Below are positions 1 to 64,000 of a DNA stretch of 64,000 nt, piece by piece; within the stretch, counting starts at the first letter, position 1; each line of letters begins with the position of its first letter. The stretch lies in NCBI RefSeq assembly GCF_016863295.1, contig NZ_BOOP01000019.1:62001-126000 (forward strand), given 5' to 3'. The notes under the pieces are model-generated. The model searched no databases. It saw nothing but the letters and a program-made list of their open reading frames with translations, and was not told the origin of the DNA. This DNA comes from Planotetraspora phitsanulokensis. Its GTDB lineage: Bacteria; Actinomycetota; Actinomycetes; Streptosporangiales; Streptosporangiaceae. The translations under genes and the position numbers were made by a program.

Positions 1-696
1 GACGCGCTCGCGGCCGGTTTCGCCGCTCATCACGACTTCGACCGAGGCTACGGCCCGGCCACCGGGCGCATGCTCCGCCTCGTCCGTGAAGGCGGCGACT
101 GGCGTGCCCTGGCCGGCGGGCTGTTCGACGGCAAGGGTTCCTGGGGGAACGGCGCGGCGATGCGCGTCGCGCCTCTCGGCGCCTGGTTCGCCGGCGATCT
201 CGACGAGGCGGTACGGCAGGCGGAGCTGTCCGCCACCGTCACCCATGCCCATCCTGAAGCGATCGCCGGCGCCGTGGCGGTGGCCGTCGCCACGGCGGCG
301 GCCACCCAGCCCGACCTCTCTCCCGGCCGATTCCTGGACCACGTGCTCGATCACACGCCGCTGAGCATGGTCCGCGACGGCATCGCCGAGGCACGTGCGC
401 TGCTGACCATCGGCGACCCTCTCCTCGCCGGCCGCACACTGGGCAACGGGCGCAACGTGTCCGCTCACGACACCGTCCCCTTCACCCTGTGGGCGGCGGC
501 CCGCCACCTCGATGCCTTCGAGGCGGCCTTCTGGGCCACGGCGTCGGCGGGCGGCGACGTCGACACCACGTGTGCGATCGTCGGCGGCATCCTGGGCGCC
601 CGAGTCGGCCTCGACCGTCTACCGGCCACCTGGTCCCGGGAGGCCGAACCGCTGCCTGAATGGGCGGGGGCACCGCGTCACCCCAGCCGGTCGTGA
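1..696 (+). CDS. ADP-ribosylglycohydrolase family protein (5' partial)
   Basis: The reading frame is open from base 1, so the start lies upstream of the window. The visible 231 residues are the C-terminal part of a DraG/ARH-like hydrolase, a family that removes ADP-ribose from proteins or small molecules using two divalent metal ions. Supporting features are the AHPEAIAGA segment typical of the helical fold and GGDVDTTCAIVGGILGA near the end, matching the family's C-terminal metal-binding GGDxDT signature (Val replaces the usual Thr at the variable position). The substrate cannot be inferred. A strong hairpin follows the stop codon and is shared with the convergent gene downstream. Confidence 0.85.
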   Translation, partial: DALAAGFAAHHDFDRGYGPATGRMLRLVREGGDWRALAGGLFDGKGSWGNGAAMRVAPLGAWFAGDLDEAVRQAELSATVTHAHPEAIAGAVAVAVATAAATQPDLSPGRFLDHVLDHTPLSMVRDGIAEARALLTIGDPLLAGRTLGNGRNVSAHDTVPFTLWAAARHLDAFEAAFWATASAGGDVDTTCAIVGGILGARVGLDRLPATWSREAEPLPEWAGAPRHPSRS

Positions 697-711
697 GAGA
701 ACGCCGACCCT

Positions 712-749
712 GAGCCCCGCGAGCGCTATGGGCGCGGTTCGCGGGGCTC
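712..749. terminator. Bidirectional hairpin terminator between convergent genes
   Basis: An 11-bp perfect inverted repeat (GAGCCCCGCGA at 712-722, TCGCGGGGCTC at 739-749) follows the ADP-ribosylglycohydrolase stop. It overlaps the 3' end of the opposite-strand gene, whose stop lies in the loop. There is no U-tract, as is common in actinomycetes. Confidence 0.6.
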
Positions 750-983
750 GTCGTCGATGCCGAGGTCGGTCTCCACGTCGTAGCCGACCGCCGTCTGGTG
801 TGCGGTCGGGTGCCCGATGTCGGTTTCGAGGTCGAAACCCGCCTGCTCAGCCGCCTCGGCCAGCGCCTCCTCCTCGTGGCGGCGCACGGCGCGGTCGTGA
901 TGCTCACTGATCATCTCGGACAGGCCGTGGAGAGGGCCGTGGTGGTGCTGAGGCTGCGCCTCGGGGTCGCTCATGACCGCCAT
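726..983 (-). CDS. Small acidic hypothetical protein
   Basis: This 85-residue protein is rich in His, Glu and Asp (HHHGPLHGLSEMISEHHD near the N-terminus). It contains two similar halves ending in a D[LV]ETD[IL]G motif: DLETDIGHP and DVETDLGIDD. That internal duplication is the clearest feature. No signal peptide, membrane segment or known domain is visible. An alternative ATG three codons in (974) is equally plausible because neither has a strong ribosome-binding site. Function unknown; the coherent codon bias and internal repeat argue that it is real. Confidence 0.55.
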   Translation of the reverse strand: MAVMSDPEAQPQHHHGPLHGLSEMISEHHDRAVRRHEEEALAEAAEQAGFDLETDIGHPTAHQTAVGYDVETDLGIDDEPREPRP

Positions 984-1062
984 CGTGGGCAGCCGGCGGC
1001 TCCCTGGACAACCAACGCGAGATGAAGGTTCGGGGTTCGCGGCGGTCGTCCCCGGCGGCTTC

Positions 1063-1887
1063 TCACAGCTCGGACTCGCCCCACGCGGTGACGATCACCT
1101 CGTCGCCCACGGACAGCTTGCCCGTACGGAGCACCGCGAACTTGGCGCCGAAGGCGACACCCCGTGTCGCACGCCGGTAGTCGGCGAGCGTGCGGAGGGG
1201 CTCCGGGCCTGCCTTTCCGCCCGACTCCTGGTCGACGGTCGTGACGGCGCACCTGATGGCGAGTTTGCCGTAGGCGAGCTCGGCGTCCCCCACCCCGAAC
1301 CGGCGCACCCGGTCCTCGGTGTGCGTCGTGTCCCAGCCGTCGATCACGATGTTCGGCCGGAAGCGGGTCATCGGCACCGGCTCGGCGCCTCGTGCCTCGA
1401 TCCGGGCATTCAGCTCGGCCAGCGAGCTCACCGTCGTGACGAGGACGGCGCCGCTGTCGGCGTATCCGCAGGTGCCCGGAGTGAGCCCGTCGGTGACGCG
1501 GTCATGCTCCGGCGGCACCCGTACGAGCCTGCTCGGGCGGCCGAGCATCTCCGACAACCATTCCGCCGCCGTGTCCCCCTGGTCGATGCCCGTGTATCGC
1601 ACACCGAACATTTCCACGTCACGCCTGGCGGAGGTCAGATCCACCTCGACCCTCGCCGGGTCCATGCCGTCCGCGTGGAGAGTGAGCCCCTCTCCGCCCG
1701 CCTCGATCGCGGGACGGACGCGGGCGAGCCGGGGGTCACGCCGCTGGCTGCGGAACACGCCGCCCTCGTCGATCACCATGAACGCCCGGTCGTGCGCGAG
1801 ACCCGCTCGCGTCATGTCCGCATCCGGAAGGGGCGTTCCGGCACAGCCCTTGATCGGGTAACAGGTCAGTCCGGTCACCGTCGCCAT
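1063..1887 (-). CDS. MOSC domain-containing protein (MOSC N + MOSC)
   Basis: This 274-residue protein has an N-terminal MOSC beta-barrel (YPIKGCAGTPLPDADM, then HDRAFMVID) followed by the MOSC domain. The MOSC signature cysteine lies in AIRCAVTTVDQESG, and the C-terminal TLADYRRATRGVAFGAKF block is typical of the YcbX/mARC-like group. Members bind a molybdenum cofactor through that Cys and reduce N-hydroxylated compounds or act in sulfur transfer; the substrate here is unknown. The ATG start is preceded by a strong GGGGGAG site. It appears to be monocistronic. Confidence 0.85.
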   Translation of the reverse strand: MATVTGLTCYPIKGCAGTPLPDADMTRAGLAHDRAFMVIDEGGVFRSQRRDPRLARVRPAIEAGGEGLTLHADGMDPARVEVDLTSARRDVEMFGVRYTGIDQGDTAAEWLSEMLGRPSRLVRVPPEHDRVTDGLTPGTCGYADSGAVLVTTVSSLAELNARIEARGAEPVPMTRFRPNIVIDGWDTTHTEDRVRRFGVGDAELAYGKLAIRCAVTTVDQESGGKAGPEPLRTLADYRRATRGVAFGAKFAVLRTGKLSVGDEVIVTAWGESEL

Positions 1888-2196
1888 CGTCTCCCCCTGA
1901 CACCGCCTGCCGTACGCGTTCCCGAACCCGTCCAGACGGTATGCCGCAACTGGGTAGACATGGTGAAAAATCAGCAGTTTCTACCACACACTCGTCAACT
2001 TCCCGCTGACTCCGCGCGCTCGGATTCTCCGCCGATCTTCGCAGCCGGTCAGGACTCGACTCGATGGAGCAGGCCGCTCCCCGAAGAGCTTTTAAGCTCC
2101 CGCGGCCGGGGGATCACCGGTGCAGGGGCGGACAGCCGAACGGCCTGGCCGCCGCCCCCCAGGAGGCGACGACCAGGCCGGGGTCGTCCGGGCGGA
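1888..2196. other. Non-coding interval (309 bp)
   Basis: This stretch separates two minus-strand genes. It holds the leader of the MOSC gene (AT-rich around 1965-1985, flanked by GGTAGA/TCTACC arms), a short perfect inverted repeat GAGCTT-TT-AAGCTC at 2086-2099, and a terminator-like hairpin for the gene at 2197. I see no credible coding region. Confidence 0.5.
2141..2180 (-). terminator. Putative terminator of the quinone oxidoreductase gene
   Basis: CGGCCTGG at 2141-2148 pairs with CCAGGCCG at 2173-2180. The hairpin starts about 17 bp beyond the stop codon of the minus-strand gene at 2197 and has no U-run. Confidence 0.4.
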
Positions 2197-3189
2197 TCAG
2201 CCGGCGACGCGTACGACGATCTTGCCGACCGTCTGCCCCGTCATCACCCGCTCGATCGCGCCGGGCACCTCCTCGAAGGGGACGACGGCGCCGACGGGAG
2301 TCCGGATGGCGCCCTGCTCGGCGAGTTCGCAGACCCGGTCAACCGTGGCGGCGTCCTCCTCCGGCGGAATGCCGCCGCCGAACACCCCCACGACGCTGAA
2401 GTTGCCCAGCAGCAAGCCCATGGCGTCGATGTGCGGGAAGGAACCGGCGGCGTACCCGATCACTCCGAACCGGCCGGAATGGGCCACCGCGCCCAGGACC
2501 CGCGTGCCCAGGTCGCCTCCGACCGGGTCGTACACGACGTCGGCACCCCTGCCCCCGGTCAGCGACCGGATCTCCTCGACGACGTCCGAGGCCGCGTGGT
2601 TCACGGCGTGATCGGCGCCGATCTTCCGGCAGAAGTCCGCCTTCTCCTCGCTGCCGGCCACCGCGATGACCGTGGCGCCGAGCGCCTTGCCCAGCTGGAT
2701 GGCCGTGGATCCGGAGCCGCCGGAGCCGCCGAGCACGACCAGCACCTCACCCTCGGTCAGGCCGAGGCGGCCGACCAGGCCGTAGTGGGCCGTCTTGAAG
2801 CCGATGAGGAAGCCCGCCGCCTCCTCGCCGGTCAGGGGGGACGGGATGCGCCGGGTCTGCGACTCCATGGTGTAGGCGTACGTCCCGTGCGCGCCCAGGG
2901 ACTCGAAGAAGGGCGTCATGCCCATGACGCGGTCGCCGACGGCGAACGCCGAGCCCTCGGGAACGGCGACGACCTCTCCCGACACCTCCTGCCCGGGGAA
3001 CGCAGGAGGCTGTGTGACGCCGGGGAAGTGCCCTCCGAGGATGATGGCGTCGGGATAGCCGATCGCGCTGAAGTCCACCTTGACGAGCAGACGCCCTTCC
3101 GACGGCGCCGGCCACGTGGTGTCCACCAGCTCCAGCACCTCCCTCGGGGTGCCGAACGTGGACGCCTGCCAGTACTTTCCGTGGAACAT
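2197..3189 (-). CDS. Zinc-independent MDR-family NADPH:quinone oxidoreductase
   Basis: A 330-residue medium-chain dehydrogenase/reductase of the quinone oxidoreductase (QorA/zeta-crystallin) branch. The N-terminal GroES-like domain includes DAIILGGHFPG and PGQEVSGEVV. The Rossmann fold carries the nucleotide motif LGGSGGSGSTAIQLGKALGA, and YDPVGGDLGTRVL is typical of quinone reductases. No structural zinc Cys cluster is present, supporting the zinc-free subgroup. The start was placed at 3189 (MFHGKYWQAS), where family similarity begins; an upstream in-frame ATG at 3261 would add 24 atypical residues. It likely catalyses NADPH-dependent reduction of quinones or enals; the substrate is unknown. 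Confidence 0.85.
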   Translation of the reverse strand: MFHGKYWQASTFGTPREVLELVDTTWPAPSEGRLLVKVDFSAIGYPDAIILGGHFPGVTQPPAFPGQEVSGEVVAVPEGSAFAVGDRVMGMTPFFESLGAHGTYAYTMESQTRRIPSPLTGEEAAGFLIGFKTAHYGLVGRLGLTEGEVLVVLGGSGGSGSTAIQLGKALGATVIAVAGSEEKADFCRKIGADHAVNHAASDVVEEIRSLTGGRGADVVYDPVGGDLGTRVLGAVAHSGRFGVIGYAAGSFPHIDAMGLLLGNFSVVGVFGGGIPPEEDAATVDRVCELAEQGAIRTPVGAVVPFEEVPGAIERVMTGQTVGKIVVRVAG

Positions 3190-3352
3190 GTCCGCCCTGC
3201 CAAATGTCTGCGATGGGGAGCCGTCGGAGGGGCGCTCTTGGGGGTCCGCGCACCCAGCCACTCAGGCTAGGGACGTCCGTGGACGAGGACCTATCGCGAA
3301 CGTCCGGAATACATGAGGGATCGTCTGAACTTTCCCGACGCTCCTACCGGGT

Positions 3353-3376
3353 CTTATAAGGGTTGACGTATATAAG
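3353..3376. promoter_or_regulatory. AT-rich promoter/operator candidate upstream of the SRPBCC gene
   Basis: In an otherwise GC-rich region, CTTATAAG (3353-3360) is followed by a TTGACG hexamer and TATATAAG (3369-3376). The near-palindromic TATAAG pair around a -35-like TTGAC suggests a promoter with an operator. This is inference from composition and symmetry only. Confidence 0.3.
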
Positions 3377-3458
3377 CAGAACCGAGTAGTTTCCGTCGTG
3401 CGCGCGGCTGGGCGTGCAGAACAGGGCCGTGGGCCCGCTCCCGGAAGGGCGAGACTCC

Positions 3459-4088
3459 ATGATCGATGTCACCCATCAGATCAACGCCGTACGACGGCAC
3501 CTGGGCACCCGCGTGCTGGAGGCGGGTGAGGCGCGCGTCCTGACCATCAGCCAGACCTACGACACGACCGTCGACGACCTCTGGAACGCCTGCACCGACC
3601 CCGAGCGCATCCCCCGATGGTTCCTGCCGGTGTCGGGCGACCTGCGCGTCGGCGGCCGCTACCAGCTCGAAGGCAACGCCGGCGGCGTGATCGAGCGCTG
3701 CGACCCGCCGAAGAGCTACGCCGCCACCTGGGAGTACGGCGGGATGGTGAGCTGGATCGAGGTGCGGCTCACGGCCGACCCCGAGGGCGGCACGCGGTTC
3801 GAGCTCGAGCACGCCGCACCCGTCGACGACCACTGGACCGAGTTCGGCCCCGGCGCCGTCGGCATCGGCTGGGACATGGGCCTCATCGGCCTGACCCTCC
3901 ACCTGGCGTCGAAGCAGGCCGTGGATCCGGCCGAGGCCGCAGCCTGGTTCGCCACCGAGGAGGGCAAGCGGTTCATCACGCTCAGCAGCGAGCGGTGGGG
4001 TGACGCGGACATCGCGGCGGGCACGGACGAGGCCGTGGCGCGGGCCGCCGCCGAGCGGACGACGGCCGCCTACACCGCCGGTTCCTGA
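3459..4088 (+). CDS. SRPBCC (START-like, AHSA1-type) domain protein
   Basis: A 209-residue protein with the AHSA1/SRPBCC pattern: YDTTVDDLWNACTDPERIPRWFLPVSGDLRVGG near the N-terminus (the helix-grip opening), an LEGNAGGVIERCDPP strand, then a GWDMGLIGLTLHL C-terminal helix. Such proteins form a hydrophobic cavity and often sit beside ArsR regulators, but no ArsR gene is adjacent here. The start at 3459 is preferred over an in-frame ATG at 3414 because GGAAGGGCGAG lies just upstream. The ligand is unknown. Confidence 0.85.
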   Translation: MIDVTHQINAVRRHLGTRVLEAGEARVLTISQTYDTTVDDLWNACTDPERIPRWFLPVSGDLRVGGRYQLEGNAGGVIERCDPPKSYAATWEYGGMVSWIEVRLTADPEGGTRFELEHAAPVDDHWTEFGPGAVGIGWDMGLIGLTLHLASKQAVDPAEAAAWFATEEGKRFITLSSERWGDADIAAGTDEAVARAAAERTTAAYTAGS

Positions 4089-4104
4089 CGGCGCCGCCCG
4101 GCGG

Positions 4105-4542
4105 TCACCATCGGCACCAGTCGCGGACGTCCGCGGAGTACGCCGTGACGAGGCCGATGACCGCGGACGCGGCCATGAAGAAGGTGATCCCCTCCGGCCG
4201 CACGACGAGCGCCGCGAGGCCGAGGACCACGCTCGCGCCCACGGCCCAGGCGAGCAGGCGGAGCGTCCGCGGCTGATCCTTGGTGGCGCCTCGGAACACC
4301 AGATAGGCGATCACCAGCGTCGTGACGGTGGCCACGAGCGCGGCGGGGAAGTTCAGGAAGGGGACCCGGTAGCTGGAGTTGCCGTGGTCGTAGCTGTCGC
4401 GGTTGATCAACTCGTCCAGGTACATGTACGTGATGAGGACGCCGAACAGCCCCCATACCCCGAGCACCAGGGCCACGCGCCACACGACCGCGGGACGACG
4501 TCGTGGTGCATCGCTTGCCGTAGTGCCGTCCGCCTCGGACAC
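4105..4542 (-). CDS. Four-pass integral membrane protein of unknown function
   Basis: This 145-residue protein has four hydrophobic segments: around residues 20-40 (VVWRVALVLGVWGLFGVLI), 65-85 (FPAALVATVTTLVIAYLVF), 95-113 and 118-138. The N-terminus is short, polar and probably cytoplasmic. The GTG start has a GGGAGGAC site. No recognisable family motif is seen. It converges with the SRPBCC gene, and a palindromic operator candidate lies immediately upstream (4560-4577). Confidence 0.65.
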   Translation of the reverse strand: MSEADGTTASDAPRRRPAVVWRVALVLGVWGLFGVLITYMYLDELINRDSYDHGNSSYRVPFLNFPAALVATVTTLVIAYLVFRGATKDQPRTLRLLAWAVGASVVLGLAALVVRPEGITFFMAASAVIGLVTAYSADVRDWCRW

Positions 4543-4559
4543 GGTGTCCTCCCGATACG

Positions 4560-4577
4560 ACCAATATCAACATCGGT
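4560..4577. promoter_or_regulatory. Palindromic operator candidate upstream of the membrane protein gene
   Basis: ACCAAT-ATCAAC-ATCGGT forms an inverted repeat with one mismatch (ACCAAT versus ACCGAT on the other strand), centred about 25 bp upstream of the GTG start at 4542. Size and spacing suit a TetR- or MarR-type repressor. No dedicated regulator is adjacent. Confidence 0.3.
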
Positions 4578-4623
4578 TGTACCAAAGCATCCGTTCGCCG
4601 TCATCACACGTTTTCCACGTACT

Positions 4624-4657
4624 GCGGGCCGGACCGGAATGATCCGGCCCGGCCCGC
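4624..4657 (-). terminator. Strong hairpin terminator for the GH55 gene
   Basis: GCGGGCCGG-A-CCGG (4624-4637) pairs with CCGG-C-CCGGCCCGC (4644-4657) around a 6-nt loop, with one A/C mismatch. It lies about 23 bp beyond the stop codon of the minus-strand secreted hydrolase. Confidence 0.65.
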
Positions 4658-4679
4658 GCGACGGACGTCCCAGGTCAGG

Positions 4680-6497
4680 TCACGGGTAGCTGACGATGGT
4701 GCTCGTGCCGTACGAACCGACGACGGGGGTGCCCGCGTCGTTGATCGTCCGCTCGATGCCGCCGCTGCCGTCCAGGAAGACCGTGATCATGTCGTTGAAC
4801 CGGACCTTCGGCGTCTTCGGCGCCTCGATCCCCCGGTCCGCGCGGATGTCCACCCCCTGGTTGAAGTAGGAGTAGACGCCGAGGCCCCACGCGTCGTGGG
4901 ACTTCACCCGGGGACCCACCTTGTACGACGCGTAGCCCTTGCCGGTCGGGCTGGTCCACGCGGCCTGGCTCGGCGGGTCGTAGGGCATCTCGCTCTGATA
5001 GAAGATCGTCCGGCCGCGTTCGCCGTTCCAGATCGTCTGGTACTTCTGGTAGTGCTCGACGAACAGGCCGTACGCCGTCACGTCGTCACCGTTGATCACG
5101 ACGCCCGTGTCGGCCGTGTTCTGCGTCCAGCCGATCCCGTTGCCGTGGTCGCCGCGCCACGCCCAGATGTTGTCGATGATCGTGTCGTCGCTGTTCACCA
5201 CGAGGCTCTTTTCGGCCTTCCCGACCCACGGGCCGCCGATCCGGAAGAACACGTCCTGGAGCGAGGTCGGGTTGGCGGAGTGATCCCGGTGGCTCAGCCC
5301 GCTGCCGACCTGCACGAGCGTGTCGGACTCCTTCTTGCCCGCGTCGACGAGGACGCCCGCGACCCGGACGCCGTCCACGTCCGCGATCTGCAGCGCCGCC
5401 TTGCCGGTGTCCGGCGCCAGGCTCGGCATGCCGAGGCCCAGGATCACCGTGTTCTTGCGGAGCACGTGAATCGGCTGGTCAAGGTGGTAGACGCCCGGCG
5501 TGAGCAGGAGGTTCTTGCCGAGCAGCAGAGCCAGGTTGATCCTCGCCGCACTGTCTCCCGGCTTGGCGATGTAGAAGTCGTCGATCGACACCGACGAGCC
5601 CTGCTGCTGCTGACCGGCGTCCCAGGTCGTCCCTGAGGTGTCGTGCCGCAGGGCCGGCAGGAACACCCGGTAGCCGCCCGCGTCGTCCACGTACAGGTAC
5701 GGCTTCTCCCGCGTCACGGGACTGGTCGCGAGCGTCGTGTACGGCGGGTTGGGGAAGCCCTGCTGGGGTGCGCCGGTGACGCCGGAGAAGACCTGGTTCC
5801 ACACGCCGTTGGTCCAGACGTCGCCGAGCACGCTGTCACGGGTCAGCCACTGCTGCTGCGAGCCGTTGATCGTGATTCCGTCGATCTGGGAGTCGGCGAT
5901 GTAGCCGCCGCTCGAGAATCCGCCGTTCCCCGGCTCCAGCCAGAGGATGCCCTTGATGTGCACCCGCCGCATCGGGGAGGCCTGCGACACCGCCCACTGG
6001 TTCGACCAGTCGGTGGGCGTCACCGACAGGTTCTCGGCGGAGCGCCAGAAGTTGGTGAGCGCGGAGATGCCGGCCGCGGAGCCGGGGTCGGGCTGCCCGA
6101 CGACCCGCACCGCGCCGTGGATGTTCACGTCGTCGGGAGAACGGCCGAGCCCGCCCACGGTGGTGTAGTAACCGAGTCTCGCGTCGACGTCGTACTGCCC
6201 CGGCTTGAACAGCACGGCGTACCGGTTGGTGCCCATCTCGTTGTGCTCTTGCTGGGCGAAGATCTGGTCGAACTTCGCCTGGATCTCCGCGACGGGCGTC
6301 GACGGGTCGTACACGAAGACGTTGGGGCCGAAGTCCGGTTGCCTGCTCGTGTGCGCGGCCGCGGTGCCCGTCAGGGGCACCAGGCCGACGGCTGTGAGCG
6401 CGACCGCCGAGGCCGCGACGCCGACGAGCCGGCGTAAGGAGGTGCCTCCGCGTGCGCGCGCCATCGTCCGCGCACCCTGATCACGTACTGTTCTCAT
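4680..6497 (-). CDS. Secreted GH55-type exo-beta-1,3-glucanase (beta-helix)
   Basis: A 605-residue exported protein. A basic N-terminus and hydrophobic core (LVGVAASAVALTAVGLVPL) end in a TGTAAAH cleavage region. The rest has the repetitive right-handed beta-helix pattern of GH55/pectate-lyase-like enzymes. Glu481 in LFVEHYQKYQTIWNGE and Glu503 in FYQSEMPYDPP are 22 residues apart. From memory this matches the Glu480/Glu502 pair of Streptomyces SacteLam55A, a protein of about the same length in which Glu502 is the general acid. It should release glucose from the ends of laminarin-type beta-1,3-glucan. Automated annotation often calls this family 'adenylyl cyclase', which nothing here supports. 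A LacI-like operator lies just upstream. A second possible start is at 6464. Confidence 0.78.
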   Translation of the reverse strand: MRTVRDQGARTMARARGGTSLRRLVGVAASAVALTAVGLVPLTGTAAAHTSRQPDFGPNVFVYDPSTPVAEIQAKFDQIFAQQEHNEMGTNRYAVLFKPGQYDVDARLGYYTTVGGLGRSPDDVNIHGAVRVVGQPDPGSAAGISALTNFWRSAENLSVTPTDWSNQWAVSQASPMRRVHIKGILWLEPGNGGFSSGGYIADSQIDGITINGSQQQWLTRDSVLGDVWTNGVWNQVFSGVTGAPQQGFPNPPYTTLATSPVTREKPYLYVDDAGGYRVFLPALRHDTSGTTWDAGQQQQGSSVSIDDFYIAKPGDSAARINLALLLGKNLLLTPGVYHLDQPIHVLRKNTVILGLGMPSLAPDTGKAALQIADVDGVRVAGVLVDAGKKESDTLVQVGSGLSHRDHSANPTSLQDVFFRIGGPWVGKAEKSLVVNSDDTIIDNIWAWRGDHGNGIGWTQNTADTGVVINGDDVTAYGLFVEHYQKYQTIWNGERGRTIFYQSEMPYDPPSQAAWTSPTGKGYASYKVGPRVKSHDAWGLGVYSYFNQGVDIRADRGIEAPKTPKVRFNDMITVFLDGSGGIERTINDAGTPVVGSYGTSTIVSYP

Positions 6498-6539
6498 CGA
6501 CCTGCCTATCGAGAACGGCGGCCTGACGCGGGTCCACGA

Positions 6540-6551
6540 GAGAGCGCTCCC
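6540..6551. promoter_or_regulatory. LacI/CebR-like operator upstream of the GH55 gene
   Basis: GAGAGCGCTCCC matches the perfect palindrome GAGAGCGCTCTC seen elsewhere in this region (7845 and 9468) at 11 of 12 positions. It contains the GAGCGCTC core of the Streptomyces CebR box TGGGAGCGCTCCCA. It is 43 bp upstream of the GH55 start. Confidence 0.6.
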
Positions 6552-6980
6552 TGGTCAGTGTGAACTCACGTCAGGCCTTATTAGAAGTGATGAGTTATTT
6601 CTAACCGGTCGATCCCATTCGCGCCATGGCCACTTTTCTGTAATCGCCGCCCGGCCGCACGACGGGGTGGTTCGAGCGCCTTCACGGGAGAATGCCGCGG
6701 GCATTGTTCCCCAGGTCAGGGAGGAATGACCGGAGCACTCCCGATCATCCTGATGCCCTGACCTGGTGGAGGAACCTGGACACGGAGGCGTCGACGTGAA
6801 ACTTCCTCACGGCCGGCTGGACACCGCCGGTTTCGCGGCCCGCCGGGATTCCTGGACGACAATCACATCGACTCGCGCACCATAAATGACACGGCACCCG
6901 TCGGCGTCGCGAATTGAGGACGGTCGTCGTCGCCAGGTCCGAGTACGGTTCCAGAGAGCGTTTCCCCAGGGCGGCCGGGG
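6552..6980. other. Non-coding interval between LysE-family and GH55 genes
   Basis: About 430 bp without a credible gene. The part near 6570-6610 is AT-rich (promoter side of the GH55 gene). Two inverted repeats lie further out: AATGCC-GCG-GGCATT at 6691-6705 and a longer one at 6711-6766. The 3' end of the LysE-family gene is at the far edge. Confidence 0.5.
6711..6766. repeat. 11-bp perfect inverted repeat with 34-bp loop
   Basis: CCAGGTCAGGG (6711-6721) and CCCTGACCTGG (6756-6766) are exact reverse complements. The arms are about 215-270 bp upstream of the GH55 start and 215 bp downstream of the LysE-family stop. This could be a terminator stem or a pair of half-operators. Confidence 0.5.
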
Positions 6981-7625
6981 TCAGTGGTCGGAAAGCGCCA
7001 ACTCCAGGCCGAAGCCGATGAGAACCGTCCCGGTGACCCCGTCCATCGAACGCCGCACCGCCCGCCTGCTCAGCTTGAAGCGCCGCAGCAGTGCTCCGAT
7101 CTGCTGCGCGCCCAGGATCAGGAGGGCGAACCACACCAAGCCCTCGATGTCGTGGACCAGCGCCAGCAGGAGACCCATGGCCAGATGCGAGGCGTCCGGC
7201 GGGATGAACTGCGGCAACATCGCCGTGTAGAAGACACCGATCTTGGGGTTGAGCAGGTTGGTGGTGAGGCCGCGCAGATAGGAGCCGGACAGCCGCGCCG
7301 ACTGCGGATCCTGGCGGACGGCGAGCACCTGCTCTCGGCGCAGCGACCGCAACATCCCGACGCCCATCCAGACCAGATAGACCGCGCCCGCGATTCGCAG
7401 GACCGTGTAGGCGCCGTGCGAGACCGTCAGCAGGGCGGTCGCTCCGCCGGCCGCGGCGGCTCCCCACGCCAGGGCACCCGTGCTGATGCCCAGGGCGGTG
7501 GCGAAGGCGTGCCTGCGGCCGCGGCTTGCGGCGCTGCGCAACACCAGTGCGGTGTCGAGACCCGGGATGATCGTGAGCAGGCCGGCGACGACGGCGAAGG
7601 AGGCTATGGCCGAGGGGATGGTCAT
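6981..7625 (-). CDS. LysE/RhtB family exporter
   Basis: A 214-residue membrane protein with the LysE/RhtB architecture of about six membrane segments. The N-terminal signature is IPGLDTALVLRSAASRGRRHAFATALG, interpretable as the family's PGPDT...GxxxGxxxxxG region, and the mid-protein motif is LTTNLLNPKIGVFYTAMLPQFI. The family exports amino acids or related small metabolites. The start at 7625 (MTIPSAIASF) begins exactly at the conserved first helix; an in-frame ATG at 7805 would add 60 low-complexity residues. A palindrome resembling the glucanase operators lies 220 bp upstream, so co-regulation is possible but uncertain. Confidence 0.85.
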   Translation of the reverse strand: MTIPSAIASFAVVAGLLTIIPGLDTALVLRSAASRGRRHAFATALGISTGALAWGAAAAGGATALLTVSHGAYTVLRIAGAVYLVWMGVGMLRSLRREQVLAVRQDPQSARLSGSYLRGLTTNLLNPKIGVFYTAMLPQFIPPDASHLAMGLLLALVHDIEGLVWFALLILGAQQIGALLRRFKLSRRAVRRSMDGVTGTVLIGFGLELALSDH

Positions 7626-7844
7626 GGCGTCATTGTGCTCCCGCCCCGCGGCCCGGCCGCTCGGGGGCCGGGTGGTCGCGGCGGGCACGTGGCCGGGCTT
7701 CCGCATCGCCCCACGCCCATGGAACGCCTTTTCGCGCCGCCCCACCCGTGGAACGGCTCTCACAGCGCCCCGCACCGACCGGGAACATGCGATCAGCGAC
7801 TGCATCGGCGGACGATCTCCGTCAACGAGTCAGCAAGGCTGTGC

Positions 7845-7856
7845 GAGAGCGCTCTC
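7845..7856. promoter_or_regulatory. LacI/CebR-like palindrome between the GH16 and LysE-family genes
   Basis: GAGAGCGCTCTC is a perfect 12-bp palindrome. It lies 78 bp beyond the stop of the GH16 gene, past its terminator, and 220 bp upstream of the LysE-family start. It matches the core of the sites at 6540 and 9467. Confidence 0.55.
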
Positions 7857-7890
7857 CCAGCTGCCGCGTCACATCGGCGGCGGAAGGTGC

Positions 7891-7927
7891 GGGGTGCCGA
7901 GGCGGATCGGCTTCGCCTCGGCACCCC
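7891..7927 (-). terminator. Terminator of the GH16 gene
   Basis: GGGGTGCCGAGGCG (7891-7904) and CGCCTCGGCACCCC (7914-7927) form a 14-bp perfect stem with a 9-nt loop. It lies 6 bp after the GH16 stop codon on the minus strand. Confidence 0.8.
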
Positions 7928-7933
7928 TGATCA

Positions 7934-9313
7934 CTAAGGTCCGAAGACCTGGAATTCCCAGAGCGAGTAGCCGTACGGCGTCGCCCGCTGCGTCCCGTTC
8001 ACCCGCACATAGCGGCCCGACCCCGAGACGTTGATGCTCTGCACACCGCCCGTCCCGGTCGTGGTCGAGTAGACGGTCGTCCAGGAGGTTCCGTCGTTCG
8101 AGGTCTGGACCTGGAACGCCCTGCCGTACGCGGCCTCCCAGTTCAGCACGACCCGGTTGATCGTCCGTGTCGAGCCGAGGTCGACCCGGATCCACTGCGG
8201 ATCGCTGAACCCGCTCGACCACCGGGTTCCGGTGTTCCCGTCCGTGGCGTTCGCCGCGGCGAAGCCGCCGTTCTCGACCGAGGAGGCCGTGGTGGGCCTG
8301 CCCTGAGCGAGGTTCGACCCGCCGCCGCCCCCGCCGGGAGGCTTGTTGTAGACGGCGACGTAGTCGATGTTCATCTGCCCGCCGGAGACGGTCGCGGCGT
8401 TGGGGCCGCCGCCGAAGGCCGCGGGGAAACCGCCGCCCATCGCGAGGTCGTAGATGATGAAGAACGGGTGGTCGACGGCGTTCGCCCAGGTCGTGGCGTC
8501 CACGCGGTTCGCCGAGAGGGAGAAGTAGTTGTTGCCGTCGAGATACCACCTGATCTGTTCGGGCGACACCGAGCGGTCGATCTCCACCGCGTAGGTGTGG
8601 TAGCCCGTCTGGCATCCCGGGCAGGGCCGTTCACCACTGCCGATGCCGGTCGACTCGTTGCAGACGCCGCCCGGGTTGGTTCCGCAGTGCAGTGTCCCGA
8701 ACACCGAGCTGCGGCCGTTGATGTCCTCCAGGATGTCGATCTCGCCGCTGGTCGGCCAGGGGGTGCCGGTGCGCAGCGGGGCGCCCAGCATCCAGAAGGC
8801 CGGCCAGTAGCCGGCGCCGTTGGCGGTGGTCACGTTGGGCTGCTGGATCGAGGACTCCATCCGCACGACGCCGCCCGGTGGTGCGCCGAACGTCGCCGCC
8901 TGCGTCTCGATGCGTCCGGACGTCCAGCCCGCGGTGGGGTTGCTCCCCGAATGCAGGGCCCTGAGGACGAGATGCCCGGCGCCGTCGTGGAAGACGTTCG
9001 CCGTGCTGTTCGTCATCGTCTCGATCTCGCCGGTGCCGAAACTGCTTCCCGGACCGGTGTCGTACTTCCAGGTCCCCGTGTTCACGCCCGTTCCGGCGGC
9101 GGCGCTGAAATCGTCGCTCCAGGTGAGGCTGAATCCGGGGGGCGGGGCGGGAACGGCGGCGTTCGCGGCGCCGGGGACGGCGACGGCGGTCACGAGTGCG
9201 ACGCCCACCGTGGCCACTCCGAGGAGGACGGCGGAGGCACCCGCCTTGAGACGAAGTCCCAGCCTCCGGCCGGGGCTTGCTCCCACGTCTGCGCGCCCGC
9301 GCATGGTCGACAT
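7934..9313 (-). CDS. Secreted GH16 beta-1,3-glucanase with C-terminal F5/8 type C (CBM32-like) domain
   Basis: A 459-residue exported enzyme. Signal peptide: basic start (RRLGLRLK), hydrophobic core, and an AANAAVPAP cleavage region around residue 52. The GH16 domain spans about 60-310, with the catalytic motif GEIDILEDIN (nucleophile Glu191, Asp193, acid/base Glu196) and the preceding GYWPAFWML block. A GGGGGG linker is followed by a discoidin/F5-8C carbohydrate-binding domain ending in YGYSLWEFQVFG. Length and motifs fit laminarinase. The start at 9313 is supported by AAGGGAG upstream; longer in-frame starts would run through the operator at 9467. It pairs functionally with the GH55 enzyme: endo- and exo-attack on beta-1,3-glucan. 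Confidence 0.9.
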   Translation of the reverse strand: MSTMRGRADVGASPGRRLGLRLKAGASAVLLGVATVGVALVTAVAVPGAANAAVPAPPPGFSLTWSDDFSAAAGTGVNTGTWKYDTGPGSSFGTGEIETMTNSTANVFHDGAGHLVLRALHSGSNPTAGWTSGRIETQAATFGAPPGGVVRMESSIQQPNVTTANGAGYWPAFWMLGAPLRTGTPWPTSGEIDILEDINGRSSVFGTLHCGTNPGGVCNESTGIGSGERPCPGCQTGYHTYAVEIDRSVSPEQIRWYLDGNNYFSLSANRVDATTWANAVDHPFFIIYDLAMGGGFPAAFGGGPNAATVSGGQMNIDYVAVYNKPPGGGGGGSNLAQGRPTTASSVENGGFAAANATDGNTGTRWSSGFSDPQWIRVDLGSTRTINRVVLNWEAAYGRAFQVQTSNDGTSWTTVYSTTTGTGGVQSINVSGSGRYVRVNGTQRATPYGYSLWEFQVFGP

Positions 9314-9466
9314 GGGCACTCCCTTCGTCGAGGACCGATCGGAGCTCGGCGCGAGTCCCAGGCCGGGACGGATGTCGCCCTCCGGTCCCGGGGCGGGGAC
9401 GGAGGGGTACACCGGCGCGACTCGCCTGCGCACGTCGCCGGGACGTCGATCGGTCGTACTCATGAA

Positions 9467-9480
9467 AGAGAGCGCTCTCT
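9467..9480. promoter_or_regulatory. LacI/CebR-like operator upstream of the GH16 gene
   Basis: AGAGAGCGCTCTCT is a perfect 14-bp palindrome located 154 bp upstream of the GH16 start. It shares the GAGAGCGCTC core with the site upstream of the GH55 gene. No LacI-family gene lies in the window, so the regulator would act in trans. Confidence 0.65.
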
Positions 9481-9559
9481 GCGCGAGAGTACCATCGGTT
9501 CGCACAGAACTGTCAATGCCGGAGTAAATTTCCTCACCCGGTCGCAGTCGGCTTCGTGA

Positions 9560-9595
9560 GCCCGGACCCCCGGCCGAGCCCGGACCCCCGGCCGA
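9560..9595. repeat. 18-bp exact tandem duplication
   Basis: The unit GCCCGGACCCCCGGCCGA occurs twice head-to-tail (9560-9577 and 9578-9595) in the gap between the GH16 promoter and the GntR gene. Confidence 0.7.
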
Positions 9596-9604
9596 GGGCG
9601 GCCG

Positions 9605-9740
9605 TCTCAACGCCGTGTCAACGCCGCGACACCGTCTCAGGCGTCGCGGCACCTGACTCAACGCCGCGGCACCGGCTGGGCATCGCGGCGCCATCTCTCA
9701 ACGTCGCGGCACCCGACTCAGCGTCGCGGCGCCGGCTCCC
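9605..9740. repeat. Degenerate ~20-bp tandem repeat running into the 3' end of the GntR gene
   Basis: About seven units resembling CTCAACGYCGCGGCACC follow one another from 9605. The last unit is the 3' end of the GntR coding sequence itself, encoding its final Pro-Arg-Arg-stop. The array therefore looks like an outward decayed expansion of the gene's terminal codons. No coding role is apparent. Confidence 0.6.
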
Positions 9741-10368
9741 GGAGCAGGTGGCGCAGGAGGAAATCGTGCGACGCGGCGATGTGCAGGCGGGTCAGCTCGG
9801 CCACTTCCGCGGGGTCGCCCGTCTCCACGGCCTCAAGGATCCGGCGGTGCTCGAGGTTCAGACGCCCCGTCTCACCGAAGATGTCGACATGCAGGTACAG
9901 GTAGCGATCGGTCAGCCGCCTGAGCTGCGTGGTCAGCTCGATCATGCGCGTGCGGTCGGCCCGCGTGTAGATCAGAGCGTGGAACCTCGCGTTGGCGCCG
10001 AGCCAGTCGATCGCCGACGGGTGCGACACCATCTCGTCGAGGAGGGCCGTCATCATGGCGACCTCGGCCCGCCCGACGTTCGGCACGGCGATCCTGGTCA
10101 CGAGGGGCTCGATCGCCTCACGCAGCTCGTAAAGCTCCTGGAGCTCGGCGATCGACGTTCCCCTGACGACCGCGGTGAACGCACCGAGGTCCACCAGGCC
10201 CTCCGCGGCCAGAGTCTGCAGCGCGTCGCGTGCGGGGATGCGGCTGACGCCGTACTCGGCGGCTACGCGCGATTGGGACAGGGGTTCTCCGGGCTTGAGC
10301 TCCCCGGTCAGCACACGCTGACGCAGCGAACCGGTGACCCGCGCCGCGGCTGACTCCACCGTCGGCAC
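9718..10368 (-). CDS. GntR family (FCD-type, FadR-like) transcriptional regulator
   Basis: About 216 residues. The N-terminal winged helix (SLRQRVLTGELKPGEPLSQ, then AAEYGVSRIPARDALQTL) is followed by an all-helical FCD ligand domain. The domain carries likely metal/ligand residues in ELYELREAIEP, NARFHALIYT and EHRRILEAVETGD. It is divergent from the aldehyde dehydrogenase and probably controls it through the two GTATAC boxes in the shared promoter. The start is uncertain: GTG at 10368 follows a GGAGGACGTCGGGAGG stretch, while GTG at 10401 has no visible ribosome-binding site. The ligand is presumably an organic acid or the aldehyde substrate. Confidence 0.88.
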   Translation of the reverse strand: MPTVESAAARVTGSLRQRVLTGELKPGEPLSQSRVAAEYGVSRIPARDALQTLAAEGLVDLGAFTAVVRGTSIAELQELYELREAIEPLVTRIAVPNVGRAEVAMMTALLDEMVSHPSAIDWLGANARFHALIYTRADRTRMIELTTQLRRLTDRYLYLHVDIFGETGRLNLEHRRILEAVETGDPAEVAELTRLHIAASHDFLLRHLLREPAPRR

Positions 10369-10444
10369 CCCCTCCCGACGTCCTCCCTCGATCCCTTCCA
10401 CCTCGAAAAAACGACAAACAGAGCATTACAAGACATATGGTAAC

Positions 10445-10472
10445 CTGTATACAGATAGAGCCATCGGTATAC
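10445..10472. promoter_or_regulatory. Paired GTATAC operators in the divergent GntR/ALDH promoter
   Basis: The perfect palindrome CTGTATACAG (10445-10454) and a second GTATAC (10467-10472) have centres exactly 20 bp apart, about two helical turns. They lie between the divergent GntR and aldehyde dehydrogenase genes. This layout fits cooperative binding of an FCD-type GntR dimer. Confidence 0.65.
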
Positions 10473-10492
10473 GGGCGAGGAGGCGACGTGCG

Positions 10493-12016
10493 ATGTCCGG
10501 CGACGGCAGCGACACGATGCTCGACGAGCTCGCCACGGGCCTGCGGATAGGCGGACGCGTGGCCGAGGGGCACGCCACTGCGCTCGACGTGACGAACCCG
10601 GCGACCGGAGAGGTGTTCATCCAGGTCATGGCCGCGACCGGCGAGGACGTCGATCGTGCGGTCCAGACGGCGGACAGGGCGTTCCGCTCCGGGGTGTGGC
10701 GGGACACGTCCATCCATCACAGAGCCCGCGTGCTCAACCGTTTCGCCGACCACATCGAGGCCAGGATCGACGAGCTGTACCGCCTCGAGACCATGACCAA
10801 CGGGCGGCCGATCACCGAGACGAGGGTCCAGATCTCCCGGCTCCCGGACTGGTACCGCTACAACGCGGCGCTGCTGCTCGCCGAACGGGGAGCCGTGTTC
10901 CCGATGGGGGACGGCTACCACTCCTACACGAGCCGGTTCCCGCTCGGGGTGGTCGGAATCCTGTCGTCCTTCAACCACCCGCTGATGATCACGTCCAAGA
11001 GCCTGGCCCCGGCGCTGGCGACGGGTAACTCCGTCGTGCTCAAGCCGTCGGAGCACACGCCGCTGACCGCCCTTCTGCTCGCCGACATCGCGGGCGAGGC
11101 CGGAATCCCGGACGGGGTGCTCAACGTCGTCCCCGGGTTCGGCCCGATCGCGGGGGCCGCCCTGGCGGCCCACCCCATGGTCGAGAAGGTGGTGTTCACG
11201 GGCGGGACCGCGCCCGGCCGGTCGATCTTCCTCGCCGCAGCGAGGCGCTTCGCCAAGGCGACGCTCGAACTCGGCGGCAAGACCCCCATCCTGGTGTTCG
11301 ACGACGCACCCGCCGACTCCGTCGCCCAGGGGGTCGCCTTCGCCGCCTTCGTCGGCGCAGGGCAGACCTGTGTCGCCGGCAGCCGGCTGCTCGTGCAGCG
11401 CGGCGCGTACGACGCGGTGGTCGAGGCGCTCGCCAAGGTCGCCGGCTCGATCCGCATCGGCGACCCGGCCGAGGAGCTCACCCAGCTCGGCCCGGTCATC
11501 TCGGCCGCGGCCAGGGATCGGATCCTCAACTACGTCCGCATCGGGCTGCACGAGGGCGCGCGCCTGGTGACGGGCGGGCGCCCGGCCGAGGTTCCCGGGC
11601 TGCCGGGCGGCTTCTTCGTCGAGCCGACCGTGCTCGCGGACGTCCGCAACGACATGCGCGTCGCGCAGGAGGAGATCTTCGGTCCCCTGGTGGTCGCCAT
11701 CCCCTTCGACGACGAGGACGAGGCCGTCTCCCTGGCCAACGACTCCTCGTACGGCCTGGGCTCGGCGGTCTGGACCCGCGATGTCGCCCGGGCGCACCGG
11801 GTGTCGGAACGGCTCGAGACCGGGATGGTCTGGGTCAACGACCACCACCGCCTGGACCCGTCCGCGCCGTGGGGCGGCGTGAAGGCGAGCGGCATCGGCC
11901 GGGAAGGCGGCCGGGAGTCGTTCGACGACTTCACGAACATCCGTGTCATCACGGTGCGGACGGCCCCCGACGACGTGGGCTGGTACAACGGCGCGAACAC
12001 CGGCAGGCTCAACTGA
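10493..12016 (+). CDS. NAD(P)-dependent aldehyde dehydrogenase
   Basis: A 507-residue ALDH-superfamily enzyme. Key motifs are the Rossmann segment KPSEHTPLTALLLADIAGEAG, the catalytic-Glu region LELGGKTP, the catalytic Cys in GAGQTCVAGS and the C-terminal EEIFGPLV. It oxidises an aldehyde to the acid using NAD(P)+. The closest pattern is that of the betaine/aromatic aldehyde dehydrogenase-like group (PWGGVKASGIGREGG), but the substrate is not determinable. The ATG is preceded by GAGGAGG. The divergent GntR regulator and operator pair suggest substrate induction. Confidence 0.92.
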   Translation: MSGDGSDTMLDELATGLRIGGRVAEGHATALDVTNPATGEVFIQVMAATGEDVDRAVQTADRAFRSGVWRDTSIHHRARVLNRFADHIEARIDELYRLETMTNGRPITETRVQISRLPDWYRYNAALLLAERGAVFPMGDGYHSYTSRFPLGVVGILSSFNHPLMITSKSLAPALATGNSVVLKPSEHTPLTALLLADIAGEAGIPDGVLNVVPGFGPIAGAALAAHPMVEKVVFTGGTAPGRSIFLAAARRFAKATLELGGKTPILVFDDAPADSVAQGVAFAAFVGAGQTCVAGSRLLVQRGAYDAVVEALAKVAGSIRIGDPAEELTQLGPVISAAARDRILNYVRIGLHEGARLVTGGRPAEVPGLPGGFFVEPTVLADVRNDMRVAQEEIFGPLVVAIPFDDEDEAVSLANDSSYGLGSAVWTRDVARAHRVSERLETGMVWVNDHHRLDPSAPWGGVKASGIGREGGRESFDDFTNIRVITVRTAPDDVGWYNGANTGRLN

Positions 12017-12025
12017 CGGCGGCCG

Positions 12026-12847
12026 TCAGACCCCCAGATGATCACGGAAGTCGTAGGAGGCCAGGCGGAAGCCGTCCTCCTGACGTTCCCAGGTGGTGAC
12101 CGAGCCGTTGCCCGCCAGGCCGGTGGACGCGATCCGCATGATCTCGTCGCCGGACAGCTCCTCGATGATCTGCCGGAGGAACAGGACGACCGCGTCGTGC
12201 GCCACGACCAGGACGCGCTGGTGGACCATGTCGCCACTGATGTCCTGCCAGACCGTGCGCAGCCGCGCCGCGACGTCCATGAACGACTCGCCGTCCGGCG
12301 GCCGGTAGCGCAGCATGCCTTCTCGCTCCTCGCGCCCCGCCTCCTCGGGGAAGCGCTCCCTGACCTCGGCGGGCGGCAGATGGTGGAGCAGGCCGCGATG
12401 GCGGTCGCGGAGCCGGGCGTCCACCCGCACACACGGCACGCGCCGTCCCGTGGCGATCAGTTCGCGCCGGGCCAGCGACCAGGTCTGCCCGGCCCGCAGG
12501 TACGGCGAGCACCACACGATGTCGGGCACACGGTCCGGGGCCGACAGCCAGCGCCCCACGTCGGCGGCCTGGCGGCGTCCGAGTCCGGTGAGCGCGATCT
12601 TCATGTCGTCGGCGGGGAAGGTCGCCGCGCGGCCGTCCCGAGACGTCGCCGCATGATCCGCCCGAGACGTCGGTGCATGATCGGCCGGGAAGGTCGCCGC
12701 ATGATCCGCAGGGGGCGTCGCAGCATGATCGGCCGGGGGCTGGGCCCAGGCGGCGTTCGCCGTGCTCTGACCGTGCCGCAGCGCGCGGAGGACGACGGGA
12801 CCGGACGATGCCGCGTGGCCGCACGGTGAGACGGAGACGGTCACCAC
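12026..12847 (-). CDS. Histidine phosphatase family protein with an inserted octapeptide repeat
   Basis: A 273-residue member of the phosphoglycerate-mutase-like superfamily. The catalytic LRALRHGQSTAN (His25) is near the N-terminus, CSPYLRAGQTW lies mid-protein, the Glu-containing PPDGESFMDVAARL follows, and the second His is in VLVVAHDAVVLFL. Unusually, residues 37-76, directly after the RHG loop, are five tandem 8-residue units (mostly [PSF][PR]ADHAAT) absent from normal family members. The chosen start is GTG with no strong ribosome-binding site. The gene converges tightly (9 bp) with the aldehyde dehydrogenase. Substrate unknown. Confidence 0.85.
   Translation of the reverse strand: MVTVSVSPCGHAASSGPVVLRALRHGQSTANAAWAQPPADHAATPPADHAATFPADHAPTSRADHAATSRDGRAATFPADDMKIALTGLGRRQAADVGRWLSAPDRVPDIVWCSPYLRAGQTWSLARRELIATGRRVPCVRVDARLRDRHRGLLHHLPPAEVRERFPEEAGREEREGMLRYRPPDGESFMDVAARLRTVWQDISGDMVHQRVLVVAHDAVVLFLRQIIEELSGDEIMRIASTGLAGNGSVTTWERQEDGFRLASYDFRDHLGV
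12620..12739 (-). repeat. Coding minisatellite: five 24-bp units in the histidine phosphatase gene
   Basis: Five in-frame 24-bp units encode [PSF][PR]ADHAAT-type octapeptides. Four contain GCATGATC on the plus strand at exactly 24-bp spacing (12651, 12675, 12699, 12723). Asp-His is always GAT-CAT rather than the GC-preferred GAC-CAC, which points to recent DNA-level expansion. GCATGATC is also the core of the dispersed intergenic repeat of this window. Confidence 0.8.
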
Positions 12848-13057
12848 TCGACGCTACGTGGGGCCGGGCCGAACATCCAGCCCCAGCCCGTCCGCAGGTC
12901 GTTCACCAGGGACTACGGCACCGCGACGGAGGGGCGTCGTCAACCACGCGTCAACATTCCCCGCGTCCGCGTAGGGATCGCGTCTTGATCACGAATTCGC
13001 CGCCACCCAGGATTTAGCGTCCTTTTTGTAACCATTGGGGTGATCCTGGAGGAGTCC

Positions 13058-13561
13058 ATGGCGGCAGAGGAGGCCGAATCCCCGGCCAGGCGCGCGAAAG
13101 TCGTCGACGACGTCGACCTGCGTCTACTGCGTGCGTTGTGGATGGACGGGCGTGCCCGGGTCCGGGAGCTCGCCCGCGAACTCGCGCTCGCCGACAGCGC
13201 GGTGTCGGTACGGCTGCGCCGCCTGCGTGAACGGGGTGTTCTCGCGGGCGTACACGCCGACTTCGATCCCGCACTGCTCGGCCTCACGACTCAGGCCCTC
13301 GTCGGCGTCAGGCTCGCCCCGCACACGTCGTCCCACGTCTACGAAGGACGGCTGCGCACCATGCGATCGGTGCTTGGCGCAGTCAGCCTCGTCGGGGACT
13401 ACGACCTGGAAGTCCACCTCGCCTGCCGCGACATGGTCGATCTCGAGCGTGCCGTCACCGAACTGCGCGCAGCCGGCGCCGAAACCACCCACACCCAACT
13501 CATCGCACGAACCGTCGTGGGCCTGGGGCAGGCCCTGCTCACCGAGGAGGAGCCCGCATGA
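13058..13561 (+). CDS. Lrp/AsnC family transcriptional regulator
   Basis: A 167-residue regulator. It has an N-terminal HTH (VDLRLLRALWMDGRARVREL, then ADSAVSVRLRRLRERGVL) and a C-terminal ligand-sensing RAM domain (LVGVRLAPHTSS, VGDYDLEVHLACRDM). The ATG at 13058 has GGAGGAG 5-11 bp upstream, better than the in-frame GTG at 13040. Its TGA overlaps the ATG of the decarboxylase gene by 4 bp, so the two are translationally coupled. It probably senses an amino acid that is a substrate or product of that enzyme. Confidence 0.92.
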   Translation: MAAEEAESPARRAKVVDDVDLRLLRALWMDGRARVRELARELALADSAVSVRLRRLRERGVLAGVHADFDPALLGLTTQALVGVRLAPHTSSHVYEGRLRTMRSVLGAVSLVGDYDLEVHLACRDMVDLERAVTELRAAGAETTHTQLIARTVVGLGQALLTEEEPA

Positions 13562-14871
13562 CTGTCATGACCGAGACCGCTCATGGTCCGTGGTCGGCCA
13601 CCACCCGCTTCCGGCACGACGGGACTGCCACCGTCGGCAACGTGTCGCTCATGGAGATCGTCCACCGGTTCGGCACGCCGCTCTACGTCATCGACGAGAC
13701 CGACGTCCGCCTGCGGGCGCGCGCCTACCGGGCCGCGCTGCCCTCGGCGGAGATCGCCTACGCCGCCAAGGCGTTCCTGTGCCGCGCGATGGCGAGCTGG
13801 CTGAGCAGCGAAGGCCTGAGCCTCGACGTGTGCTCGGCGGGCGAGCTGGCCGTCGCGCGTTCCGTCGGCTTCCCCGCTTCGAAGATCATTTTTCATGGCA
13901 ACGCCAAGACGCCGCACGAGCTCCACCTGGCCGTGGAGCAGCGTGTGGGACGGATCGTCGTGGACAGCGTGGACGAGATCCACCGGCTGGCCGCGCTGGT
14001 CCCCGCCGGCTACCGCCAGAAAGTCCTGATCAGGGTCATCCCGGACATCGAGGCCGGGGAGAGCGCAGCGGTCCGGACCGGAGGGGAGAACCAGAAGTTC
14101 GGCCTGTCCGTCGCGACCGGAGGCGCGGGAGACGCGGTGAGCCGGGTGCTCAGGCAGCCGCGCCTGCAACTGGTCGGCCTCCACTGCCACCTCGGATCCC
14201 AGATCACCTCGGTCGAGCCGTTCGAGAGGGCCGCCCGTGCCATGATCGAGCATCTCGCGGGGGTCTGGAAGACCCATGGCGTGGCCCTGCCCCAACTCGA
14301 CCTCGGCGGCGGCCACGGCATCGCCTACCGGCCGGGAGACTCCCGGCTGAACCTGGACGCGTTCGCCGCCCGGGTGACCGACGCGGTCGAGGAACGCGCC
14401 GCCGGACTCGGGCTGCCCGTCCCCCGCCTGACCATCGAGCCCGGCCGTGCGATCGCGGGAACGGCCGGCGTCACGCTCTACCGGGTGATCTCCGTCAAGA
14501 AGGGCCTCGGGCACACCTACGTGGCGGTCGACGGAGGCATGAGCGACAACCCCCGCCCTGCCCTGTACGGCTCTCGCTACGAGGTCAAGCTCATCGGCCG
14601 CGCGTCCCACGAGGGCGACCGCGAGGTGACCGTGGTCGGGCACCACTGCGAGGCGGGCGACGTGATCGCGGAGGACGTGCCGCTGCCGGCCGACCTCCAC
14701 CCGGGCGACGTCCTCGCCGTCGCCGCCACGGGCGCCTACCACCACTCCATGGCGTCCACGTACAACCTCACCTGCCGCCCGCCGGTGGTGGCCGTCGGCC
14801 AGAGCAAGGCCAGGCTGGTCGTCCGCCGCGAAAGCCTGGAGGACCTGACGCGCAGGGACGTCGGCCTCTGA
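13558..14871 (+). CDS. PLP-dependent diaminopimelate decarboxylase-type enzyme (LysA-like)
   Basis: A 437-residue fold-type III decarboxylase. The PLP lysine is Lys71 in EIAYAAKAFLC. Other LysA hallmarks are HCHLGSQ, DLGGGHGIAY (phosphate-binding Gly loop), EPGRAIAG, VDGGMSDNPRPALYGSRY, and HHCEAGDVI with the active-site Cys. The family converts meso-diaminopimelate to lysine. Coupling to a dedicated Lrp regulator rather than to argS/hom genes suggests this is not the housekeeping copy; it may act on a related D-amino acid or be an Lrp-controlled paralogue (inference). A strong terminator follows. Confidence 0.88.
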   Translation: MTVMTETAHGPWSATTRFRHDGTATVGNVSLMEIVHRFGTPLYVIDETDVRLRARAYRAALPSAEIAYAAKAFLCRAMASWLSSEGLSLDVCSAGELAVARSVGFPASKIIFHGNAKTPHELHLAVEQRVGRIVVDSVDEIHRLAALVPAGYRQKVLIRVIPDIEAGESAAVRTGGENQKFGLSVATGGAGDAVSRVLRQPRLQLVGLHCHLGSQITSVEPFERAARAMIEHLAGVWKTHGVALPQLDLGGGHGIAYRPGDSRLNLDAFAARVTDAVEERAAGLGLPVPRLTIEPGRAIAGTAGVTLYRVISVKKGLGHTYVAVDGGMSDNPRPALYGSRYEVKLIGRASHEGDREVTVVGHHCEAGDVIAEDVPLPADLHPGDVLAVAATGAYHHSMASTYNLTCRPPVVAVGQSKARLVVRRESLEDLTRRDVGL

Positions 14872-14924
14872 TCCCCACGAACCGGTCAGCCGGTTCGGGA
14901 TGGCGAGTCATCCGTACGTAGACC

Positions 14925-14971
14925 ACGTCCTGGCCGATGTCACAGTGGCACCCGGCCAGGACGTCGCTTTT
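14925..14971 (+). terminator. Rho-independent terminator after the Lrp/decarboxylase operon
   Basis: ACGTCCTGGCC (14925-14935) pairs perfectly with GGCCAGGACGT (14954-14964), followed by CGCTTTT. The stem is 11 bp and the loop 18 nt. Confidence 0.8.
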
Positions 14972-14975
14972 GCGC

Positions 14976-15134
14976 GTGATCATGCACAGGCTCGCGGACG
15001 TGGGCCGTGAACCGGGCCGACCTGGTTGGTGATCATGCACAGATCCGCTCACATGCCACGTGACCTCGCGAAACCTTCTTCGTGATCATGCACGCGAGCC
15101 GGTACGGCGGCGCATGGCGAGCTCTGCCAGGTCG
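14976..15134 (+). repeat. Cluster A of the GTGATCATGCAC repeat family (3 units, period 53 bp)
   Basis: Exact GTGATCATGCAC occurs at 14976, 15029 and 15082, at exactly 53-bp intervals. Downstream positions are only partly conserved (RGRTCCG-like block; GACCTG about 34-40 bp in). The cluster lies between convergent genes, just past a terminator. See clusters at 18514 and 20957. Confidence 0.8.
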
Positions 15135-15141
15135 CGCCGGC

Positions 15142-15221
15142 GCCGCAGTTCCCCGTCGTTTCCACAGCCCCCAGGGTTTCCCCAACTCCCCAGGGCTGCC
15201 GCAGTTCTCGGGTTTCCACAG
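15142..15221. repeat. Degenerate ~55-bp direct repeat
   Basis: GCCGCAGTTC recurs at 15142 and 15198, and GTTTCCACAG at 15158 and 15212, with CCCCAGGGTTTCC-like sequence between. This is a two-copy imperfect repeat immediately after cluster A, in the 477-bp gap before the gene ending at 15349. No gene is seen in that gap. Confidence 0.5.
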
Positions 15222-15348
15222 AATCCGGGAGACGACCACACCGCAATAGGCCTCATAGCCCGGTGACACAAGGGACGTCCCCGCGGCCCGCGCGCGAGCT
15301 CTCAGATAGGCCGGTTGCAGAGACTCCCGCGCCTGTCCGCGCGAGTTC

Positions 15349-15864
15349 TCAGACGGGACGCCGGACTCTGGCCGGCACCGGCGAGCGTGACGCCGTCCGG
15401 GAGCGACGTTCACCGGAAAGCATGGCGTCAGGCAGCGTGGCGTCGAGGATCATGGCGGCGGCGGGAAGCAGCGAGTCGTCAGGGGCGATCTCGATGACCC
15501 TCGCGGCGGCGGCGCGGCGGGCGATCCGGATCCGCCCCCAGAGCGTCCCGGCCATGACGGCCGCGACGAGGACGCCGAGGCGCAACAGATCGGGCCAGCC
15601 GGCGAGCCGGAGCTCACCCTCGTGGTTCACCAGGAAGCCGGTGGCCACCAGCCAGCCCATGACGGCGGTGGCCAGGGCCGCGAGAGGATCGGCCGTCCGG
15701 GCGGCGAACACCGTGAGAACGACGGCGAGAACGGCGATACGTCCTGTGGTCTCCCCCGGGGAGAAGATCGCGGTCGCCAGCAGGCAGCCCCCCACGACCA
15801 CGGCGAATCCCGCCGCGACCAGCAACTCGGTGTGCCGGGGACCTGCCGGACCTACGATCCTCAT
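15349..15864 (-). CDS. Small membrane protein with a DUF4118-like four-helix region
   Basis: About 171 residues. Three to four membrane segments occupy the first 115 residues (LLVAAGFAVVVGGCLLATAIF; IAVLAVVLTVFAAR; ALATAVMGWLVATGFLV; LLRLGVLVAAVMAGTLWG), followed by a polar tail ending in Arg/Pro-rich sequence. NHEGELRLAGWPDLLRLGVLV resembles the DUF4118 sensor region of KdpD-like kinases. No kinase domain follows, so it is either a stand-alone membrane protein or a truncated sensor. An alternative start is at 15876. It runs convergent to the decarboxylase gene. Confidence 0.6.
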   Translation of the reverse strand: MRIVGPAGPRHTELLVAAGFAVVVGGCLLATAIFSPGETTGRIAVLAVVLTVFAARTADPLAALATAVMGWLVATGFLVNHEGELRLAGWPDLLRLGVLVAAVMAGTLWGRIRIARRAAAARVIEIAPDDSLLPAAAMILDATLPDAMLSGERRSRTASRSPVPARVRRPV

Positions 15865-16117
15865 GTGTCCAGCCAAGTACAGACAAGCTGGCAGATCGTC
15901 GGTCTTGACGCACTTCCTACGTGTCCAGGCCGGATATTGATGAAATCCCTATCATCCGGGATTCGATGTTGACCTTCCTCAGACGTCGACTCGGGTGCGG
16001 CGCCGTCCGTTGTTCGAGCACGTCGGCTGAGGCCCGGGTCGCCGTCTGCTCGGCGCTTGCCCGCCGGGCAGCCACGAGTGGCATGCTGGACGGACGGCGA
16101 TCACGAGGAGATCATTG

Positions 16118-16405
16118 ATGACCCACCCTCCCAGCACGCAGCCCGCACCCCGGCGCACCCCTCTCAGCGCGGAGGAGAAGGCCCGGAGCGAGGTGAACTT
16201 CGCCCCCCTCGTCGCCGAGACGCTCGTCGCCAAAGGGCGGTTCCGAGTGACCGCCGAGACGCCGGACATGGTGGAGATGTTCCAGGGAGTCGCCCGGAAG
16301 GTGGGCGACCTGCTCCAGCGACCTGTCGTCAGCTACGCCAACGGCCGGGACATCGTGATCACCTTCGCCCAGACGGACACCCCCGGCCTGACCGGCCGAG
16401 AGTGA
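16118..16405 (+). CDS. Small hypothetical protein
   Basis: A 95-residue soluble protein beginning with a Pro/Thr-rich stretch, then a compact alpha/beta-looking region (VNFAPLVAETLVAKGRFRV, then MVEMFQGVARKVGDLLQRPV, then SYANGRDIVITFAQTD). The ATG at 16118 has GAGGAG 8-13 bp upstream. No family recognised and no cysteines. It is transcribed toward the convergent permease gene and has its own likely promoter in the 250-bp gap upstream, which holds nothing else identifiable. Confidence 0.65.
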   Translation: MTHPPSTQPAPRRTPLSAEEKARSEVNFAPLVAETLVAKGRFRVTAETPDMVEMFQGVARKVGDLLQRPVVSYANGRDIVITFAQTDTPGLTGRE

Positions 16406-16474
16406 CCACTTCGTCCGTGTCCCGAGCTGACGGCCGGGGCCCCGACGTCCGGTGAAACCCTTCCGGCCACAGCG

Positions 16475-18397
16475 CTAGCCGACATGAACATGCGGCCGTC
16501 GCTCGACGTCGGGCTCGGCCTGGCGCAGCACCTCACGGGTCAGGGGCGGCACGTCCCCGCCGCCGAAGAGCAGGTAACGGAGCATCGCGGCGATCGGGTT
16601 GCCCTCGGTCCAGTGGAAGTAGATGTGCGGCACCTGTCCCGTGCGGTCGCGCAGGTAGAGAAGAAGGGCGGCCAGCGCGTTCGGCACCGTCGAGCTCTCG
16701 ATGCGCAGGATGCGGTGGCCGTACAGTTCCTCGCCGCTGACCCGGAGCTCGGTCTCGAACTCCGAGGCGTCCGGCACGGTCACCTCGACGAACATGATCG
16801 GTTCCGAGCTGGGCAGCCGATGGTTCAGCCACTGCTCGCGGCGCTTGTCGGTGTACTCGCTCTGGTCGCGCTGGTTCGGCTCGTTCGCGATCAGGTGAAC
16901 CTCGCCACATGCCTCGACGACGAACTTCTCCGCGAGCGGGTCGAGATGGACCTCCGTCACCCGCAACTCGGTGGAGCGCGTGGCACGCGAGACGATGGAG
17001 GTCACGATGATCGCCACGATGAAGAAGAACGCGATCTTCACGCCGTCCGGCCGTTCGATCACGTTGGCCACCAGCGTGTAGACGAGCACGACGCCGATCA
17101 CGGCGAACGCGCCCATCAGCTTCTTCTGCCCGGCGCGGGCGGCGGCGACGGCCACCGCGACGGCCGCGGAGAGGATCAGCACGAGCACGCCCGTGGCGTA
17201 CGCGCCGCCCTGGGCCTCGACGTCGGCGTGGAAGATGATCGTGATGGCGAACGCGATCGCGGTGAACACCAGGACCAGGGGCCGGACGGCCCGGGTCCAG
17301 TCGGGGGCCATGCCGTACCGGGGCAGGTAGCGGGGCACCAGGTTGATCAGGCCCGCCATCGCCGACGCCCCGGCGAACCACAGGATCGCGATCGTGCTGA
17401 CGTCGTAGAGCGTCCCGAAGTAGTTGCCCAGGTATTCGTGGGCGACATAGGCCAGGGCACGGCCGGAGGCCTTGCCCCCCTCATGGAACTCCTTCTCCGG
17501 GATCAGCACGCTCGTCGCGAAGCTACTGAAGATCAGGAAGACGCTCATGATCAGCGCGGCGACGGTCAGCATGCGCTTGGTCCCGGCGATCCGGCCCTTC
17601 AGATCCCCCTTGACCAGCGGCATCACCGCCGCCCCCGTCTCGAACCCGGACATGCCGAGGGCCAGTTTCGGCATCACCAGCAACGAGACGGCGATCATCG
17701 CGAGCGGACTGCTGTGGTCGGTGGTCAGGGCCGCCTTCCAGTTCACGACCAGATCGGGCTGCTCCAGAACATGTGTGAGCGCCGTGACCACGACCACCGC
17801 GTTGAGCGCCAGGTAGACGCCGACCAGCACCACCGCGATGCCGATGGCCTCCTTGAAGCCCTTCAGGAACACCGCGCTCAGCAACGTCAGCAGGCCGAGG
17901 GTGACGAGGACCTGATGGCCGTCGAACAGCCGGGGAACGAACGGGTTCTCCAGGATGTGCGCGGTGGCGTCGGCCGCCGACAGGGTCATCGTGATGACGA
18001 AGTCCGTCGCGGCGAACCCGAGCAGGACCAGCACGAACAGCTTGCCCCACCACTGCGGGGCCAGCCGTTCCAGCATGGCGATCGACCCCTGACCGTACGG
18101 GCTCTCCGCCGCCACCCGCCGATAGACGGGCAACGCCCCGAACAAGGTCAGCAGTACGAGGAAGAGCGTGGCGATCGGGGACAGCGCGCCCGCCGCGAGC
18201 GCGGCGATGCCCGGCTGATAACCCAGCGTCGAGAAGTAGTCGACGCCGGTCAGGCACATCACCTGCCACCACGGATGCCGTACGTGCGGCGCCTCGGGAC
18301 CGTGCGGCCCCACAGCCTTCAGGTCCTCCTGCTGGAGCCCGTCGAGCAGCCACGTCCGCAGATCGCCCGCCACCGGGGACCGCACTAACCCGGCCAC
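16475..18397 (-). CDS. APC-superfamily permease, KUP/KimA-like
   Basis: A 640-residue transporter with about 12 membrane segments in residues 45-480 and a long C-terminal cytoplasmic domain (about 160 residues). The opening [24 protein letters not shown] followed by GSIAMLERL resembles the K+-transporting APC group (KUP, KimA), and many homologues are annotated 'amino acid transporter'. The C-terminal region ([33 protein letters not shown]-like order) looks like a soluble regulatory domain. A potassium role is inference. The GTG start has GGGGAGGTG upstream. Repeat cluster B lies in its 5' region. Confidence 0.75.
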
Positions 18398-18896
18398 TCG
18401 GTCACCTCCCCGTCAAATGCGCATAAAGCCGAATGCACACTACTAAGGCCGGAGAGGGTTGTTACCGCCACAGGGCGTCAAGAAAACGTATATATCGCCA
18501 CCTCCCTCCCGGCGTGATCACGCCCCCCCTTTGGGGTGATCATGCACAGATTCGGCAACACACGGCCCACACCCGCGTGATCATGCACAAGAAACACCTC
18601 GCGAGCAGGCCGTTCACATTTCGTGATCATGCACGGGTTCGGCAACGCACGTCCCGACCTGGGCATTCGCATTTTCGTGATCACGCATTGCAACCGGCCC
18701 GACAATCACGCGCCATTACATGATCACGAAACGAATCACGGCAGGTCGGAGCGGCATTGACAGAATCCGTGCATGATCACGCAAGACGTTCGCGCAGCTC
18801 ATCCGGCCAACGCCCGAACGTGAGCATGATCACGCGCGAGAAAGGGCGCGAGAGGTGAGGCCCGGGGCGCAATGAGCCCCCGAACCCCCCGTACCC
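18398..18896. other. 499-bp non-coding interval filled by repeat cluster B
   Basis: No credible gene. The stretch between the permease start and the DUF2786 stop is largely occupied by eight GTGATCATGCAC-type units, five forward and three reverse, plus an AT-rich promoter-like segment at about 18480-18500 (AAAACGTATATATCG). Confidence 0.65.
18514..18833. repeat. Cluster B of the GTGATCATGCAC repeat family (8 units, inverted halves)
   Basis: Forward units start at 18514 (variant GTGATCACGCCC), 18536, 18577, 18623 and 18677 (variant). Reverse-oriented units occupy 18716-18727 (variant), 18769-18780 and 18822-18833 (one mismatch). Intervals are 22, 41, 46 and 54 bp in the forward half and 53 and 53 bp in the reverse half. 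Secondary blocks RGRTTCGGC and GASCTG recur at fixed offsets. The two halves face each other around 18700. Confidence 0.8.
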
Positions 18897-20126
18897 TCAG
18901 GCGATCTTGTCGCGGGCGTGAAGGGTGGCCAGGTCGGCGGCGGCCCTCCCGGACACCCAGCCCTCCCGGTCGTTGACCGACATGACACCGGTCCGCGACA
19001 GGCGGGGGAACAGCACGGTGACGGCCTGGTCCACCGCCAATTCCCGAGCGGCCAGCACCGGCAGAAGATCACTTCCCGCCTCGGCCACGGCCTGCCGTAC
19101 CGCCTCACCCGAAGCCGCTCGGAGCCGCTCCCCGATGCGCTGGGCGTACGCCGCGAGGAACGACTGGCGGAACGACCGGGTACGCGACCGGCCGGCGAGG
19201 TCACGGCGGGCGCCGGCCTGGACCATCCCCGAGGTCGCCTGCACCAGCAACGATGTGAACAACAACTCCACCGCGTCGAGGTCGGGGTCGAACCCGAGCA
19301 CCGTGGAGAACCCGAGGTCCTTGCTCCAGACGGCGCGGCACCGGTTGGCCGTGGCCACGACGTCGAGCAGGATCGCCTTGGGCTTCTCGTAAGGGGGATC
19401 GATTCCCACCCGGCGGCCGGTCGGTTCCTCCGCGCCGCCCGGCTCGGCGGCAAGCATCGCGGCGTCGATGCTGTGCTTGGCCATCAACGACTGCGCCGCC
19501 GACGTGAAGGTCTCCGCCTCCGCGGGGAACTCGGTGGACTCGGCCTTGGCCAGCAGGGCGCGGATGCGGGCGAGGGTCCGCTCGCCCGCCGCCCGGCCCG
19601 AGACGTGTACGGCACGGCGGGCCATGCCGGGCAGCGGGCAGAGCCGCTCCAGCCGGGGAAGCATGGTCAGCACCGACAGGACCTCGACGGCGCGGGTCAC
19701 CATCGCGAGCCGGTCGCCCTTCTCGCGCAGGATCTCCTCGTCGGCCTCCCACCACACGTGGGCGTCGAGCGCGGAAAGCTGCGCCAGCCACCGGTCGGCC
19801 ACGGTCGCGGCGGCGTACGCCCGCATCTCCTCGGCCATCGCGTCGACGGCGAGTTGCACGTGCTCGCCGCCGAATGCGCGGCGAATCCTCCGGGCGACGT
19901 CCGCGGGCTGCCAGCCACCGTGCCACGCCGCGGTGACGGTCTGCCGCAGACCGGACAGCAGCGTACGGTCGACCACCCGCTCCCACCCCGCATGATCGGA
20001 CCGATCGGCCAGAACCTCCACCGACCGGCGGAACCGGGGCTCGTCCCAGTGCCGCCAGGTGCGCAGCGCCTCGGAGACGAGCGCCTCGGCCTTGCGGGTC
20101 ATCGCGGCTGCATCCATCTGGCCCAT
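18897..20126 (-). CDS. DUF2786 domain-containing protein
   Basis: A 409-residue soluble protein. The DUF2786 signature lies near residues 195-235: ERTLARIRALLAKAESTEF, then PAEAETFTSAAQSLMAKHSID. Flanking regions are helical and uncharacterised. The biochemical role of DUF2786 is not established. The start at 20126 (MGQMDAAAM) is preceded by GAGGGGG; an in-frame ATG further out (20213) lies in poorly coding sequence. It is divergent from the HD-domain gene with a 185-bp shared promoter region, and its 3' flank is repeat cluster B. Confidence 0.8.
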   Translation of the reverse strand: MGQMDAAAMTRKAEALVSEALRTWRHWDEPRFRRSVEVLADRSDHAGWERVVDRTLLSGLRQTVTAAWHGGWQPADVARRIRRAFGGEHVQLAVDAMAEEMRAYAAATVADRWLAQLSALDAHVWWEADEEILREKGDRLAMVTRAVEVLSVLTMLPRLERLCPLPGMARRAVHVSGRAAGERTLARIRALLAKAESTEFPAEAETFTSAAQSLMAKHSIDAAMLAAEPGGAEEPTGRRVGIDPPYEKPKAILLDVVATANRCRAVWSKDLGFSTVLGFDPDLDAVELLFTSLLVQATSGMVQAGARRDLAGRSRTRSFRQSFLAAYAQRIGERLRAASGEAVRQAVAEAGSDLLPVLAARELAVDQAVTVLFPRLSRTGVMSVNDREGWVSGRAAADLATLHARDKIA

Positions 20127-20311
20127 CGGCCGACCCCCTCGAACGTCCGGAGACCGCATCCTCGCAGACGCCACCGACGGTCTCGGGTGTGCGCCGCAAG
20201 CCGGGCAGATCATGTCCTACCAGGCGTTCTTGTCTTTTTGGGGAGTCAATTCGGTCGAACTCCAGGGCATGTTCCAGCCAGAACCGCAGGCGGGCTAAGG
20301 AGATCGTTGTC

Positions 20312-20950
20312 ATGTCGGAGACCATCGCGGGCGTCGCCGTACCCGACTCGCAACTCGCCGCCGAGGCGACCGAACTCGTCCGGGACGCGGCGCCTCCCCT
20401 GCTCTATCACCACTCCCGGCGGGTCTACCTCTTCGGGATGTTGCAGGGCAGGCGACTCGGGCTGTCGGCCGACGCTGAGTTGCTGTACATCGGCGCGATG
20501 TTCCACGACCTGGGGCTGACCGAGACCTACCGCCGCACCGACCAGCGGTTCGAGCTCGACGGGGCCGACGAGGCTCGCCGGTTCCTCGACTCCCACGGCG
20601 TGCCCGCGGCCGACGTCCGCAGGGTTTGGGAGGCGATCGCCCTGCACACCACGCCGGAGATCCCGTACCGGCTGGATCCCGAGATCGCCCTGGTGACAGC
20701 GGGTGTGGAGACGGACGTCCTCGGCATCGGGTACGGCGATCTCGACCCCGGCGACGTCGCTGCGGTCGTCGCGGCCCACCCGCGTCCCGACTTCAAGCGC
20801 CAGATCCTGGCGGCGTTCACCAACGGGTTCAAGGATCGGCCGGCGTCCACGTTCGGCACGGTCAACGCGGACGTGCTCGAGCACTTCGTCCCGGGCTTCC
20901 GCCACATCGACTTCGTCGACGTCATCCGGAATTCCGCCTGGCCCGAGTGA
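20312..20950 (+). CDS. HD domain-containing phosphohydrolase-like protein
   Basis: A 212-residue protein with the HD metal-binding pattern: LLYHHSRRVYLFG (first His), MFHDLGLTE (the HD pair), EAIALHTTPEIPYRL (third His) and a later VTAGVETDVLG Asp. This arrangement resembles the cyanamide hydratase/HD-hydrolase subgroup rather than HD-GYP. The ATG has AAGGAGAT upstream. It is divergent from DUF2786 and followed at once by an inverted GTGATCATGCAC hairpin that probably acts as terminator. Substrate unknown. Confidence 0.85.
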   Translation: MSETIAGVAVPDSQLAAEATELVRDAAPPLLYHHSRRVYLFGMLQGRRLGLSADAELLYIGAMFHDLGLTETYRRTDQRFELDGADEARRFLDSHGVPAADVRRVWEAIALHTTPEIPYRLDPEIALVTAGVETDVLGIGYGDLDPGDVAAVVAAHPRPDFKRQILAAFTNGFKDRPASTFGTVNADVLEHFVPGFRHIDFVDVIRNSAWPE

Positions 20951-20956
20951 CCCGCT

Positions 20957-20991
20957 GTGATCATGCACGGCCCCCGCACGTGCATGATCAC
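20957..20991. terminator. Hairpin formed by two inverted repeat units after the HD gene
   Basis: GTGATCATGCACG (20957-20969) and CGTGCATGATCAC (20979-20991) are perfect 13-bp inverted copies with a 9-nt loop. The hairpin starts 6 bp after the HD-domain stop codon. Built from two units of the dispersed repeat, it could terminate transcription. Confidence 0.55.
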
Positions 20992-21097
20992 GGGGTCGGT
21001 CTTCCCAGCTCAGCGCGTCATCTTCCGAATCCATGCATGATCACGCCGTGTATCTCCGCAGCTCAACGCACACTTCGCCGAACCTGTGCATGATCAC
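20957..21097. repeat. Cluster C of the GTGATCATGCAC repeat family (4 units)
   Basis: One forward unit (20957-20968) faces three reverse units ending at 20991, 21044 (variant ATGCATGATCAC) and 21097, at exact 53-bp spacing. The intervening 41 bp of the reverse units align to each other (CAGCTCA and CCGAAYC blocks conserved). It fills the gap between the convergent HD and lipoprotein genes. Confidence 0.8.
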
Positions 21098-21128
21098 GCT
21101 GGGGTTGGCGGCTCAATCACCTTGAAGG

Positions 21129-21767
21129 TCAGGCGGCGCCTGGGGCTAGGGCCGCTCCGCCGCCGTATCCCTCCGCTCGGCACTGGTTCTGGATCTTCTC
21201 GATGTCCACGCCCTCTCCGGGGATGCTGTCGTACGTCCACCCGATCGCGTTGGGGTCGGAACCCGTGGCCGGCGTGATGTGCACCTTGAACCCGTGCCGC
21301 TTCAGGCACGCCACCTCTTTACGCACGTCGTCGGCGTAGTGGGGGTTCGTCTTGGGGCTGAACTCCGGCGGCATGAGCGGCATCTTGTTCACGCAGGCCT
21401 TCCTCGCGGCCTCGTACGCCTTCACTTCCGCCTTGGTGGGCTCGCCGCTCGTCTTGGTGGGCGATCCATGGTCCGTCAGACAGTCGGCGTAGGCCTTCCG
21501 GTACATCGCCACGTCCTCCGCGGTGCTGTCCAGGCGCAACTGGGGCCGCTTGGACTCCGAAGAGGAATCGGAAGAAGAAGAGGAATCTCCCGCCGGATCG
21601 GCCTTCGCCGTACCGGACGTACTGGCGGGAGACTCGGTCACCAGGGATGCGACGCCGTCGTTCTGCGTCGCCGCCTTGCCGTCCGAGCCCCCGCACGCGG
21701 TGAGCCAGCAACAACCGACGAGCATCACGGCGGCGAGCCGGACGGTGCGATCAGTGAGGGAAATCAT
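21129..21767 (-). CDS. Secreted lipoprotein associated with a MacB-like exporter
   Basis: About 212 residues. The signal ends in a lipobox LTAC-GGS, then an Asn/Ser/Thr-rich linker with a run of Ser (SSSSSDSSSES) leads to a small globular domain with three conserved-looking Cys (YADCLTDHG, ARKACVNKMP, EVACLKRHGF). Related lipoproteins commonly accompany actinobacterial ABC exporter/two-component loci, as here. The start at 21767 is preferred over ATG 21779, whose GGAG is too close. OmpR-type direct repeats lie 25-57 bp upstream, indicating control by the RR encoded at 25151. Confidence 0.78.
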   Translation of the reverse strand: MISLTDRTVRLAAVMLVGCCWLTACGGSDGKAATQNDGVASLVTESPASTSGTAKADPAGDSSSSSDSSSESKRPQLRLDSTAEDVAMYRKAYADCLTDHGSPTKTSGEPTKAEVKAYEAARKACVNKMPLMPPEFSPKTNPHYADDVRKEVACLKRHGFKVHITPATGSDPNAIGWTYDSIPGEGVDIEKIQNQCRAEGYGGGAALAPGAA

Positions 21768-21791
21768 GGGGCCGAGCATCTCCAGGAGTTG

Positions 21792-21824
21792 TGAGGAACC
21801 TGTCAGGGAGCGATGAGGTTCCCG
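21792..21824. promoter_or_regulatory. OmpR-type direct repeats upstream of the lipoprotein gene
   Basis: Three 11-bp units in phase: TGAGGAACCTG (21792), TCAGGGAGCGA (21803), TGAGGTTCCCG (21814). The first two share 11 exact bases (AACCTGTCAGG) with the repeat at 25061 in front of the response regulator. An 11-bp period is typical of tandem OmpR/PhoB-family binding. Confidence 0.6.
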
Positions 21825-21855
21825 TCGTGGTCAGAGAGCGAAAAATCACGAAAAA

Positions 21856-23067
21856 TCACGGCGCGGAAAGAGCGTCAGTCGGGGTCAGGCGGGACGCGCG
21901 GATCGAGGGGTAGACCCCGGCCACCATGCCGACCACCACGGCCCCGCCGATGCCGCCGAAGGCCGCAGCCGGCGGGATCACCGGCGGCCACCCCTGGTAC
22001 GCCGAGTAGCCCACGGCCACCGCCACCCCCAGCAGGGTGCCGATCACACCTCCCAGCCCGGAGAGCGCGACCGACTCGGTGAGGAACTGGGCCCGGATGT
22101 GGCCGCGGGTGGCGCCCAGCGCTCGGCGCAGGCCGATCTCACGGCGGCGTTCCAGGACCGAGACCACCATGGTGTTGGCCACGCCGATGCCGCCGACCAG
22201 CAGCGCGACGCCCGCGAGCCCCAGGAACAGCGCCGAGAACGTCGTCTCCGTCACGCGCTTGGCCGCGAGCGCGTCCGAGGGACGGCTGACCACGACCAGG
22301 TCGGGAGTCTCCGGGTGGAGGGTGGCGGGCAGGACGTCCCGCACGTCCTCCAGAGCGTCCTCCCTGGCCTGCACGTAGACGACCGTCGGGTGCCCGTCGA
22401 AGTGCAGGTACCTCCGTGCGGCCTCCCAGCCGACCAGAACCGAGCGCTCCAGCTCGGGAGCGAGCGGCATCGGCCGCAGAATGCCGATCACGGTGAACCA
22501 GTGGTCGCCGACGAACACCTGCGGGGGCTCCTGGCCGGGCACCAGCTCGTTGACCCCGAGACGTGACGCGGCCTCATAGCCGAGGACGACGGTCGGGAAC
22601 CTGTCGGTCGAGGTGGTGAGGAATCGTCCGTACTGGACCGAGCCGTTGACCGCGGCGAGCAGGTTGACGCGGCTCGCGAGCACGCTGATGCCGGCGGCGT
22701 CGCCGGCGTCCACCTTGTCCGACCGGGCCACGACGGCGTGCGTGTTGGCGACCGCGCTCGCCACGGTGACGGGGGCGATGCGGGCGGCCATGCCGTCGGC
22801 CGAATCGGGCAGCAGGACCGGGGGGTCCTGGTTGGGCATGGGTTCCGCGCGCAACATGTTGGTGCCGAGCGCGGACAACTCGTTCATCAGGGCCTTCTGG
22901 CTGGAGGCCGGGATCCCCATCACGATGATCAGGGTGGCGATGCCGATCGAGATGCCCAGCGCGGACAGCGCGGCTCGCATCTTCCTGGTGCGGATGCCCA
23001 GGAGCCCGAGCCGCAGGATGTCTCCCGGGGCGAGACGGACGGGATCGGTCCGGGTGGCCCGCCTCAT
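21856..23067 (-). CDS. MacB/FtsX-type ABC transporter permease
   Basis: A 403-residue permease. N-terminal membrane segment LSALGISIGIATLIIVMGI follows the RTRKMRAAL motif. A large extracytoplasmic MacB_PCD domain spans about 50-270, then three C-terminal membrane segments (ALFLGLAGVALLVGGIGVANTM; GLGGVIGTLLGVAVAVGYSA; GGIGGAVVVGMVAGVYPS). ERRREIGLRRALGATRGHI is the FtsX/MacB signature. It acts with the ATPase and adaptor encoded upstream in the operon to export an unknown molecule or transmit conformational signals. A 32-bp tandem repeat sits at its start codon. Confidence 0.9.
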   Translation of the reverse strand: MRRATRTDPVRLAPGDILRLGLLGIRTRKMRAALSALGISIGIATLIIVMGIPASSQKALMNELSALGTNMLRAEPMPNQDPPVLLPDSADGMAARIAPVTVASAVANTHAVVARSDKVDAGDAAGISVLASRVNLLAAVNGSVQYGRFLTTSTDRFPTVVLGYEAASRLGVNELVPGQEPPQVFVGDHWFTVIGILRPMPLAPELERSVLVGWEAARRYLHFDGHPTVVYVQAREDALEDVRDVLPATLHPETPDLVVVSRPSDALAAKRVTETTFSALFLGLAGVALLVGGIGVANTMVVSVLERRREIGLRRALGATRGHIRAQFLTESVALSGLGGVIGTLLGVAVAVGYSAYQGWPPVIPPAAAFGGIGGAVVVGMVAGVYPSIRASRLTPTDALSAP

Positions 23068-23139
23068 GACCTGCCTCCCGGAGGCGTGACCCGCCTCATG
23101 ACATACCTCCTGGAGGCGTGACCCGCCTCATGACCTGCC
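23058..23139 (-). repeat. 32-bp tandem repeat duplicating the ATPase/permease stop-start junction
   Basis: Units at 23058-23089 and 23090-23121 differ at four positions, with a partial third at 23122-23139. Each carries an overlapping stop/start TCATGA. The result is three in-line ATGs, with an 11-codon mini-ORF (23099 to 23064) between the ATPase stop and the permease start, both linked by ATGA overlaps. Confidence 0.75.
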
Positions 23140-23821
23140 CCGAACGGGTGTCGCGCACGATCCGGCCGTCGAGGATCTCCACCCGCCGGGGCACCCGTGC
23201 CGCGATGTCCCTGTCATGGGTGACGATCGCGATCGTGGTGCCCTCGGCGTTCAGCTTGATCAGCAGTTCGAGTACGGCCTGGCCGTTGGCCGTGTCGAGG
23301 GCGCCCGTGGGCTCGTCCGCGAGGACCAGCGCCGGTTCGTTGACCAGGGCCCGCGCGATGGCGACCCGCTGTCTCTCCCCGCCGGAGAGCTGATGGGGCA
23401 GATGGCCGACCCGATGGGCCAGCCCCACCCGCGCCAACGCCTCAAGCGCCATGGGGCGGCGCCTGCGGTGCGGCACCCCGGCGTAGAGAAGCCCGGTGGC
23501 CACGTTCTCGGCGGCGCTCAGCCCGTCCGTCAGGTGGAACTGCTGGAAGACGAAGCCCAGGAGCCTGCCCCGCAGCGCGGAAAGCCTCCGGTCGCTCAGG
23601 GCGGCGACGTCCTGGCCGCCGATCTCCACGGTGCCGCTGGTCGGCAGGTCGAGCGTGCCCATGATGTTCAACAGCGTGGACTTGCCCGATCCCGACGGCC
23701 CGACGATCGCGAGCAGCTCACCCTCGTCGATCAGCAGCGAGACGTCGTCGAGAGCGGTGACGCCACCGGGATGAAGCTTGCTGGCCCGATCGACGCGCAT
23801 GACGGGGACCCCAGGGGTCAT
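23096..23821 (-). CDS. MacB-type ABC transporter ATP-binding protein
   Basis: A 241-residue ATPase: Walker [11 protein letters not shown]-loop FVFQQFHL, signature [15 protein letters not shown], Walker [10 protein letters not shown] (with the family's ALDT) and switch His in IVTHDRD. LolD/MacB-like subfamily. The ATG overlaps the stop of the adaptor gene (ATGA at 23818-23821). The C-terminal [11 protein letters not shown] tail is the product of the 32-bp tandem repeat; the ancestral protein probably ended at SGQV or just after it. Confidence 0.93.
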
Positions 23822-24933
23822 GAGCTCGTCACCACTTCGAGGCCCTCGGTGACGCCCTTGCCGGTGACCTCCACCATTCCCCTGACGAACATCCCGGTCT
23901 CCGCCGCGACCAGCTTCCCGTCGGGGAGTTGGAGGGCGTAGCCGCCCTCGCGCAGGGCCAGCAGCGCACCGACGGGAACGGCGAGCACACCTCGCCGGAC
24001 CTGGGAGGTGAAGGTCACCTCGACGCCCGCGGCGTCCAGTGCCTTCACGTCGGCGGCCTTGCGCGGGGTGACGGTGATGTTGAGCTGGGCCGTGTTCTGG
24101 CCGGAGCCGTCCGTCACGTCCTGAACGGTCCTCCCGATCGCCGTGACCTGCCCGACGATCTTCTTGCCGCTGGGGAGCACGATGCTCACGCGGGCCTTCG
24201 GGCGGATGGTGCCCACGTCGGTGGCGTCCACCGGCACGGTCACGACCTTGGCCGTCGGGGTGACCGTGATCAGCTCTTCCGCGACGGGGTCGCCGAGCTG
24301 GGCCTTCACGGACGCGACCCGCGACGGTCCGGAGAGCACGACGACCTGGCCGACGTCCAGCGTGCCGGTCGGCTGCAGTCCGGCGGCCACCTGCCACTGC
24401 TTGAGCGCCGACTTGAGAGAGGCGGTGAAGACGTCACCCGGCACGGAGGGCTTCCCCGTGACCGGCGTCTGGGGCGGCAGGTAGCCGATGGCGTACCCGA
24501 GGGCCCGCAGGTTGTTCGCCACCACGGTCACGTCACGGCCCCGGGTCCCCACCTTGTCCAGCTTGCGGAACAGCGGAGTGTCCCCCACGAACGCCGGCAC
24601 GGGGTGATCGTCCACCCAGTAGAGCGGCTTGCCCCTGACCACCGTGACCCCCGCCTTCGGCAGCCGGGTGACCAGTCCGGTGCCCGCGCCTCGCACCGAG
24701 CGTTCGGCGCCGAAGCCCAGAGTGCCCGGGAGGGTACGGGTGTCCGAGAGATCGGTCTTGACCACGGAGGCTGTCGCCACCGGAGCCTTGGCCGCCCCGG
24801 TCTTCTCAGGCTCGCCCCCGTGGCCGATCACGACGACCGCGGCCCCGCCGGCGGCCACGATCGCGAGCAGGGCGACCGCTCCCAGGAGGACCCGCTTCCT
24901 CCCCCGCCGCGGCTCGTCGTCACTTTCCGCCAC
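23818..24933 (-). CDS. Membrane-anchored HlyD-like adaptor with peptidoglycan-binding-like domain
   Basis: A 371-residue protein. After a short basic N-terminus comes one membrane anchor ([23 protein letters not shown]), a coil-like region, a PG_binding_1-like helical segment ([17 protein letters not shown]..., [19 protein letters not shown]), then barrel-sandwich/beta segments ([29 protein letters not shown]). This is the actinobacterial version of the periplasmic adaptor of MacAB-type exporters, predicted outside the cytoplasmic membrane. GTG start with GGAGGCC upstream. It is first gene of the operon adaptor-ATPase-permease. Confidence 0.85.
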
Positions 24934-25060
24934 GGAAGGCCTCCATCATGCAGTCCTCATCGATCTCGTTCATCGCGGCCGCGGGGCGCAGGCCGGCGGA
25001 CGGCGTCCTGCGGATTCGGCCACTGGTTCTCGGCATGGCGGACAGGATGGGCCGGGGTTG

Positions 25061-25093
25061 TTAGAAACCTGTCAGGAACCCTTAGCGCTCCCA
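25061..25093. promoter_or_regulatory. OmpR-type direct repeats in the exporter/two-component divergent promoter
   Basis: TTAGAAACCTG (25061), TCAGGAACCCT (25072) and TAGCGCTCCCA (25083) are 11-bp-phased units, the first two clearly related (TYAGRAACC). They lie 58-90 bp upstream of the RR start and about 130-160 bp upstream of the adaptor start. AACCTGTCAGG (25066-25076) is exact at 21797-21807. Confidence 0.65.
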
Positions 25094-25150
25094 TGAACCA
25101 CCAGGCAGGTGGCGTTCGAGCGCGCCCTGACCGCGCCTAGGATCGCCGTT

Positions 25151-25891
25151 ATGTGCGCATACGTCCTGGTCGCGGAGGACAACGTGAAGCAGGCCGAACT
25201 GGTCCGCCGCTATCTGGAGCGCGAGGGACATTCGGTCGTCACCGTGCACGACGGCCGTGAGGCACTGGACACCGTCCGCCGCACGCCCCCCGACCTCCTC
25301 GTGCTCGACGTGATGATGCCCAAGGTCGACGGGCTGGACGTGTGCCGCATTCTCAGGGCCGAGTCGGACCTCCCCGTGCTGATGCTGACCGCCCGCTCCA
25401 CGGAGGACGACCTGCTCCTCGGCCTCGACCTGGGCGCCGACGACTACATGACCAAGCCCTACAGCCCGCGTGAGCTGACCGCCCGCGTCCGCACCCTGCT
25501 CCGGCGGACCCACCCCACGGCCCCGAAGATCGACCCGATGCTCCGGGTCGGCCCGCTGGCGGTGGATCCGGTCCGCCATGAGATCAGCGTGGACGGCCGG
25601 CGCATCGAGTGCACCCCCGGCGAGTTCCAGGTGCTGGAGTTGATGGCCGCGGAGCCCGGCCGGGTGTTCACCCGGACGCAGATCCTCGCCCACCTGCACG
25701 GTTTCGACCGCTACATCACCTCGCGAACGGTCGACGTGCACGTGATGAACCTCCGCCGGAAGATCGAGCCCGAGCCCCGCCGTCCCGTCCGGCTGGTCAC
25801 CGTCTACGGCGTGGGCTACAAGCTGACCGACGGCTCCCACGGCGCCGAGAACGGCGTGAACGGCCGGCGGGACACCCACGATGCGCCGTGA
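25151..25891 (+). CDS. OmpR-family response regulator
   Basis: A 246-residue regulator. The receiver domain has acidic pocket (VAEDN), phospho-acceptor Asp53 in LLVLDVMMPKVDG, Thr in MLTARS and Lys in YMTKPYSP. The C-terminal winged helix has ECTPGEFQVLELMAAEPGRVFTR and SRTVDVHVMNLRRKIEP. Start at 25151 is where the receiver begins. It overlaps the kinase gene by 11 bp. It likely binds the 11-bp direct repeats at 25061 and 21792, controlling itself, the divergent exporter operon and the lipoprotein. Confidence 0.93.
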   Translation: MCAYVLVAEDNVKQAELVRRYLEREGHSVVTVHDGREALDTVRRTPPDLLVLDVMMPKVDGLDVCRILRAESDLPVLMLTARSTEDDLLLGLDLGADDYMTKPYSPRELTARVRTLLRRTHPTAPKIDPMLRVGPLAVDPVRHEISVDGRRIECTPGEFQVLELMAAEPGRVFTRTQILAHLHGFDRYITSRTVDVHVMNLRRKIEPEPRRPVRLVTVYGVGYKLTDGSHGAENGVNGRRDTHDAP

Positions 25892-27698
25892 CGTGCCGTT
25901 TCGCCGCAGCCTGCTCATGCGGTTGCTGGCGGTGTCCGTGCTCGTGTCCGTCTGCTCCATCGCCGCGACCGCCTGGCTGACCGTACGGAGCACCACGGTG
26001 GCCATCCAGCAGGAGCAGGGCCAGGCCCTCGCCGACGACGCCAGGACCTACGACGCGCTCGTCGGCTACGCGGCCACCCACCCCGACTGGGACGGGGCAC
26101 GGCAGGCGGTGAGCGACCTGGCACGGAAGATCAAGCACAGGATCACGCTGACCACCGAGGACCGCACGCCGATCCTCGACTCCGACACCGGCCCGATCTC
26201 GTTGCCCGCGAAGCCGACGGCGGTGATCGACCCGCTGTCCGTCGACGGCGCCCTGGTGGCCGATTCCCCGGCCGACCACATCGATCCTCGCGCCGTCGGC
26301 CCGTACCGGCTGACCCGCGCGGAGCGTGACACGCTGCGCGCGGCCGCCCTGCGGCGCGCGGCATGCCTGCGTGACGCCTTCCTCGCCCTGACCACGAAGA
26401 TCGTGGAGAGCCCCAACGGGCGGCCGCACGTCGAGACCTCCAATTCGAGCCTGGATCAGTCCAGTAGGTGCGCCGCCCCGGTCCTGGACGCGCCGAGCCG
26501 CACCGAGGCGAAGGCGCTCACCCGGCTCAGCGATCTCGTCCACAGCTGCCTCGCGCATCAGGGGCAACCGGACGTGAAGCTCGCCCTCGACTTCAGCTGG
26601 TCGCTGATACCCGCACCGGCGAGCGTCACCACCGCCAGGGAGACGGCCCCCCGCCAGGACAGCGCGAAGAACCGGAAGATCGTGCAGGACTGCGTCACCT
26701 CCGGCAGGCGCGAGCAACTCGCGCCGTACGTCGCGCCCACCACGCTGATGTTCGTCAGCAGCCGCAGCTCCGCACCGTCGACGATCTTCGACCTCTCCTC
26801 GGCCAACCAGGCCCGCATCGCGGGGGTGGCGGCACTGGTGCTGCTGATCACCGTGACCGTCACCACCCTGGCGGGCATCCGGCTGATCGGCCCGCTGCGG
26901 GCGCTGACCGGCGCGGCCAGGCGGATGGCGGAGGGCGACGTCTCCGCCCGCGTCGACGTCGAGCGTGGCGACGAGATCGGCAGGCTCGCGACGGCCTTCA
27001 ACGCGATGTCGGAGCGGCGCGAGCAGTTGGAGAACCTGCGCAAGGCGATGGTCAGCGACGTGGCGCACGAGTTGCGCACCCCGCTCAGCAACATCCGGGG
27101 CTGGCTCGAGGCGGCGGAGGACGGCGTCGTCGACCCCGACCGCACGTTGACCGCCTCACTGCTGGAGGAGGCCGTGCTCCTGCAACACGTCATCGACGAC
27201 CTGCAGGACCTTGCGATGGCCGACGCGGGCGAGCTCAGACTGCACAAGGAGCCGGTCGGCGTGCCCGACCTCGTGGCCCAGGTCGTCACCGCCCACCGAG
27301 GAGGCGCGGACGCCGCGGGCGTCACGCTGACCTCGCAGGCGGAGGGCCGTCTCGAGATCGTCGCCGACCCGCTGCGGTTGCGCCAGGCCGTGGGCAATCT
27401 CGTCTCCAACGCCGTACGGCACACGCCTCGCGGGGGATCCGTTGCCGTGCGCACCCGTCTCGAAGGCGATCACCTCGTGATCGACGTGGAGGACACCGGC
27501 TCCGGGATCGCCGCCGAGGACCTCGCGCACGTCTTCGAGAGGTTCTGGCGGGCCGACAAATCGCGCAACCGGGCCACCGGCGGCAGCGGGCTCGGCCTGT
27601 CCATCGTCCGGAAGCTCGCCGAGGCGCACGGCGGGACCGTCTCCGCGACGAGCGAGCCGGGACGGGGATCGGTCTTCACCCTGCGCCTGCCCGCCTGA
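25881..27698 (+). CDS. Sensor histidine kinase with large extracellular domain
   Basis: A 605-residue kinase. TM1 lies around residues 11-33 and TM2 around 313-335, giving an extracellular sensor of about 280 residues containing Cys162, Cys197, Cys223 and Cys271, which could form disulphides. HAMP (IGPLRALTGAARRMAEGDVSA), HisKA with His396 in VSDVAHELRTPLSNI, and HATPase_c with NLVSNAVRHTP, DTGSGI and GGSGLGLSIVRKL follow. Cognate to the overlapping RR gene. The neighbouring exporter and lipoprotein suggest envelope or antibiotic stress sensing (inference). Confidence 0.92.
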   Translation: MRRDVPFRRSLLMRLLAVSVLVSVCSIAATAWLTVRSTTVAIQQEQGQALADDARTYDALVGYAATHPDWDGARQAVSDLARKIKHRITLTTEDRTPILDSDTGPISLPAKPTAVIDPLSVDGALVADSPADHIDPRAVGPYRLTRAERDTLRAAALRRAACLRDAFLALTTKIVESPNGRPHVETSNSSLDQSSRCAAPVLDAPSRTEAKALTRLSDLVHSCLAHQGQPDVKLALDFSWSLIPAPASVTTARETAPRQDSAKNRKIVQDCVTSGRREQLAPYVAPTTLMFVSSRSSAPSTIFDLSSANQARIAGVAALVLLITVTVTTLAGIRLIGPLRALTGAARRMAEGDVSARVDVERGDEIGRLATAFNAMSERREQLENLRKAMVSDVAHELRTPLSNIRGWLEAAEDGVVDPDRTLTASLLEEAVLLQHVIDDLQDLAMADAGELRLHKEPVGVPDLVAQVVTAHRGGADAAGVTLTSQAEGRLEIVADPLRLRQAVGNLVSNAVRHTPRGGSVAVRTRLEGDHLVIDVEDTGSGIAAEDLAHVFERFWRADKSRNRATGGSGLGLSIVRKLAEAHGGTVSATSEPGRGSVFTLRLPA

Positions 27699-27711
27699 AA
27701 GGGTTGGGTCC

Positions 27712-29244
27712 GTGCTGAAAGGGACCCCGAAGGGGACACTGCTGGTCGCCGGGACGACTTCGGACGCGGGCAAGAGCGTGGTGACGGCCGGAATCTGCCG
27801 GTGGCTGGCCCGCCAGGGCGTGCGGGTGGCGCCGTTCAAGGCGCAGAACATGTCGCTGAACTCGTTCGTGACCGCCGACGGAGCCGAGATCGGGCGGGCC
27901 CAGGTCGCCCAGGCGCAGGCCGCCGGGCTGGAGCCCACCGCCGACATGAACCCGATCCTGCTGAAGCCGGGCGGCGAACGGCGAAGCCAGGTGGTCGTGC
28001 TCGGCAAACCCCTGGCCGACGTGGACGCCATGGAGTACCTCGCCTACAAGGACCGGCTCAGGTCCGTCGCCCTCGAGTCCTACCGGCGGCTGCGCTCGGA
28101 GTACGACGTCGTCGTGTGCGAGGGCGCGGGCAGCCCGGCGGAGATCAACCTGCGCAGGGGTGACATCGCCAACATGGGGCTGGCCCGCGCGGCGGACATC
28201 CCCGTCGTCGTGGTCGGCGACATCGACAGGGGCGGCGTGTTCGCCTCGCTGTACGGCACGCTGGCCCTGCTGGAGGCCGAGGACCAGGCCCTGATCGCCG
28301 GCTTCCTGGTCAACAAGTTCCGTGGGGCGCGTGAGCTGCTCGAACCCGGGCTCGACACGCTCAGAGAGCTCACCGGACGCCCGGTGTACGGCGTGCTGCC
28401 CTGGCTCGACGGCCTGTGGATGGACCTCGAGGACTCCCTCGCCCTGGACAACAGGCGGACCGCGGAGCCGCCGGCCGAGCCGTACGCCGGATCACACACC
28501 GGGGGGAGCCTGCGGGTGGCCGTGGTGCGCTATCCGAGGATCTCGAACTTCACCGACATCGACGCCCTCGCGGCCGAGCCGGGGGTCGTGGTCAGGTTCG
28601 TGTCCTCGGCCGCCGAGGCGGCGGAGGTAAGGGAGGCCGACCTGGTGGTCCTGCCGGGGTCCCGGGCGACGGTGAGCGATCTCGACTGGCTGCGCCGTAC
28701 GGGCCTCGCCTCGGCCGTGGCCGCACGGCGGGGTCCCGTCCTGGGGATCTGCGGCGGCTACCAGATGCTCTCCCGCTCGATCATGGACGACGTGGAGTCC
28801 GGCGAAGGGCTGGTCGAGGGGCTCGGGCTGCTTCCCACCACCGTGGAGTTCGGGCCGGAGAAGATCCTCTCCCGCCCGGTCGGCGAGGCGTACGGCCAGC
28901 CGGTCGCGGCCTACGAGATCCACCACGGGGTCGTGTCGTTCGACGGGGAGGCCGAGCCGTTCCTCGATGGGTGCCGGGTGGGCGCGGTCTGGGGCACCAC
29001 CTGGCACGGCGCGCTGGAGAACGACGCCTTCCGGCGGGCCTTCCTGGCCGAGGTCGCCTCCATGGCCGGGAAGGACGACTTCTCACCGGCTCCCGGCGTC
29101 TCCTTCTCCGCGCTGCGGGAGCGCCAGCTCGACGCGCTGGGGGACATGATCGAGAGGTACGTCGACACCGACGCGCTGCTCGCCCTGATCGAGAAGGGGG
29201 TCCCGGCGGGGCTGCCCGCGCTCCCGCCCGGCGGGGGTTCCTGA
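27712..29244 (+). CDS. cobQ: Adenosylcobyric acid synthase (glutamine-hydrolysing)
   Basis: A 510-residue CobQ. It amidates adenosylcobyrinic acid a,c-diamide at four positions in vitamin B12 synthesis. N-terminal ATP-binding domain: LLVAGTTSDAGKSVVTAGICRW, FKAQNMSLNS, CEGAGSPAEINLR, DIDRGGVFASLYGT. C-terminal class-I-like GATase: nucleophile Cys in LGICGGYQMLSRSI and catalytic His in YEIHHGVV. GTG start. It follows the two-component genes by 13 bp but probably has a separate role; no other cobalamin gene is in the window. Confidence 0.95.
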   Translation: MLKGTPKGTLLVAGTTSDAGKSVVTAGICRWLARQGVRVAPFKAQNMSLNSFVTADGAEIGRAQVAQAQAAGLEPTADMNPILLKPGGERRSQVVVLGKPLADVDAMEYLAYKDRLRSVALESYRRLRSEYDVVVCEGAGSPAEINLRRGDIANMGLARAADIPVVVVGDIDRGGVFASLYGTLALLEAEDQALIAGFLVNKFRGARELLEPGLDTLRELTGRPVYGVLPWLDGLWMDLEDSLALDNRRTAEPPAEPYAGSHTGGSLRVAVVRYPRISNFTDIDALAAEPGVVVRFVSSAAEAAEVREADLVVLPGSRATVSDLDWLRRTGLASAVAARRGPVLGICGGYQMLSRSIMDDVESGEGLVEGLGLLPTTVEFGPEKILSRPVGEAYGQPVAAYEIHHGVVSFDGEAEPFLDGCRVGAVWGTTWHGALENDAFRRAFLAEVASMAGKDDFSPAPGVSFSALRERQLDALGDMIERYVDTDALLALIEKGVPAGLPALPPGGGS

Positions 29245-29286
29245 GTCGCGGCAACCGATCACCGGATCCGTCTCGAAGAGAAGTGT

Positions 29287-30576
29287 GTGGAGACGGTCAT
29301 CGTGCTGCTCACCAGGGATCTGCGCGTCCACGACAACCCGGCCCTGGCGGAGGCGTGCGAGCAGGCGCGGCACGTCGTCCCGCTGTTCGTGGTCGATCCG
29401 GCCATCGAACCGCGGCACCGTGCCGACTTCCTGTACGCCGCCCTGCACGACCTGAGGGGCCGCCTCCGCGAGCTGGGCGGCGACCTGGTGGTACGGCACG
29501 GCGAACCGGTCGCCGAAGCGATCAAGCTGGCGCGTCAGGTGGAGGCGGGCGGAATCTGGGCGGCGGCGGACGTCAGCGCGTTCGCCCGCCGGCGCGAGGA
29601 GCGCCTCGCGGACGCGTGCGCGGGCGAACGGCTCGACTTCCGGCTGTTCCAGGGCCTGACCGTGGTCCCGCCCGGTGACCTCGTGCCCATCGGGGGTGAT
29701 CACTACCGGGTGTTCACCCCCTACTGGCGGGCCTGGTCGCAGGCCCCCAAGCGGCGGGTCCTCGATCCCCCCGCCCAGGTGCGGCTGCCGGCCAAGGTGG
29801 CGACCGGGTCGCTCCCCGAGCCGTCGCGGAATCCGTTCGGGCTGCTCAAGGGGGGTGAGACCGAGGGAAGACGCCACCTGGACGAATGGCTGCGCGGCGG
29901 GCTGGCCGGGTACGCCGAAGGCCGTGACCTGGCGGCCGGGCGCACCTCGATGCTGAGCCCCTACCTGCGTTTCGGGTGCGTCTCCCCGATCGAGGTGGTG
30001 GCGAGGTCGGCGGACCGGCCCGGCGGCGAGGAGTACGTGCGGCAGTTGTGCTGGCGCGACTTCTACTACCAGGTCGCCCACGCCTTCCCCGAGCTGCCCC
30101 GGCGGGACTACCGGCCGAGGCGGGCGAAATGGGAGGACGACGAGGAGGCCGCGGAGGCCTGGCGTCAGGGGATGACCGGCGTGCCGATCGTGGACGCCGG
30201 GATGCGCCAGCTCAGGGCCGAGGGCTGGATGCACAACCGGCTCCGGATGATCGTCGGTTCCTTCCTCACCAAACGGCTCGGTGTCGACTGGCGGGTGGGC
30301 GCGGACCACTTCAACGACCTGCTGCTGGACGCCGACATCCCCAACAACTGCGGCAACTGGCAGTGGGTCGCGGGCACCGGCAACGACACCCGGCCGAACC
30401 GCGTGCTCAACCCCCTGCGCCAGGCCAAGAAGGTCGACCCCGACGGCGAGTGCGTGAGGCGGTACGTCCCGGAGCTCGCCGACCTTCCCGGGTCGGTCGT
30501 CCACGAGCCGTGGCGGCATCCGGCTCGTGTCCCCGGGTACCCGGCGCCGATGCTCAACGAGCGGCTCCTCTCGTGA
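29287..30576 (+). CDS. phr: Deoxyribodipyrimidine photolyase (cryptochrome/photolyase family)
   Basis: A 429-residue class-I type photolyase repairing UV-induced pyrimidine dimers with light. The N-terminal Rossmann domain (VLLTRDLRVHDNPAL) would bind an antenna pigment. The FAD domain has GRTSMLSPYLRFGCVSP, LCWRDFYYQV, AEGWMHNRLRMIVGSFLTK and DIPNNCGNWQWVAGTG, including the Trp residues used for electron transfer. GTG start. It overlaps the convergent monooxygenase gene by 23 bp at the 3' end. Confidence 0.95.
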   Translation: METVIVLLTRDLRVHDNPALAEACEQARHVVPLFVVDPAIEPRHRADFLYAALHDLRGRLRELGGDLVVRHGEPVAEAIKLARQVEAGGIWAAADVSAFARRREERLADACAGERLDFRLFQGLTVVPPGDLVPIGGDHYRVFTPYWRAWSQAPKRRVLDPPAQVRLPAKVATGSLPEPSRNPFGLLKGGETEGRRHLDEWLRGGLAGYAEGRDLAAGRTSMLSPYLRFGCVSPIEVVARSADRPGGEEYVRQLCWRDFYYQVAHAFPELPRRDYRPRRAKWEDDEEAAEAWRQGMTGVPIVDAGMRQLRAEGWMHNRLRMIVGSFLTKRLGVDWRVGADHFNDLLLDADIPNNCGNWQWVAGTGNDTRPNRVLNPLRQAKKVDPDGECVRRYVPELADLPGSVVHEPWRHPARVPGYPAPMLNERLLS

Positions 30577-31738
30577 CCTCGGGCAACGTCCCCAGGTCAT
30601 GGGTGTACAGCCAGGACGTGGCCCTCGTGTAGAAGAGACGGAACGCGACGGGCATGAAGACGTCGCTCAGGCGGCGGCCCAGGGGGCCCGCCTTCTTGGC
30701 CTCGCGGTTGGCGCTCGCCATCTTCACCATCTTGCCGATCCTGGCCCGCCTCAATCGGTCGTAGTCCGCCAGGGCGGCGGCGGTGGAGGTGTTCCGCTTC
30801 AGCGCCTGCGCGAGGACCACCGCGTCCTCGATCGCCATCGACGCCCCCTGCCCGGCGCCGACCGGGTGCGCGGCGTCCCCGACGAGCACGATTCGGTCGT
30901 CGTGCCAGGCGGGGACCTCGGCGAGGACGTGCATGAACGTCGGACGGTGCAGCCGGCCGGTGGCCTCGATGATCGCCGAGGGCGTCTTCTCGAAGCGGTA
31001 CAGCTCCGCGAGGTGTTCCAGCCAATCGGCGTCGCCGACGCCCGACGTCTCCGGCTGCCGTGGAGCGATGACCTGCGCCGACCACCAGACCGTGCCGTCG
31101 GGTGCGGGGATGTGGATGAAGGCGCCGTTGCGTGCGTAGACCATGGTGAAGACGGGGGGCCGACCGGACACGCCGGGGACGCCCTCCGCGACCCCGGAGA
31201 CGCTGTACATCCCCGCGTAGGCGGGACGAGGGGCGTCCGGATCGAGGATCGAGCGGGTCGCCGACCACAGGCCGTCCGCGCCCACGAGCAGGTCGGCGCT
31301 CGCGGCGGAACCGTCGGAGAACTCGGCCTCGACCCCGTCGCCCGCCGGGGCCGCGCCGACCAGCCGCCTTCCGGTGACGATCCGCGCACCCGCGTCGATC
31401 GCCTGGTCGCGCAGCGTCTCCACCAGCCGGCCGCACATCAGGGCCACGCTGAGCAGTCGGGCGTCCGGCATCCGCCCGCGGGCCATCTCTCCGAGCACGC
31501 GGCCCGAGCTCGCGATCATCCGCTGGGTCGGTACGGCGAAGCCGAGTCCCTGGACCTCCCCCAGGCACCCGAGCACCTCGAGACCGCGCAGGCCGTTGCT
31601 CGCCAGGCTCAGGAACGAGCCCACCTCTCCCGCCGGGTCGGGGTACGCCTCGTAGACGGTGACCTCCGCGCCGATCCGCCGCAACGCGATCGCGCTCGCC
31701 GCCCCGGCCACGCCTCCGCCCGCCACGATGACTTCCAT
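30554..31738 (-). CDS. FAD-dependent monooxygenase (PHBH-fold)
   Basis: A 394-residue flavoprotein hydroxylase: FAD-binding VAGGGVAGAASAIALRRIG at the N-terminus, the DG-type motif LLVGADGLWSATRS around residue 155, and the second FAD motif VLVGDAAHPVGAGQGASMAIEDA around 280. It uses NAD(P)H and O2 to hydroxylate an unknown aromatic-like substrate. Start at 31738 has AGGAGGG. It is divergent from a TetR gene whose operators lie between them, so it is probably the repressed target. Confidence 0.92.
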   Translation of the reverse strand: MEVIVAGGGVAGAASAIALRRIGAEVTVYEAYPDPAGEVGSFLSLASNGLRGLEVLGCLGEVQGLGFAVPTQRMIASSGRVLGEMARGRMPDARLLSVALMCGRLVETLRDQAIDAGARIVTGRRLVGAAPAGDGVEAEFSDGSAASADLLVGADGLWSATRSILDPDAPRPAYAGMYSVSGVAEGVPGVSGRPPVFTMVYARNGAFIHIPAPDGTVWWSAQVIAPRQPETSGVGDADWLEHLAELYRFEKTPSAIIEATGRLHRPTFMHVLAEVPAWHDDRIVLVGDAAHPVGAGQGASMAIEDAVVLAQALKRNTSTAAALADYDRLRRARIGKMVKMASANREAKKAGPLGRRLSDVFMPVAFRLFYTRATSWLYTHDLGTLPEVTRGAAR

Positions 31739-31756
31739 GAGCCCTCCTGAACACCC

Positions 31757-31797
31757 ATTCACTGAATCTCTATTCGGTGAATATACATTCAGTATGG
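31757..31797. promoter_or_regulatory. Triple TetR operator array
   Basis: ATTCA-C-TGAAT (31757-31767), ATTC-GGT-GAAT (31772-31782) and ATTCAGTAT (31787-31795) repeat at exactly 15-bp spacing in the divergent promoter of the monooxygenase and TetR genes. The first is a perfect palindrome around one base. Confidence 0.7.
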
Positions 31798-31852
31798 AGA
31801 GCCGCCAAGATGGATGTCAACCCGTTGAGGGACAGGGAAGGGGAGCACGCCG

Positions 31853-32485
31853 GTGGGAGTGCGCAAGGAGAAGGCGGCGGGAACCGAGGCCGCGCTCAAG
31901 GAGGCGGCGCGGCGGCTCTTCGTCGAGCGCGGCTACCTCAATACGAAGATCACCGACATCACCCGGGCCGCGGGCCGGGCCACCGGCTCGTTCTACGACC
32001 ACTTCAGCAGCAAGGAGGACCTCCTCCAGTCCCTGCTGGCCGACATGGAGTCGCAGGTGGACGCAACGATCGGCGCGGGGCGCGCGGCCGAGCGTCCCCA
32101 CGAGCACGATCTCGCCGAAGCCGGCCCGCTCCGCGAGCACGTGGCGGTGGCCTGGCGCACCTACCGGGACCATCTCCCGGTGGTCGTCGCCCTGACCCAG
32201 TCGATGATGACCGACCCGCCGGGCTCGGGACGCGCGTGGCAGAGCCTCGCCGACCAGACCGGTGACCTGCGGGAACACCTGGAGTACATGCGTGATCAGG
32301 GCCGCGCGCTTCCCGGCGACCCCGCGCTCGTGGCCGCCGCCATGGGCGCCATGATCTCGATGCTGGGATATGCCGTCCTCACGGCGGGCGAGCACGGCCC
32401 GGGGGCGGCGGACGACGAGATCATCGATGCTCTCACCGCCCTGCTGCACCGCGGCCTCGCCGGAACGCCGTCCCGCCCGTCGTGA
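31853..32485 (+). CDS. TetR family transcriptional regulator
   Basis: A 210-residue repressor with the N-terminal HTH ([22 protein letters not shown], then [22 protein letters not shown]) and a helical ligand-binding region. GTG start preceded by GGGGAG. It is divergent from the FAD monooxygenase and probably represses it and itself via the 15-bp-spaced operators at 31757-31797. The inducer is probably the monooxygenase substrate (inference). Confidence 0.92.
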
Positions 32486-32498
32486 TCGGCTGAACGCG

Positions 32499-33713
32499 TC
32501 AGACGTTGATCAGACCGTGCGGGTCGAGGACGTACTTGCGCGCCGCGCCGTGGTCGAACTCCTCATAACCGTGCGGCGCCTGGTCGAGCGGCAGGACGGT
32601 CGGGTTGACCGCGTTCGCGATCTGCACGCGGTCGTTGAGTATCGCCATCATGAGCTTGCGGTGGTACCGCATCACCGGGCACTGGCCGGTGACGAACGCG
32701 TGCGCCTTGGCCCATCCCAGGCCCAGCCGGATCGACAGCGACCCCTCCTTGGCCGCCTCGTCCTTCGCTCCGGGATCGCCCGTGACGTACAGCCCGGGGA
32801 TGCCCAGCCTGCCGCCGGCCCTGGTGACCCGCATCAGCGAGTTGAGCACGGTGGCGGGCGCCTCCTCGCCTCCCGGGCCGTGTCCCTTCGCCTCGAAGCC
32901 GACCGCGTCGACGCCGCAGTCCACCTCGGGCACGCCGAGGATGTGATCGATCTGCTCGCCCGGGTCGCCGTCCGCCACGTTGACGGTCTCGCAGCCGAAG
33001 CTGTGCGCCTGGGCCAGCCGGTCCTTGTTGAGATCGCCGACGATGACCACGGCCGCCCCGAGGAACTGGGCCGAGCACGCCGCGGCGAGCCCCACCGGGC
33101 CGGCGCCCGCGATGTACACCGTCGACCCGCTGGTCACACCGGCGGAGACGCAGCCGTGGTAGCCCGTCGGGAAGATGTCCGCGAGCATGGCCAGGTCGAG
33201 GATCTTCTCCATCGCCTGATCCCTGTCGGGGAACCTGAGCAGGTTCCAATCGGCGTAGGGCACCAGGACGTACTCCGCCTGGCCGCCCGGCCAGCCGCCC
33301 ATGTCCACATAGCCGTAGGCCCCGCCCGGCTGCTCGGGGTTGACCCGCTCGCAGATGTGGGTGTCGCCCGCCTTGCAGTTGCGGCAGCGGCCGCACGCGA
33401 TGTTGAACGGCACCGACACCAGGTCGCCGACCTTGACGACCTCGACGTCGGGCCCGACCTCCACCACCTCACCGGTGATCTCGTGTCCGAGCACCAGCCC
33501 GGGCGGAGCGGTCGTGCGGCCCCTGACCATGTGCTGGTCGCTCCCGCAGATGTTGGTGGCGACCGGTCGCACGATCGCGCCGTGCCCGACCTTCCTGCCG
33601 ACGTTGGCCGGAGGCACCCCCGGTCCCTCTTTGAGCTCGAACTCGGGATAGTCGGTGTCGACGACCTCTACACGTCCTGGCCCCTCGTAGACGACAGCCT
33701 TGTTGCCCGGCAT
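32499..33713 (-). CDS. fdhA: Formaldehyde dehydrogenase, glutathione-independent (Zn MDR family)
   Basis: A 404-residue enzyme of the Pseudomonas putida FdhA type. Catalytic zinc ligands are in TNICGSDQHM and GHEITGEV. Structural zinc cysteines are in CGRCRNCKAGDTHIC. The NAD site is AGAGPVGLAAACSAQFLGA. It oxidises formaldehyde (dismutation also known in the family) to formate with tightly bound NAD. Start at 33713 (MPGNKAVVYEG) is supported by GGAAGG. Lying next to selBA and within 15 kb of a formate dehydrogenase, it could feed formate to that enzyme. Note: the symbol fdhA is also commonly used for formate dehydrogenase. Confidence 0.9.
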   Translation of the reverse strand: MPGNKAVVYEGPGRVEVVDTDYPEFELKEGPGVPPANVGRKVGHGAIVRPVATNICGSDQHMVRGRTTAPPGLVLGHEITGEVVEVGPDVEVVKVGDLVSVPFNIACGRCRNCKAGDTHICERVNPEQPGGAYGYVDMGGWPGGQAEYVLVPYADWNLLRFPDRDQAMEKILDLAMLADIFPTGYHGCVSAGVTSGSTVYIAGAGPVGLAAACSAQFLGAAVVIVGDLNKDRLAQAHSFGCETVNVADGDPGEQIDHILGVPEVDCGVDAVGFEAKGHGPGGEEAPATVLNSLMRVTRAGGRLGIPGLYVTGDPGAKDEAAKEGSLSIRLGLGWAKAHAFVTGQCPVMRYHRKLMMAILNDRVQIANAVNPTVLPLDQAPHGYEEFDHGAARKYVLDPHGLINV

Positions 33714-33846
33714 GATGGCGGCCTTCCTTCCTTGCCGAGACTCCGGCCGCCGCCTGCGACGAGCACGGGGGGTGGGGGGCGGCCGCGAGGCCGTCACCGG
33801 GCCCTCGGGCGACGACGGCCCCTTGAATCGACGGTATACCTGCCTG

Positions 33847-35607
33847 TCAGGAGCCGCCTACCCGGCATATGCGCAGGTAGTCGTCCACCCGTTCGGTGAA
33901 CCCGCGGCGGTCGAGATGCTCCAGGAGGGGCACCGCGACCCTGCGGCTGGTGCCCAGTGCGACCTTGGCCTGGCTGACCGTGAAGGGCTGCGGCAGCTCC
34001 GCCAGCACCGCCGCCGCCCGCGCGTCCGCGCCCGGGAGCAGCACGATCCCGTCGGCCACTCGCAGCAGCGCCCCGGCCCGTACGGCGGCGGCCACCTCTC
34101 GGGAGCCCAGGCCGAGAGTCGTGAGGCGTCCCGCCTCCGGCGCGAGGAAGGGGTGCTCGGACAACTCGGCTGCCAGCCGCTGAACGGCTCCGGCCACGGA
34201 CGCGGGAAGGCCGCCGGACGGTCCCGAGACGATCCGGCCGCCCGCCGTCTCCAGCGGGGGGCGGATGAGCGCGGTGACCAGCCTCCGGTCGGGCAGCTCC
34301 AGCTCGTGGCGGGCCGCCTCCAGTGGCATCCCCCGCTCGAGCGGGTGGTCGTCCCCGTGCCTGCGCACGGCCTCGGCCAGCCGTTCGCCCAGCCGGGACC
34401 AGTGGGCCGGGTCCGCGTACCAGTCCCCCTCCACCGGCGGGCCGGGGAGATCGCAGCCCATGGCCAGGAGTTGCTCGCCGCGGAGCAGACGGTGCACGCG
34501 GAGCAGGGACTCCGCGTCCAGGGTCGCCGCGGCGAGCTGGGTGGCGCGTGCCCGGGCCGCGCCCCGCCGTACCAGATCGGGCGGCCGCGGATCGAGGACC
34601 CGCGCCCCGGCGAGCACGCGCGGCGCCCGGTGTCCGCCGGGATCACGCAGCAGCAGGAGATCACCGAGGTGGAGCGGCACCCGCCGGCCGAGGCGCAGCC
34701 GCGCGACCTGGCCGCCGAGCGGCCGCACGTCGCACGTGATCGCCGCCGAGCCGATGTGGGCGGTCAGCCGCCTCGGCAGCGGACCGTCGAAGCCCGGCGC
34801 GGCGTGGATCCGCACGTCGACCAGGTCGGTCGAGGTCCAGGCGCCCGCGGTCACGAGGGCACGTCCCCGTTCCGGCGCGACCCTGCCCCGCAGATTGAGC
34901 GCCACCCTCGCCACGCCGGTCGCCGAGTCCACCGGCTCCTTCAGCGACTCCATGGCGCGAATCCGTACGGCCTCGCCGTCGATCTCCAACTCGTCGCCGG
35001 TGGAGACGCGGCCCGCTGGGAGCGTCCCCGTCACCACCGTCCCGCTGCCGCGCACGCTGAAGACCCGGTCGATCCACAACCGCACCGGCGCCCCGGGGTC
35101 GGGAGCGGGCAGGCCCGCCACCAGCCGGTCCAGCGCCGCCCGCAACTCGGCCAGGCCCTCACCCGTGCGACCACTCACGGCCAGCGCCTCCGCCTGACCG
35201 AGACCGCCCCGCGCCAGACGCGCCCGGGCGTCCAGGAGCGCGGGCCCGGGGTCGGCCAGGTCCGCGCGGGTCACGACCAGCAGGCCCAGCCGTACGCCGA
35301 GGGTCTCCAGCGCCACCAGGTGCTCCTCCGACTGGGGCATCCATCCCTCGTCGGCGGCCACCACGAACATCACGACCGGAACCGGGCCGACTCCGGCGAG
35401 CATCGTGCCGAGGAAGCGCTCGTGGCCGGGGACGTCGACGAAGGCGATCCGCTCCCCCGACGGCAGGGCTGTCCAGGCATGGCCGAGCTCGATCGTCAGC
35501 CCCCGCCTGCGCTCCTCCTCCAGCCGGTCGGGCTCCATCCCCGTGAGGGCCCTGACCAGGGTCGACTTCCCGTGGTCGACGTGGCCCGCGGTCGCGATGA
35601 CATGCAT
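33847..35607 (-). CDS. selB: Selenocysteine-specific elongation factor SelB
   Basis: A 586-residue translation GTPase delivering Sec-tRNA to UGA codons marked by a SECIS. G1 GHVDHGKST (residues 8-16), switch RGLTIELG, G3 DVPGHERF, and TRAD in place of NKxD. The EF-Tu-like domains II/III contain VFSVRGSGTVVTGTL. C-terminal winged-helix SECIS-binding repeats occupy the last 200 residues (HPFLAPEAGRLTTLGL, FTVSQAKVALGTSRRVAVPLLEHLDRRG). Its ATG overlaps the selA stop by one base. Its client in this window is the formate dehydrogenase gene at 46215-49388. Confidence 0.96.
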   Translation of the reverse strand: MHVIATAGHVDHGKSTLVRALTGMEPDRLEEERRRGLTIELGHAWTALPSGERIAFVDVPGHERFLGTMLAGVGPVPVVMFVVAADEGWMPQSEEHLVALETLGVRLGLLVVTRADLADPGPALLDARARLARGGLGQAEALAVSGRTGEGLAELRAALDRLVAGLPAPDPGAPVRLWIDRVFSVRGSGTVVTGTLPAGRVSTGDELEIDGEAVRIRAMESLKEPVDSATGVARVALNLRGRVAPERGRALVTAGAWTSTDLVDVRIHAAPGFDGPLPRRLTAHIGSAAITCDVRPLGGQVARLRLGRRVPLHLGDLLLLRDPGGHRAPRVLAGARVLDPRPPDLVRRGAARARATQLAAATLDAESLLRVHRLLRGEQLLAMGCDLPGPPVEGDWYADPAHWSRLGERLAEAVRRHGDDHPLERGMPLEAARHELELPDRRLVTALIRPPLETAGGRIVSGPSGGLPASVAGAVQRLAAELSEHPFLAPEAGRLTTLGLGSREVAAAVRAGALLRVADGIVLLPGADARAAAVLAELPQPFTVSQAKVALGTSRRVAVPLLEHLDRRGFTERVDDYLRICRVGGS

Positions 35608-36896
35608 CAGCGGCTCGCCGTCACCACGGCCCGCGCCACGTCGCCGTCCCGGTCCGCGGGGACGGCACGCAGGTCGAGCAGCAGCCTGCCGCCCTCCACC
35701 CGCCCCACGACGGGCGGATCCCCCGTCCGCAGCGGCGCCGCGAGCCGCTCCGGCAGGCTCACCGCCGCACTGGCCAGGCGCGCTCCGGGAGCCGCGCCGC
35801 CGCCCACGGTCGCCTCCGCCGGTACGGCTCTCGCGTCGATCCCCGACTTGGCCAGCACGCTCGCCAACGCCTGGGCGCGGTCGAGCAGCGCCCGAGAGTC
35901 CGCGTGCAGCGCCTGGTGGAGAGGGGTGACGGGACCCCGGAGGGTGGCCTCGAGCGCCGCGAGCGTCACCTTGCCGACCCGCAGCGCTCTAGCGAGCGGA
36001 TGCCGCCTGCACCGCTCGACGAGGTCGCGCCGCCCGAGCAGAAGCCCCGCCTGGGGACCGCCGAGGAGTTTGTCGGCGCTCGCCGTGACCAGGTGGGCGC
36101 CGGCCTTCAGGGTGCTCGTCGCGTCGGGCTCGCCGGGGAGGAGTGGCTCCCGCTCCAGCAGCCCCGAACCGATGTCCGACACGACCGGGACGCCGAGCCC
36201 GGCCAGCTCCGCCACTGCGGGCGAACCGGTGAACCCCTCGATCCTGAAGTTCGAGGGATGGACCTTGAGCACGAACCCGGTCTCCGGCCCCACGGCGGCG
36301 CGATAGTCGGCGAGCGCGGTGCGGTTGGTGGTGCCGACCTCGCGCAGGCGCGCCCCGGTCGAGACCAGGAGGTCGGGGATGCGGAAACCGTCCCCGATCT
36401 CCACCAGTTCGCCGCGGCTGATCACGATCTCCCGCCCCGCCGCGAGGGCGGTGGCGACCAGGACCAGCGCGGCGGCGTTGTTGTTGACCACGTGCACGTC
36501 GTCCGCCACGGGCACGGCGTCGGCGAGCGCCGCCAGGGCGGTCCTGCCGCGCCTGGCCCGGACGCCCGCGGCCAGGTCGAACTCCACGTCGACCGCACCC
36601 GCCGCCACGGCCGCGGCCTCGACGGCCGCCGGCGACAGGGGCGCCCTGCCGAGGTTGGTGTGGAGGAGCACCCCGGTCATGTTGATCACAGCACGCAGTC
36701 GGGCGGCGTGCCGGGGAAGGGCCGCCAGAGCCGCGTCGGCGACGTCCTCGGGCTCGATCTCGCCCTGCCGTACGCGCTGCTGGGCGGCGGCGACCGCGTC
36801 CTTGACCACGGCGCGGCCGAGCCGCTCCGCCGTCGCGGCCAGGCGCGGGTCGGCGAGCACGGCGTCGGTGCGCGGCACGCGCCTTCGTCGGTCCAC
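35607..36896 (-). CDS. selA: L-seryl-tRNA(Sec) selenium transferase SelA
   Basis: A 429-residue PLP enzyme converting Ser-tRNA(Sec) to Sec-tRNA(Sec) with selenophosphate. The PLP lysine is Lys276 in SADKLLGGPQAGLLLG. Other conserved blocks are NMTGVLLHTNLGRAPL, NNNAAALVLVATAL, SRGELVEIGDGFRIPDL and KVHPSNFRIEGF. GTG start. It forms an operon with selB. The order selA-selB, then selC and selD 6 kb away on the other side of a 5.5-kb insertion, suggests one ancestral selenium locus. Confidence 0.96.
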   Translation of the reverse strand: MDRRRRVPRTDAVLADPRLAATAERLGRAVVKDAVAAAQQRVRQGEIEPEDVADAALAALPRHAARLRAVINMTGVLLHTNLGRAPLSPAAVEAAAVAAGAVDVEFDLAAGVRARRGRTALAALADAVPVADDVHVVNNNAAALVLVATALAAGREIVISRGELVEIGDGFRIPDLLVSTGARLREVGTTNRTALADYRAAVGPETGFVLKVHPSNFRIEGFTGSPAVAELAGLGVPVVSDIGSGLLEREPLLPGEPDATSTLKAGAHLVTASADKLLGGPQAGLLLGRRDLVERCRRHPLARALRVGKVTLAALEATLRGPVTPLHQALHADSRALLDRAQALASVLAKSGIDARAVPAEATVGGGAAPGARLASAAVSLPERLAAPLRTGDPPVVGRVEGGRLLLDLRAVPADRDGDVARAVVTASR

Positions 36897-37201
36897 ACCT
36901 CAACGTACAAGCGCCATCCCGCTTCACCTGGGAAGACGCGCAGCCTCTGCCTGATGACGGACGGCGGTTCGGAGGTGGATCAGACAAGCGGCGATGCGAA
37001 CACCCGGCCTCCGGACGGGTGAGGCACATGCTCACCACCGCCTCGCCGTTGGTGAGCGTCGCGGTGATGTCGGGTTCCTCAACTGGAGGTCAGGCCGCTG
37101 AAAGCACTTTGCAAGCGGCCCGGCTTATCACTGGTGATGCAAGCCCCGACCCGACTCCGGAATTCTCCCGTCATCACCCCTATGTATGAAAAGGATGAAT
37201 C
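36897..37201. other. Non-coding interval (305 bp) upstream of selA and the lipoprotein
   Basis: This is a shared divergent promoter region. It contains a small inverted repeat GGTGAG/CTCACC at 37018-37036 and a less GC-rich stretch just upstream of 37202. No gene is evident. Confidence 0.45.
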
Positions 37202-37714
37202 ATGAACGTCTTCAAAAAGTTCACGCAGGCGGCGATTCTCGCCGGCGCGCTGGCGTTGGTCACGGCTTGCGGAGGCGGCGGTGGCTCGGAAGATTCCAGC
37301 CCGGTCGGCCTGCCCGGTGTGGAAGCCCCCGCCGGGGAAGGCTCCGGAAACAGCGACGGCAGCTGCGATTTCCTTACCGAGAACGAGGTCGCCGACGTGA
37401 TCGGCCCGAATGACGGCGGCCAGCACGACTACATGTTCGGCGGATGCGTCTGGACGGCCTCAAGCGCCAAGGACGGCATCAACGAGGCGATTTACGCGGC
37501 GGTGCTGCCCAAGGCGCAGTACGAGTCCGTGGCCGAAATCGGGGAGCCGCTGGGCGGATTCGTCGAGGGCGCCACGTACGACGAGACGCACGGCGAGCTG
37601 TGGTTCCCTTGCCGTGGCGGGGACTACTGCGGGATCAAGGTGAGAACCGCCAGCTCGGATGGGCGCCAAGAGGCCGGGCTGGGATTGGCAAAGATCCTTC
37701 AGGGCCGTGTATAG
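37202..37714 (+). CDS. DUF3558-like secreted lipoprotein
   Basis: A 170-residue lipoprotein. The signal is MNVFKKFTQAAILAGALALV ending in the lipobox VTAC-GGG. A Gly/Pro-rich spacer leads to a small domain with four Cys (SCDFLTENEVADVIGP, GGCVWTASS, FPCRGGDYCGIKV). The CDFLTENEVADVIG opening resembles DUF3558-type lipoproteins of actinobacteria. The ATG has an AAGGAT site. Its stop is 25 bp before the left tRNA-Sec repeat, so it lies just outside the putative island. Confidence 0.8.
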   Translation: MNVFKKFTQAAILAGALALVTACGGGGGSEDSSPVGLPGVEAPAGEGSGNSDGSCDFLTENEVADVIGPNDGGQHDYMFGGCVWTASSAKDGINEAIYAAVLPKAQYESVAEIGEPLGGFVEGATYDETHGELWFPCRGGDYCGIKVRTASSDGRQEAGLGLAKILQGRV

Positions 37715-37738
37715 GACATCTCAGACGGTACGCGGCGG

Positions 37739-37847
37739 AGCCATCGCGCCCACGCTCCGGGCGTCACCGCAGGTAGATGCACATGGCGGAGGCGGACGGG
37801 AATCGAACCCGCCAGGCCGAGGACCTCGGCCTCGTCGGTTTCGAAGA
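37739..37847 (-). repeat. Left 109-bp direct repeat: 3' half of tRNA-Sec plus flank (attL-like)
   Basis: It aligns with 43209-43317 with four mismatches (three at 37779-37781, in the 3' flank just outside the CCA end; one in the anticodon loop). It contains the T-arm, the long variable arm and the CCA end (37784-37786) of tRNA-Sec. The sequence beyond 37847 cannot complete the cloverleaf, so it is a tRNA remnant. Confidence 0.75.
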
Positions 37848-37878
37848 CAGCTGCTGCCGTCATCGGCTGACGTCGGCA

Positions 37879-37941
37879 ACCGTTGGTTGTCGTTGACTGT
37901 GCTGCTCTGCCGGGAAAAAGACCGTTGGTTGTCGTTGACTG
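37879..37941. repeat. Pair of 21-bp perfect direct repeats next to the left tRNA remnant
   Basis: A 21-bp sequence starting ACCGTTGGTTGTCG occurs identically at 37879-37899 and 37921-37941 (period 42 bp), 31 bp inside the putative element. Direct repeats beside an att core resemble arm-type binding sites of tyrosine integrases; that role is inference. Confidence 0.65.
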
Positions 37942-38092
37942 CGACCGGTTGTCTTCGGGCCTGTTGTGCCCATCGTGTTCCCATCGGGAACCGATCAGCC
38001 GTCCGGCTGGAGGCCGACGGCTTGGGGCATCCAGCATCACGATCGGACGACTCCCCCGTCCGCCGACCCGCTTCACGGCATGATCGGCAGCT

Positions 38093-38533
38093 TTGGACGA
38101 CTGGGCCAAGGTGATCGACTCGATCGCCGGGCTGGTGGATGCAATCGCCTGGCCATTAGCCGTCATCGTCGCCGTGTGGCTGATCATGCGCCGGCACCGC
38201 AACGCGATAGAGCGCCTGATCGACCGCATCACGAAAGTGGGCTTCCCGGGAGGCGAGATCGACCTCTCCGGAGTAATCGCCGGCAAAGAGGCCCAGGTGG
38301 AGGAACTAGAGCAAGAGGTTGTGGCACCTGACCGCGACGAAGAGGAGCGGCGGGAGGCGGCGCGCCGACTGGCCGCAGAAGCGGAAGAGCTGGGCCGAAT
38401 CCGAGAAATCCGCACCGTGTATGTGGACCCCTCGCGACTGGACGCCCTAAAAACGTATCGCTTCCTGGCAGCCCTCTCTCAGTCGTCTAGCGACGATCCG
38501 CCCGCCGAAGCCCCAGTCGGGAAGCCTTCGTAG
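38093..38533 (+). CDS. Membrane-anchored coiled-coil hypothetical protein
   Basis: A 146-residue protein: one N-terminal membrane segment (IAWPLAVIVAVWLIM, about residues 18-33), a basic stop-transfer RRHRNAIERLIDRIT, and a long charged helix likely to be coiled coil (EELEQEVVAPDRDEEERREAARRL region). The C-terminal part ends with an Ala/Pro/Ser tail. No family assigned. The start is a weak TTG without a clear ribosome-binding site, so the true N-terminus is uncertain. First gene inside the putative selC island. Confidence 0.6.
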   Translation: MDDWAKVIDSIAGLVDAIAWPLAVIVAVWLIMRRHRNAIERLIDRITKVGFPGGEIDLSGVIAGKEAQVEELEQEVVAPDRDEEERREAARRLAAEAEELGRIREIRTVYVDPSRLDALKTYRFLAALSQSSSDDPPAEAPVGKPS

Positions 38534-38839
38534 CTCGCCCGGTTACCCGCCGCAGCAGCCGTACAGCCAGGGCGGCTACGGCGGGGGCGGCTACCCCGAT
38601 GCCGGGTACGTGCAGGCGCCGCCGTACGGTCAACCTGGTTACCCGCCGCCTGGCTACCCACCTCCCGGGTACGCGCAGCCGTACCCCCAGCAGCCGATGC
38701 AGGTGCAGCAAGTCGACAAGTCGGTCACCAAGCCCGCGTGGACGGTCGGCCAGACGCCATCATCGTCAGGGCCGGGATGGCGTGGCCGTTCATCTGGCTC
38801 AGCCGGCGCAGCAAGACCACAGTCACCCGCCACCGGTAG
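38534..38839 (+). pseudogene. Remnant of a Gly/Tyr/Pro-rich small membrane protein
   Basis: Without an in-frame start, the sequence from 38541 encodes GYPPQQPYSQGGYGGGGYPD and further PPGY-type repeats, then QQVDKSVTKPAWTVGQT. At about 38758 the coherent frame shifts to one encoding AGMAWPFIWLSRRSKTTVT and a stop at 38839. The intact relative would have a Pro/Tyr-rich N-terminus and a short membrane region. Both a missing 5' end and an internal deletion are visible. Confidence 0.6.
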
Positions 38840-39002
38840 GTGCCGACACTCCTTGTAGGCAGGCGGCCCGCCGGGAACCTGCCGGCCCCAGGTAGGGACG
38901 GACCATCAACGGCGCGGAAGATAGCGGCCCGGATGACGGCCGAGGAACCAGGTGAATCATTCGGAGAAGCAGCGGATCGGCCGAGGTCGGCGTTCATATG
39001 AC

Positions 39003-39575
39003 ATGGACGGTGAAACCTTACGACTGACGGAGCGGGTGCCCCAGGCGCCCGCTCCGTCGGTCCTGACCCCCGACTCCCCCGACGTCGAGTTGGTCGCCCT
39101 CTACCGCGACCACCGGCTCGACCTGGTCCGACTGGCGGTGCTCCTCGTCGGCGACCAGGAGACGGCCGAGGACATCGTGCAGGACGTGTTCGCACGACTG
39201 CACGGCAAGTGGCGGCCGGGCGTCACGACACTCGCCTACGTGAGGACCTGTGTCCTTAACGCCGCCCGATCGGTGCTCCGCCGCAGGGCGGTCGCCTTGC
39301 GGCGGGCCGAGCGGGCCACGGACCTGGTCGACTCGGCGGAGACCGCCGCGTTGATCGGAGAGTCACGACGAGAGGTGCTTCTGGCGCTCAGCCGGCTGCC
39401 GCGCCGCCAGCGAGAGGCCCTGGTCCTGCGCTACTACCTCGACCTGCCCGAGGCCGAGATCGCGGAGATCATGCGCGTCAGGCGGAGCACGGTCAGGTCC
39501 ACGACCGCGCGGGCTCTGGCCAGATTGCTCCGCGAACTGGGCGACGTACAAGACGAATCCGGAGAGAACCCATGA
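39003..39575 (+). CDS. ECF/SigE-type RNA polymerase sigma factor
   Basis: A 190-residue sigma factor. Region 2: ALYRDHRLDLVRLAVLLVGD, then ETAEDIVQDVFARLHGKW. Region 4: LSRLPRRQREALVLRYYLDL, then EAEIAEIMRVRRSTVRSTTA. Start at 39003 is at the conserved beginning; an in-frame ATG at 38952 lacks support. Its stop overlaps the start of the next gene (ATGA), so the two are co-translated. It probably directs transcription of its own operon and unknown targets. Confidence 0.88.
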   Translation: MDGETLRLTERVPQAPAPSVLTPDSPDVELVALYRDHRLDLVRLAVLLVGDQETAEDIVQDVFARLHGKWRPGVTTLAYVRTCVLNAARSVLRRRAVALRRAERATDLVDSAETAALIGESRREVLLALSRLPRRQREALVLRYYLDLPEAEIAEIMRVRRSTVRSTTARALARLLRELGDVQDESGENP

Positions 39576-40228
39576 GCGACATCGAGGATCGGCTGCGCGA
39601 CGCCATGGCGGCCCGTGCGCGGACCGTCCGGGACGACGACCTCCCGTTGCCCGCACCGCGTACCGCCGGAACAGGCCGAGTCAAGATCGCCGCCGCGGCT
39701 CTCGCCGTCACTGTGACGGCTTTCGGGTTGGTACGGCTGGCGTCACCGGCCCCGGAACCGCAGGAGGAGACCACCCTCGCCGTGTCCCTGAGCGCCGTCG
39801 AGTCATCCGGTAGGCCTGTGGTGTCGGTCTTCCTCTGCATGGAGAACGACGTCTTCGCGAGTTGCAAGGGCGGCAAGGCAACCGATGCGGAACGGGAGAA
39901 GCTTCGGCGGGCGCTGGAAAGACGGCCCGATGTGGAAGTCGTCTCCTTCGAAGATCAGCAACACGCATGGGAGAACTTCCGCAGGAACATGACCGACAAG
40001 CCGGAACTCCTCCGGACGGTCGTAGCGTCGGACCTGTCCGAGTCCTTCCGCGTCCAGATCAGGCCGGATGCGGACTTCTCCGCCGTGGCCCGTGCCGCGA
40101 GCGAGTTCCCCGGCGTGTCCAACAGCGTCGACGGTGCCTGCATCGCCGACAGCCTCTCCGCGTGGGGATCCGTCAAGAGGTGGCTGGGATCGAAGGACGA
40201 GTGTTCCTTCGGGGGCACAGGACGGTGA
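39572..40228 (+). CDS. Single-pass membrane protein with an FtsX-like extracellular domain, partner of the sigma factor
   Basis: A 218-residue protein. A short cytoplasmic N-terminus (IEDRLRDAMAARARTVRDDD) precedes one membrane segment (VKIAAAALAVTVTAFGLVRLA, about 37-57). The extracellular part reads VSVFLCMENDV, ATDAEREKLRRALERRPDVE, EVVSFEDQQHAWENF, SESFRVQIRPDADFSAVARA and FPGVSNSVDG, which matches the pattern of the FtsX extracellular domain that in FtsEX contacts cell-wall hydrolases. Coupling to a sigma gene and a short cytoplasmic tail suggest an anti-sigma or co-sensor role; no zinc-binding anti-sigma motif is present. Confidence 0.7.
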   Translation: MSDIEDRLRDAMAARARTVRDDDLPLPAPRTAGTGRVKIAAAALAVTVTAFGLVRLASPAPEPQEETTLAVSLSAVESSGRPVVSVFLCMENDVFASCKGGKATDAEREKLRRALERRPDVEVVSFEDQQHAWENFRRNMTDKPELLRTVVASDLSESFRVQIRPDADFSAVARAASEFPGVSNSVDGACIADSLSAWGSVKRWLGSKDECSFGGTGR

Positions 40229-40332
40229 CCCGGACCATCTGCTGAATTCAAGAGGATGCGGTCTGTCCATCGGCCGCGATGTCCGGCGCCGGGATGAATC
40301 GTTTCCGGTGCCAGAGCGGGCAGCATGGCGCC

Positions 40333-40559
40333 ATGCGACGCCGCGAATACGCCGGTCCTGTGGCGGTGCGCGCCATGCAGGCCCTGGCCGTCCAGAGTTT
40401 CCCGGCGACGGGATACCGGCACATCGGGGACCTCACCTGGAACTGGTGCCTGTCCCTCGACAGGGAAGGGGAATGCCCGACGGCGATCTGGACCCACGGG
40501 GACCGGACACTGGCGTGGGGGTGGCCCCGGGCGACAGCCGAGCAACCCGGGGGAAGACG
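40333..40559 (+). pseudogene. 5' fragment of a GNAT-type acetyltransferase gene
   Basis: Frame from ATG 40333 encodes MQALAVQSFPATGYRHIGDL, then TWNWCLSLDREGECPTAIW and THGDRTLAWGWPRA, resembling the N-terminus of actinobacterial GNAT proteins. After about 70 residues the similarity stops and the next intact gene begins at 40560 in another frame. The acetyl-CoA-binding half is absent, so the gene is truncated. Confidence 0.5.
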
Positions 40560-40841
40560 ATGGCCGAGTCGACGTACGCGTTTCCGGCAGACCTACTCCA
40601 GGCGCAGCGTGACTTCTTCGCGGCCGAGGCCCGCGTGAAGGAACTCTGCGACGCCCTGCCGTCGTCGATCGACGTCGCCAACATGGAGGCCGAGATCACC
40701 GACGAGCAGCGGGAAGCTCTCCAGGCGGCCCGCGCGGAACAGCTGGACCTCGTCATGAAGCTCCACAGGCACGAATGGTGGAGCACCGTCGACAACCGGC
40801 ACCTAGCGGGGCTCGAACTCCGGAAGGCAGCCAAGGCCTGA
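40560..40841 (+). CDS. Small helical hypothetical protein
   Basis: A 93-residue protein, highly helical and heptad-like (LLQAQRDFFAAEARVKEL, then IDVANMEAEITDEQREALQA, then ARAEQLDLVMKLHRHEWW). No cysteine, signal or membrane segment. The ATG is preceded by GGGGGAAG. Function unknown. It overlaps the end of the GNAT remnant, so it may have been brought there by the same rearrangement. Confidence 0.55.
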   Translation: MAESTYAFPADLLQAQRDFFAAEARVKELCDALPSSIDVANMEAEITDEQREALQAARAEQLDLVMKLHRHEWWSTVDNRHLAGLELRKAAKA

Positions 40842-40852
40842 GGCCTGACGGT

Positions 40853-41038
40853 TCAGACTTCGATCGCCTCGGCCTCCGCGCGGAGACGCAGCGCCTGCTC
40901 TGCCACCTCGGCTGGCACGATAGCGGCCGTCCGACGGTCGCCGTCGTCGAGGATGAAGGTGAGCGGCCCCGCGGGCCCGGGCTTCTCCAGCGAGGTCTGA
41001 CAGCTTCGCGGCGGCCTGGTCGACGTCGAGCTCTTCCA
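40853..41038 (-). pseudogene. Frameshifted antitoxin-like (Phd/YefM-type) small gene
   Basis: From ATG 41038 the frame encodes MEELDVDQAAAKLSDLAGEA. The conserved second half, GPLTFILDDGDRRTAAIVPA followed by EVAEQALRLRAEAEAIEV and a stop, lies in another frame. Joined across one frameshift near 40980, the product would be a roughly 60-residue protein of the antitoxin/prevent-host-death pattern (A..LS.LV, then ...R.AAIV). No toxin gene is adjacent. Confidence 0.5.
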
Positions 41039-41134
41039 TGGCCGGACCGTAACTCTTGGCTCTGGTGATGCCAATGGGAACGCCCGTTCGGCTACCGGGC
41101 AGGCAACTCCACGACCTCGACGAGATCGGCCAGG

Positions 41135-41983
41135 TCAAGGTGGCGAGCTCCGCGTCCTGGCCCACTTCGCGAGCAAGGCCAGAGCGGCGGCGGACGGAGA
41201 CTCGGGGTCGGCGGTGTGGACGCACATGTACTGGTCGGGGTCCGCCAGTGTCAGACCTTGATAGTTGAGGCTGAAGTCTCCGGCGACCGGATGGTGGTAA
41301 TGCTTGATTCCCGAGGGGCGGTCGTGAACGTTGTGATTGGCCCACAGTCGGCGGAAGGCGTCACTGGATGCCAGGAGTTCCTCGATCAGATCATTGAGTA
41401 CGGGGTCCCGAGGATGCCGGCCGATGCCGAACCGCAGCATGGCGGTGACGTCGCCCGACACGATGTCCCAGTTCCGGAGCAGTATGCGGCAACTCTCATC
41501 CAGGAAGGTGAGCTGCGCCAGGTTCCGATTCTGCGGCGGGCCGTCGTCCCACATCAGCAAGGCCCGATACAACCGGTTGGTGGCCAGGAAGTTCGTGTAG
41601 CGGCCGAGCACGGCGGCCGGGGTGTCGCCACGGTCGAGCGTGTCGAGCAACTGGAGGGTCGCGGGTCGCACCGTCTGGGCCACGGGGGCGCAGCGGGTCG
41701 GGTTGCAGACGGGATTGGCCAGGTCGAACAGATGCGCGCGTTCCGTCTCGCTGAGCCGAAGGGTGCGGGCGATGGCGTCGAGCACCACCGGTGAGGCGTT
41801 CGTGCTGCGGCCCTGCTCCAGCCTCCTGTAGTAGTCGACGCTGACGCCGGCCAGCTGTGCGAGCTCCTCGCGCCGCAGCCCGGGGACACGTCTATGTCGC
41901 TGCACCTCCATCCCGACGTCCTCAGGAGTGAGGCGGGCCCGGCGTGAGCGGAGAAAGTCCCCCAGTCTCACGAGGCGGTCCAT
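41135..41983 (-). CDS. XRE family regulator with MmyB-like ligand domain (1)
   Basis: A 282-residue regulator. N-terminal HTH: LGDFLRSRRARLTPEDVG, VPGLRREELAQLAGVSVDYY and RLEQGRSTNASPVVLDAIAR. C-terminal MmyB/PAS-like domain: LLDTLDRGDTPAAVLGRYTN, FLATNRLYRALL, VHDRPSGIKHYHHPVAGDFSL and LNYQGLTLADPDQYMCVHTA. In actinobacteria such regulators usually control a neighbouring oxidoreductase; none remains here. Divergent from the second MmyB-type gene. Its final codons overlap a sequence that is partly duplicated at 42021. Confidence 0.9.
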   Translation of the reverse strand: MDRLVRLGDFLRSRRARLTPEDVGMEVQRHRRVPGLRREELAQLAGVSVDYYRRLEQGRSTNASPVVLDAIARTLRLSETERAHLFDLANPVCNPTRCAPVAQTVRPATLQLLDTLDRGDTPAAVLGRYTNFLATNRLYRALLMWDDGPPQNRNLAQLTFLDESCRILLRNWDIVSGDVTAMLRFGIGRHPRDPVLNDLIEELLASSDAFRRLWANHNVHDRPSGIKHYHHPVAGDFSLNYQGLTLADPDQYMCVHTADPESPSAAALALLAKWARTRSSPP

Positions 41984-42094
41984 ATGTCCAGTATGTGCTT
42001 TATTTGTCGCGGTGAGGGTGGCTCCGCGTCCTGGCCCATTTGAGTCTCCCTCGCTTTGCATGGCTTTGACCTGGCTCTTCGTATGCTCTCCGCT

Positions 42095-42937
42095 ATGCGG
42101 AGCCCCCTTGCCGAGTTCCTCCGTGCTCGGCGTCAGCTCTTGTCCCCCGATGAGGTCGGTTTGCCAAGCGGTGACGACCGCCGGCGCACGCCGGGCTTGC
42201 GCCGCGATGAGGTGGCCTTGCTGGCGGGGGTCAGTCTCGACTACTACACGAGGCTGGAGCAGGGCAGAGAACGCCGCCCGTCGGATCAGGTGCTCGACGC
42301 CCTGGCACGCGTGTTTCACCTTGACGCCGAAGCCGCCGAGTATCTTCACCAGCTCGCCCGTACCCGGGCGCGCAGGTGTGGGGTCGATGGCGAGGACGAA
42401 CAGGTCAAGCCGCATGTCCTGCGACTCCTGGACAGCTGGAACTACGGGCCGGCGCACGTGCTGAACCGTCGAACGGACGTGCTGGCCCAAAACGCGCTGT
42501 GTGTCGCCCTCCTCGACGGTTTAGAGCACACGGACAACGTTCTGCGGATGCTTTTTCTCAACCCGGCCGCCAAGGGGTTCTGGACGGCCTGGGAACAGGA
42601 GGCCCATCGCGTGGTGGCCCACCTACGTGCCGTCGTGGGGGCAGACCACGAGGATCCGTCCCTTCTCGAGCTGGTCGAGGAGCTCTCAGAGGAAAGCGAA
42701 GACTTTCAACAGATGTGGGCTCGCCACGACGTACGCTACAGGCGCGGCGACGCCGTTCACGTTCGCCACCCCCTTGTCGGCGACCTGATCCTCTGGCAGG
42801 AGTCGTTCTCCGTCGACAGCGCCCCCGGCCAGCGTCTTGTCACCACCCAAGCGGAGCCAGGCAGTCCCTCCGAAGAGGCTCTGGCCAAGTTGGGCGCCAT
42901 GATGGGCCTAGTCTGTACTAGTCACAGGCGGCGATAG
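42095..42937 (+). CDS. XRE family regulator with MmyB-like ligand domain (2)
   Basis: A 280-residue paralogue of the divergent XRE gene. HTH: LAEFLRARRQLLSPDEVGL, TPGLRRDEVALLAGVSLDYY and TRLEQGRERRPSDQVLDALA. MmyB-like domain: HVLRLLDSWNYGPAHVLNRR, TDVLAQNALCVALL and HVRHPLVGDLILWQESFSV. ATG 42095 is chosen by comparison with the other copy's N-terminus; ATG 42083 is possible. Two such regulators back to back without a structural gene suggests loss of their targets. Confidence 0.9.
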   Translation: MRSPLAEFLRARRQLLSPDEVGLPSGDDRRRTPGLRRDEVALLAGVSLDYYTRLEQGRERRPSDQVLDALARVFHLDAEAAEYLHQLARTRARRCGVDGEDEQVKPHVLRLLDSWNYGPAHVLNRRTDVLAQNALCVALLDGLEHTDNVLRMLFLNPAAKGFWTAWEQEAHRVVAHLRAVVGADHEDPSLLELVEELSEESEDFQQMWARHDVRYRRGDAVHVRHPLVGDLILWQESFSVDSAPGQRLVTTQAEPGSPSEEALAKLGAMMGLVCTSHRRR

Positions 42938-43109
42938 GCGCTGAAGTCCGTCACCTCGACCAGGTCCGCCAGGTCGACGTGGGCCGCCACCTCCGCGGGC
43001 GTGCGGCAGTACGCGATCAGGTAGCGGCGGCCGCCCACCATCCGGGAAACCCGCGGCCGCCGCCGGCCGTCGAGGTTGCTCGCTTCGACCTCGTACCTAC
43101 AGGGCGTCG
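42922..43109 (-). pseudogene. 3' gene fragment encoding an AHVDLADLVEV tail
   Basis: The minus strand encodes YEVEASNLDGRRRPRVSRMV, GGRRYLIAYCRTPAEVAAHV and DLADLVEVTDFSAYRRL before a stop at 42922. A related tail (HLDLADLVEVVELPAR-stop) is readable on the minus strand at about 41091-41138, next to the other XRE gene. Neither has an upstream gene body, so these look like duplicated 3' remnants of one unrecognised gene. Confidence 0.4.
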
Positions 43110-43208
43110 AGCGCGGCCAGCTCCAGATCGTCGTCGAAGCGTAAACACGCTGCTCCCCTTTTGCTCCCCTCGCGCCCTGTTACGGGCCGGAGAGGAGCCG
43201 ACAAAAGA

Positions 43209-43317
43209 AGCCATCGCGCCCACGCTCCGGGCGTCACCGCAGGTAGATCCGCATGGCGGAGGCGGACGGGAATCGAACCCGCCAGGCCGAGGACCTCGGC
43301 CTCGTCGGTTTTGAAGA
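43209..43317 (-). repeat. Right 109-bp direct repeat: 3' half of intact tRNA-Sec plus flank (attR-like)
   Basis: Counterpart of 37739-37847. It overlaps the functional tRNA-Sec gene (43254-43349) from the anticodon loop to the CCA end and extends 45 bp into the 3' flank. Confidence 0.75.
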
Positions 43318-43349
43318 CCGCGGGGGCCACCAGGCGCCCAGACGCCTCC
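43254..43349 (-). tRNA. selC: tRNA-Sec (anticodon UCA)
   Basis: A 96-nt gene on the minus strand. 5' GGAGGCG pairs with CGCCTCC before G-CCA (CCA is encoded). The anticodon stem-loop contains CTTCAAA (anticodon UCA). The long variable arm GAGGCCGAGGTCCTCGGCC is characteristic of tRNA-Sec. The T-arm has GGGTTCGATTCCC. It would be served by SelA, SelB and SelD encoded nearby. Its 3' half is duplicated at 37784-37847. Confidence 0.95.
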
Positions 43350-43454
43350 GGGAGAAACCTAACTCGACCGGGTACGGCTCTTGCGGCACGCCACGACCGT
43401 GTCGTGCCATGTCAGAGGCGGAGCCGATGAATCCGCGGACCTGAGGAGTGCGGC

Positions 43455-44462
43455 ATGACCGACACGACGGCGCCCGCCGGAATCCGGCTGACCCAGTACG
43501 CGCACGGAGGCGGTTGCGCGTGCAAGATCCCGCCCGGCGAGCTGGAGGCCGTGGTCTCCGGCCTCCTCGCCGGCTCAGGACCGCCCCGCGACCTGCTGAT
43601 CGGCCTGGACGACGGAGACGACGCCGCCGTGGTCCGGGTCGAGGGCGACCGCGCGGTCGTCGCCACGGCCGACTTCTTCACCCCCGTCGTGGACGACCCG
43701 TACGACTGGGGGCGGATCGCCGCCGCGAACGCGTTGTCGGACGTCTACGCGGTGGGCGGCGAGCCACTCGTCGCGGTCAACCTGCTGGGCTGGCCCCGGG
43801 AGACGCTCCCGCTCGACCTGGCGAGGGAGGTCCTGCGCGGGGGCTTCGACGTGGCCGCGACGGTGGGATGCCATGTCGCGGGCGGCCACAGCGTCGACGA
43901 TCCCGAGCCCAAGTACGGCATGGCGGTGACCGGCCTGGCCGACGCCCGGCGGCTGCTGCGCATCGACGGGGGACGGGCCGGGCTGCCGATCTCCCTGTCC
44001 AAACCCCTCGGCATCGGCGTGCTGAACTCACGGCACAAGGCCACCGGTGAGGTCTTCCCTCAGGCCGTCGCGGCGATGACCACGCTGAACGCCGCGGCCT
44101 CCTGGGCCGCTCTCGCGGCGGGCGCCCGATGCGCCACCGACGTCACCGGATTCGGCCTGCTCGGGCACCTCTACAAGCTGGCCAGGGCGAGCGGCGTCAC
44201 CGCGGTGGTCGACGTGGCCGCCGTGCCGTACCTGGAGGGGGCACGTGAGGCCCTGCGGGACGGCTACGTGAGCGGCGGCACCCGGCGCAACCTCGCCTGG
44301 GTGGAGCCGCACCTGGACTCCGGCCGGGTGGACGGGGACGAACTCCTGCTGCTCGCCGACGCGCAGACGTCCGGCGGGCTGCTCGTGGCGGGCGAGATAC
44401 CCGGCGCGCCCGTCATCGGAGAACTCGTCCCCAAGGAGGGCGCGGCGCTGCGGCTGCGCTGA
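43455..44462 (+). CDS. selD: Selenophosphate synthase SelD
   Basis: A 335-residue SelD (selenide, water dikinase) making selenophosphate from selenide and ATP for SelA. The N-terminal catalytic loop is HGGGCACKIPP, with Cys21 and Lys24 corresponding to Cys17/Lys20 of E. coli SelD. Other motifs: GLDDGDDAAVVRV, ATADFFTPVVDDPYDWGRIAAANALSD-type AIRS region, GGHSVDDPEPKYG and DVTGFGLLGHL. Cys rather than Sec is used at the active site. The ATG is preceded by GAGGAG. It is divergent from tRNA-Sec and convergent with the formate dehydrogenase operon. Confidence 0.96.
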   Translation: MTDTTAPAGIRLTQYAHGGGCACKIPPGELEAVVSGLLAGSGPPRDLLIGLDDGDDAAVVRVEGDRAVVATADFFTPVVDDPYDWGRIAAANALSDVYAVGGEPLVAVNLLGWPRETLPLDLAREVLRGGFDVAATVGCHVAGGHSVDDPEPKYGMAVTGLADARRLLRIDGGRAGLPISLSKPLGIGVLNSRHKATGEVFPQAVAAMTTLNAAASWAALAAGARCATDVTGFGLLGHLYKLARASGVTAVVDVAAVPYLEGAREALRDGYVSGGTRRNLAWVEPHLDSGRVDGDELLLLADAQTSGGLLVAGEIPGAPVIGELVPKEGAALRLR

Positions 44463-44465
44463 GCC

Positions 44466-44510
44466 GCCTGAACCGACCTGAGCCGACCTGAGCCGGCCTG
44501 AGCCGACCTG
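44466..44510. repeat. 10-bp tandem repeat after selD
   Basis: Four and a half units of RCCTGARCCG (44466, 44476, 44486, 44496, 44506) fill the gap between the convergent selD and nrfD stops. Confidence 0.7.
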
Positions 44511-44513
44511 GCG

Positions 44514-45476
44514 CTACGGCGTGTGCGAGCCGTTCTCCTGGTCAGGGACGACGGCGAGCCTTCTGCCCGCGGCCCGCTCCCGCTGGGGGACCACGGTGTA
44601 CTTCGGGTCGAGCGCCGACGCCTTGCCGGCCTCCAGCATGCCGAACCGGGTGCACAGCACACCCGCGGTGATGGCGAGGCCGGAGGCCGCGGTGAGCGTC
44701 CGGCTGCGCCCGGCGACCGTGGCCAGCAGCCCGCCCGCCAGGGTCAGAGCGCGTGACGCCTTCATGAGCAGGCCCGCCTTTCCCCGCTGGTACGGCTCGC
44801 CCTCCAGGCCGAGACGCCGCTCGATGACGGCCGCCGCCGCGGTCTCCATCACGGCCCCCAGCGCCGCCGCCGCCCTGGCCGGCCCGGCCTCGGCGCGGGG
44901 GGTCGTCAGCATGCCGACCGCGCCCGCGCTCGCCAGCGCACTGCCCGCGAACAGGAAGGGCAGCTCGCGCCGGGCGGCATGCCACGCGGGCACGGCGGTG
45001 TCCGCGAGGAGCACTCCGGTGTAGGTGGCCATGACGGGACCGGTCAGTGCGCCGGCCAAGACGGCCGCGTCCCCGGCGAGAGGGAGGAGGCCGGTGACCG
45101 CCGAGGCGGCTCCGGCCGCCGTGAGACCGCCGTGCACGGCGAGGGTCCAGGATCCGACACTCATCGGAGAGGTGACCTTGAAGACGCGCAACATGTTGAG
45201 GAACCGCTCAGGTCTGCCCAACTCGGCCACGAGGAACCCGGAGCCCAGGCCCGCTCCGGCGAAGGCCGTCACCCCGGCGGCGAGGGCCAGCCGGTCGTGC
45301 CCGGACAGGCGGGCAGCGGCGGCGATCACCGAGGAGGCCCCCGACAGCCCGCCCAGATAGAGGTAGAGCGGCATGTGGGGCACGTGCCAGACCGGAGGCT
45401 TGAGCACCGGCTGCCCGTAGTAGGACCGGAAGTCGGCCTCGGGCACCGTCGCCGTTGAGTCGCCGCCCCGGCTCAT
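44514..45476 (-). CDS. nrfD: NrfD/PsrC-type membrane subunit of formate dehydrogenase
   Basis: A 320-residue integral membrane protein with about eight hydrophobic segments (from MPLYLYLGGLSGASSVIAAA through GLAITAGVLCTRFGML), matching the NrfD/PsrC quinone-reactive membrane anchor. A C-terminal cytoplasmic tail (DPKYTVVPQRERAAG) is typical. It would pass electrons from the iron-sulfur subunit to menaquinone. Start at 45476 overlaps the fdhB stop (ATGA). Last gene of the fdhA-fdhB-nrfD operon. Confidence 0.88.
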   Translation of the reverse strand: MSRGGDSTATVPEADFRSYYGQPVLKPPVWHVPHMPLYLYLGGLSGASSVIAAAARLSGHDRLALAAGVTAFAGAGLGSGFLVAELGRPERFLNMLRVFKVTSPMSVGSWTLAVHGGLTAAGAASAVTGLLPLAGDAAVLAGALTGPVMATYTGVLLADTAVPAWHAARRELPFLFAGSALASAGAVGMLTTPRAEAGPARAAAALGAVMETAAAAVIERRLGLEGEPYQRGKAGLLMKASRALTLAGGLLATVAGRSRTLTAASGLAITAGVLCTRFGMLEAGKASALDPKYTVVPQRERAAGRRLAVVPDQENGSHTP

Positions 45477-46222
45477 CGACGGCTCCCCAGGAAGCACGCC
45501 GCCACGGCGCCGACCAGGGCGATCGACGCTCCGCCCGCCCACCGCCACATCTGCGGCAGGTCACGCGTCGTCACGACCGGTTCCGGCGGCAGTCCGTAGA
45601 CCTCCGGTTCGTCCAGCAGCAGGAAGAACGCCCCGGTGCCGCCCACACCGTCCTCGGGGCTCTCGCCGTACAGCCGGGCCTCGTCCACGCCGTCCGCGTG
45701 CAGCCGTTCAAGGCGGGCCGCCGCCCGCTCCCGCAGCTCGTCGAGCGGCCCGAACTGGATCGAGTCGGTCGGGCACGCCTTCGCGCAGGCAGGCTCGAGC
45801 CCGCCGCGCAACCGGTCGTAGCACATGGTGCACTTCCAGGCCCGGCCGTCGCGCTCCCGGCGTTCGATCACACCGAACGGGCAGGCGGGCACGCAGTAGC
45901 CGCACCCGTTGCAGATGTCCGGCTGCACCACCACCGTGTCGAACTCGGTGCGGAACAACGCCCCCGTCGGGCAAACGTCCAGGCAGGCCGCGTTCGTGCA
46001 GTGCTTGCACACGTCCGACGACATCAGCCACCGGCCGTCCTGCTCGATGAACGCCACGTGCCGCCAGGTGTCGGCGCCGAGTTGCCCGGTGTTGTCGTAG
46101 GAGGTCGCGCGGAAGACGAACCCGTCATCGGGCACGCCGTTCCACTCCTTGCACGCGACCTCACAGGCCTTACACCCGATACAAACGGACGAATCGGTGA
46201 AAAATCCGACGCGTTCAGCCAT
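45473..46222 (-). CDS. fdhB: Formate dehydrogenase iron-sulfur subunit (four [4Fe-4S] ferredoxin-like)
   Basis: A 249-residue subunit with four cysteine clusters for [4Fe-4S] centres: CIGCKACEVACKEW, CKHCTNAACLDVCPTGAL, CNGCGYCVPACPFG and CTMCYDRLRGGLEPACAKAC. Near the C-terminus a membrane helix (WAGGASIALVGAVAACFLG) anchors it. It transfers electrons from the Mo/W-Sec subunit to NrfD. Its start overlaps fdhA by 8 bp. No signal peptide, so the soluble part probably faces the cytoplasm unless the complex is co-exported. Confidence 0.93.
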   Translation of the reverse strand: MAERVGFFTDSSVCIGCKACEVACKEWNGVPDDGFVFRATSYDNTGQLGADTWRHVAFIEQDGRWLMSSDVCKHCTNAACLDVCPTGALFRTEFDTVVVQPDICNGCGYCVPACPFGVIERRERDGRAWKCTMCYDRLRGGLEPACAKACPTDSIQFGPLDELRERAAARLERLHADGVDEARLYGESPEDGVGGTGAFFLLLDEPEVYGLPPEPVVTTRDLPQMWRWAGGASIALVGAVAACFLGSRR

Positions 46223-49200
46223 GGCGATACTCCTCGATCAGATCGAGCAGCGCCTGCCCTCGGGGCCGCCTGCCCGGCAGGACGGCACAGGTGCCCGCCT
46301 TGCTCTCCTGGATGTAGACGTTCGGGTCGAGCACGACCGGCAACAGGTCGTTGGCGACGTCTCCCGTCACCAGTCCCTCGTGACCCCAGTGGTACGGCAC
46401 GACGACCTGGTGGATGATCTGCCTCTGCACCCGCAGCGGCCTGACCCGATCCGTCACCAGCACACGCAACTCGATCGCCGTGCGGCTGGTCACGATCGTC
46501 GCCCAGCCCCCGTTGACCAGTCCCACCTCCCCCGCGAGCTGCGGCGACACCTCGCAGAACAGTTCCGGCTGCAGTTCGGCGAGGTAGGCGAGCGTCCGGC
46601 TCATTCCGCCGGCCGTGTGGTGCTCGGTGAGCCTGGAGGTCGTGAACACGTAGGGGAACCGAGCCGCCCCCGACGGGTTGTACGGGTTCTCCGGCCGGTC
46701 GTAGATCCGGCGCGCCGGATTGGCCTGCCGGCCGTACAGGGTGTTGAGGACGGGAGACTCGTGCGGCTCGTAGTGCGCGGGCATCGGCCCGTCGGACAGG
46801 CCGGAGGGCACGTACAGCCAGCCCTTGCCGTCCGACTGCATGATGAACGGGTCGGTCCCGGCGAGTGCGGCCTCGGCGCGGGCGCCCTCGGGCGGCTCGT
46901 AGTCCGGTGGTTTGCGCAGGTCGAAGTCCGGTACGTCGTGGCCGGTCCACTCACCCCTGTCCGCGTCCCACCAGACGTACGCCTTGCGCGCGCTCCACGG
47001 CCGGCCGTCGGGATCGGCGGAGGCCCGGTTGTAGAGGATGCGGCGGTTGGCCGGCCACGCCCAGCCCCATTCCGGCGCGACCCACGACTGCCGGCTCCCC
47101 GGCTCGCGCCGGGCCGCCTGGTTGACCTCGTCCGCGTAGACGCCGCAGTAGATCCAGCAGCCGCACCGCGTCGACCCGTCGGGCGCGAGTTCGCGATAGG
47201 ACGACAGCGCGCGCCCGTCGGGCCCGGTGCCGTTGATCTCCCGGAGCACGGCCGCCGCGGACGGCTCCCGGTGCTCGCCCTCTTCGGGGTAGTCCCAGGT
47301 CAGCTCCTTTGCCGGCCGGTCGATCTCGTCGTCGCCCAGGCGCTGCCTGATCCGCTTGCCGAGGTGGTAGTAGAACCACAGGTCGCTGCGGCACTCCCCG
47401 GGCGGATCGAGCGCCTTCTCCCGCCACTGGAGGAGCCGCTGGGTGTTGGTGAACGTGCCCTCCTTCTCCACATGACTGGCGGCGGGCAGGAAGAAGACCT
47501 CGGTGGCGATGTCCTCGGTTCGAAGCTCTCCGGTCTCCAGTTCGGGTCCGTTCTTCCAGAACGTGGCCGTCTCCACCAGGGTCAGGTCGCGCACCACGAG
47601 CCAGTCGAGGTTGGCCAGGCCGAGGCGCTGCGCCTTGCCGTTCGCCGAGCCGACCGCGGGGTTCTCCCCGATGACGAAGTACCCCTTGACGGTCCCGTCG
47701 ATCTGCCCCATCACCGTGGTGTAGTGCCCGTGGTCGCCGGTGAGCCGGGGCAGGTAGCCGAAGCAGAAGTCGTTGTCCTCGGTGGCCGCGTCGCCCCACC
47801 ACGCCTTGAGCAGGCTGACCAGGTAGGAGCGCCTGTGGCCCCAGTACCCGGTGTCCGCGCCCTCCGTCTCGAGATAGTGGGCCAGGCCCTCGTGCCGCTG
47901 CGCGTGCGGCATCGCGAGGTAGCCGGGCAGCAGGTTGAACAGCGTCGGGATGTCGGTGGAGCCCTGGATGCTGGCATGGCCGCGCAGGGCCATGATCCCG
48001 CCGCCGGGGCGGCCTATGTTGCCGAGCAGGAGCTGCAGGATGGCCGCCGCCCTGATGTACTGCGCGCCCACCGAGTGCTGCGTCCAGCCGACCGAGTAGA
48101 CCCACGCGGTGGTGCGCTCGCGTCCGGAGTTGGCGGTGATCGCCTCGGCGAGTTCGGCGAAGTCCTCCGGCGGGATCCCGCACAGCTCGGCGACCATCTC
48201 CGGCGTGTAGCGGGCGAAGTGGCGTTTCAGGACCTGAAGGACGCAGCGGGGGTGCCGCAGCGTCGGGTCGGTGGGCGGGGTGGCCGACGCCCCCGCGCCG
48301 CGGGCTCCGTACGAGTCGGACCCGGCGGCCTCGGCGTGGCACACGCCGCCCTCCCGCATCTCGTCCGTCGTGGCCCCCTCGTCGCCCTCGTAGGCCCAGC
48401 TCGACGGGTCGTACCGGCGGGTCTCCGGATCGAAGCCGGAGAACAGGCCGTCCAGGTCCTCGGTGTCCCGGAACCGCTCCGACACCAGCGTGGCCGCGTT
48501 GGTGTAGGCCAGCACGTATTCGCGGAAGTAGAGCTCGTTGCTCAGCACGTGGTTGATCAGCGCGCCGAGCAGCACGATGTCCGTCCCCGCCCGGATCGGC
48601 AGATACCTGTCGGCGACCGCGCTCGTCCGCGAGAAACGCGGATCGATGTGGAAGACCTTGGCGCCCCGAAGGCGTGCCTCCATCACCCACTGGAAGCCCA
48701 CGGGATGGCATTCGGCCATGTTGGAGCCCTGGATGACGATGCAGTCAGCGCCCGCCAGGTCCTGCTGGAAGGAGGTCGCGCCACCGCGTCCGAAGCTGGT
48801 CCCCAGACCGGGGACGGTGGAGGAGTGTCATATACGCGCCTGGTTCTCGACCTGGATGGCGCCCAGGGCGGTGTACAGCTTCTTCATCAGGTAGTTCTCT
48901 TCGTTGTCGAGCGTCGCCCCGCCCAGGCCGGCGATGCCCAGCGTCCGGCGTACCTCCTTGCCCTCGTGTGTCTCCTCCCAGGTCTCCCGCCGGGTGCGGA
49001 CGACTCTGTCGGCGATCATGTCCATCGCGGTCTCGAGGTCGAGCGGCTCCCACTCGGTGCCGTACGGCCGGCGGTAGAGGACCCGGGTCTGACGTCCGGG
49101 GTGGGTCACGAGCTGCTTGCTCGCCGAGCCCTTGGGGCACAGACGGCCACGCGAGATCGGCGAGTCGGGGTCTCCCTCGATCTGGGTGACCTTGCCGTCC

Positions 49201-49388
49201 TCGACGTAGACGAGCTGACCGCAGCCGACCGCGCAGTAGGGGCACACCGATCGGGCGATCGTCTCGGCCTGCTCGGTGCGCGGCCGAAGGGCGTCGGTCC
49301 GCGCCGAGCGCGCGGCGTCGCGCCTGCCGTCCTCACCCCTGAGCTGCCGGAGCACCGGCCAGCGGGAAATCCACCCACCGTCCGCCAT
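46215..49388 (-). CDS. fdhA: Selenocysteine-containing formate dehydrogenase catalytic subunit (UGA = Sec187)
   Basis: The reading frame is continuous through an in-frame UGA at 48828-48830 and gives a 1057-residue molybdopterin oxidoreductase. Upstream of the UGA: the [4Fe-4S] motif CPYCAVGCGQLVYVEDGKV with RGRLCPKGSASKQ, then YLMKKLYTALGAIQVENQAR-I-Sec. Downstream: HSSTVPGLGTSFGRGGATS, GADCIVIQGSNMAECHPVGF, then molybdopterin-binding and C-terminal MopB domains (FVFTTSRLTEHHTAGGM-like, then VTDRVRPLRVQRQIIHQ). Sec-His-Ser-Ser is the active-site motif of selenium formate dehydrogenases. A SECIS hairpin with loop GGUCU follows the UGA. No obvious Tat signal. Standard annotation would split this gene into two ORFs. 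Confidence 0.95.
48793..48830 (-). promoter_or_regulatory. Bacterial SECIS element immediately after the Sec UGA
   Basis: On the coding strand GTCCCC and GGGGAC pair around loop GGTCT (48799-48815). The loop's first G is base 22 counted from the U of UGA, the same loop sequence and offset as in E. coli fdhF. The bulged U of the E. coli element is not evident. It should be recognised by the SelB encoded at 33847. Confidence 0.85.
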
Positions 49389-49489
49389 GATGCGTGTTTT
49401 GCCCCGCTTGGATGGCCGTTAACCGGCCGACCGATCCGGGAGTCCCAGGTCAGACGGCACATGCGCTGCACAGGCGTGGCCGCCCAGGG

Positions 49490-49906
49490 TCAGGCCGCCC
49501 AGGGGAACGGCGCCACGTCAGGCTCCACCCAGCCGCGGCGCGCCTCGGCGGCCGCCAGGGTGGTGGACCGGTAGTGCCTGGTGAGCAGCCGCTTGTCCAG
49601 CAACGCCGGATTCCGCTGGACGAAGACGTCGAACTCCGGACCGTCGGGTTCGGCGGCCACATGATGGGCGACGAGCTCCACCCAGGCCCGCGAGACGGTG
49701 TGGTGGTACTTCTGCGGCGCCTTCTCGTACGCGGTGATCTGCCGGAGCCAGCCGCAGACCTTCTCGGCGGCCTCGGGCATGCCGTGGCGGCGTACGGCGA
49801 CGAAGGCGAGGTGGATGTGCTGCCGGTGCCCGAAGGCGCCGTCGGGGGCCACGATGAGGGAAAGGATCTCGCTCAGTTCGGGATCGTGATCGTGTCCGTG
49901 GTCCAT
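49490..49906 (-). CDS. Conserved-looking hypothetical protein paired with MarR
   Basis: A 138-residue soluble protein rich in His near its N-terminus (MDHGHDHD; FGHRQHIHLAFVAVRRHG; KYHHTVSRAWVELVAHHV). The regularly placed His residues hint at metal binding, but no family is certain. Its ATG overlaps the MarR stop by one base and has GGAGG upstream, indicating translational coupling, so it is probably the effector or target of that regulator. No signal or membrane segment. Confidence 0.65.
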   Translation of the reverse strand: MDHGHDHDPELSEILSLIVAPDGAFGHRQHIHLAFVAVRRHGMPEAAEKVCGWLRQITAYEKAPQKYHHTVSRAWVELVAHHVAAEPDGPEFDVFVQRNPALLDKRLLTRHYRSTTLAAAEARRGWVEPDVAPFPWAA

Positions 49907-50331
49907 CAGGAGACCTCCTGCAGTGCGGCGATGACCGCGTGGTAGCCGGACAGTTGCCGAGGGGACAGCCCGGCGAGCGCGCGGGCTTCGAGGTCGGAGA
50001 AGGCGGCACTCACCTGGGCGGCGACGTCCCGGCCCGAGTCCGTCAGGGCGAGGCGGAAGGAGCGGCGGTCGTCCGGGTCGAGCTCGCGGGTGAGGAGACC
50101 ACGCCGTTCCAGCCGGTCCAGGACGCCGGTCAGCGTGGTCGCCCGGGTCCCGGTGTCGGCACTGAGCGCCCGGACGTTGCGCGCCCGGCCGTCGGCGAGA
50201 TTCGCGAGCGCGTTGATCTCGGATGCCGTCAGGTCGAGATCGGCGAGGGCGGCGGTCAGAGCGTGCAACGTGCGATGGGTGGCTCTCTGCAGAGCCAGCA
50301 CCATCGACGATTCACCGCTTTCGGATATCAC
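49906..50331 (-). CDS. MarR family transcriptional regulator
   Basis: A 141-residue winged-helix regulator: LDLTASEINALANLADGRAR, VRALSADTGTRATTLTGVLD, RLERRGLLTRELDPDDRRSF. The DPDDRR wing is characteristic of MarR. It is the first gene of a two-gene unit with the His-rich protein. A short inverted repeat at its start (50319-50335) could be its own operator. Confidence 0.9.
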   Translation of the reverse strand: MISESGESSMVLALQRATHRTLHALTAALADLDLTASEINALANLADGRARNVRALSADTGTRATTLTGVLDRLERRGLLTRELDPDDRRSFRLALTDSGRDVAAQVSAAFSDLEARALAGLSPRQLSGYHAVIAALQEVS

Positions 50332-50335
50332 GAAA
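50319..50335. promoter_or_regulatory. Inverted repeat at the MarR start codon
   Basis: TTTCG-GATATCA-CGAAA overlaps the start codon of the MarR gene. A related ATCGGA/TTCGGAT-type pair follows at about 50335-50357. These are candidate autoregulatory sites. Confidence 0.35.
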
Positions 50336-50437
50336 TCGGACTATACGAGTTCGGATCACTGACCGCATCTCCATTTCCCCTCGCCTGCGCCGCTCCGGCG
50401 AAAAAGTCCGGATCAGGGGGGTGTTAAGGTCGCCCGC

Positions 50438-50968
50438 ATGGCCGAGCTCATCTCCCCCACGCGACGACTGCGCACGTCATGGCTCGCCGCACGCGACGAA
50501 TGGCATCCCGGTGCCCATCAGGACGGGGCCGGCCTGCACCTGGCCCCCGGCGACGACCTCGACACTCCTGAGGGCTTCTCGGCATGGGTCGACCGGCTGC
50601 TGAGGCAGTCGGACGAGTCGGTTCCCGTCGGGGCGGGGCTCGTTCACGCCACCTACTACTGGATCGTCGAGGGTGACACCTACCTGGGCGCCATCGACCT
50701 GCGCCACTCCTTGAACGCCGTTCTGCTCGAACTCGGCGGGCACATCGGATACAGCGTCCGTCCTTCCGCCAGGAGGCGCGGCCTGGCCACGTGGGCGCTG
50801 GGGGAGGTTCTGCCCCAGGCCCGCAAGCTCGGTCTGGACCGGGTCCTGGTCACGTGCGACCCCGACAACACCGGCTCGGCGCGCAGCATCGAGCGCAACG
50901 GCGGGGTCCTGGAGGACGTGCGGACGACCGAGGCGGGCGTCAAGCGCCGCTACTGGATCGACCTCTGA
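50438..50968 (+). CDS. GNAT family N-acetyltransferase
   Basis: A 176-residue acetyltransferase: LELGGHIGYSVRPSARRRGL, then ATWALGEVLPQARKLGLDRV forms the acetyl-CoA-binding motif A (RRRGLA) and following helix; VTCDPDNTGSARSIERNGGV is motif B. The pattern matches the RimJ/RimL-like 'predicted acetyltransferase' subgroup. Substrate unknown. Single gene with its own promoter, divergent from MarR. Confidence 0.9.
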   Translation: MAELISPTRRLRTSWLAARDEWHPGAHQDGAGLHLAPGDDLDTPEGFSAWVDRLLRQSDESVPVGAGLVHATYYWIVEGDTYLGAIDLRHSLNAVLLELGGHIGYSVRPSARRRGLATWALGEVLPQARKLGLDRVLVTCDPDNTGSARSIERNGGVLEDVRTTEAGVKRRYWIDL

Positions 50969-51073
50969 GCATCACGCCGACCCCGTCCCGGCACGCTGCG
51001 GTTCGGTGGGCGTGCGCTTGATGCCAGTCGGCGCCGTCCCCGGTGAGGACTCTCGCGGCCTCGCCTCCGCCCC

Positions 51074-52138
51074 TCAGCTCAGGGCGGCTCTGGTCTCCTC
51101 GGCGAGCGACTCCACCACCTGGGCGGCTGGAAGATCACGCGCGCGGCGGAAGCCGACACCGGCCCACAGCGCCATCCCGTGCGGATCGCCCTGTTCGGCC
51201 GCCGCCCGGCGCAGGCCCGTCGTCAGCCGGTGGACCTGGGGATACAGATGCGGCGCCGACCCCTCGTGCTCGGCCATGAAGCGATTGGCCAGGCCACGGG
51301 CCCTGCGTCCGGTGAACGCGCGGGTGAAGGCGGTTTCCGTGAAGGCGGGGTCGGCCAGCGCCGCCTTGTGCACCGGATGCGCCCCGCTCTCCGGCGTGCG
51401 CAGGAACGCGGTTCCGAGCTGTGCGGCGACGGCTCCCGCCTGGAGAACGGCTGCGATGTCCCGGCCGTCCATGATCCCGCCCGCCGCCGCCACCGGAAGG
51501 TCGACGACGCCTCGGATCTCGGTCACGAGCTCAGGCAGTCCTGACGGCGGAGACCAGTCCGACGGGAGGAAGTCGGCCTGATGACCTCCCGCGCCCGGCC
51601 CCTGCACCGACAGCGCGTCCGCGCCGGTCTCGGCGGCGGCGACGGCCTCGGCCGGGGTGTTCACGGTGATGACCACGGTGCTTCCCGCACCGTGCAGGCG
51701 GGAGACGATCTCAGGCGACGGGCAGCCGAACATGAAGCTGACGACCGGCACCCCCTCGGACACGAGAACGTCGATCTTCGCGTCCCACTGGTCGTCGTCC
51801 CAGGCGACCGTGTCCGGCAGGGCCACGCCGTACCGCTCCGCCTCGGTCGCCAGTTCCTCTCGGTAGGACGCGAGATCCGCCTCGACCTCGGTGAACCCCG
51901 CGCGGGCCGGGTCGGGTCCGGGCACGAAGACGTTCACGCCGAAGGGCTGACCCGTCCGCGCGCGGACCTCCGCGATCTCGTCTCGCACGGCTGAGGCCGT
52001 ACGGGATCCGGCTGCCAGGAACCCCAACCCGCCGGCCGCCGACACCGTCGCGGCGAGGGCGGGCGTGGACGGGCCCCCGGCCATCGGCGACTGGATGACG
52101 GGCAGCGCCATCCCGAAAGGACGAATGCGACCGGCCAT
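51074..52138 (-). CDS. Nitronate monooxygenase / 2-nitropropane dioxygenase family flavoprotein
   Basis: A 354-residue FMN TIM-barrel protein: VIQSPMAGGPSTPALAATVS, VSFMFGCPSPEIVSRLHGAG, ALSVQGPGAGGHQADF (the conserved GHQA/GGH loop) and VAAAGGIMDGRDIAAVLQAG, AVAAQLGTAFLRTPESG (FMN phosphate-binding). The family oxidises alkyl nitronates such as propionate-3-nitronate. Start at 52138 has GAGGAG; an ATG at 52150 would overlap the upstream gene. It lies 8 bp after pcaB and is probably co-transcribed with it. Confidence 0.88.
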   Translation of the reverse strand: MAGRIRPFGMALPVIQSPMAGGPSTPALAATVSAAGGLGFLAAGSRTASAVRDEIAEVRARTGQPFGVNVFVPGPDPARAGFTEVEADLASYREELATEAERYGVALPDTVAWDDDQWDAKIDVLVSEGVPVVSFMFGCPSPEIVSRLHGAGSTVVITVNTPAEAVAAAETGADALSVQGPGAGGHQADFLPSDWSPPSGLPELVTEIRGVVDLPVAAAGGIMDGRDIAAVLQAGAVAAQLGTAFLRTPESGAHPVHKAALADPAFTETAFTRAFTGRRARGLANRFMAEHEGSAPHLYPQVHRLTTGLRRAAAEQGDPHGMALWAGVGFRRARDLPAAQVVESLAEETRAALS

Positions 52139-52146
52139 GGGGCTCC

Positions 52147-53565
52147 TCACCCGTCACCCGGCTCATGAGCCCGCAGTGCGCGGTCCACGAGCGTGCCTGC
52201 GACCCCAGTGTAAGCCGCGGGGTCCACAAGATCGGCGATGTCCTCCCTGGTCAGACGCTCGGAAACCGCGGGAATCTCCGCCAGCAGATCGGCGATCGGC
52301 CGCCCCGTCGCCACGGCGTCCGCGGCGGCCCGGCCGACGATCCGCTTGGCCGCCGCCTTGCCCAGGATCGGGGCCAGGACGGCCGCGACGCGCTCGGTGA
52401 CGGTCAGGCTTCCGGTGAGCTCCAGGTTGGCCCGCATCCGGTCGGGGAACACCCGGAGCCCCTCGGTGAGCTCGGCCGTCGCCTCGGCGGCCCCGCCGAC
52501 GAGGCGCAGGCACTCCCTCAGCGGCTGCCACTCGGCCTGCCAGGCGCCGGCGGGCCGCTCGTCCTCGGCGAGCATGCACTGGCCCAGGGTCGCCGCCAGC
52601 ATCGGCACCTGGATCGCCGCCGAGCGGACCAGCGTCGCGAGGACGGGATTGCGCTTGTGCGGCATCGCCGACGAACCGCCGCGACCCGCCGCGGACGGCT
52701 CGGCGACCTCCGCGATCTCGGTCCTGGACAACACCTGGACGTCCACCGCGATCTTCCCGAGCACGCCCGCCGTCAGGGTGAGCACCCCCGCGAGGTCGGC
52801 GATCGGGATCCGCGACGTGTGCCAGGGCAACACTGGGGCCTTCAGCCCGACCTCCGCGGCGAAGGCCGCCATCAGACGCTCGGGATAGGCGTCCGGATCC
52901 GGCGCCCCGGCGATCCGGGCGTACTCCAGGTAGGCGGAGAGCGTGCCCGCCGCCCCGCCCAGCTGGGCGGGAAGATCCGCACGCACGCGGCGCAGGCGCT
53001 CGCCGGCGGCCACGACGGAGTGCAGCCATCCGGCCGCCTTCAGCCCGAACGTGCTGGGAACCGCGTGCTGGGTGAGCGTACGGCCCACCATGACCGTGTC
53101 GCGGTGGTCGCCCGCCAGCCGGGCGAGCGCGGAGGCCGTCCGGTCGAGGTCGGCCTGGATCAGCGCGAGAGTCCGGGCGGCGACCAGCATCGCCGCGGTG
53201 TCCATCATGTCCTGGCTCGTTGACCCTCGGTGGACGTGGTCGGCGGCGCCGGCGTCCACCGCGGCGACGGCGGCCGTAAGGTCCTCGACCAGCGCGACGA
53301 CCGGGTTCCCCGACTCTCGGGAGCGTACGGCCAGGCGCGCCGGATCGACCGCCCACTCCGCCGCCACCCTCGTGACGGTCTCCGCCGCGGCGGCCGGGGC
53401 CGCCCCCAGCCGGGCCTGGGCACGGACCAGGGCGGCCTCGGCGTCCAGCAACGCCCGGAGCCAGGCCCGGTCGTCCGTGGACCGCTCGGCCGTGCCGCCC
53501 GCCCGCACGGGGGATAGCAGGCCGGTGTCCGGGCCGGGACCGTCGTCTTCCGAGTTGCCGGTCAT
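52147..53565 (-). CDS. pcaB: 3-carboxy-cis,cis-muconate cycloisomerase-type lyase
   Basis: A 472-residue fumarase/aspartase-superfamily enzyme. Signatures: VHRGSTSQDMMDTAAMLVAA, GRTLTQHAVPSTFGLKAAGW and the superfamily motif GRGGSSAMPHKRNPVLATLV. The arrangement fits PcaB, which lactonises 3-carboxy-cis,cis-muconate in the protocatechuate branch of the beta-ketoadipate pathway. The rest of the pca set is not nearby, so a related lyase function remains possible. It forms a likely operon with the nitronate monooxygenase gene. Confidence 0.82.
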   Translation of the reverse strand: MTGNSEDDGPGPDTGLLSPVRAGGTAERSTDDRAWLRALLDAEAALVRAQARLGAAPAAAAETVTRVAAEWAVDPARLAVRSRESGNPVVALVEDLTAAVAAVDAGAADHVHRGSTSQDMMDTAAMLVAARTLALIQADLDRTASALARLAGDHRDTVMVGRTLTQHAVPSTFGLKAAGWLHSVVAAGERLRRVRADLPAQLGGAAGTLSAYLEYARIAGAPDPDAYPERLMAAFAAEVGLKAPVLPWHTSRIPIADLAGVLTLTAGVLGKIAVDVQVLSRTEIAEVAEPSAAGRGGSSAMPHKRNPVLATLVRSAAIQVPMLAATLGQCMLAEDERPAGAWQAEWQPLRECLRLVGGAAEATAELTEGLRVFPDRMRANLELTGSLTVTERVAAVLAPILGKAAAKRIVGRAAADAVATGRPIADLLAEIPAVSERLTREDIADLVDPAAYTGVAGTLVDRALRAHEPGDG

Positions 53566-53607
53566 CGAAACTCCTTGAGGCTGGAGACCCCGGGCTTTAG
53601 CTGATCG

Positions 53608-53641
53608 GGCGCCGCGAGGATCTTCGCATCCCCGCGGCGCC
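53608..53641 (-). terminator. Hairpin terminator after the Rv2466c-like gene
   Basis: GGCGCCGCG (53608-53616) pairs with CGCGGCGCC (53633-53641), extended by an AGGAT/ATCC pairing in the loop. It starts 8 bp past the stop codon on the minus strand. Confidence 0.6.
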
Positions 53642-53649
53642 TGAGTGCG

Positions 53650-54291
53650 TCAGCTGAAGTCGAGCTCGCCCGTGCGGGTGCGCTTCAGCTCGAAGAAGTA
53701 CGGATACTTGGCGAGCGCGTACGCGCCGTCGAAGACGTTCAGGGCGTCCTCACCGCGGGGGATGCGGTTCAGCACCGGCCCGAAGAACGCCACACCGTCG
53801 ACGTGGATGGTGGGCGTGCCGACGTCCTCGCCGACCGGGTCCATGCCCTCGTGGTGGCTGCGGCGCAGCGCCTCGTCGTAGTCCGAACTGCCGGCCGCGT
53901 CAGCCAGTTCAACGGGCAGGCCGACCTCGGCCAGCGCCTCCTTGGCGACGAGTTCGAAGTCCTTGTTGCCCTGGTTGTGGATCCGGGTGCCCAAGGCGGT
54001 GTAGAGGTCCCGCAGCACCTCCTCGCCGTGCCGCTCCGCGGCGGCGATGCACACCCGCACCGGCCCCCAGCCCTTGTCGAGCAGGTCGCGGTACCACTGG
54101 GGAAGATCGTCCTTGTTCTCGTTGAGAACCGACAGGCTCATCACCCGGAACCGAAGGTCGATGTCCCGCTGCTTCTCGACCTCGAGGATCCACCGGGAAC
54201 TGATCCACGCGAAGGGGCAGATCGGGTCGAAATAGAAATCGACCTTGGGCCGGGCCGCCGGCTCCGCTTCTGCTTGGTCGGTCGCCGTCAT
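53650..54291 (-). CDS. DsbA-family protein related to mycothiol-dependent nitroreductase Rv2466c, monothiol active site
   Basis: A 213-residue thioredoxin-fold/DsbA-like protein, closely following the pattern of mycobacterial Rv2466c: [69 protein letters not shown] and [15 protein letters not shown]. In Rv2466c the active site is CxxC (Cys-Pro-Trp-Cys from memory). Here it is Cys25-Pro-Phe-Ala28, so the resolving cysteine is missing. The enzyme may work by a monothiol mycothiolation mechanism. The ATG start has AAGGAG 5-10 bp upstream. Confidence 0.88.
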
Positions 54292-54546
54292 CACGTCTCC
54301 TTACTGGAAGTCTCGCCGAGTCGGGCCCGGATCCGCCTCGGCGCGTCATCAGGATCGCCGGGGGCCGGCATGGCACGGACACCGCCTCAAGATTCTGCAA
54401 CCACCGCTGATCATCCCTTAATTCCCGTGAACACCCCGAGTCTCTCCGGCGGCCGAACGCCCGCCTGCCCCGGTGTCCGCCGCCCTCCGTATGGTGGTCT
54501 TTGCCGGCAGGCTGGGCATACGGGGCAGACGGAGGGCACTGGCACG

Positions 54547-55332
54547 ATGAGCATGACAAGAGCCGAGAAGGCGGCGACGCTGCGCGCGTTGCACGTTCCG
54601 GGCGACCCGCTCGTCCTCCCGAACATCTGGGACGCGGCGTCGGCGCGCATCGTCGAGTCGGCCGGGTTTCCCGTGGTCGCCACCGGCAGCGCGGCGATCG
54701 CCCCGGTGCTCGGCTACGCGGACGGCGAGGGCACGCCGCCCGCCGAGATGATGGCCGCGATCGCCCGCATCGCCTCGGCCGTCGGCGTCCCGGTGACCGC
54801 CGACGTCGAGCGTGGATACGGGCTGTCCCCCGCCGAGCTGGTCGAGCGGCTGTGCGCCACGGAGGCGGTCGGCTGCAACCTCGAGGACTCCGATCCCGTC
54901 ACGGGGGCGATGGTCGACGCCGGCGAGCAGGCCGACTTCCTCGCCGCGGTCCGCGGCGCCGCGACCGCTTCCGACTCCGACCTGGTCGTCAACGCGCGGG
55001 TGGACAGCTTCCTCCACGGATCGGGGACGCCCGAGGAACGGCTCGCCGACGCCGTCGAGCGTGGCCGCCGCTACCTGGCCGCCGGAGCCGACTGCGTGTA
55101 CCCGATCTTCGTCACCGATCCCGGCATCATCCGGACACTCGTGGAGGAGCTGGGCGGCCCGGTCAACGTGCTGTTCCGGCCCGGCGTGCCGAGCATCGCC
55201 CGGCTCGCGGAGCTCGGGGTGGCCCGGGTGAGCTTCGGGCACGGGCTCCACGCCGCGGCGCAGGACTTCACCGCCCGGATGGTGGCGGAGATCAAGGCGG
55301 GCCGCAGTCCCTACCCGCCGAAGGAGACCTGA
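54547..55332 (+). CDS. Isocitrate lyase/PEP mutase family protein
   Basis: A 261-residue TIM-barrel protein of the PEP mutase/isocitrate lyase superfamily. LVLPNIWDAASARIVESAGF opens the barrel; VPVTADVERGYG carries the Mg2+-binding Asp; VGCNLEDSDP follows, then LVVNARVDSFLHG and ADCVYPIFVTDPG. The usual lyase cysteine motif (KKCGH) is absent, so it is not isocitrate lyase proper; oxaloacetate hydrolase-like or carboxyPEP-like activity is possible. It ends 26 bp before the response regulator gene, with which it may be co-transcribed. Confidence 0.88.
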   Translation: MSMTRAEKAATLRALHVPGDPLVLPNIWDAASARIVESAGFPVVATGSAAIAPVLGYADGEGTPPAEMMAAIARIASAVGVPVTADVERGYGLSPAELVERLCATEAVGCNLEDSDPVTGAMVDAGEQADFLAAVRGAATASDSDLVVNARVDSFLHGSGTPEERLADAVERGRRYLAAGADCVYPIFVTDPGIIRTLVEELGGPVNVLFRPGVPSIARLAELGVARVSFGHGLHAAAQDFTARMVAEIKAGRSPYPPKET

Positions 55333-55358
55333 CAGTCGTCTCCCCTACCATCGACGGC

Positions 55359-56045
55359 ATGACCAACGTGCTGGTCGTGGAGGACGATCCGGCGATCGGT
55401 TCCGAACTGACCGATGCTCTGTCCGACTACGGGTACGAGACGGCCCTGGCCGCCGACGGCGAGACCGCGCTGGATCTGGCGCTGCGCGCGACACCCGACC
55501 TCGTGCTGCTCGACCTGGGCCTGCCCGACGTGGACGGCGTCTCCCTGTGCCGCCGGCTCCGCAGTGCCATGCCGTACGCCGTGATCGTGGTGCTGACGGC
55601 GCGCACCCAGGAGTTCGAGGTCGTGGTCGCGCTCGAAGCGGGGGCGGACGACTACCTCACCAAGCCGTTCCGGCTGACCGAGTTGCTGGCCCGGTTGCGG
55701 GCGCATCTGCGCAGGCAGACGGTCCCGGCCGACCCGCGCAGCAGCATGTCGGTGGGCCGGGTCCGCCTGGACCTGGCGGCCCGCCGGGCGTACGTCGCCG
55801 GGACGGAGGTCATGCTGCGTCCCAAGGAGTTCGACCTGCTCTCGGTGCTCGTACGCCGGGCGGGCGAGGTCGTGACCCGGGAGCAGCTCATGGAGGAGGT
55901 GTGGGACGCCAACTGGTTCGGCCCCACCAAGACGCTCGACGTCCACGTCTTCGCCCTGCGCCGCAAGCTGACCGAGGAGGGCGAGGATCCCCGCCGGATC
56001 ACCACCCTCAGGGGACGCGGCTACCGGTACGAGACCGACCTCTGA
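55359..56045 (+). CDS. OmpR-family response regulator
   Basis: A 228-residue regulator: receiver acidic pair VVEDDPAIG, phospho-acceptor Asp52 in LVLLDLGLPDVDG, VLTARTQ and YLTKPFRLTELLARLRAH. Winged-helix DNA-binding domain: LRPKEFDLLSVLVRRAGEVV, TREQLMEEVWDANWFGPTKT, LDVHVFALRRKLTEEGEDPR. Its stop codon abuts that of a histidine kinase gene on the opposite strand (56046), an unusual tail-to-tail arrangement for a presumed cognate pair. Confidence 0.93.
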   Translation: MTNVLVVEDDPAIGSELTDALSDYGYETALAADGETALDLALRATPDLVLLDLGLPDVDGVSLCRRLRSAMPYAVIVVLTARTQEFEVVVALEAGADDYLTKPFRLTELLARLRAHLRRQTVPADPRSSMSVGRVRLDLAARRAYVAGTEVMLRPKEFDLLSVLVRRAGEVVTREQLMEEVWDANWFGPTKTLDVHVFALRRKLTEEGEDPRRITTLRGRGYRYETDL

Positions 56046-57401
56046 TCATCTGGCCGGCAGCAGCAGGCTGAACACGGGCGAGGCGGCCCGTCTGAGGATG
56101 AGACGGCCGCCTTCGGCCTCCGCGAGCGACCGGGCCAGCGCGAGGCCGATCCCGTGACCGTCGCCTGCCCGGCGCGCGAACACGTCGGCACCCTCCGGGA
56201 TCCCCGGGCCCTGGTCGGACACCTCGACGGCCACCCCGTCTCCGAGATCGGACACCTCGACGGCGATCTGGCCCTTGCCGTGGATCGCCGCGTTGTCGAG
56301 CAGCACGTGGAGGATCTGCCGGACGGCGGCGGGCGAGGCGGCGACTCCGGGCAGTTCGTCGGGGACGGCGACCGTGAGGCCGCGGCCGATCTCGGCCAGC
56401 GCCGCGCGGCGGTCCGCGCTGATCTCCTTGACCAGGGCGCGCACGTCGAATGGCTCCAGCCCGCTGGTGTGCCCTCCGCGGGTCAGCCGCACGAGGTCCT
56501 CGATGGTGGTCTGCAGCCGCTCGCCGCGCTCGACCGCCGTGCGGATGGCACCGGCGAGGTCCGCGTCGGGACGGTGCAGCGCCGACTCCAGGCCCAGCAG
56601 CATGCCGGTGAGCTGCGTGCGGAGCTGATGGGACACGTCGACGCTGAATGCCCGTTCCCGGCCGAGCACGTCGCCGAGCCTCCGTGCGGTCGCCTCGAGC
56701 GCGAGCCCGGCGGCGTCGGCCTCGCGCACGTCGGACCGCGGCGCCCGGATGGAGAAGTCGCCCGAGCCCAGAGCCTGCGCCGAGCTCGTCAGGTGCTCCA
56801 GCGGCGCGGACAACCGCGCCGACTGCCGCAACGCGACGACCGCCGCCAGGCCGATCACGGCCACGGCGAGCCCCGCCATGAGGAGCCAGGCGCGGTACAT
56901 GCGGTCGCGCACGACCTCGTACGGAACGGCCACCCGGACGGACCCGGCGAGCTTCCTGTCGGAGGGGAAGGGCGCGGCCACCGCGAGGAAGTCCTGCTCG
57001 ACCCCCTCATGGACGTGGCCGTCGCGGGCGTCGTCCGCGATCCGCGACGTGGCCGGCCCCTCGCCGGACAGCTTGGCCCCGCCGGCGCCGAAGAAGCCGA
57101 CGGTCAGCGTCGACGGCACACCCCGGGGAAGCGGGAGGTGGACCACGCCGTTCCGCACGACGTCCTCGTGGACGACGGCCGCGATCCAGGTGGCGTTGCG
57201 GTCCAGCGACGCCGTCATGTCGTCGTGGTAGAGCCGCCCCATGGAGACCGCCAGAGGGATGGCGAACAGGGCGACGGAGAGCGTGGCCACTCCGACGATG
57301 GCTCCCATCACTCTGAGGCGCAGCGGCCTGCCGTACGGCTCCCGCCGACCGGCCGGCTTCCCCGGGTCTGTTGTGATGTGTCGCCTATTTCCCCATATCA
57401 C
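56046..57401 (-). CDS. Sensor histidine kinase, convergent with its presumed response regulator
   Basis: A 451-residue kinase: TM1 about residues 32-54, extracellular loop of about 115 residues, TM2 about 171-192, HAMP about 193-245. Phospho-acceptor His258 is in FSVDVSHQLRTQLTGML, where HQLRT replaces the usual HELRTPL. HATPase_c has LHVLLDNAAIHG, VSDQGPGIPEG and GDGHGIGLALARSLAEAEGG. The RR gene at 55359 is the likely partner although encoded on the other strand with zero intergenic bases. GTG start. Confidence 0.9.
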   Translation of the reverse strand: MIWGNRRHITTDPGKPAGRREPYGRPLRLRVMGAIVGVATLSVALFAIPLAVSMGRLYHDDMTASLDRNATWIAAVVHEDVVRNGVVHLPLPRGVPSTLTVGFFGAGGAKLSGEGPATSRIADDARDGHVHEGVEQDFLAVAAPFPSDRKLAGSVRVAVPYEVVRDRMYRAWLLMAGLAVAVIGLAAVVALRQSARLSAPLEHLTSSAQALGSGDFSIRAPRSDVREADAAGLALEATARRLGDVLGRERAFSVDVSHQLRTQLTGMLLGLESALHRPDADLAGAIRTAVERGERLQTTIEDLVRLTRGGHTSGLEPFDVRALVKEISADRRAALAEIGRGLTVAVPDELPGVAASPAAVRQILHVLLDNAAIHGKGQIAVEVSDLGDGVAVEVSDQGPGIPEGADVFARRAGDGHGIGLALARSLAEAEGGRLILRRAASPVFSLLLPAR

Positions 57402-57557
57402 CAGCTCAGCGTCCCAGAGTTCCGGGCACGCGTGCGCGCCGGGGACGAGAATCGATTTCCGCGCTGATCCGCTTCGGGCCGGCTCCCGTGGCGGAGGCCG
57501 ATCCGGTGGTCGCCGTCGCCCTGCCGGCGGGCTCGGCTGACGACGTCGTCGGACCCG

Positions 57558-57995
57558 TCAGAGGCGGTCCGAGTACGCCCAGCCGGACCAGCGTGCCACC
57601 TCGACCAGGACGGCGGGCCCCGCCGGTGGACGGTCGCCGTACTGGGCGTACTTCGCCACCAGCCACTCCACGGCGCGGTCCCGATCCGGGCCGCGTTCGA
57701 CGACGCGGGCCAGCCCGTCGGCCCTGGCCCACCACAACCGCTCCCAGTCGTCCTCGTAGTGATCGGCCAGGAGGCAGACCCGGGGATTGCCCGCGATGTC
57801 GCGGAGACGGCGCAGATCGGCGGTCTCCTTGGGCTTGTGGTCCACGGCGGTCACCACCAGGTCACCGACCACGGCGAAGGTCACCGGCACGAGTCTCGGC
57901 ACCGCCGCGGCCGCCTCTTCCGCGCCGACCGTCGCGAGCCTGGCCACCCGGGCGGCGGCGAAGAGCTCACGCGCGCGGTCCGCCGGCATCCTCAC
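57558..57995 (-). CDS. PPOX-class F420-dependent oxidoreductase-like protein (TIGR03668 type)
   Basis: A 145-residue split-beta-barrel flavin/deazaflavin-binding protein: AARVARLATVGAEEAAAAVP, LVPVTFAVVGDLVVTAVDHK, PKETADLRRLRDIAGNPRVC, LLADHYEDDWERLWWARADG. The HKPK cofactor-binding stretch and the length fit the small PPOX-class F420-binding family of actinobacteria. Substrate unknown. GTG 57995 or ATG 57989 could be the start. Confidence 0.85.
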   Translation of the reverse strand: MRMPADRARELFAAARVARLATVGAEEAAAAVPRLVPVTFAVVGDLVVTAVDHKPKETADLRRLRDIAGNPRVCLLADHYEDDWERLWWARADGLARVVERGPDRDRAVEWLVAKYAQYGDRPPAGPAVLVEVARWSGWAYSDRL

Positions 57996-58086
57996 GCCGC
58001 CAGGCTACGGCCGTGCCGTACGGGCCGCTTCGCCGCCGGACCGGCCCCACTTGATGATCTTCCATGGGCAACCTAAGGTTGTCGGA

Positions 58087-58491
58087 ATGGAGCCCCCCGA
58101 TTTACTGGCGCGAGCCCGCTCACGCTCTACCCATCCGGAAGACCCGCTGGAGACCCTTTCGGCAGCGATCTCGCTCAGCACCGAGCTCAGCGACGACGCC
58201 GACGCCCTCCTCGACCTCGCGGTGCGCGACGCCCGGGACGCGGGAGCGTCCTGGACCGCGATCGGCGAACGATTCGGCTTCTCCCGGCAGGCGGCACGCA
58301 AACGCTTCACCCCGCCCTTCGCCGGCAAGACGCTGGAGAACCGCCGCAAGAAGCGCGACGCGGCGTGCTCCTTCTGCAGGCAGCGTCCCGGCCCCCGGGT
58401 CCACATGGTCCACGGCGAGGCCGGCCGCATCTGCGACAAGTGCGTCGCTCTGGCCGGCGAGATCGTGGCCGACCTCGCCAAACGCCGCTGA
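58087..58491 (+). CDS. Small HTH plus ClpX-type zinc-finger protein
   Basis: A 134-residue protein combining an HTH-like segment (SWTAIGERFGFSRQAARKRF, about residues 56-75) with a C-terminal four-cysteine module: CSFCRQRPGPRVHMVHGEAG then CDKCVALAGEIVADL. That spacing (CxxC...CxxC) is the zinc-finger pattern at the N-terminus of ClpX. The N-terminal third is helical (STHPEDPLETLSAAISLSTE). No ATPase domain is present. Possibly a DNA-binding regulator with a zinc dimerisation module, or a Clp-related adaptor (inference). Confidence 0.75.
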   Translation: MEPPDLLARARSRSTHPEDPLETLSAAISLSTELSDDADALLDLAVRDARDAGASWTAIGERFGFSRQAARKRFTPPFAGKTLENRRKKRDAACSFCRQRPGPRVHMVHGEAGRICDKCVALAGEIVADLAKRR

Positions 58492-58526
58492 CGACCCGGC
58501 CGCCGCTCACCCGGGCGGCGGGCCGG

Positions 58527-59762
58527 TCAGGTGACGGTCAGCCGCCGCTGGTACTGCTCGTCCCGCCACAACTCCTTGCTCAGCACCTCGGCGAACGTCG
58601 TCGCGGCGTCGTACGCGTCGACGTGGCGGAGGTACAGCGGGGCGAAGCCGAACCGGATGATGTCGGGTTCGCGGTAGTCCCCGATCACCCCCCGGTCCAC
58701 GAGCGCCCGGACCACCGGGTAGCCGTCGGAGTGGCGGTAGCTCACCTGGCTGCCGCGCCGGTCGGCGTCGCGCGGGCTCGCCAGGGTGAGCCCCGGGCAC
58801 AGTTCGTCGACCAGGTCGATGAACAACGACGTCAACGCCACGCTCTTGGCGCGGAGCGCGCGCAGGTCCACCCGCTCCCAGATGTCGAGCGAGGCGTTGA
58901 GCGCCGTGTAGGACAACACGGGCGGGCTGCCCGAGGCGAACCTGCGGACCCCGTCGGCGGGCCGGTAGTGCGGCTCGAAGTCGAACGGCGCCGCGTGGCC
59001 GTGCCAGCCGGATATGACGTTGCGGACGTCGTCGTGGTGACGCGAGGCCACGTAGATGTACGCCGGCGCGCCCGGACCTCCGTTGAGGTACTTGTATGAG
59101 CAGCCGATCGCGAAGTCCGCCGCGCTAACGTCGACCGGGACGGCCCCGGCACTGTGGCACAGGTCCCAGACCATGAGCGCCCCGGCGGCCTGGACCTGCG
59201 CGGTCACCGCGGCGACGTCGTGCGACGCTCCGGTGCGGTAGTCGACCTGGGAGAGAAGGACCATCGCCACGTCGTCGCCGAGAGCCTCCTCCAGGCGCAG
59301 TGCGCCGTCCGCGGTGCCGATGTCGCGGATCTCGTAGTCGCCGAGTGCGGCGGCCGCGCCCTCGACCACATAACGATCCGTGGGGAAGTTGTCCAGGTCG
59401 GAAATGATCACCCTGCGACCGGGACGCAGAGGCAGCGCGGCGGTGACGGCCTTGAAGATGTTCACCGACGTGGAGTCGCCAGCGAGCACCTCGCCGGGGC
59501 CGGCGCCGATGAGCGGGGCGATCCGGTCACCCGTCGTCTGCGGCAGATCCCACCAGCCCGCCGTGTTCCAACTCGCCCCCAGGTGGAGGCCCCACTCGCT
59601 CTCCACCGCGTGCGCGACGCGTGCGGCCGTACGCCGGGGAAGCGCCCCGAGCGAGTTGCCCAGAAGGTAGACGACCCCCGGCGGAAGCGTGAACTCGTCC
59701 CTGAAGTCTCTGAGGGGATCCTGCTCGTCGAGGGTCTCGCACTCCGAACGGCTGATGACCAC
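58527..59762 (-). CDS. kynU: Kynureninase
   Basis: A 411-residue fold-type I PLP enzyme splitting kynurenine to anthranilate and alanine in tryptophan catabolism. The PLP lysine is Lys224 in IGCSYKYLNGGPGAPAYIYV. Asp200 and His203 in VWDLCHSAGAVPVDV bind PLP. Other family blocks: VVYLLGNSLGALPRRTAARV, AGDSTSVNIFKAVTAAL and FASGSPPVLSYTALNASLDI. GTG start with AAGGAGCG upstream. The other kyn genes are not in the window. Confidence 0.94.
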   Translation of the reverse strand: MVISRSECETLDEQDPLRDFRDEFTLPPGVVYLLGNSLGALPRRTAARVAHAVESEWGLHLGASWNTAGWWDLPQTTGDRIAPLIGAGPGEVLAGDSTSVNIFKAVTAALPLRPGRRVIISDLDNFPTDRYVVEGAAAALGDYEIRDIGTADGALRLEEALGDDVAMVLLSQVDYRTGASHDVAAVTAQVQAAGALMVWDLCHSAGAVPVDVSAADFAIGCSYKYLNGGPGAPAYIYVASRHHDDVRNVISGWHGHAAPFDFEPHYRPADGVRRFASGSPPVLSYTALNASLDIWERVDLRALRAKSVALTSLFIDLVDELCPGLTLASPRDADRRGSQVSYRHSDGYPVVRALVDRGVIGDYREPDIIRFGFAPLYLRHVDAYDAATTFAEVLSKELWRDEQYQRRLTVT

Positions 59763-60151
59763 CTGTCGCTCCTTCGCTCACCGCATTATGTCCCCAAATA
59801 TCTTCATATCGTCACAAATGAGACCCGGTGGAGGCGACCTCGCACCCTTACCTCCGGGTTACTTCCGTACGCCCCGGGGAGTCCGGCGGTCACCCCCGTC
59901 CAGGAACGGCGCACCCGGCCTCGGAAGGACCGTATTCGCAGCGTTAATGACTCAGTGTTGGCATGCCGGTGAAATACGGACCGGGATCGTTCCATGGTTA
60001 CGGACTGCAATAAGTCACGGAGATCGCCACACGGGCACGATCCGCTCAAAATAAGCACGGGACCAACCAGAGACTCTGTGCGATCGTGGACAAGACGGGG
60101 CAAGTTCTCTGTAGACGCCAATCCCCCGTTGGTGACAGAGGGTGATCAAAC
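59763..60151. other. Non-coding interval (389 bp) between kynU and the GntR gene
   Basis: This is a divergent promoter region, less GC-rich near 59790-59820 (ATATCTTCATATCGTCACAA) and 59990-60060. No convincing open reading frame, tRNA or long repeat is seen. Confidence 0.5.
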
Positions 60152-60904
60152 GTGACGGAGTCCCCGGTGCATCACGAGCCCCCGATCTATCGCCGCATCG
60201 CCAACCGGCTGCGCGACCAGATCCTGTCGGGCGAATTGAGTGATGGGGATCGACTACCGGGCGAAAACGCGATCATGGCTGAGTACGGCATCGCGCGAGC
60301 GACGGCGAGACAGGCGCTCGCCGTGCTCATCAACGAGGGCCTGGCCGTACCGAGAAGAGGATCGGGCGTCTACGTGCGTCTGTTCCGCCCGATCAGGCGG
60401 CACGGGTCCCGGAGGCTCTCAAGGGAACAGTGGGGCCAGGGCCGGGCGATCTGGGACTCCGACACCCGAGGGCGCTCCTACACCGTCGACGAGGTCAGCA
60501 TCGAGCGGACCCCCGCGAGCGAGCACGTGGCCCGGGTGCTCGACTGCGACCAGGCATGGGTGCGCCGCCGCCGCTACTCGGTGGACGGCCGCCCCGTCCA
60601 GTTGGCCGTCTCCTACTTTCCGGCCGACCTCGTCGAGGGCACGGCGGTGACCCTGCCCGACACCGGACCCGGTGGGGTCTACGCGAGGCTCGGCGACCTG
60701 GGTTACTCGCCCGCGCACTTCACCGAGGAGGTGCGCGCACGCATGCCGCAGCCGGGGGAGGCGAGCCTGCTCGGCCTGCCCGCGGGCACTCCGGTCATCA
60801 TCATCAGCCGGGTCGCCTACGCGGCCGGAGGTATTCCGATCGAACTCAATGAGATGACTCTCGACGCCGCATCGTATGTACTCCAGTACGACTTCGATGC
60901 GTAG
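60152..60904 (+). CDS. GntR family (HutC/UTRA) transcriptional regulator
   Basis: A 250-residue regulator. N-terminal GntR winged helix: PIYRRIANRLRDQILSGELS, DRLPGENAIMAEYGIARATA, RQALAVLINEGLAVPRRGSG. The C-terminal UTRA ligand domain contains WVRRRRYSVDGRPVQLAVSY, EGTAVTLPDTGPGGVYARLG and GIPIELNEMTLDAASYVLQY. GTG start. In actinomycetes such GntR genes are often followed by a small hypothetical gene, as here. The ligand may be a sugar or amino-acid derivative. Confidence 0.93.
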   Translation: MTESPVHHEPPIYRRIANRLRDQILSGELSDGDRLPGENAIMAEYGIARATARQALAVLINEGLAVPRRGSGVYVRLFRPIRRHGSRRLSREQWGQGRAIWDSDTRGRSYTVDEVSIERTPASEHVARVLDCDQAWVRRRRYSVDGRPVQLAVSYFPADLVEGTAVTLPDTGPGGVYARLGDLGYSPAHFTEEVRARMPQPGEASLLGLPAGTPVIIISRVAYAAGGIPIELNEMTLDAASYVLQYDFDA

Positions 60905-61018
60905 GTCAAGGGGCTAGGTTGACCTGTCCATCCCGATCATTGATTTCTCTAGAGATGTCCCGCACCTTGAGAAAGAGACGTCAAGAACAACCGGACACGG
61001 CGAGGGAAGGGTGGACGG

Positions 61019-61237
61019 ATGTCCTTTGACCGACACCTCGCCGAGATTGCCCGGGAGTTTCCGGAATGGACGATCTGGCGGAGTGACGCGGGCCGGTGGT
61101 GGGCTACCCGGCATCACCCGCTGACCATGGAGCAGCGGGAGGCCGGCTGCGCGATGACCATCGACGCGGACGACCCCGAAGGGCTGCGCGGTCAGCTGCG
61201 TGAGCAAGAGGAACGTGCCACGATCGCCGATCCGTGA
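61019..61237 (+). CDS. Small hypothetical protein downstream of GntR
   Basis: A 72-residue protein: MSFDRHLAEIAREFPEWTIW, then RSDAGRWWATRHHPLTMEQR, then a short acidic helix (DDPEGLRGQLREQEERA). The Trp-rich centre (WTIWRSDAGRWWATR) is conserved in small ORFs that accompany regulators in actinobacterial genomes, as far as I recall. ATG with GAAGGG upstream. A strong terminator follows, so GntR and this gene form one transcription unit. Confidence 0.65.
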   Translation: MSFDRHLAEIAREFPEWTIWRSDAGRWWATRHHPLTMEQREAGCAMTIDADDPEGLRGQLREQEERATIADP

Positions 61238-61239
61238 GC

Positions 61240-61278
61240 GCGGAAGCCTCCGACCCTATCGGGGGCGGAGGCTTCCGC
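61240..61278 (+). terminator. Hairpin terminator after the GntR unit
   Basis: GCGGAAGCCTCCG (61240-61252) and CGGAGGCTTCCGC (61266-61278) form a perfect 13-bp stem with a 13-nt loop. It lies between convergent units and can serve both strands. Confidence 0.8.
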
Positions 61279-61342
61279 TCGTTCTCCCGTGGGGGCGTCG
61301 CCACTGGTGCCAGTCACAACGACGCCCTCACGGGTCAAGCTC

Positions 61343-62587
61343 TCACTTGTTGTGGAACGGCCCCTGGTCGTCGTGCGACTGCCGGAGCCGGCCGAAGTCG
61401 ACCTCGGTGTACTCCGCGACCTCCATGACCATCGGGGCCGGGGCGAGGGGGTCGGCGTGGCGGACGTCGTCCACGATCACGCGGATGTCCTCCTGGGCGT
61501 CGCCCACGGAGTGGTCCACCGCCCGGACCGGGCGGAACATGTCGACGCTCTCGTGGGCGGGCGCGTGGCCTGCCGCGTATCCGGCCTCGTCGGCGGTCGC
61601 GACGTCCAGGCTTTCGACCTCGACCCGGCCACCGGACCGGTTCACGTCGTCTTCCTGGACGTCCTGGTCGCCGCCCTGGTCCGCCGGGCCGCCGTCGGCC
61701 AGAACGTCCTCCTGGGGCTCCGGCTGGGCGAGGACGTCGGCGACCGGCTGCTCGGCCTGCTGCGCCTGGCGGAACTGCGGGGCGGGGGGCACGACCGCCG
61801 CCTCGTCGATCAGCGGACCCGCCGCGGCCTCGCGGTGCAGCAGGTCGCCGAGGACGGAACCGATCTCGTTGAGGCGGCGCATGACCTCCGTGTGCGTGTC
61901 GGTCAGGTAGACGACCCGGCGGCCGGTGTGCTCGTCGAGCGCGGTGACCCGCTGCTCGGCCGCGGCGAGGGCCGCGGTCGCCTCCGCGTTGGCGTCGGCC
62001 ACCTGCCGCTCCGACTCCAGCCGCGCGGCGGTCAGCTGCCGGTCCGACTCCGCGCGGGCCGAACGCAGGGTGTCCTCCGCCTCCGCACGAGCCGTCCCCA
62101 GGGTCTCCTCTGCGTCGGAACCCGCCTGCGACAGCAGACGCTCGGCGGCGGCGGTCGCGTCGGCGACCCGGCGCTCGGCCTCCTCCTGGGCGGCGGCCCT
62201 GATCGACTCGGCCTGCTCGCGTGCCATCATGACGAGCCGCTCGGACTCGGCCGCCGCGTTGTCGCGCATGCGGGCGGCCTCGGACTCCGACGCCTCCTTG
62301 TTGGCCGCCGCCTCCTCGTGGGCCAGCTTGAGGATCTGGCTCAGGCGTTCGCCCAGCTCGTCGGGGTTCTGCGGCGCCTCGGTCATCTTGCGGCGCGCGT
62401 CGGCGAGTTCTATGCGGCTCTGCTCGGCCTGGTCGATGGTGCGGGCGAGCCGTTCTTCCAGGTCCCGGATCTGGTTGCGCGTCCGGATCATGTAGTCGTG
62501 GACCTGCCGGCGACTGTATCCACGCATGACGACTTCGAAGGAGTCGTCGCTCATGAGGTCGGGGAAGTTCTCGGTCTGGTTGGTCAT
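61343..62587 (-). CDS. DivIVA-like coiled-coil protein
   Basis: A 414-residue protein. The N-terminal FEVVMRGYSRRQVHDYM (residues 17-33) is the DivIVA-type membrane-targeting motif of actinobacterial polarity/coiled-coil proteins. Residues about 35-260 are almost continuous coiled coil rich in Ala/Glu/Arg (AHEEAAANKEASESEAARMR, EEAERRVADATAAAERLLSQ). The C-terminal region is Pro/Gln/Asp-rich and probably disordered, ending DDQGPFHNK. It probably scaffolds polar growth or septation. Confidence 0.82.
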   Translation of the reverse strand: MTNQTENFPDLMSDDSFEVVMRGYSRRQVHDYMIRTRNQIRDLEERLARTIDQAEQSRIELADARRKMTEAPQNPDELGERLSQILKLAHEEAAANKEASESEAARMRDNAAAESERLVMMAREQAESIRAAAQEEAERRVADATAAAERLLSQAGSDAEETLGTARAEAEDTLRSARAESDRQLTAARLESERQVADANAEATAALAAAEQRVTALDEHTGRRVVYLTDTHTEVMRRLNEIGSVLGDLLHREAAAGPLIDEAAVVPPAPQFRQAQQAEQPVADVLAQPEPQEDVLADGGPADQGGDQDVQEDDVNRSGGRVEVESLDVATADEAGYAAGHAPAHESVDMFRPVRAVDHSVGDAQEDIRVIVDDVRHADPLAPAPMVMEVAEYTEVDFGRLRQSHDDQGPFHNK

Positions 62588-62738
62588 GACAAGCCCTGGG
62601 GGTCGAAGATAGAGACGGTACGCACGTCAGGACACGACTTTCCTGCCATCGGGCGGACATCGCAACCCGAACGCCTCAAGCGCCCGCTGGAAAATTGCAG
62701 GACACCGGCCCTCAGGCGGCCGCGGGGCGCGTGGAATC

Positions 62739-63278
62739 ATGACCCGCATGCCGTACATCGCAGCGCTGGACGACGACGCCGTGCCGACGATCCACCCCGA
62801 CGCGTGGGTGGCTCCGGGGGCGGTGGTGGTCGGGCGGGTACGGCTCGGCCGGGCCACCAGCGTCTGGTACGGCTCGGTCCTGCGCGGTGACGACGAGCGG
62901 ATCGAGGTCGGCGCGGAGTGCAACATCCAGGACCTGTGCTGCCTGCACTCCGACCCCGGTGAGCCCGCGATCCTCGAGGACCGCGTGAGCCTCGGGCACC
63001 GGGCGATGGTGCACGGCGCGCACATCGGCGCGGGGGCCCTGGTCGGGATCGGCGCGACCGTGCTGGGCCGCGCCGTCGTCGGAGAGGGCTCGCTGGTCGC
63101 GGCCGGCGCCGTCGTCACCCCGGGCGCGAAGATCCCCGCCGGGGTGCTGGTGGCCGGCGTGCCGGGCCGGATCATCCGCGAGCTCACCGACGACGACCAC
63201 GCGTCCTTCGCACGCACGCCGGCTAACTACCAGGCGAAGGCGCGCCGGCACGCCGCTGCGACCGAGCTTTCCCGATGA
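62739..63278 (+). CDS. Gamma-class carbonic anhydrase family protein
   Basis: A 179-residue left-handed beta-helix protein built of hexapeptide repeats (VVVGRVRLGRATSVWYGSVLRGDDERIEVG order). Zinc-ligand positions of gamma carbonic anhydrases are represented by His in CCLHSDPGE and by LGHRAMVHGAHIGAGALVGI. The C-terminal helix packs on the prism (LTDDDHASFARTPANYQAKA). It may catalyse CO2 hydration or act as a YrdA/PaaY-like thioesterase. ATG 62739 or 62748. The 3' end overlaps the convergent gene by 56 bp. Confidence 0.87.
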   Translation: MTRMPYIAALDDDAVPTIHPDAWVAPGAVVVGRVRLGRATSVWYGSVLRGDDERIEVGAECNIQDLCCLHSDPGEPAILEDRVSLGHRAMVHGAHIGAGALVGIGATVLGRAVVGEGSLVAAGAVVTPGAKIPAGVLVAGVPGRIIRELTDDDHASFARTPANYQAKARRHAAATELSR

Positions 63279-64000
63279 AGGTCCCGGTCAGGACGAGGTG
63301 GTCGGAGAGCTCGGGATCGGTCCTGATCACCTCGGCTCCCGCGGCCATGAAGTCCGCCTCGGTCGCGAAGACGTAGTCGATCTTGCGGCCGCCCCTGGTC
63401 GTCGGGGCGCCGGCCCGGCGCTGCGCCCGGTACGGCCCGGCCCCCACCTCCGTGTACCTCCCGGTGCCGAGGCCCCGGCCGTACACGGCGGTGAGCTGGG
63501 GGTCCTCCGGTTTGCGGTTGAAGTCGCCGCCGAGGATCACCGGGCTGCCTCCCGCGTACTCGGCGACGAGGGCCTCCACCTGCCCGGGAGACTCGGTCTC
63601 CGAGATGTGCGTCACACAGCTCACCGACCGGCGCGGTCCCACCATGCTCCGGGCGCACAGCAGGCCGCGGGGATGGACTCTCGAGCCGGCGCCGGGCGCC
63701 GCGTCCACGGCGAGCATCCGCCGGAGCGGCCGCCCGGTGACCGGCCCCTTGAGCGCCAGGGCCAGGCCGAACGTCTTCTTGTCCGGGGGCGTCGTCCGAG
63801 GCGTGAGGTCGCCCCAGAACCGGCGGCACTTGTCGCCCTTGCCGTCCCGCGCGTGCGCCCGGTCGATCCCGAACCACACGATCCGGTAGCCGGGCAGCTC
63901 GCGCTGGAGCAGGTCGACCTGCGCGAAGCACATCTCCGTGAACGAGGCGACGTCGATGTCACGCCGGTGGACGAGTGCGGCGACCTCCCCCGCCCACGCG
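63223..64000 (-). CDS. Endonuclease/exonuclease/phosphatase family protein (5' partial)
   Basis: The frame is open to the edge of the window, so the N-terminus is missing. The 258 visible residues include EVAALVHRRDIDVASFTEMC (the metal-binding Glu), VILGGDFNRKPEDPQLTAVY (DxN motif), GRKIDYVFATEADF and ELSDHLVLTGTF (catalytic Asp-His). These are the conserved blocks of the EEP superfamily (DNase I/sphingomyelinase fold). Substrate unclear. Its last 56 bp overlap the carbonic anhydrase gene tail-to-tail. Confidence 0.85.
   Translation of the reverse strand, partial: AWAGEVAALVHRRDIDVASFTEMCFAQVDLLQRELPGYRIVWFGIDRAHARDGKGDKCRRFWGDLTPRTTPPDKKTFGLALALKGPVTGRPLRRMLAVDAAPGAGSRVHPRGLLCARSMVGPRRSVSCVTHISETESPGQVEALVAEYAGGSPVILGGDFNRKPEDPQLTAVYGRGLGTGRYTEVGAGPYRAQRRAGAPTTRGGRKIDYVFATEADFMAAGAEVIRTDPELSDHLVLTGTFIGKARSQRRAGAPSPGS

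Follow-up and report, generated by a model that had tools for sequence, protein, structure and literature searches.

Repeat clusters in the window

The 64-kb stretch of Planotetraspora phitsanulokensis DNA analysed here (the window) harbors a repeat in three intergenic clusters (Table 1). Each unit starts with a conserved head, (C)GTGATCATGC. Fifteen units had been listed in an earlier note on this DNA, and a search of the whole window with the 12-mer head recovered all of them in their places. With up to two mismatches the head gives 26 matches in the window, as compared with 3.7 expected and at most 9 in 100 shuffles; the exact copies (10/10) are fully intergenic. Six intervals are exactly 53 bp and others are 22, 41, 46 and 54 bp, as had been described. 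The statement that the repeat occurs nowhere else between genes needs a small correction for two singletons with two mismatches (12673–12684 and 38180–38191), which are non-genic according to a home-made gene caller. The former singleton falls within a longer ORF (12026–12847).

The two blocks described behind the head are borne out by the consensus of exact-head units (496 units without deduplication, from 89 of at least 119 loci), in which ARRTTCG occupies positions +12..18 and YGACCTG positions +32..38. Facing units are present in clusters 2 and 3, also in line with the earlier description. The central hairpin of cluster 3 is identical in four Planotetraspora species except for one base in one of them. 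At the junction corresponding to the hairpin that precedes cluster 1, P. mira (G002) and G003 have a GC-rich hairpin by eye and no array. At orthologous positions of cluster 2 the intervals of 41, 46 and 54 bp (two comparisons each) and of 22 bp (one comparison) measure 53 bp in the relatives, so the irregular intervals of the window look like traces of probable decay.

Table 1. Repeat units, hairpins and adjoining genes in the window.
Feature	Position	Strand	Remarks
Decarboxylase gene, 3' end adjoins cluster 1	13558..14871	+	Orn/DAP/Arg decarboxylase domains PF02784, PF00278
Hairpin between stop codon and cluster 1	14925..14964	.	12-bp arms, 100% complementary, 16-nt loop
Cluster 1 unit 1	14976..15028	+	exact head, next head at 53 bp
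Cluster 1 unit 2	15029..15081	+	exact head, next head at 53 bp
Cluster 1 unit 3	15082..15134	+	exact head, degenerate tail
Convergent gene, far side of cluster 1	15349..15876	-	DUF4118 below Pfam's cut-off
Gene without Pfam match, 5' end adjoins cluster 2 forward units	16475..18397	-	
Cluster 2 degenerate head	18514..18525	+	2 mismatches
Cluster 2 unit, exact head	18536..18576	+	next head at 41 bp; 53 in two relatives
Cluster 2 unit, exact head	18577..18622	+	next head at 46 bp; 53 in two relatives
Cluster 2 unit, exact head	18623..18676	+	next head at 54 bp; 53 in two relatives
Cluster 2 innermost forward head	18677..18688	+	2 mismatches
Cluster 2 innermost reverse head	18716..18727	-	2 mismatches; facing 18677–18688
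Cluster 2 reverse unit	18728..18780	-	exact head 18769–18780
Cluster 2 reverse unit	18781..18833	-	head 18822–18833, 1 mismatch; spacing 53 bp
DUF2786/DUF7168 gene, 3' end adjoins cluster 2 reverse units	18897..20126	-	ORF extends to 20213
HD-domain gene, 3' end adjoins cluster 3	20312..20950	+	PF01966
Cluster 3 exact head, left arm of central hairpin	20957..20968	+	6 bp after stop codon of HD-domain gene
Cluster 3 central hairpin	20957..20991	.	two facing heads, 23 bp apart
Cluster 3 exact head, right arm of central hairpin	20980..20991	-	
Cluster 3 reverse unit	20992..21044	-	head 21033–21044, 1 mismatch
Cluster 3 reverse unit	21045..21097	-	exact head 21086–21097
Convergent gene without Pfam match, 3' end adjoins cluster 3 on opposite side	21129..21779	-	

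Copy number, spacing and position relative to genes

The source genome (Planotetraspora, Streptosporangiaceae) contains 459 copies of the head with at most one mismatch, versus 8 for the reversed control, and four congeners contain 997–1,194 copies each. These genome-wide counts are complete per genome, and the places of the copies were taken among the matches listed. Among the exact 12-mers of two relatives, 53 of 56 (in 400 kb) and 46 of 50 (in 382 kb) lie fully between genes, with 0/56 and 1/50 copies fully coding and three at gene edges in each. Of 732 same-strand spacings in the relatives, 709 are multiples of 53 bp to within 1 bp, orthologs of several species being counted separately with only exact duplicates removed, both here and in the polarity, gene-orientation, 3'-end hairpin and region-fold counts below. 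The repeat is thus neither indifferent to genes nor spaced by 53 bp in the window only, either of which, according to the earlier note, would have made it a local accident. In Planotetraspora sp. A-T 1434 the value of 53 is found in just 29 of 48 close intervals. The blocks are polar: 96 pairs in the relatives face inward versus 1 outward, and the distance at the centre of facing blocks peaks at 23 bp (18/96).

The arrays begin directly behind stop codons (median distance 17 bp), and in 35 of 144 sense blocks the gene's stop codon is part of the block itself. Heads occur in 53 convergent regions (versus 122 regions in this class), 72 tandem (versus 377) and 9 divergent ones (versus 231), where the numerators comprise regions from 30 bp and the denominators regions from 100 bp, and the classes carry errors since genes were called by a home-made codon-usage caller. 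The same calls place 14 blocks between divergent genes. Of the outermost blocks in tandem regions, 59 point away from a gene end and a similar number, 47, from a gene start, so the link with the direction of transcription is loose. Loci L041–L159 (at least 119 loci) were retrieved by a triple-head pattern, which inflates their intergenic fractions. An unselected contiguous sample gave 28 clusters, including two single heads, and 0 were between divergent genes.

Conservation between species

Pairs of species were compared at units that had been defined in a third one. Their heads differ at 83 of 1,800 sites (4.6%), versus 539 of 1,804 sites in the first spacer (30%) and 519 of 1,457 upstream (36%). 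The positions of the unit best kept between orthologs are -1..9, 16–18, 33, 34, 38 and 52; the AC.C block seen at +44 in the consensus is poorly kept (175/511 sites differ). One-sided arrays, which have no pairing partner, display the same contrast (5/340 differing sites in the core head versus 167/802 in the spacer), and hence the conservation of the head is not due to base pairing. Of 119 orthologous tandem intervals, 100 kept their spacing, 14 shifted by less than a unit and 5 by a unit (two further intervals, 30 versus 21 bp, were tallied separately); the spacers concerned differ at 26.6% of sites. The head and the spacing are under selection. Array copies occupy orthologous places across species and turn over by whole tandem units. 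A fold of RNA inside the unit was ruled out, as no pairing covariation was found among 531 non-redundant units (highest z 4.2, 4,884 position pairs).

In the ortholog, interval, decay and one-sided comparisons, locus k_G1:323111-324213 was left out because of a gap of 1.1 kb that may be a missed gene, and species k was left out at m_G2:60121-60509 because of non-orthologous alignment. The latter was the only G002 query used, most others being duplicates of G001 loci. The species letter s comprises P. silvatica loci and G003 stretches, assumed to be one species.

Hairpins at gene ends

The 3' ends adjoining arrays are devoid of the local hairpin present at array-free ends (70 of 90, 70 of 138, 63 of 63 and 70 of 306 ends were used, with 12 home-made dinucleotide shuffles per end). 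Facing arrays often have at their centre the hairpin that is missing near the stop codon, so that arrays accompany hairpins and do not simply replace them. Replacement of terminators by arrays, at which the hairpin-less ends hinted, is weakened by this location. The hairpin of facing arrays is formed at the centre and not by tandem units. Among about half of 88 non-redundant centres, some hairpins have drifted head-like arms that are still complementary.

Facing-array regions fold far better than shuffles, with mean global z of -10.9 for convergent and -9.7 for tandem regions (34/34, 19/19, 40/61, 28/28, 34/34, 40/287 and 40/206 regions, 8 home-made dinucleotide shuffles each). The same is expected of any long inverted repeat. 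Among convergent regions, the best local fold is below -22 in 65% of facing (n=34), 58% of one-sided (n=19) and 88% of array-free ones (n=40). A search against Rfam at the gathering score gave 0 matches in positions 12000–24000 of the window.

Occurrence in other families

Other actinobacterial families show a patchy amplification of the head, which is followed there by other, lineage-specific tails and has other periods (22; 34, 35 and 39; 37 as the commonest). In genome G808, from another family, it is the most enriched intergenic 9-mer of the sample. Even congeners differ, with 328 copies in G808 versus 1 in G772. Related genera carry dialects of the head, GTGATCATGCAC and GTGATCTTGCA. The proposed repetition every five helical turns is true of Planotetraspora and of genus g65 of its family but not of other families with their other periods; as these are not all whole helical turns, cooperativity on the same face would not be general.

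The Y1 transposase (RAYT superfamily, PF01797) was not found in G000–G003, G062, G163, G168, G808, G758, G402, G849 and G933. PF01797 matches occur in 7 of 22 genomes, namely the repeat-bearing G004, G120 and G165 and the repeat-poor G068, G099, G139 and G166. RAYT was ruled out as the mobiliser, being absent from most repeat-rich genomes. A viral origin was ruled out as well, since no viral contig has two exact 11-bp heads at the 53- or 22-bp period. In the open PubMed Central literature, no actinobacterial repeat is recognisable by title or abstract start among the matches listed for the head.

Comparison with known systems

The mycobacterial MIRU are tandem intergenic units of ~50–100 bp in an actinobacterium and can overlap stop codons; they are not known to have sequence in common with the Planotetraspora head and occupy a few dozen loci only. 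A CRP site, which GTG-N6-CAC resembles, was rejected, as CRP sites have a spacing of N8.

REP and BIME elements, according to passages in PMC3733652 and PMC2817692, are present in hundreds of extragenic copies, mostly between convergent or co-directional genes and downstream of coding regions, often as facing pairs, and CGTC-REPs lack a dedicated transposase; neither paper uses the word "actinobacteria" in its main text. The Planotetraspora arrays resemble REP/BIME in a wide sense, being high-copy, extragenic and located at convergent or tandem gene ends. In contrast to REP, neither a GTAG nor a CGTC tag is present in their consensus, a single unit does not form a palindromic fold and has no pairing inside, and selection is confined to the head and short blocks. 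They differ from BIME in consisting of direct tandem units with a fixed period and not of alternating ones (732 same-strand, 96 facing, 1 diverging), and from RAYT-mobilised REP in the absence of the Y1 transposase from most repeat-rich genomes. Of the "terminator/REP-like" label in the earlier note, the location is retained (behind stop codons, often with a central hairpin), but not the GTAG tag, and the REP transposase is mostly absent.

The ARG box of Streptomyces coelicolor argG, CTTTGCATGGTCATGCGTAA (given in a part of PMC5839063), shares by eye 9 of 11 bases with CGTGATCATGC, a mere lead. In contrast to the arrays, ARG boxes (ArgR sites) regulate promoters as adjacent 20-bp boxes, and the Planotetraspora head is asymmetric and conserved as such.

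Possible function of the arrays

We give about even chances to each 53-bp unit being a polar site for a putative DNA-binding protein, with the arrays marking or insulating gene ends. The protein would read the head together with TCG about one helical turn past it and the GA..(C).G block about three turns past it. Since the repeat of 53 bp corresponds to five turns, neighbouring proteins would be positioned on one face of DNA and could bind cooperatively. The arrays extend inward from the stop codon with their tails facing, often around a central hairpin, and the protein-coated stretch would back up hairpin terminators and separate the transcription of neighbouring or convergent genes; it may also serve as a nucleoid anchor. 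We infer the protein, its cooperative binding and its insulating effect. Of the three explanations offered in the earlier note, repeated protein binding at a fixed phase fits best: the head and spacing are kept and the spacers drift, also in one-sided arrays. The patchy spread of the shared head would be expected of a spreading selfish element too.

Such an element, namely a REP/MITE-like mobile palindromic family in which a facing pair of heads was inserted by a non-RAYT transposase and then multiplied by tandem slippage, is considered unlikely. It agrees with one head having lineage-specific tails across families, with the patchiness between G808 and G772, with the intergenic location biased to convergent and tandem regions, with the blocks providing stop codons as if inserted into gene ends, and with the 23-bp peak of centre distances; position behind genes would be where insertion is tolerated. 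However, selection on the head and not on the rest of the unit is unexpected for decaying copies, the transposase was not found in the genomes named above (it was in G004, G120 and G165), and the search for paired exact heads in viral contigs was negative. The copies also sit at orthologous sites in different species and vary by entire tandem units, which leaves the "non-autonomous mobile repeat" of the earlier note unsupported as a present-day explanation.

Action at the level of RNA, with transcribed arrays and the central hairpin forming a terminator or protecting mRNA ends, is distinctly improbable. Arrays directly behind stop codons, central hairpins with drifted yet complementary arms and the strong folding of facing-array regions are consistent with it, whereas equal conservation of the head in one-sided arrays, no covariation inside units, the nearly balanced antisense (47) and sense (59) blocks of tandem regions and no match in the Rfam search argue against it. 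It is very improbable that a competence machinery reads the head in the manner of the DNA uptake sequence (DUS) of Neisseria. The 10–12-bp core in hundreds to about 1,200 copies, the inverted pairs behind genes and the dialects of related genera are reminiscent of DUS, which likewise have a short high-copy core, are mostly intergenic and often form inverted-repeat terminators behind genes (passages in PMC2397512) and have dialects of their own (in part of PMC3630211). DUS occur in genes too (PMC2397512, in the same passages), whereas the Planotetraspora head is practically absent from them (0/56, 1/50 and 0/10 exact copies fully coding); moreover, uptake offers no evident reason for phased tandem arrays of fixed period or for the polarity rule, and the same head is found in different families.

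Returning to the protein-site reading, a wider version of it is put forward tentatively: a putative protein common to different actinobacterial families may recognise GTGATCATGC and coat the arrays as part of a hitherto undescribed system of gene-end insulators. The resulting nucleoprotein boundaries would face inward between convergent or neighbouring genes and be the bacterial equivalent of boundary elements. The arrays would be polar, phased lineage-specifically (53, 37 or 22 bp) and located behind stop codons. As the head is shared and tails and periods differ across families, the putative protein should be findable by comparison of gene content. If the protein-site reading is true, hundreds of loci per genome would mark gene ends by a conserved, polar and periodic protein-binding platform, a departure from the usual view of bacterial gene ends (hairpins or Rho), and the old question of the role of extragenic repeats in chromosome organisation would become directly testable. 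The window species may provide a natural comparison, its arrays seemingly starting to lose units and spacing: in a small sample, core-head mismatches amount to 7/250 versus 3/300, 1/310 and 1/210 in the other species, and 13 heads are absent or gapped versus 5, 3 and 5. In G004, included in the same comparison, 8 heads are absent and none was comparable.

Copy number and distribution of the head

The fifteen repeat units that the earlier note had claimed in the window were all found where it placed them, and their intergenic location was borne out as well, all 10 exact copies of the 12-mer in the window lying between genes. With at most one mismatch, the window genome (9.17 Mb, 95 contigs) has 459 copies of the head (the near-invariant 12-bp start of each unit) vs 8 of the control; in four congeners the counts are 997, 1,016, 1,038 and 1,194 (controls 4–7). 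Among the matches listed, the named relatives with the same arrays are Planotetraspora species (Streptosporangiaceae) only.

Two heads 53 bp apart (at most two mismatches) are present in 14 of the 341 genomes of the family: all five of the window's genus, G062 (a match to Planotetraspora sp. A-T 1434), 5 of the 15 of another genus (g65), and G054, G037 and G086. The form GTGATCTTGCA is used in part by g65 and the last three genomes. In a phylum-wide sample the pattern was found in 1 of 396 genomes, the window's own; seven of the 296 class genomes have a looser core pair at the 53-bp period, in some cases as one isolated match that may be due to chance. Most of the 393 class genomes searched for GTGATCWTGCA stay below 12 copies; leaving aside the seven genomes of the table, the highest count is 22. 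Within one genus the spread is patchy (328 copies in G808 vs 1 in its congener G772). The tails following the head vary by lineage, and so do the periods.

Genomes with more than 40 copies of GTGATCWTGCA among 393 class genomes, and periods of their arrays
Genome	Copies	Period (bp)	Scope of the period
G402	414	37 (commonest)	16 of 48 spacings below 200 bp, among 100 forward places listed
G808	328	34, 35, 39	200-kb sample
G000 (window genome)	291		
G933	108		
G849	90		
G120	78		
G758	45	22	includes one array of 18 copies

Among intergenic 9-mers of the 200-kb G808 sample the head ranks first in enrichment; 30 of its 33 copies there lie between genes. On G808:C1 about 260 kb (about 337,700–598,900) is without an exact head among the matches listed; elsewhere clusters occur every few tens of kb. 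The 18 near-identical 22-bp tandem copies of the head in G758:C9 (L278), from another actinobacterial family, lie 43 bp behind a plus-strand gene. Some head arrays on G402:C1 (L250–L259) have next to them another dispersed motif, also intergenic (cagaatgctg ... cagcattc). In two g65 genomes (G168 and G120; L230–L249) the units nearest to genes belong to a distinct subtype, GTGATCTTGTAGTTTGTCGCA; its second block is strongly conserved, and its arrays have the 53-bp period.

Anatomy of the unit and geometry of the arrays

The consensus of 496 exact-head units from 89 loci is C-GTGATCATGCAC-ARRTTCG; a variable stretch then leads to YGACCTG at +32, and after a weak AC.C at +44 the unit closes with a C ahead of the next head. 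The 53-bp spacing claimed from the window also holds outside it: in Planotetraspora loci other than those of the window genome, 709 of 732 same-strand spacings are at most 1 bp off a multiple of 53, and blocks of opposite orientation have their tails inward in 96 cases and outward in one. Across the centre, facing blocks lie 19–197 bp apart, most often 23 bp (18 of 96). The innermost heads are predicted to fold into a hairpin with each other; certain centres harbor ordinary GC-rich hairpins or hairpins with head-like arms drifted together. Spacing is looser in Planotetraspora sp. A-T 1434 (L220–L229), where close intervals are 53 bp in 29 of 48 cases, 52 in 10 and 54 in 3.

Position relative to genes

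Fully intergenic heads (at most one mismatch) make up 69 of 76 and 78 of 88 in two contiguous stretches of relatives. Their 28 clusters, including two single heads, lie between convergent (11) or co-directional (17) gene pairs and never between divergent ones, though these account for 99 of the 314 regions of at least 100 bp. In a larger, partly array-selected sample, regions with heads (counted from 30 bp) compared with all regions of at least 100 bp number 53 vs 122 for convergent, 72 vs 377 for tandem and 9 vs 231 for divergent gene pairs. The median distance from a stop codon to the start of the first head behind it is 17 bp; in 35 of 144 sense blocks the stop codon is itself the TGA of the head. 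In tandem regions blocks face from the gene end (59) and from the gene start (47) at similar frequencies, thus the element is not strictly tied to transcription direction.

Evolution of the arrays

Arrays occupy the same junctions across species and differ by whole 53-bp units; in pairwise comparisons heads were present 356 times, absent 88 times and partial 23 times. With units taken from one species, comparison of two others gave differences at 4.6% of sites in the head, 19% in the ARRTTCG and YGACCTG blocks, about 30% in the spacers and 34% in the AC.C block. The contrast holds for clearly orthologous units alone, where differences are 28/810 in heads vs 450/1,939 in spacers of facing arrays (9 loci) and 5/340 vs 167/802 in one-sided arrays (8 loci). 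Of 119 orthologous tandem intervals, the spacers of which differ at 26.6% of sites, 100 have kept the same length; the mostly coding flanks differ at 9.3%. Cluster 2 of the window (intervals of 22, 41, 46 and 54 bp, at places with 53 in relatives) accounts for 7 of the 14 small spacing changes. By eye, the junction of cluster 1 carries a GC hairpin without an array in two relatives.

Nature of the element

No pairing covariation was detected within or between neighbouring units (position pairs, 531 non-redundant units). Convergent 3' ends adjoining an array are without a local hairpin (mean best dG -17.0 vs -15.9 shuffled; 70/90 ends), and array-free ones have it (-24.5 vs -19.8; 70/138 ends). 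Tandem ends show the same pattern (-16.0 vs -15.4 next to an array; -22.2 vs -18.3 array-free). When whole regions are scanned, facing arrays often enclose a central hairpin (-25.8 vs -20.8, 34 convergent regions; array-free, -28.0 vs -22.5). On this evidence the tandem units are read as putative DNA sites rather than RNA elements, whereas the centre is probably a hairpin terminator.

The head is best explained as a putative protein binding site, because the head is kept by selection in place and at a conserved spacing, and because such heads need no pairing partner, lie behind gene ends and are reused across lineages. Since polar units face inward around a hairpin, the geometry suggests that the arrays would bound transcription or act as its backstop. 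This reading is in doubt mainly on three points: the binding protein is hypothetical, the periods in other lineages do not amount to whole turns, and the patchy spread would also fit a selfish element. Two findings speak against such an element: the head is under selection, and most repeat-rich genomes have no REP transposase (RAYT, a Y1 transposase).

In location and copy number the head family resembles REP/BIME repeats, and CGTC-REPs, as described in the same sources, are also without a transposase (PMC3733652; PMC2817692). It falls within the wide definition of extragenic repeats but lacks those marks of RAYT-REPs and of BIMEs that were tested. Neisseria uptake sequences, in the account cited, have a core of similar length, and like the head family they come in dialects and form inverted pairs downstream of genes (PMC2397512). 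The partial likeness of the head to ArgR boxes, as these are given in PMC5839063, is a lead only.

In the protein predicted at 12026–12847 of the window (minus strand), ADHAAT-like units form a short tandem peptide repeat close to the N-terminus, and the part after it resembles, by eye, a phosphatase-type domain.
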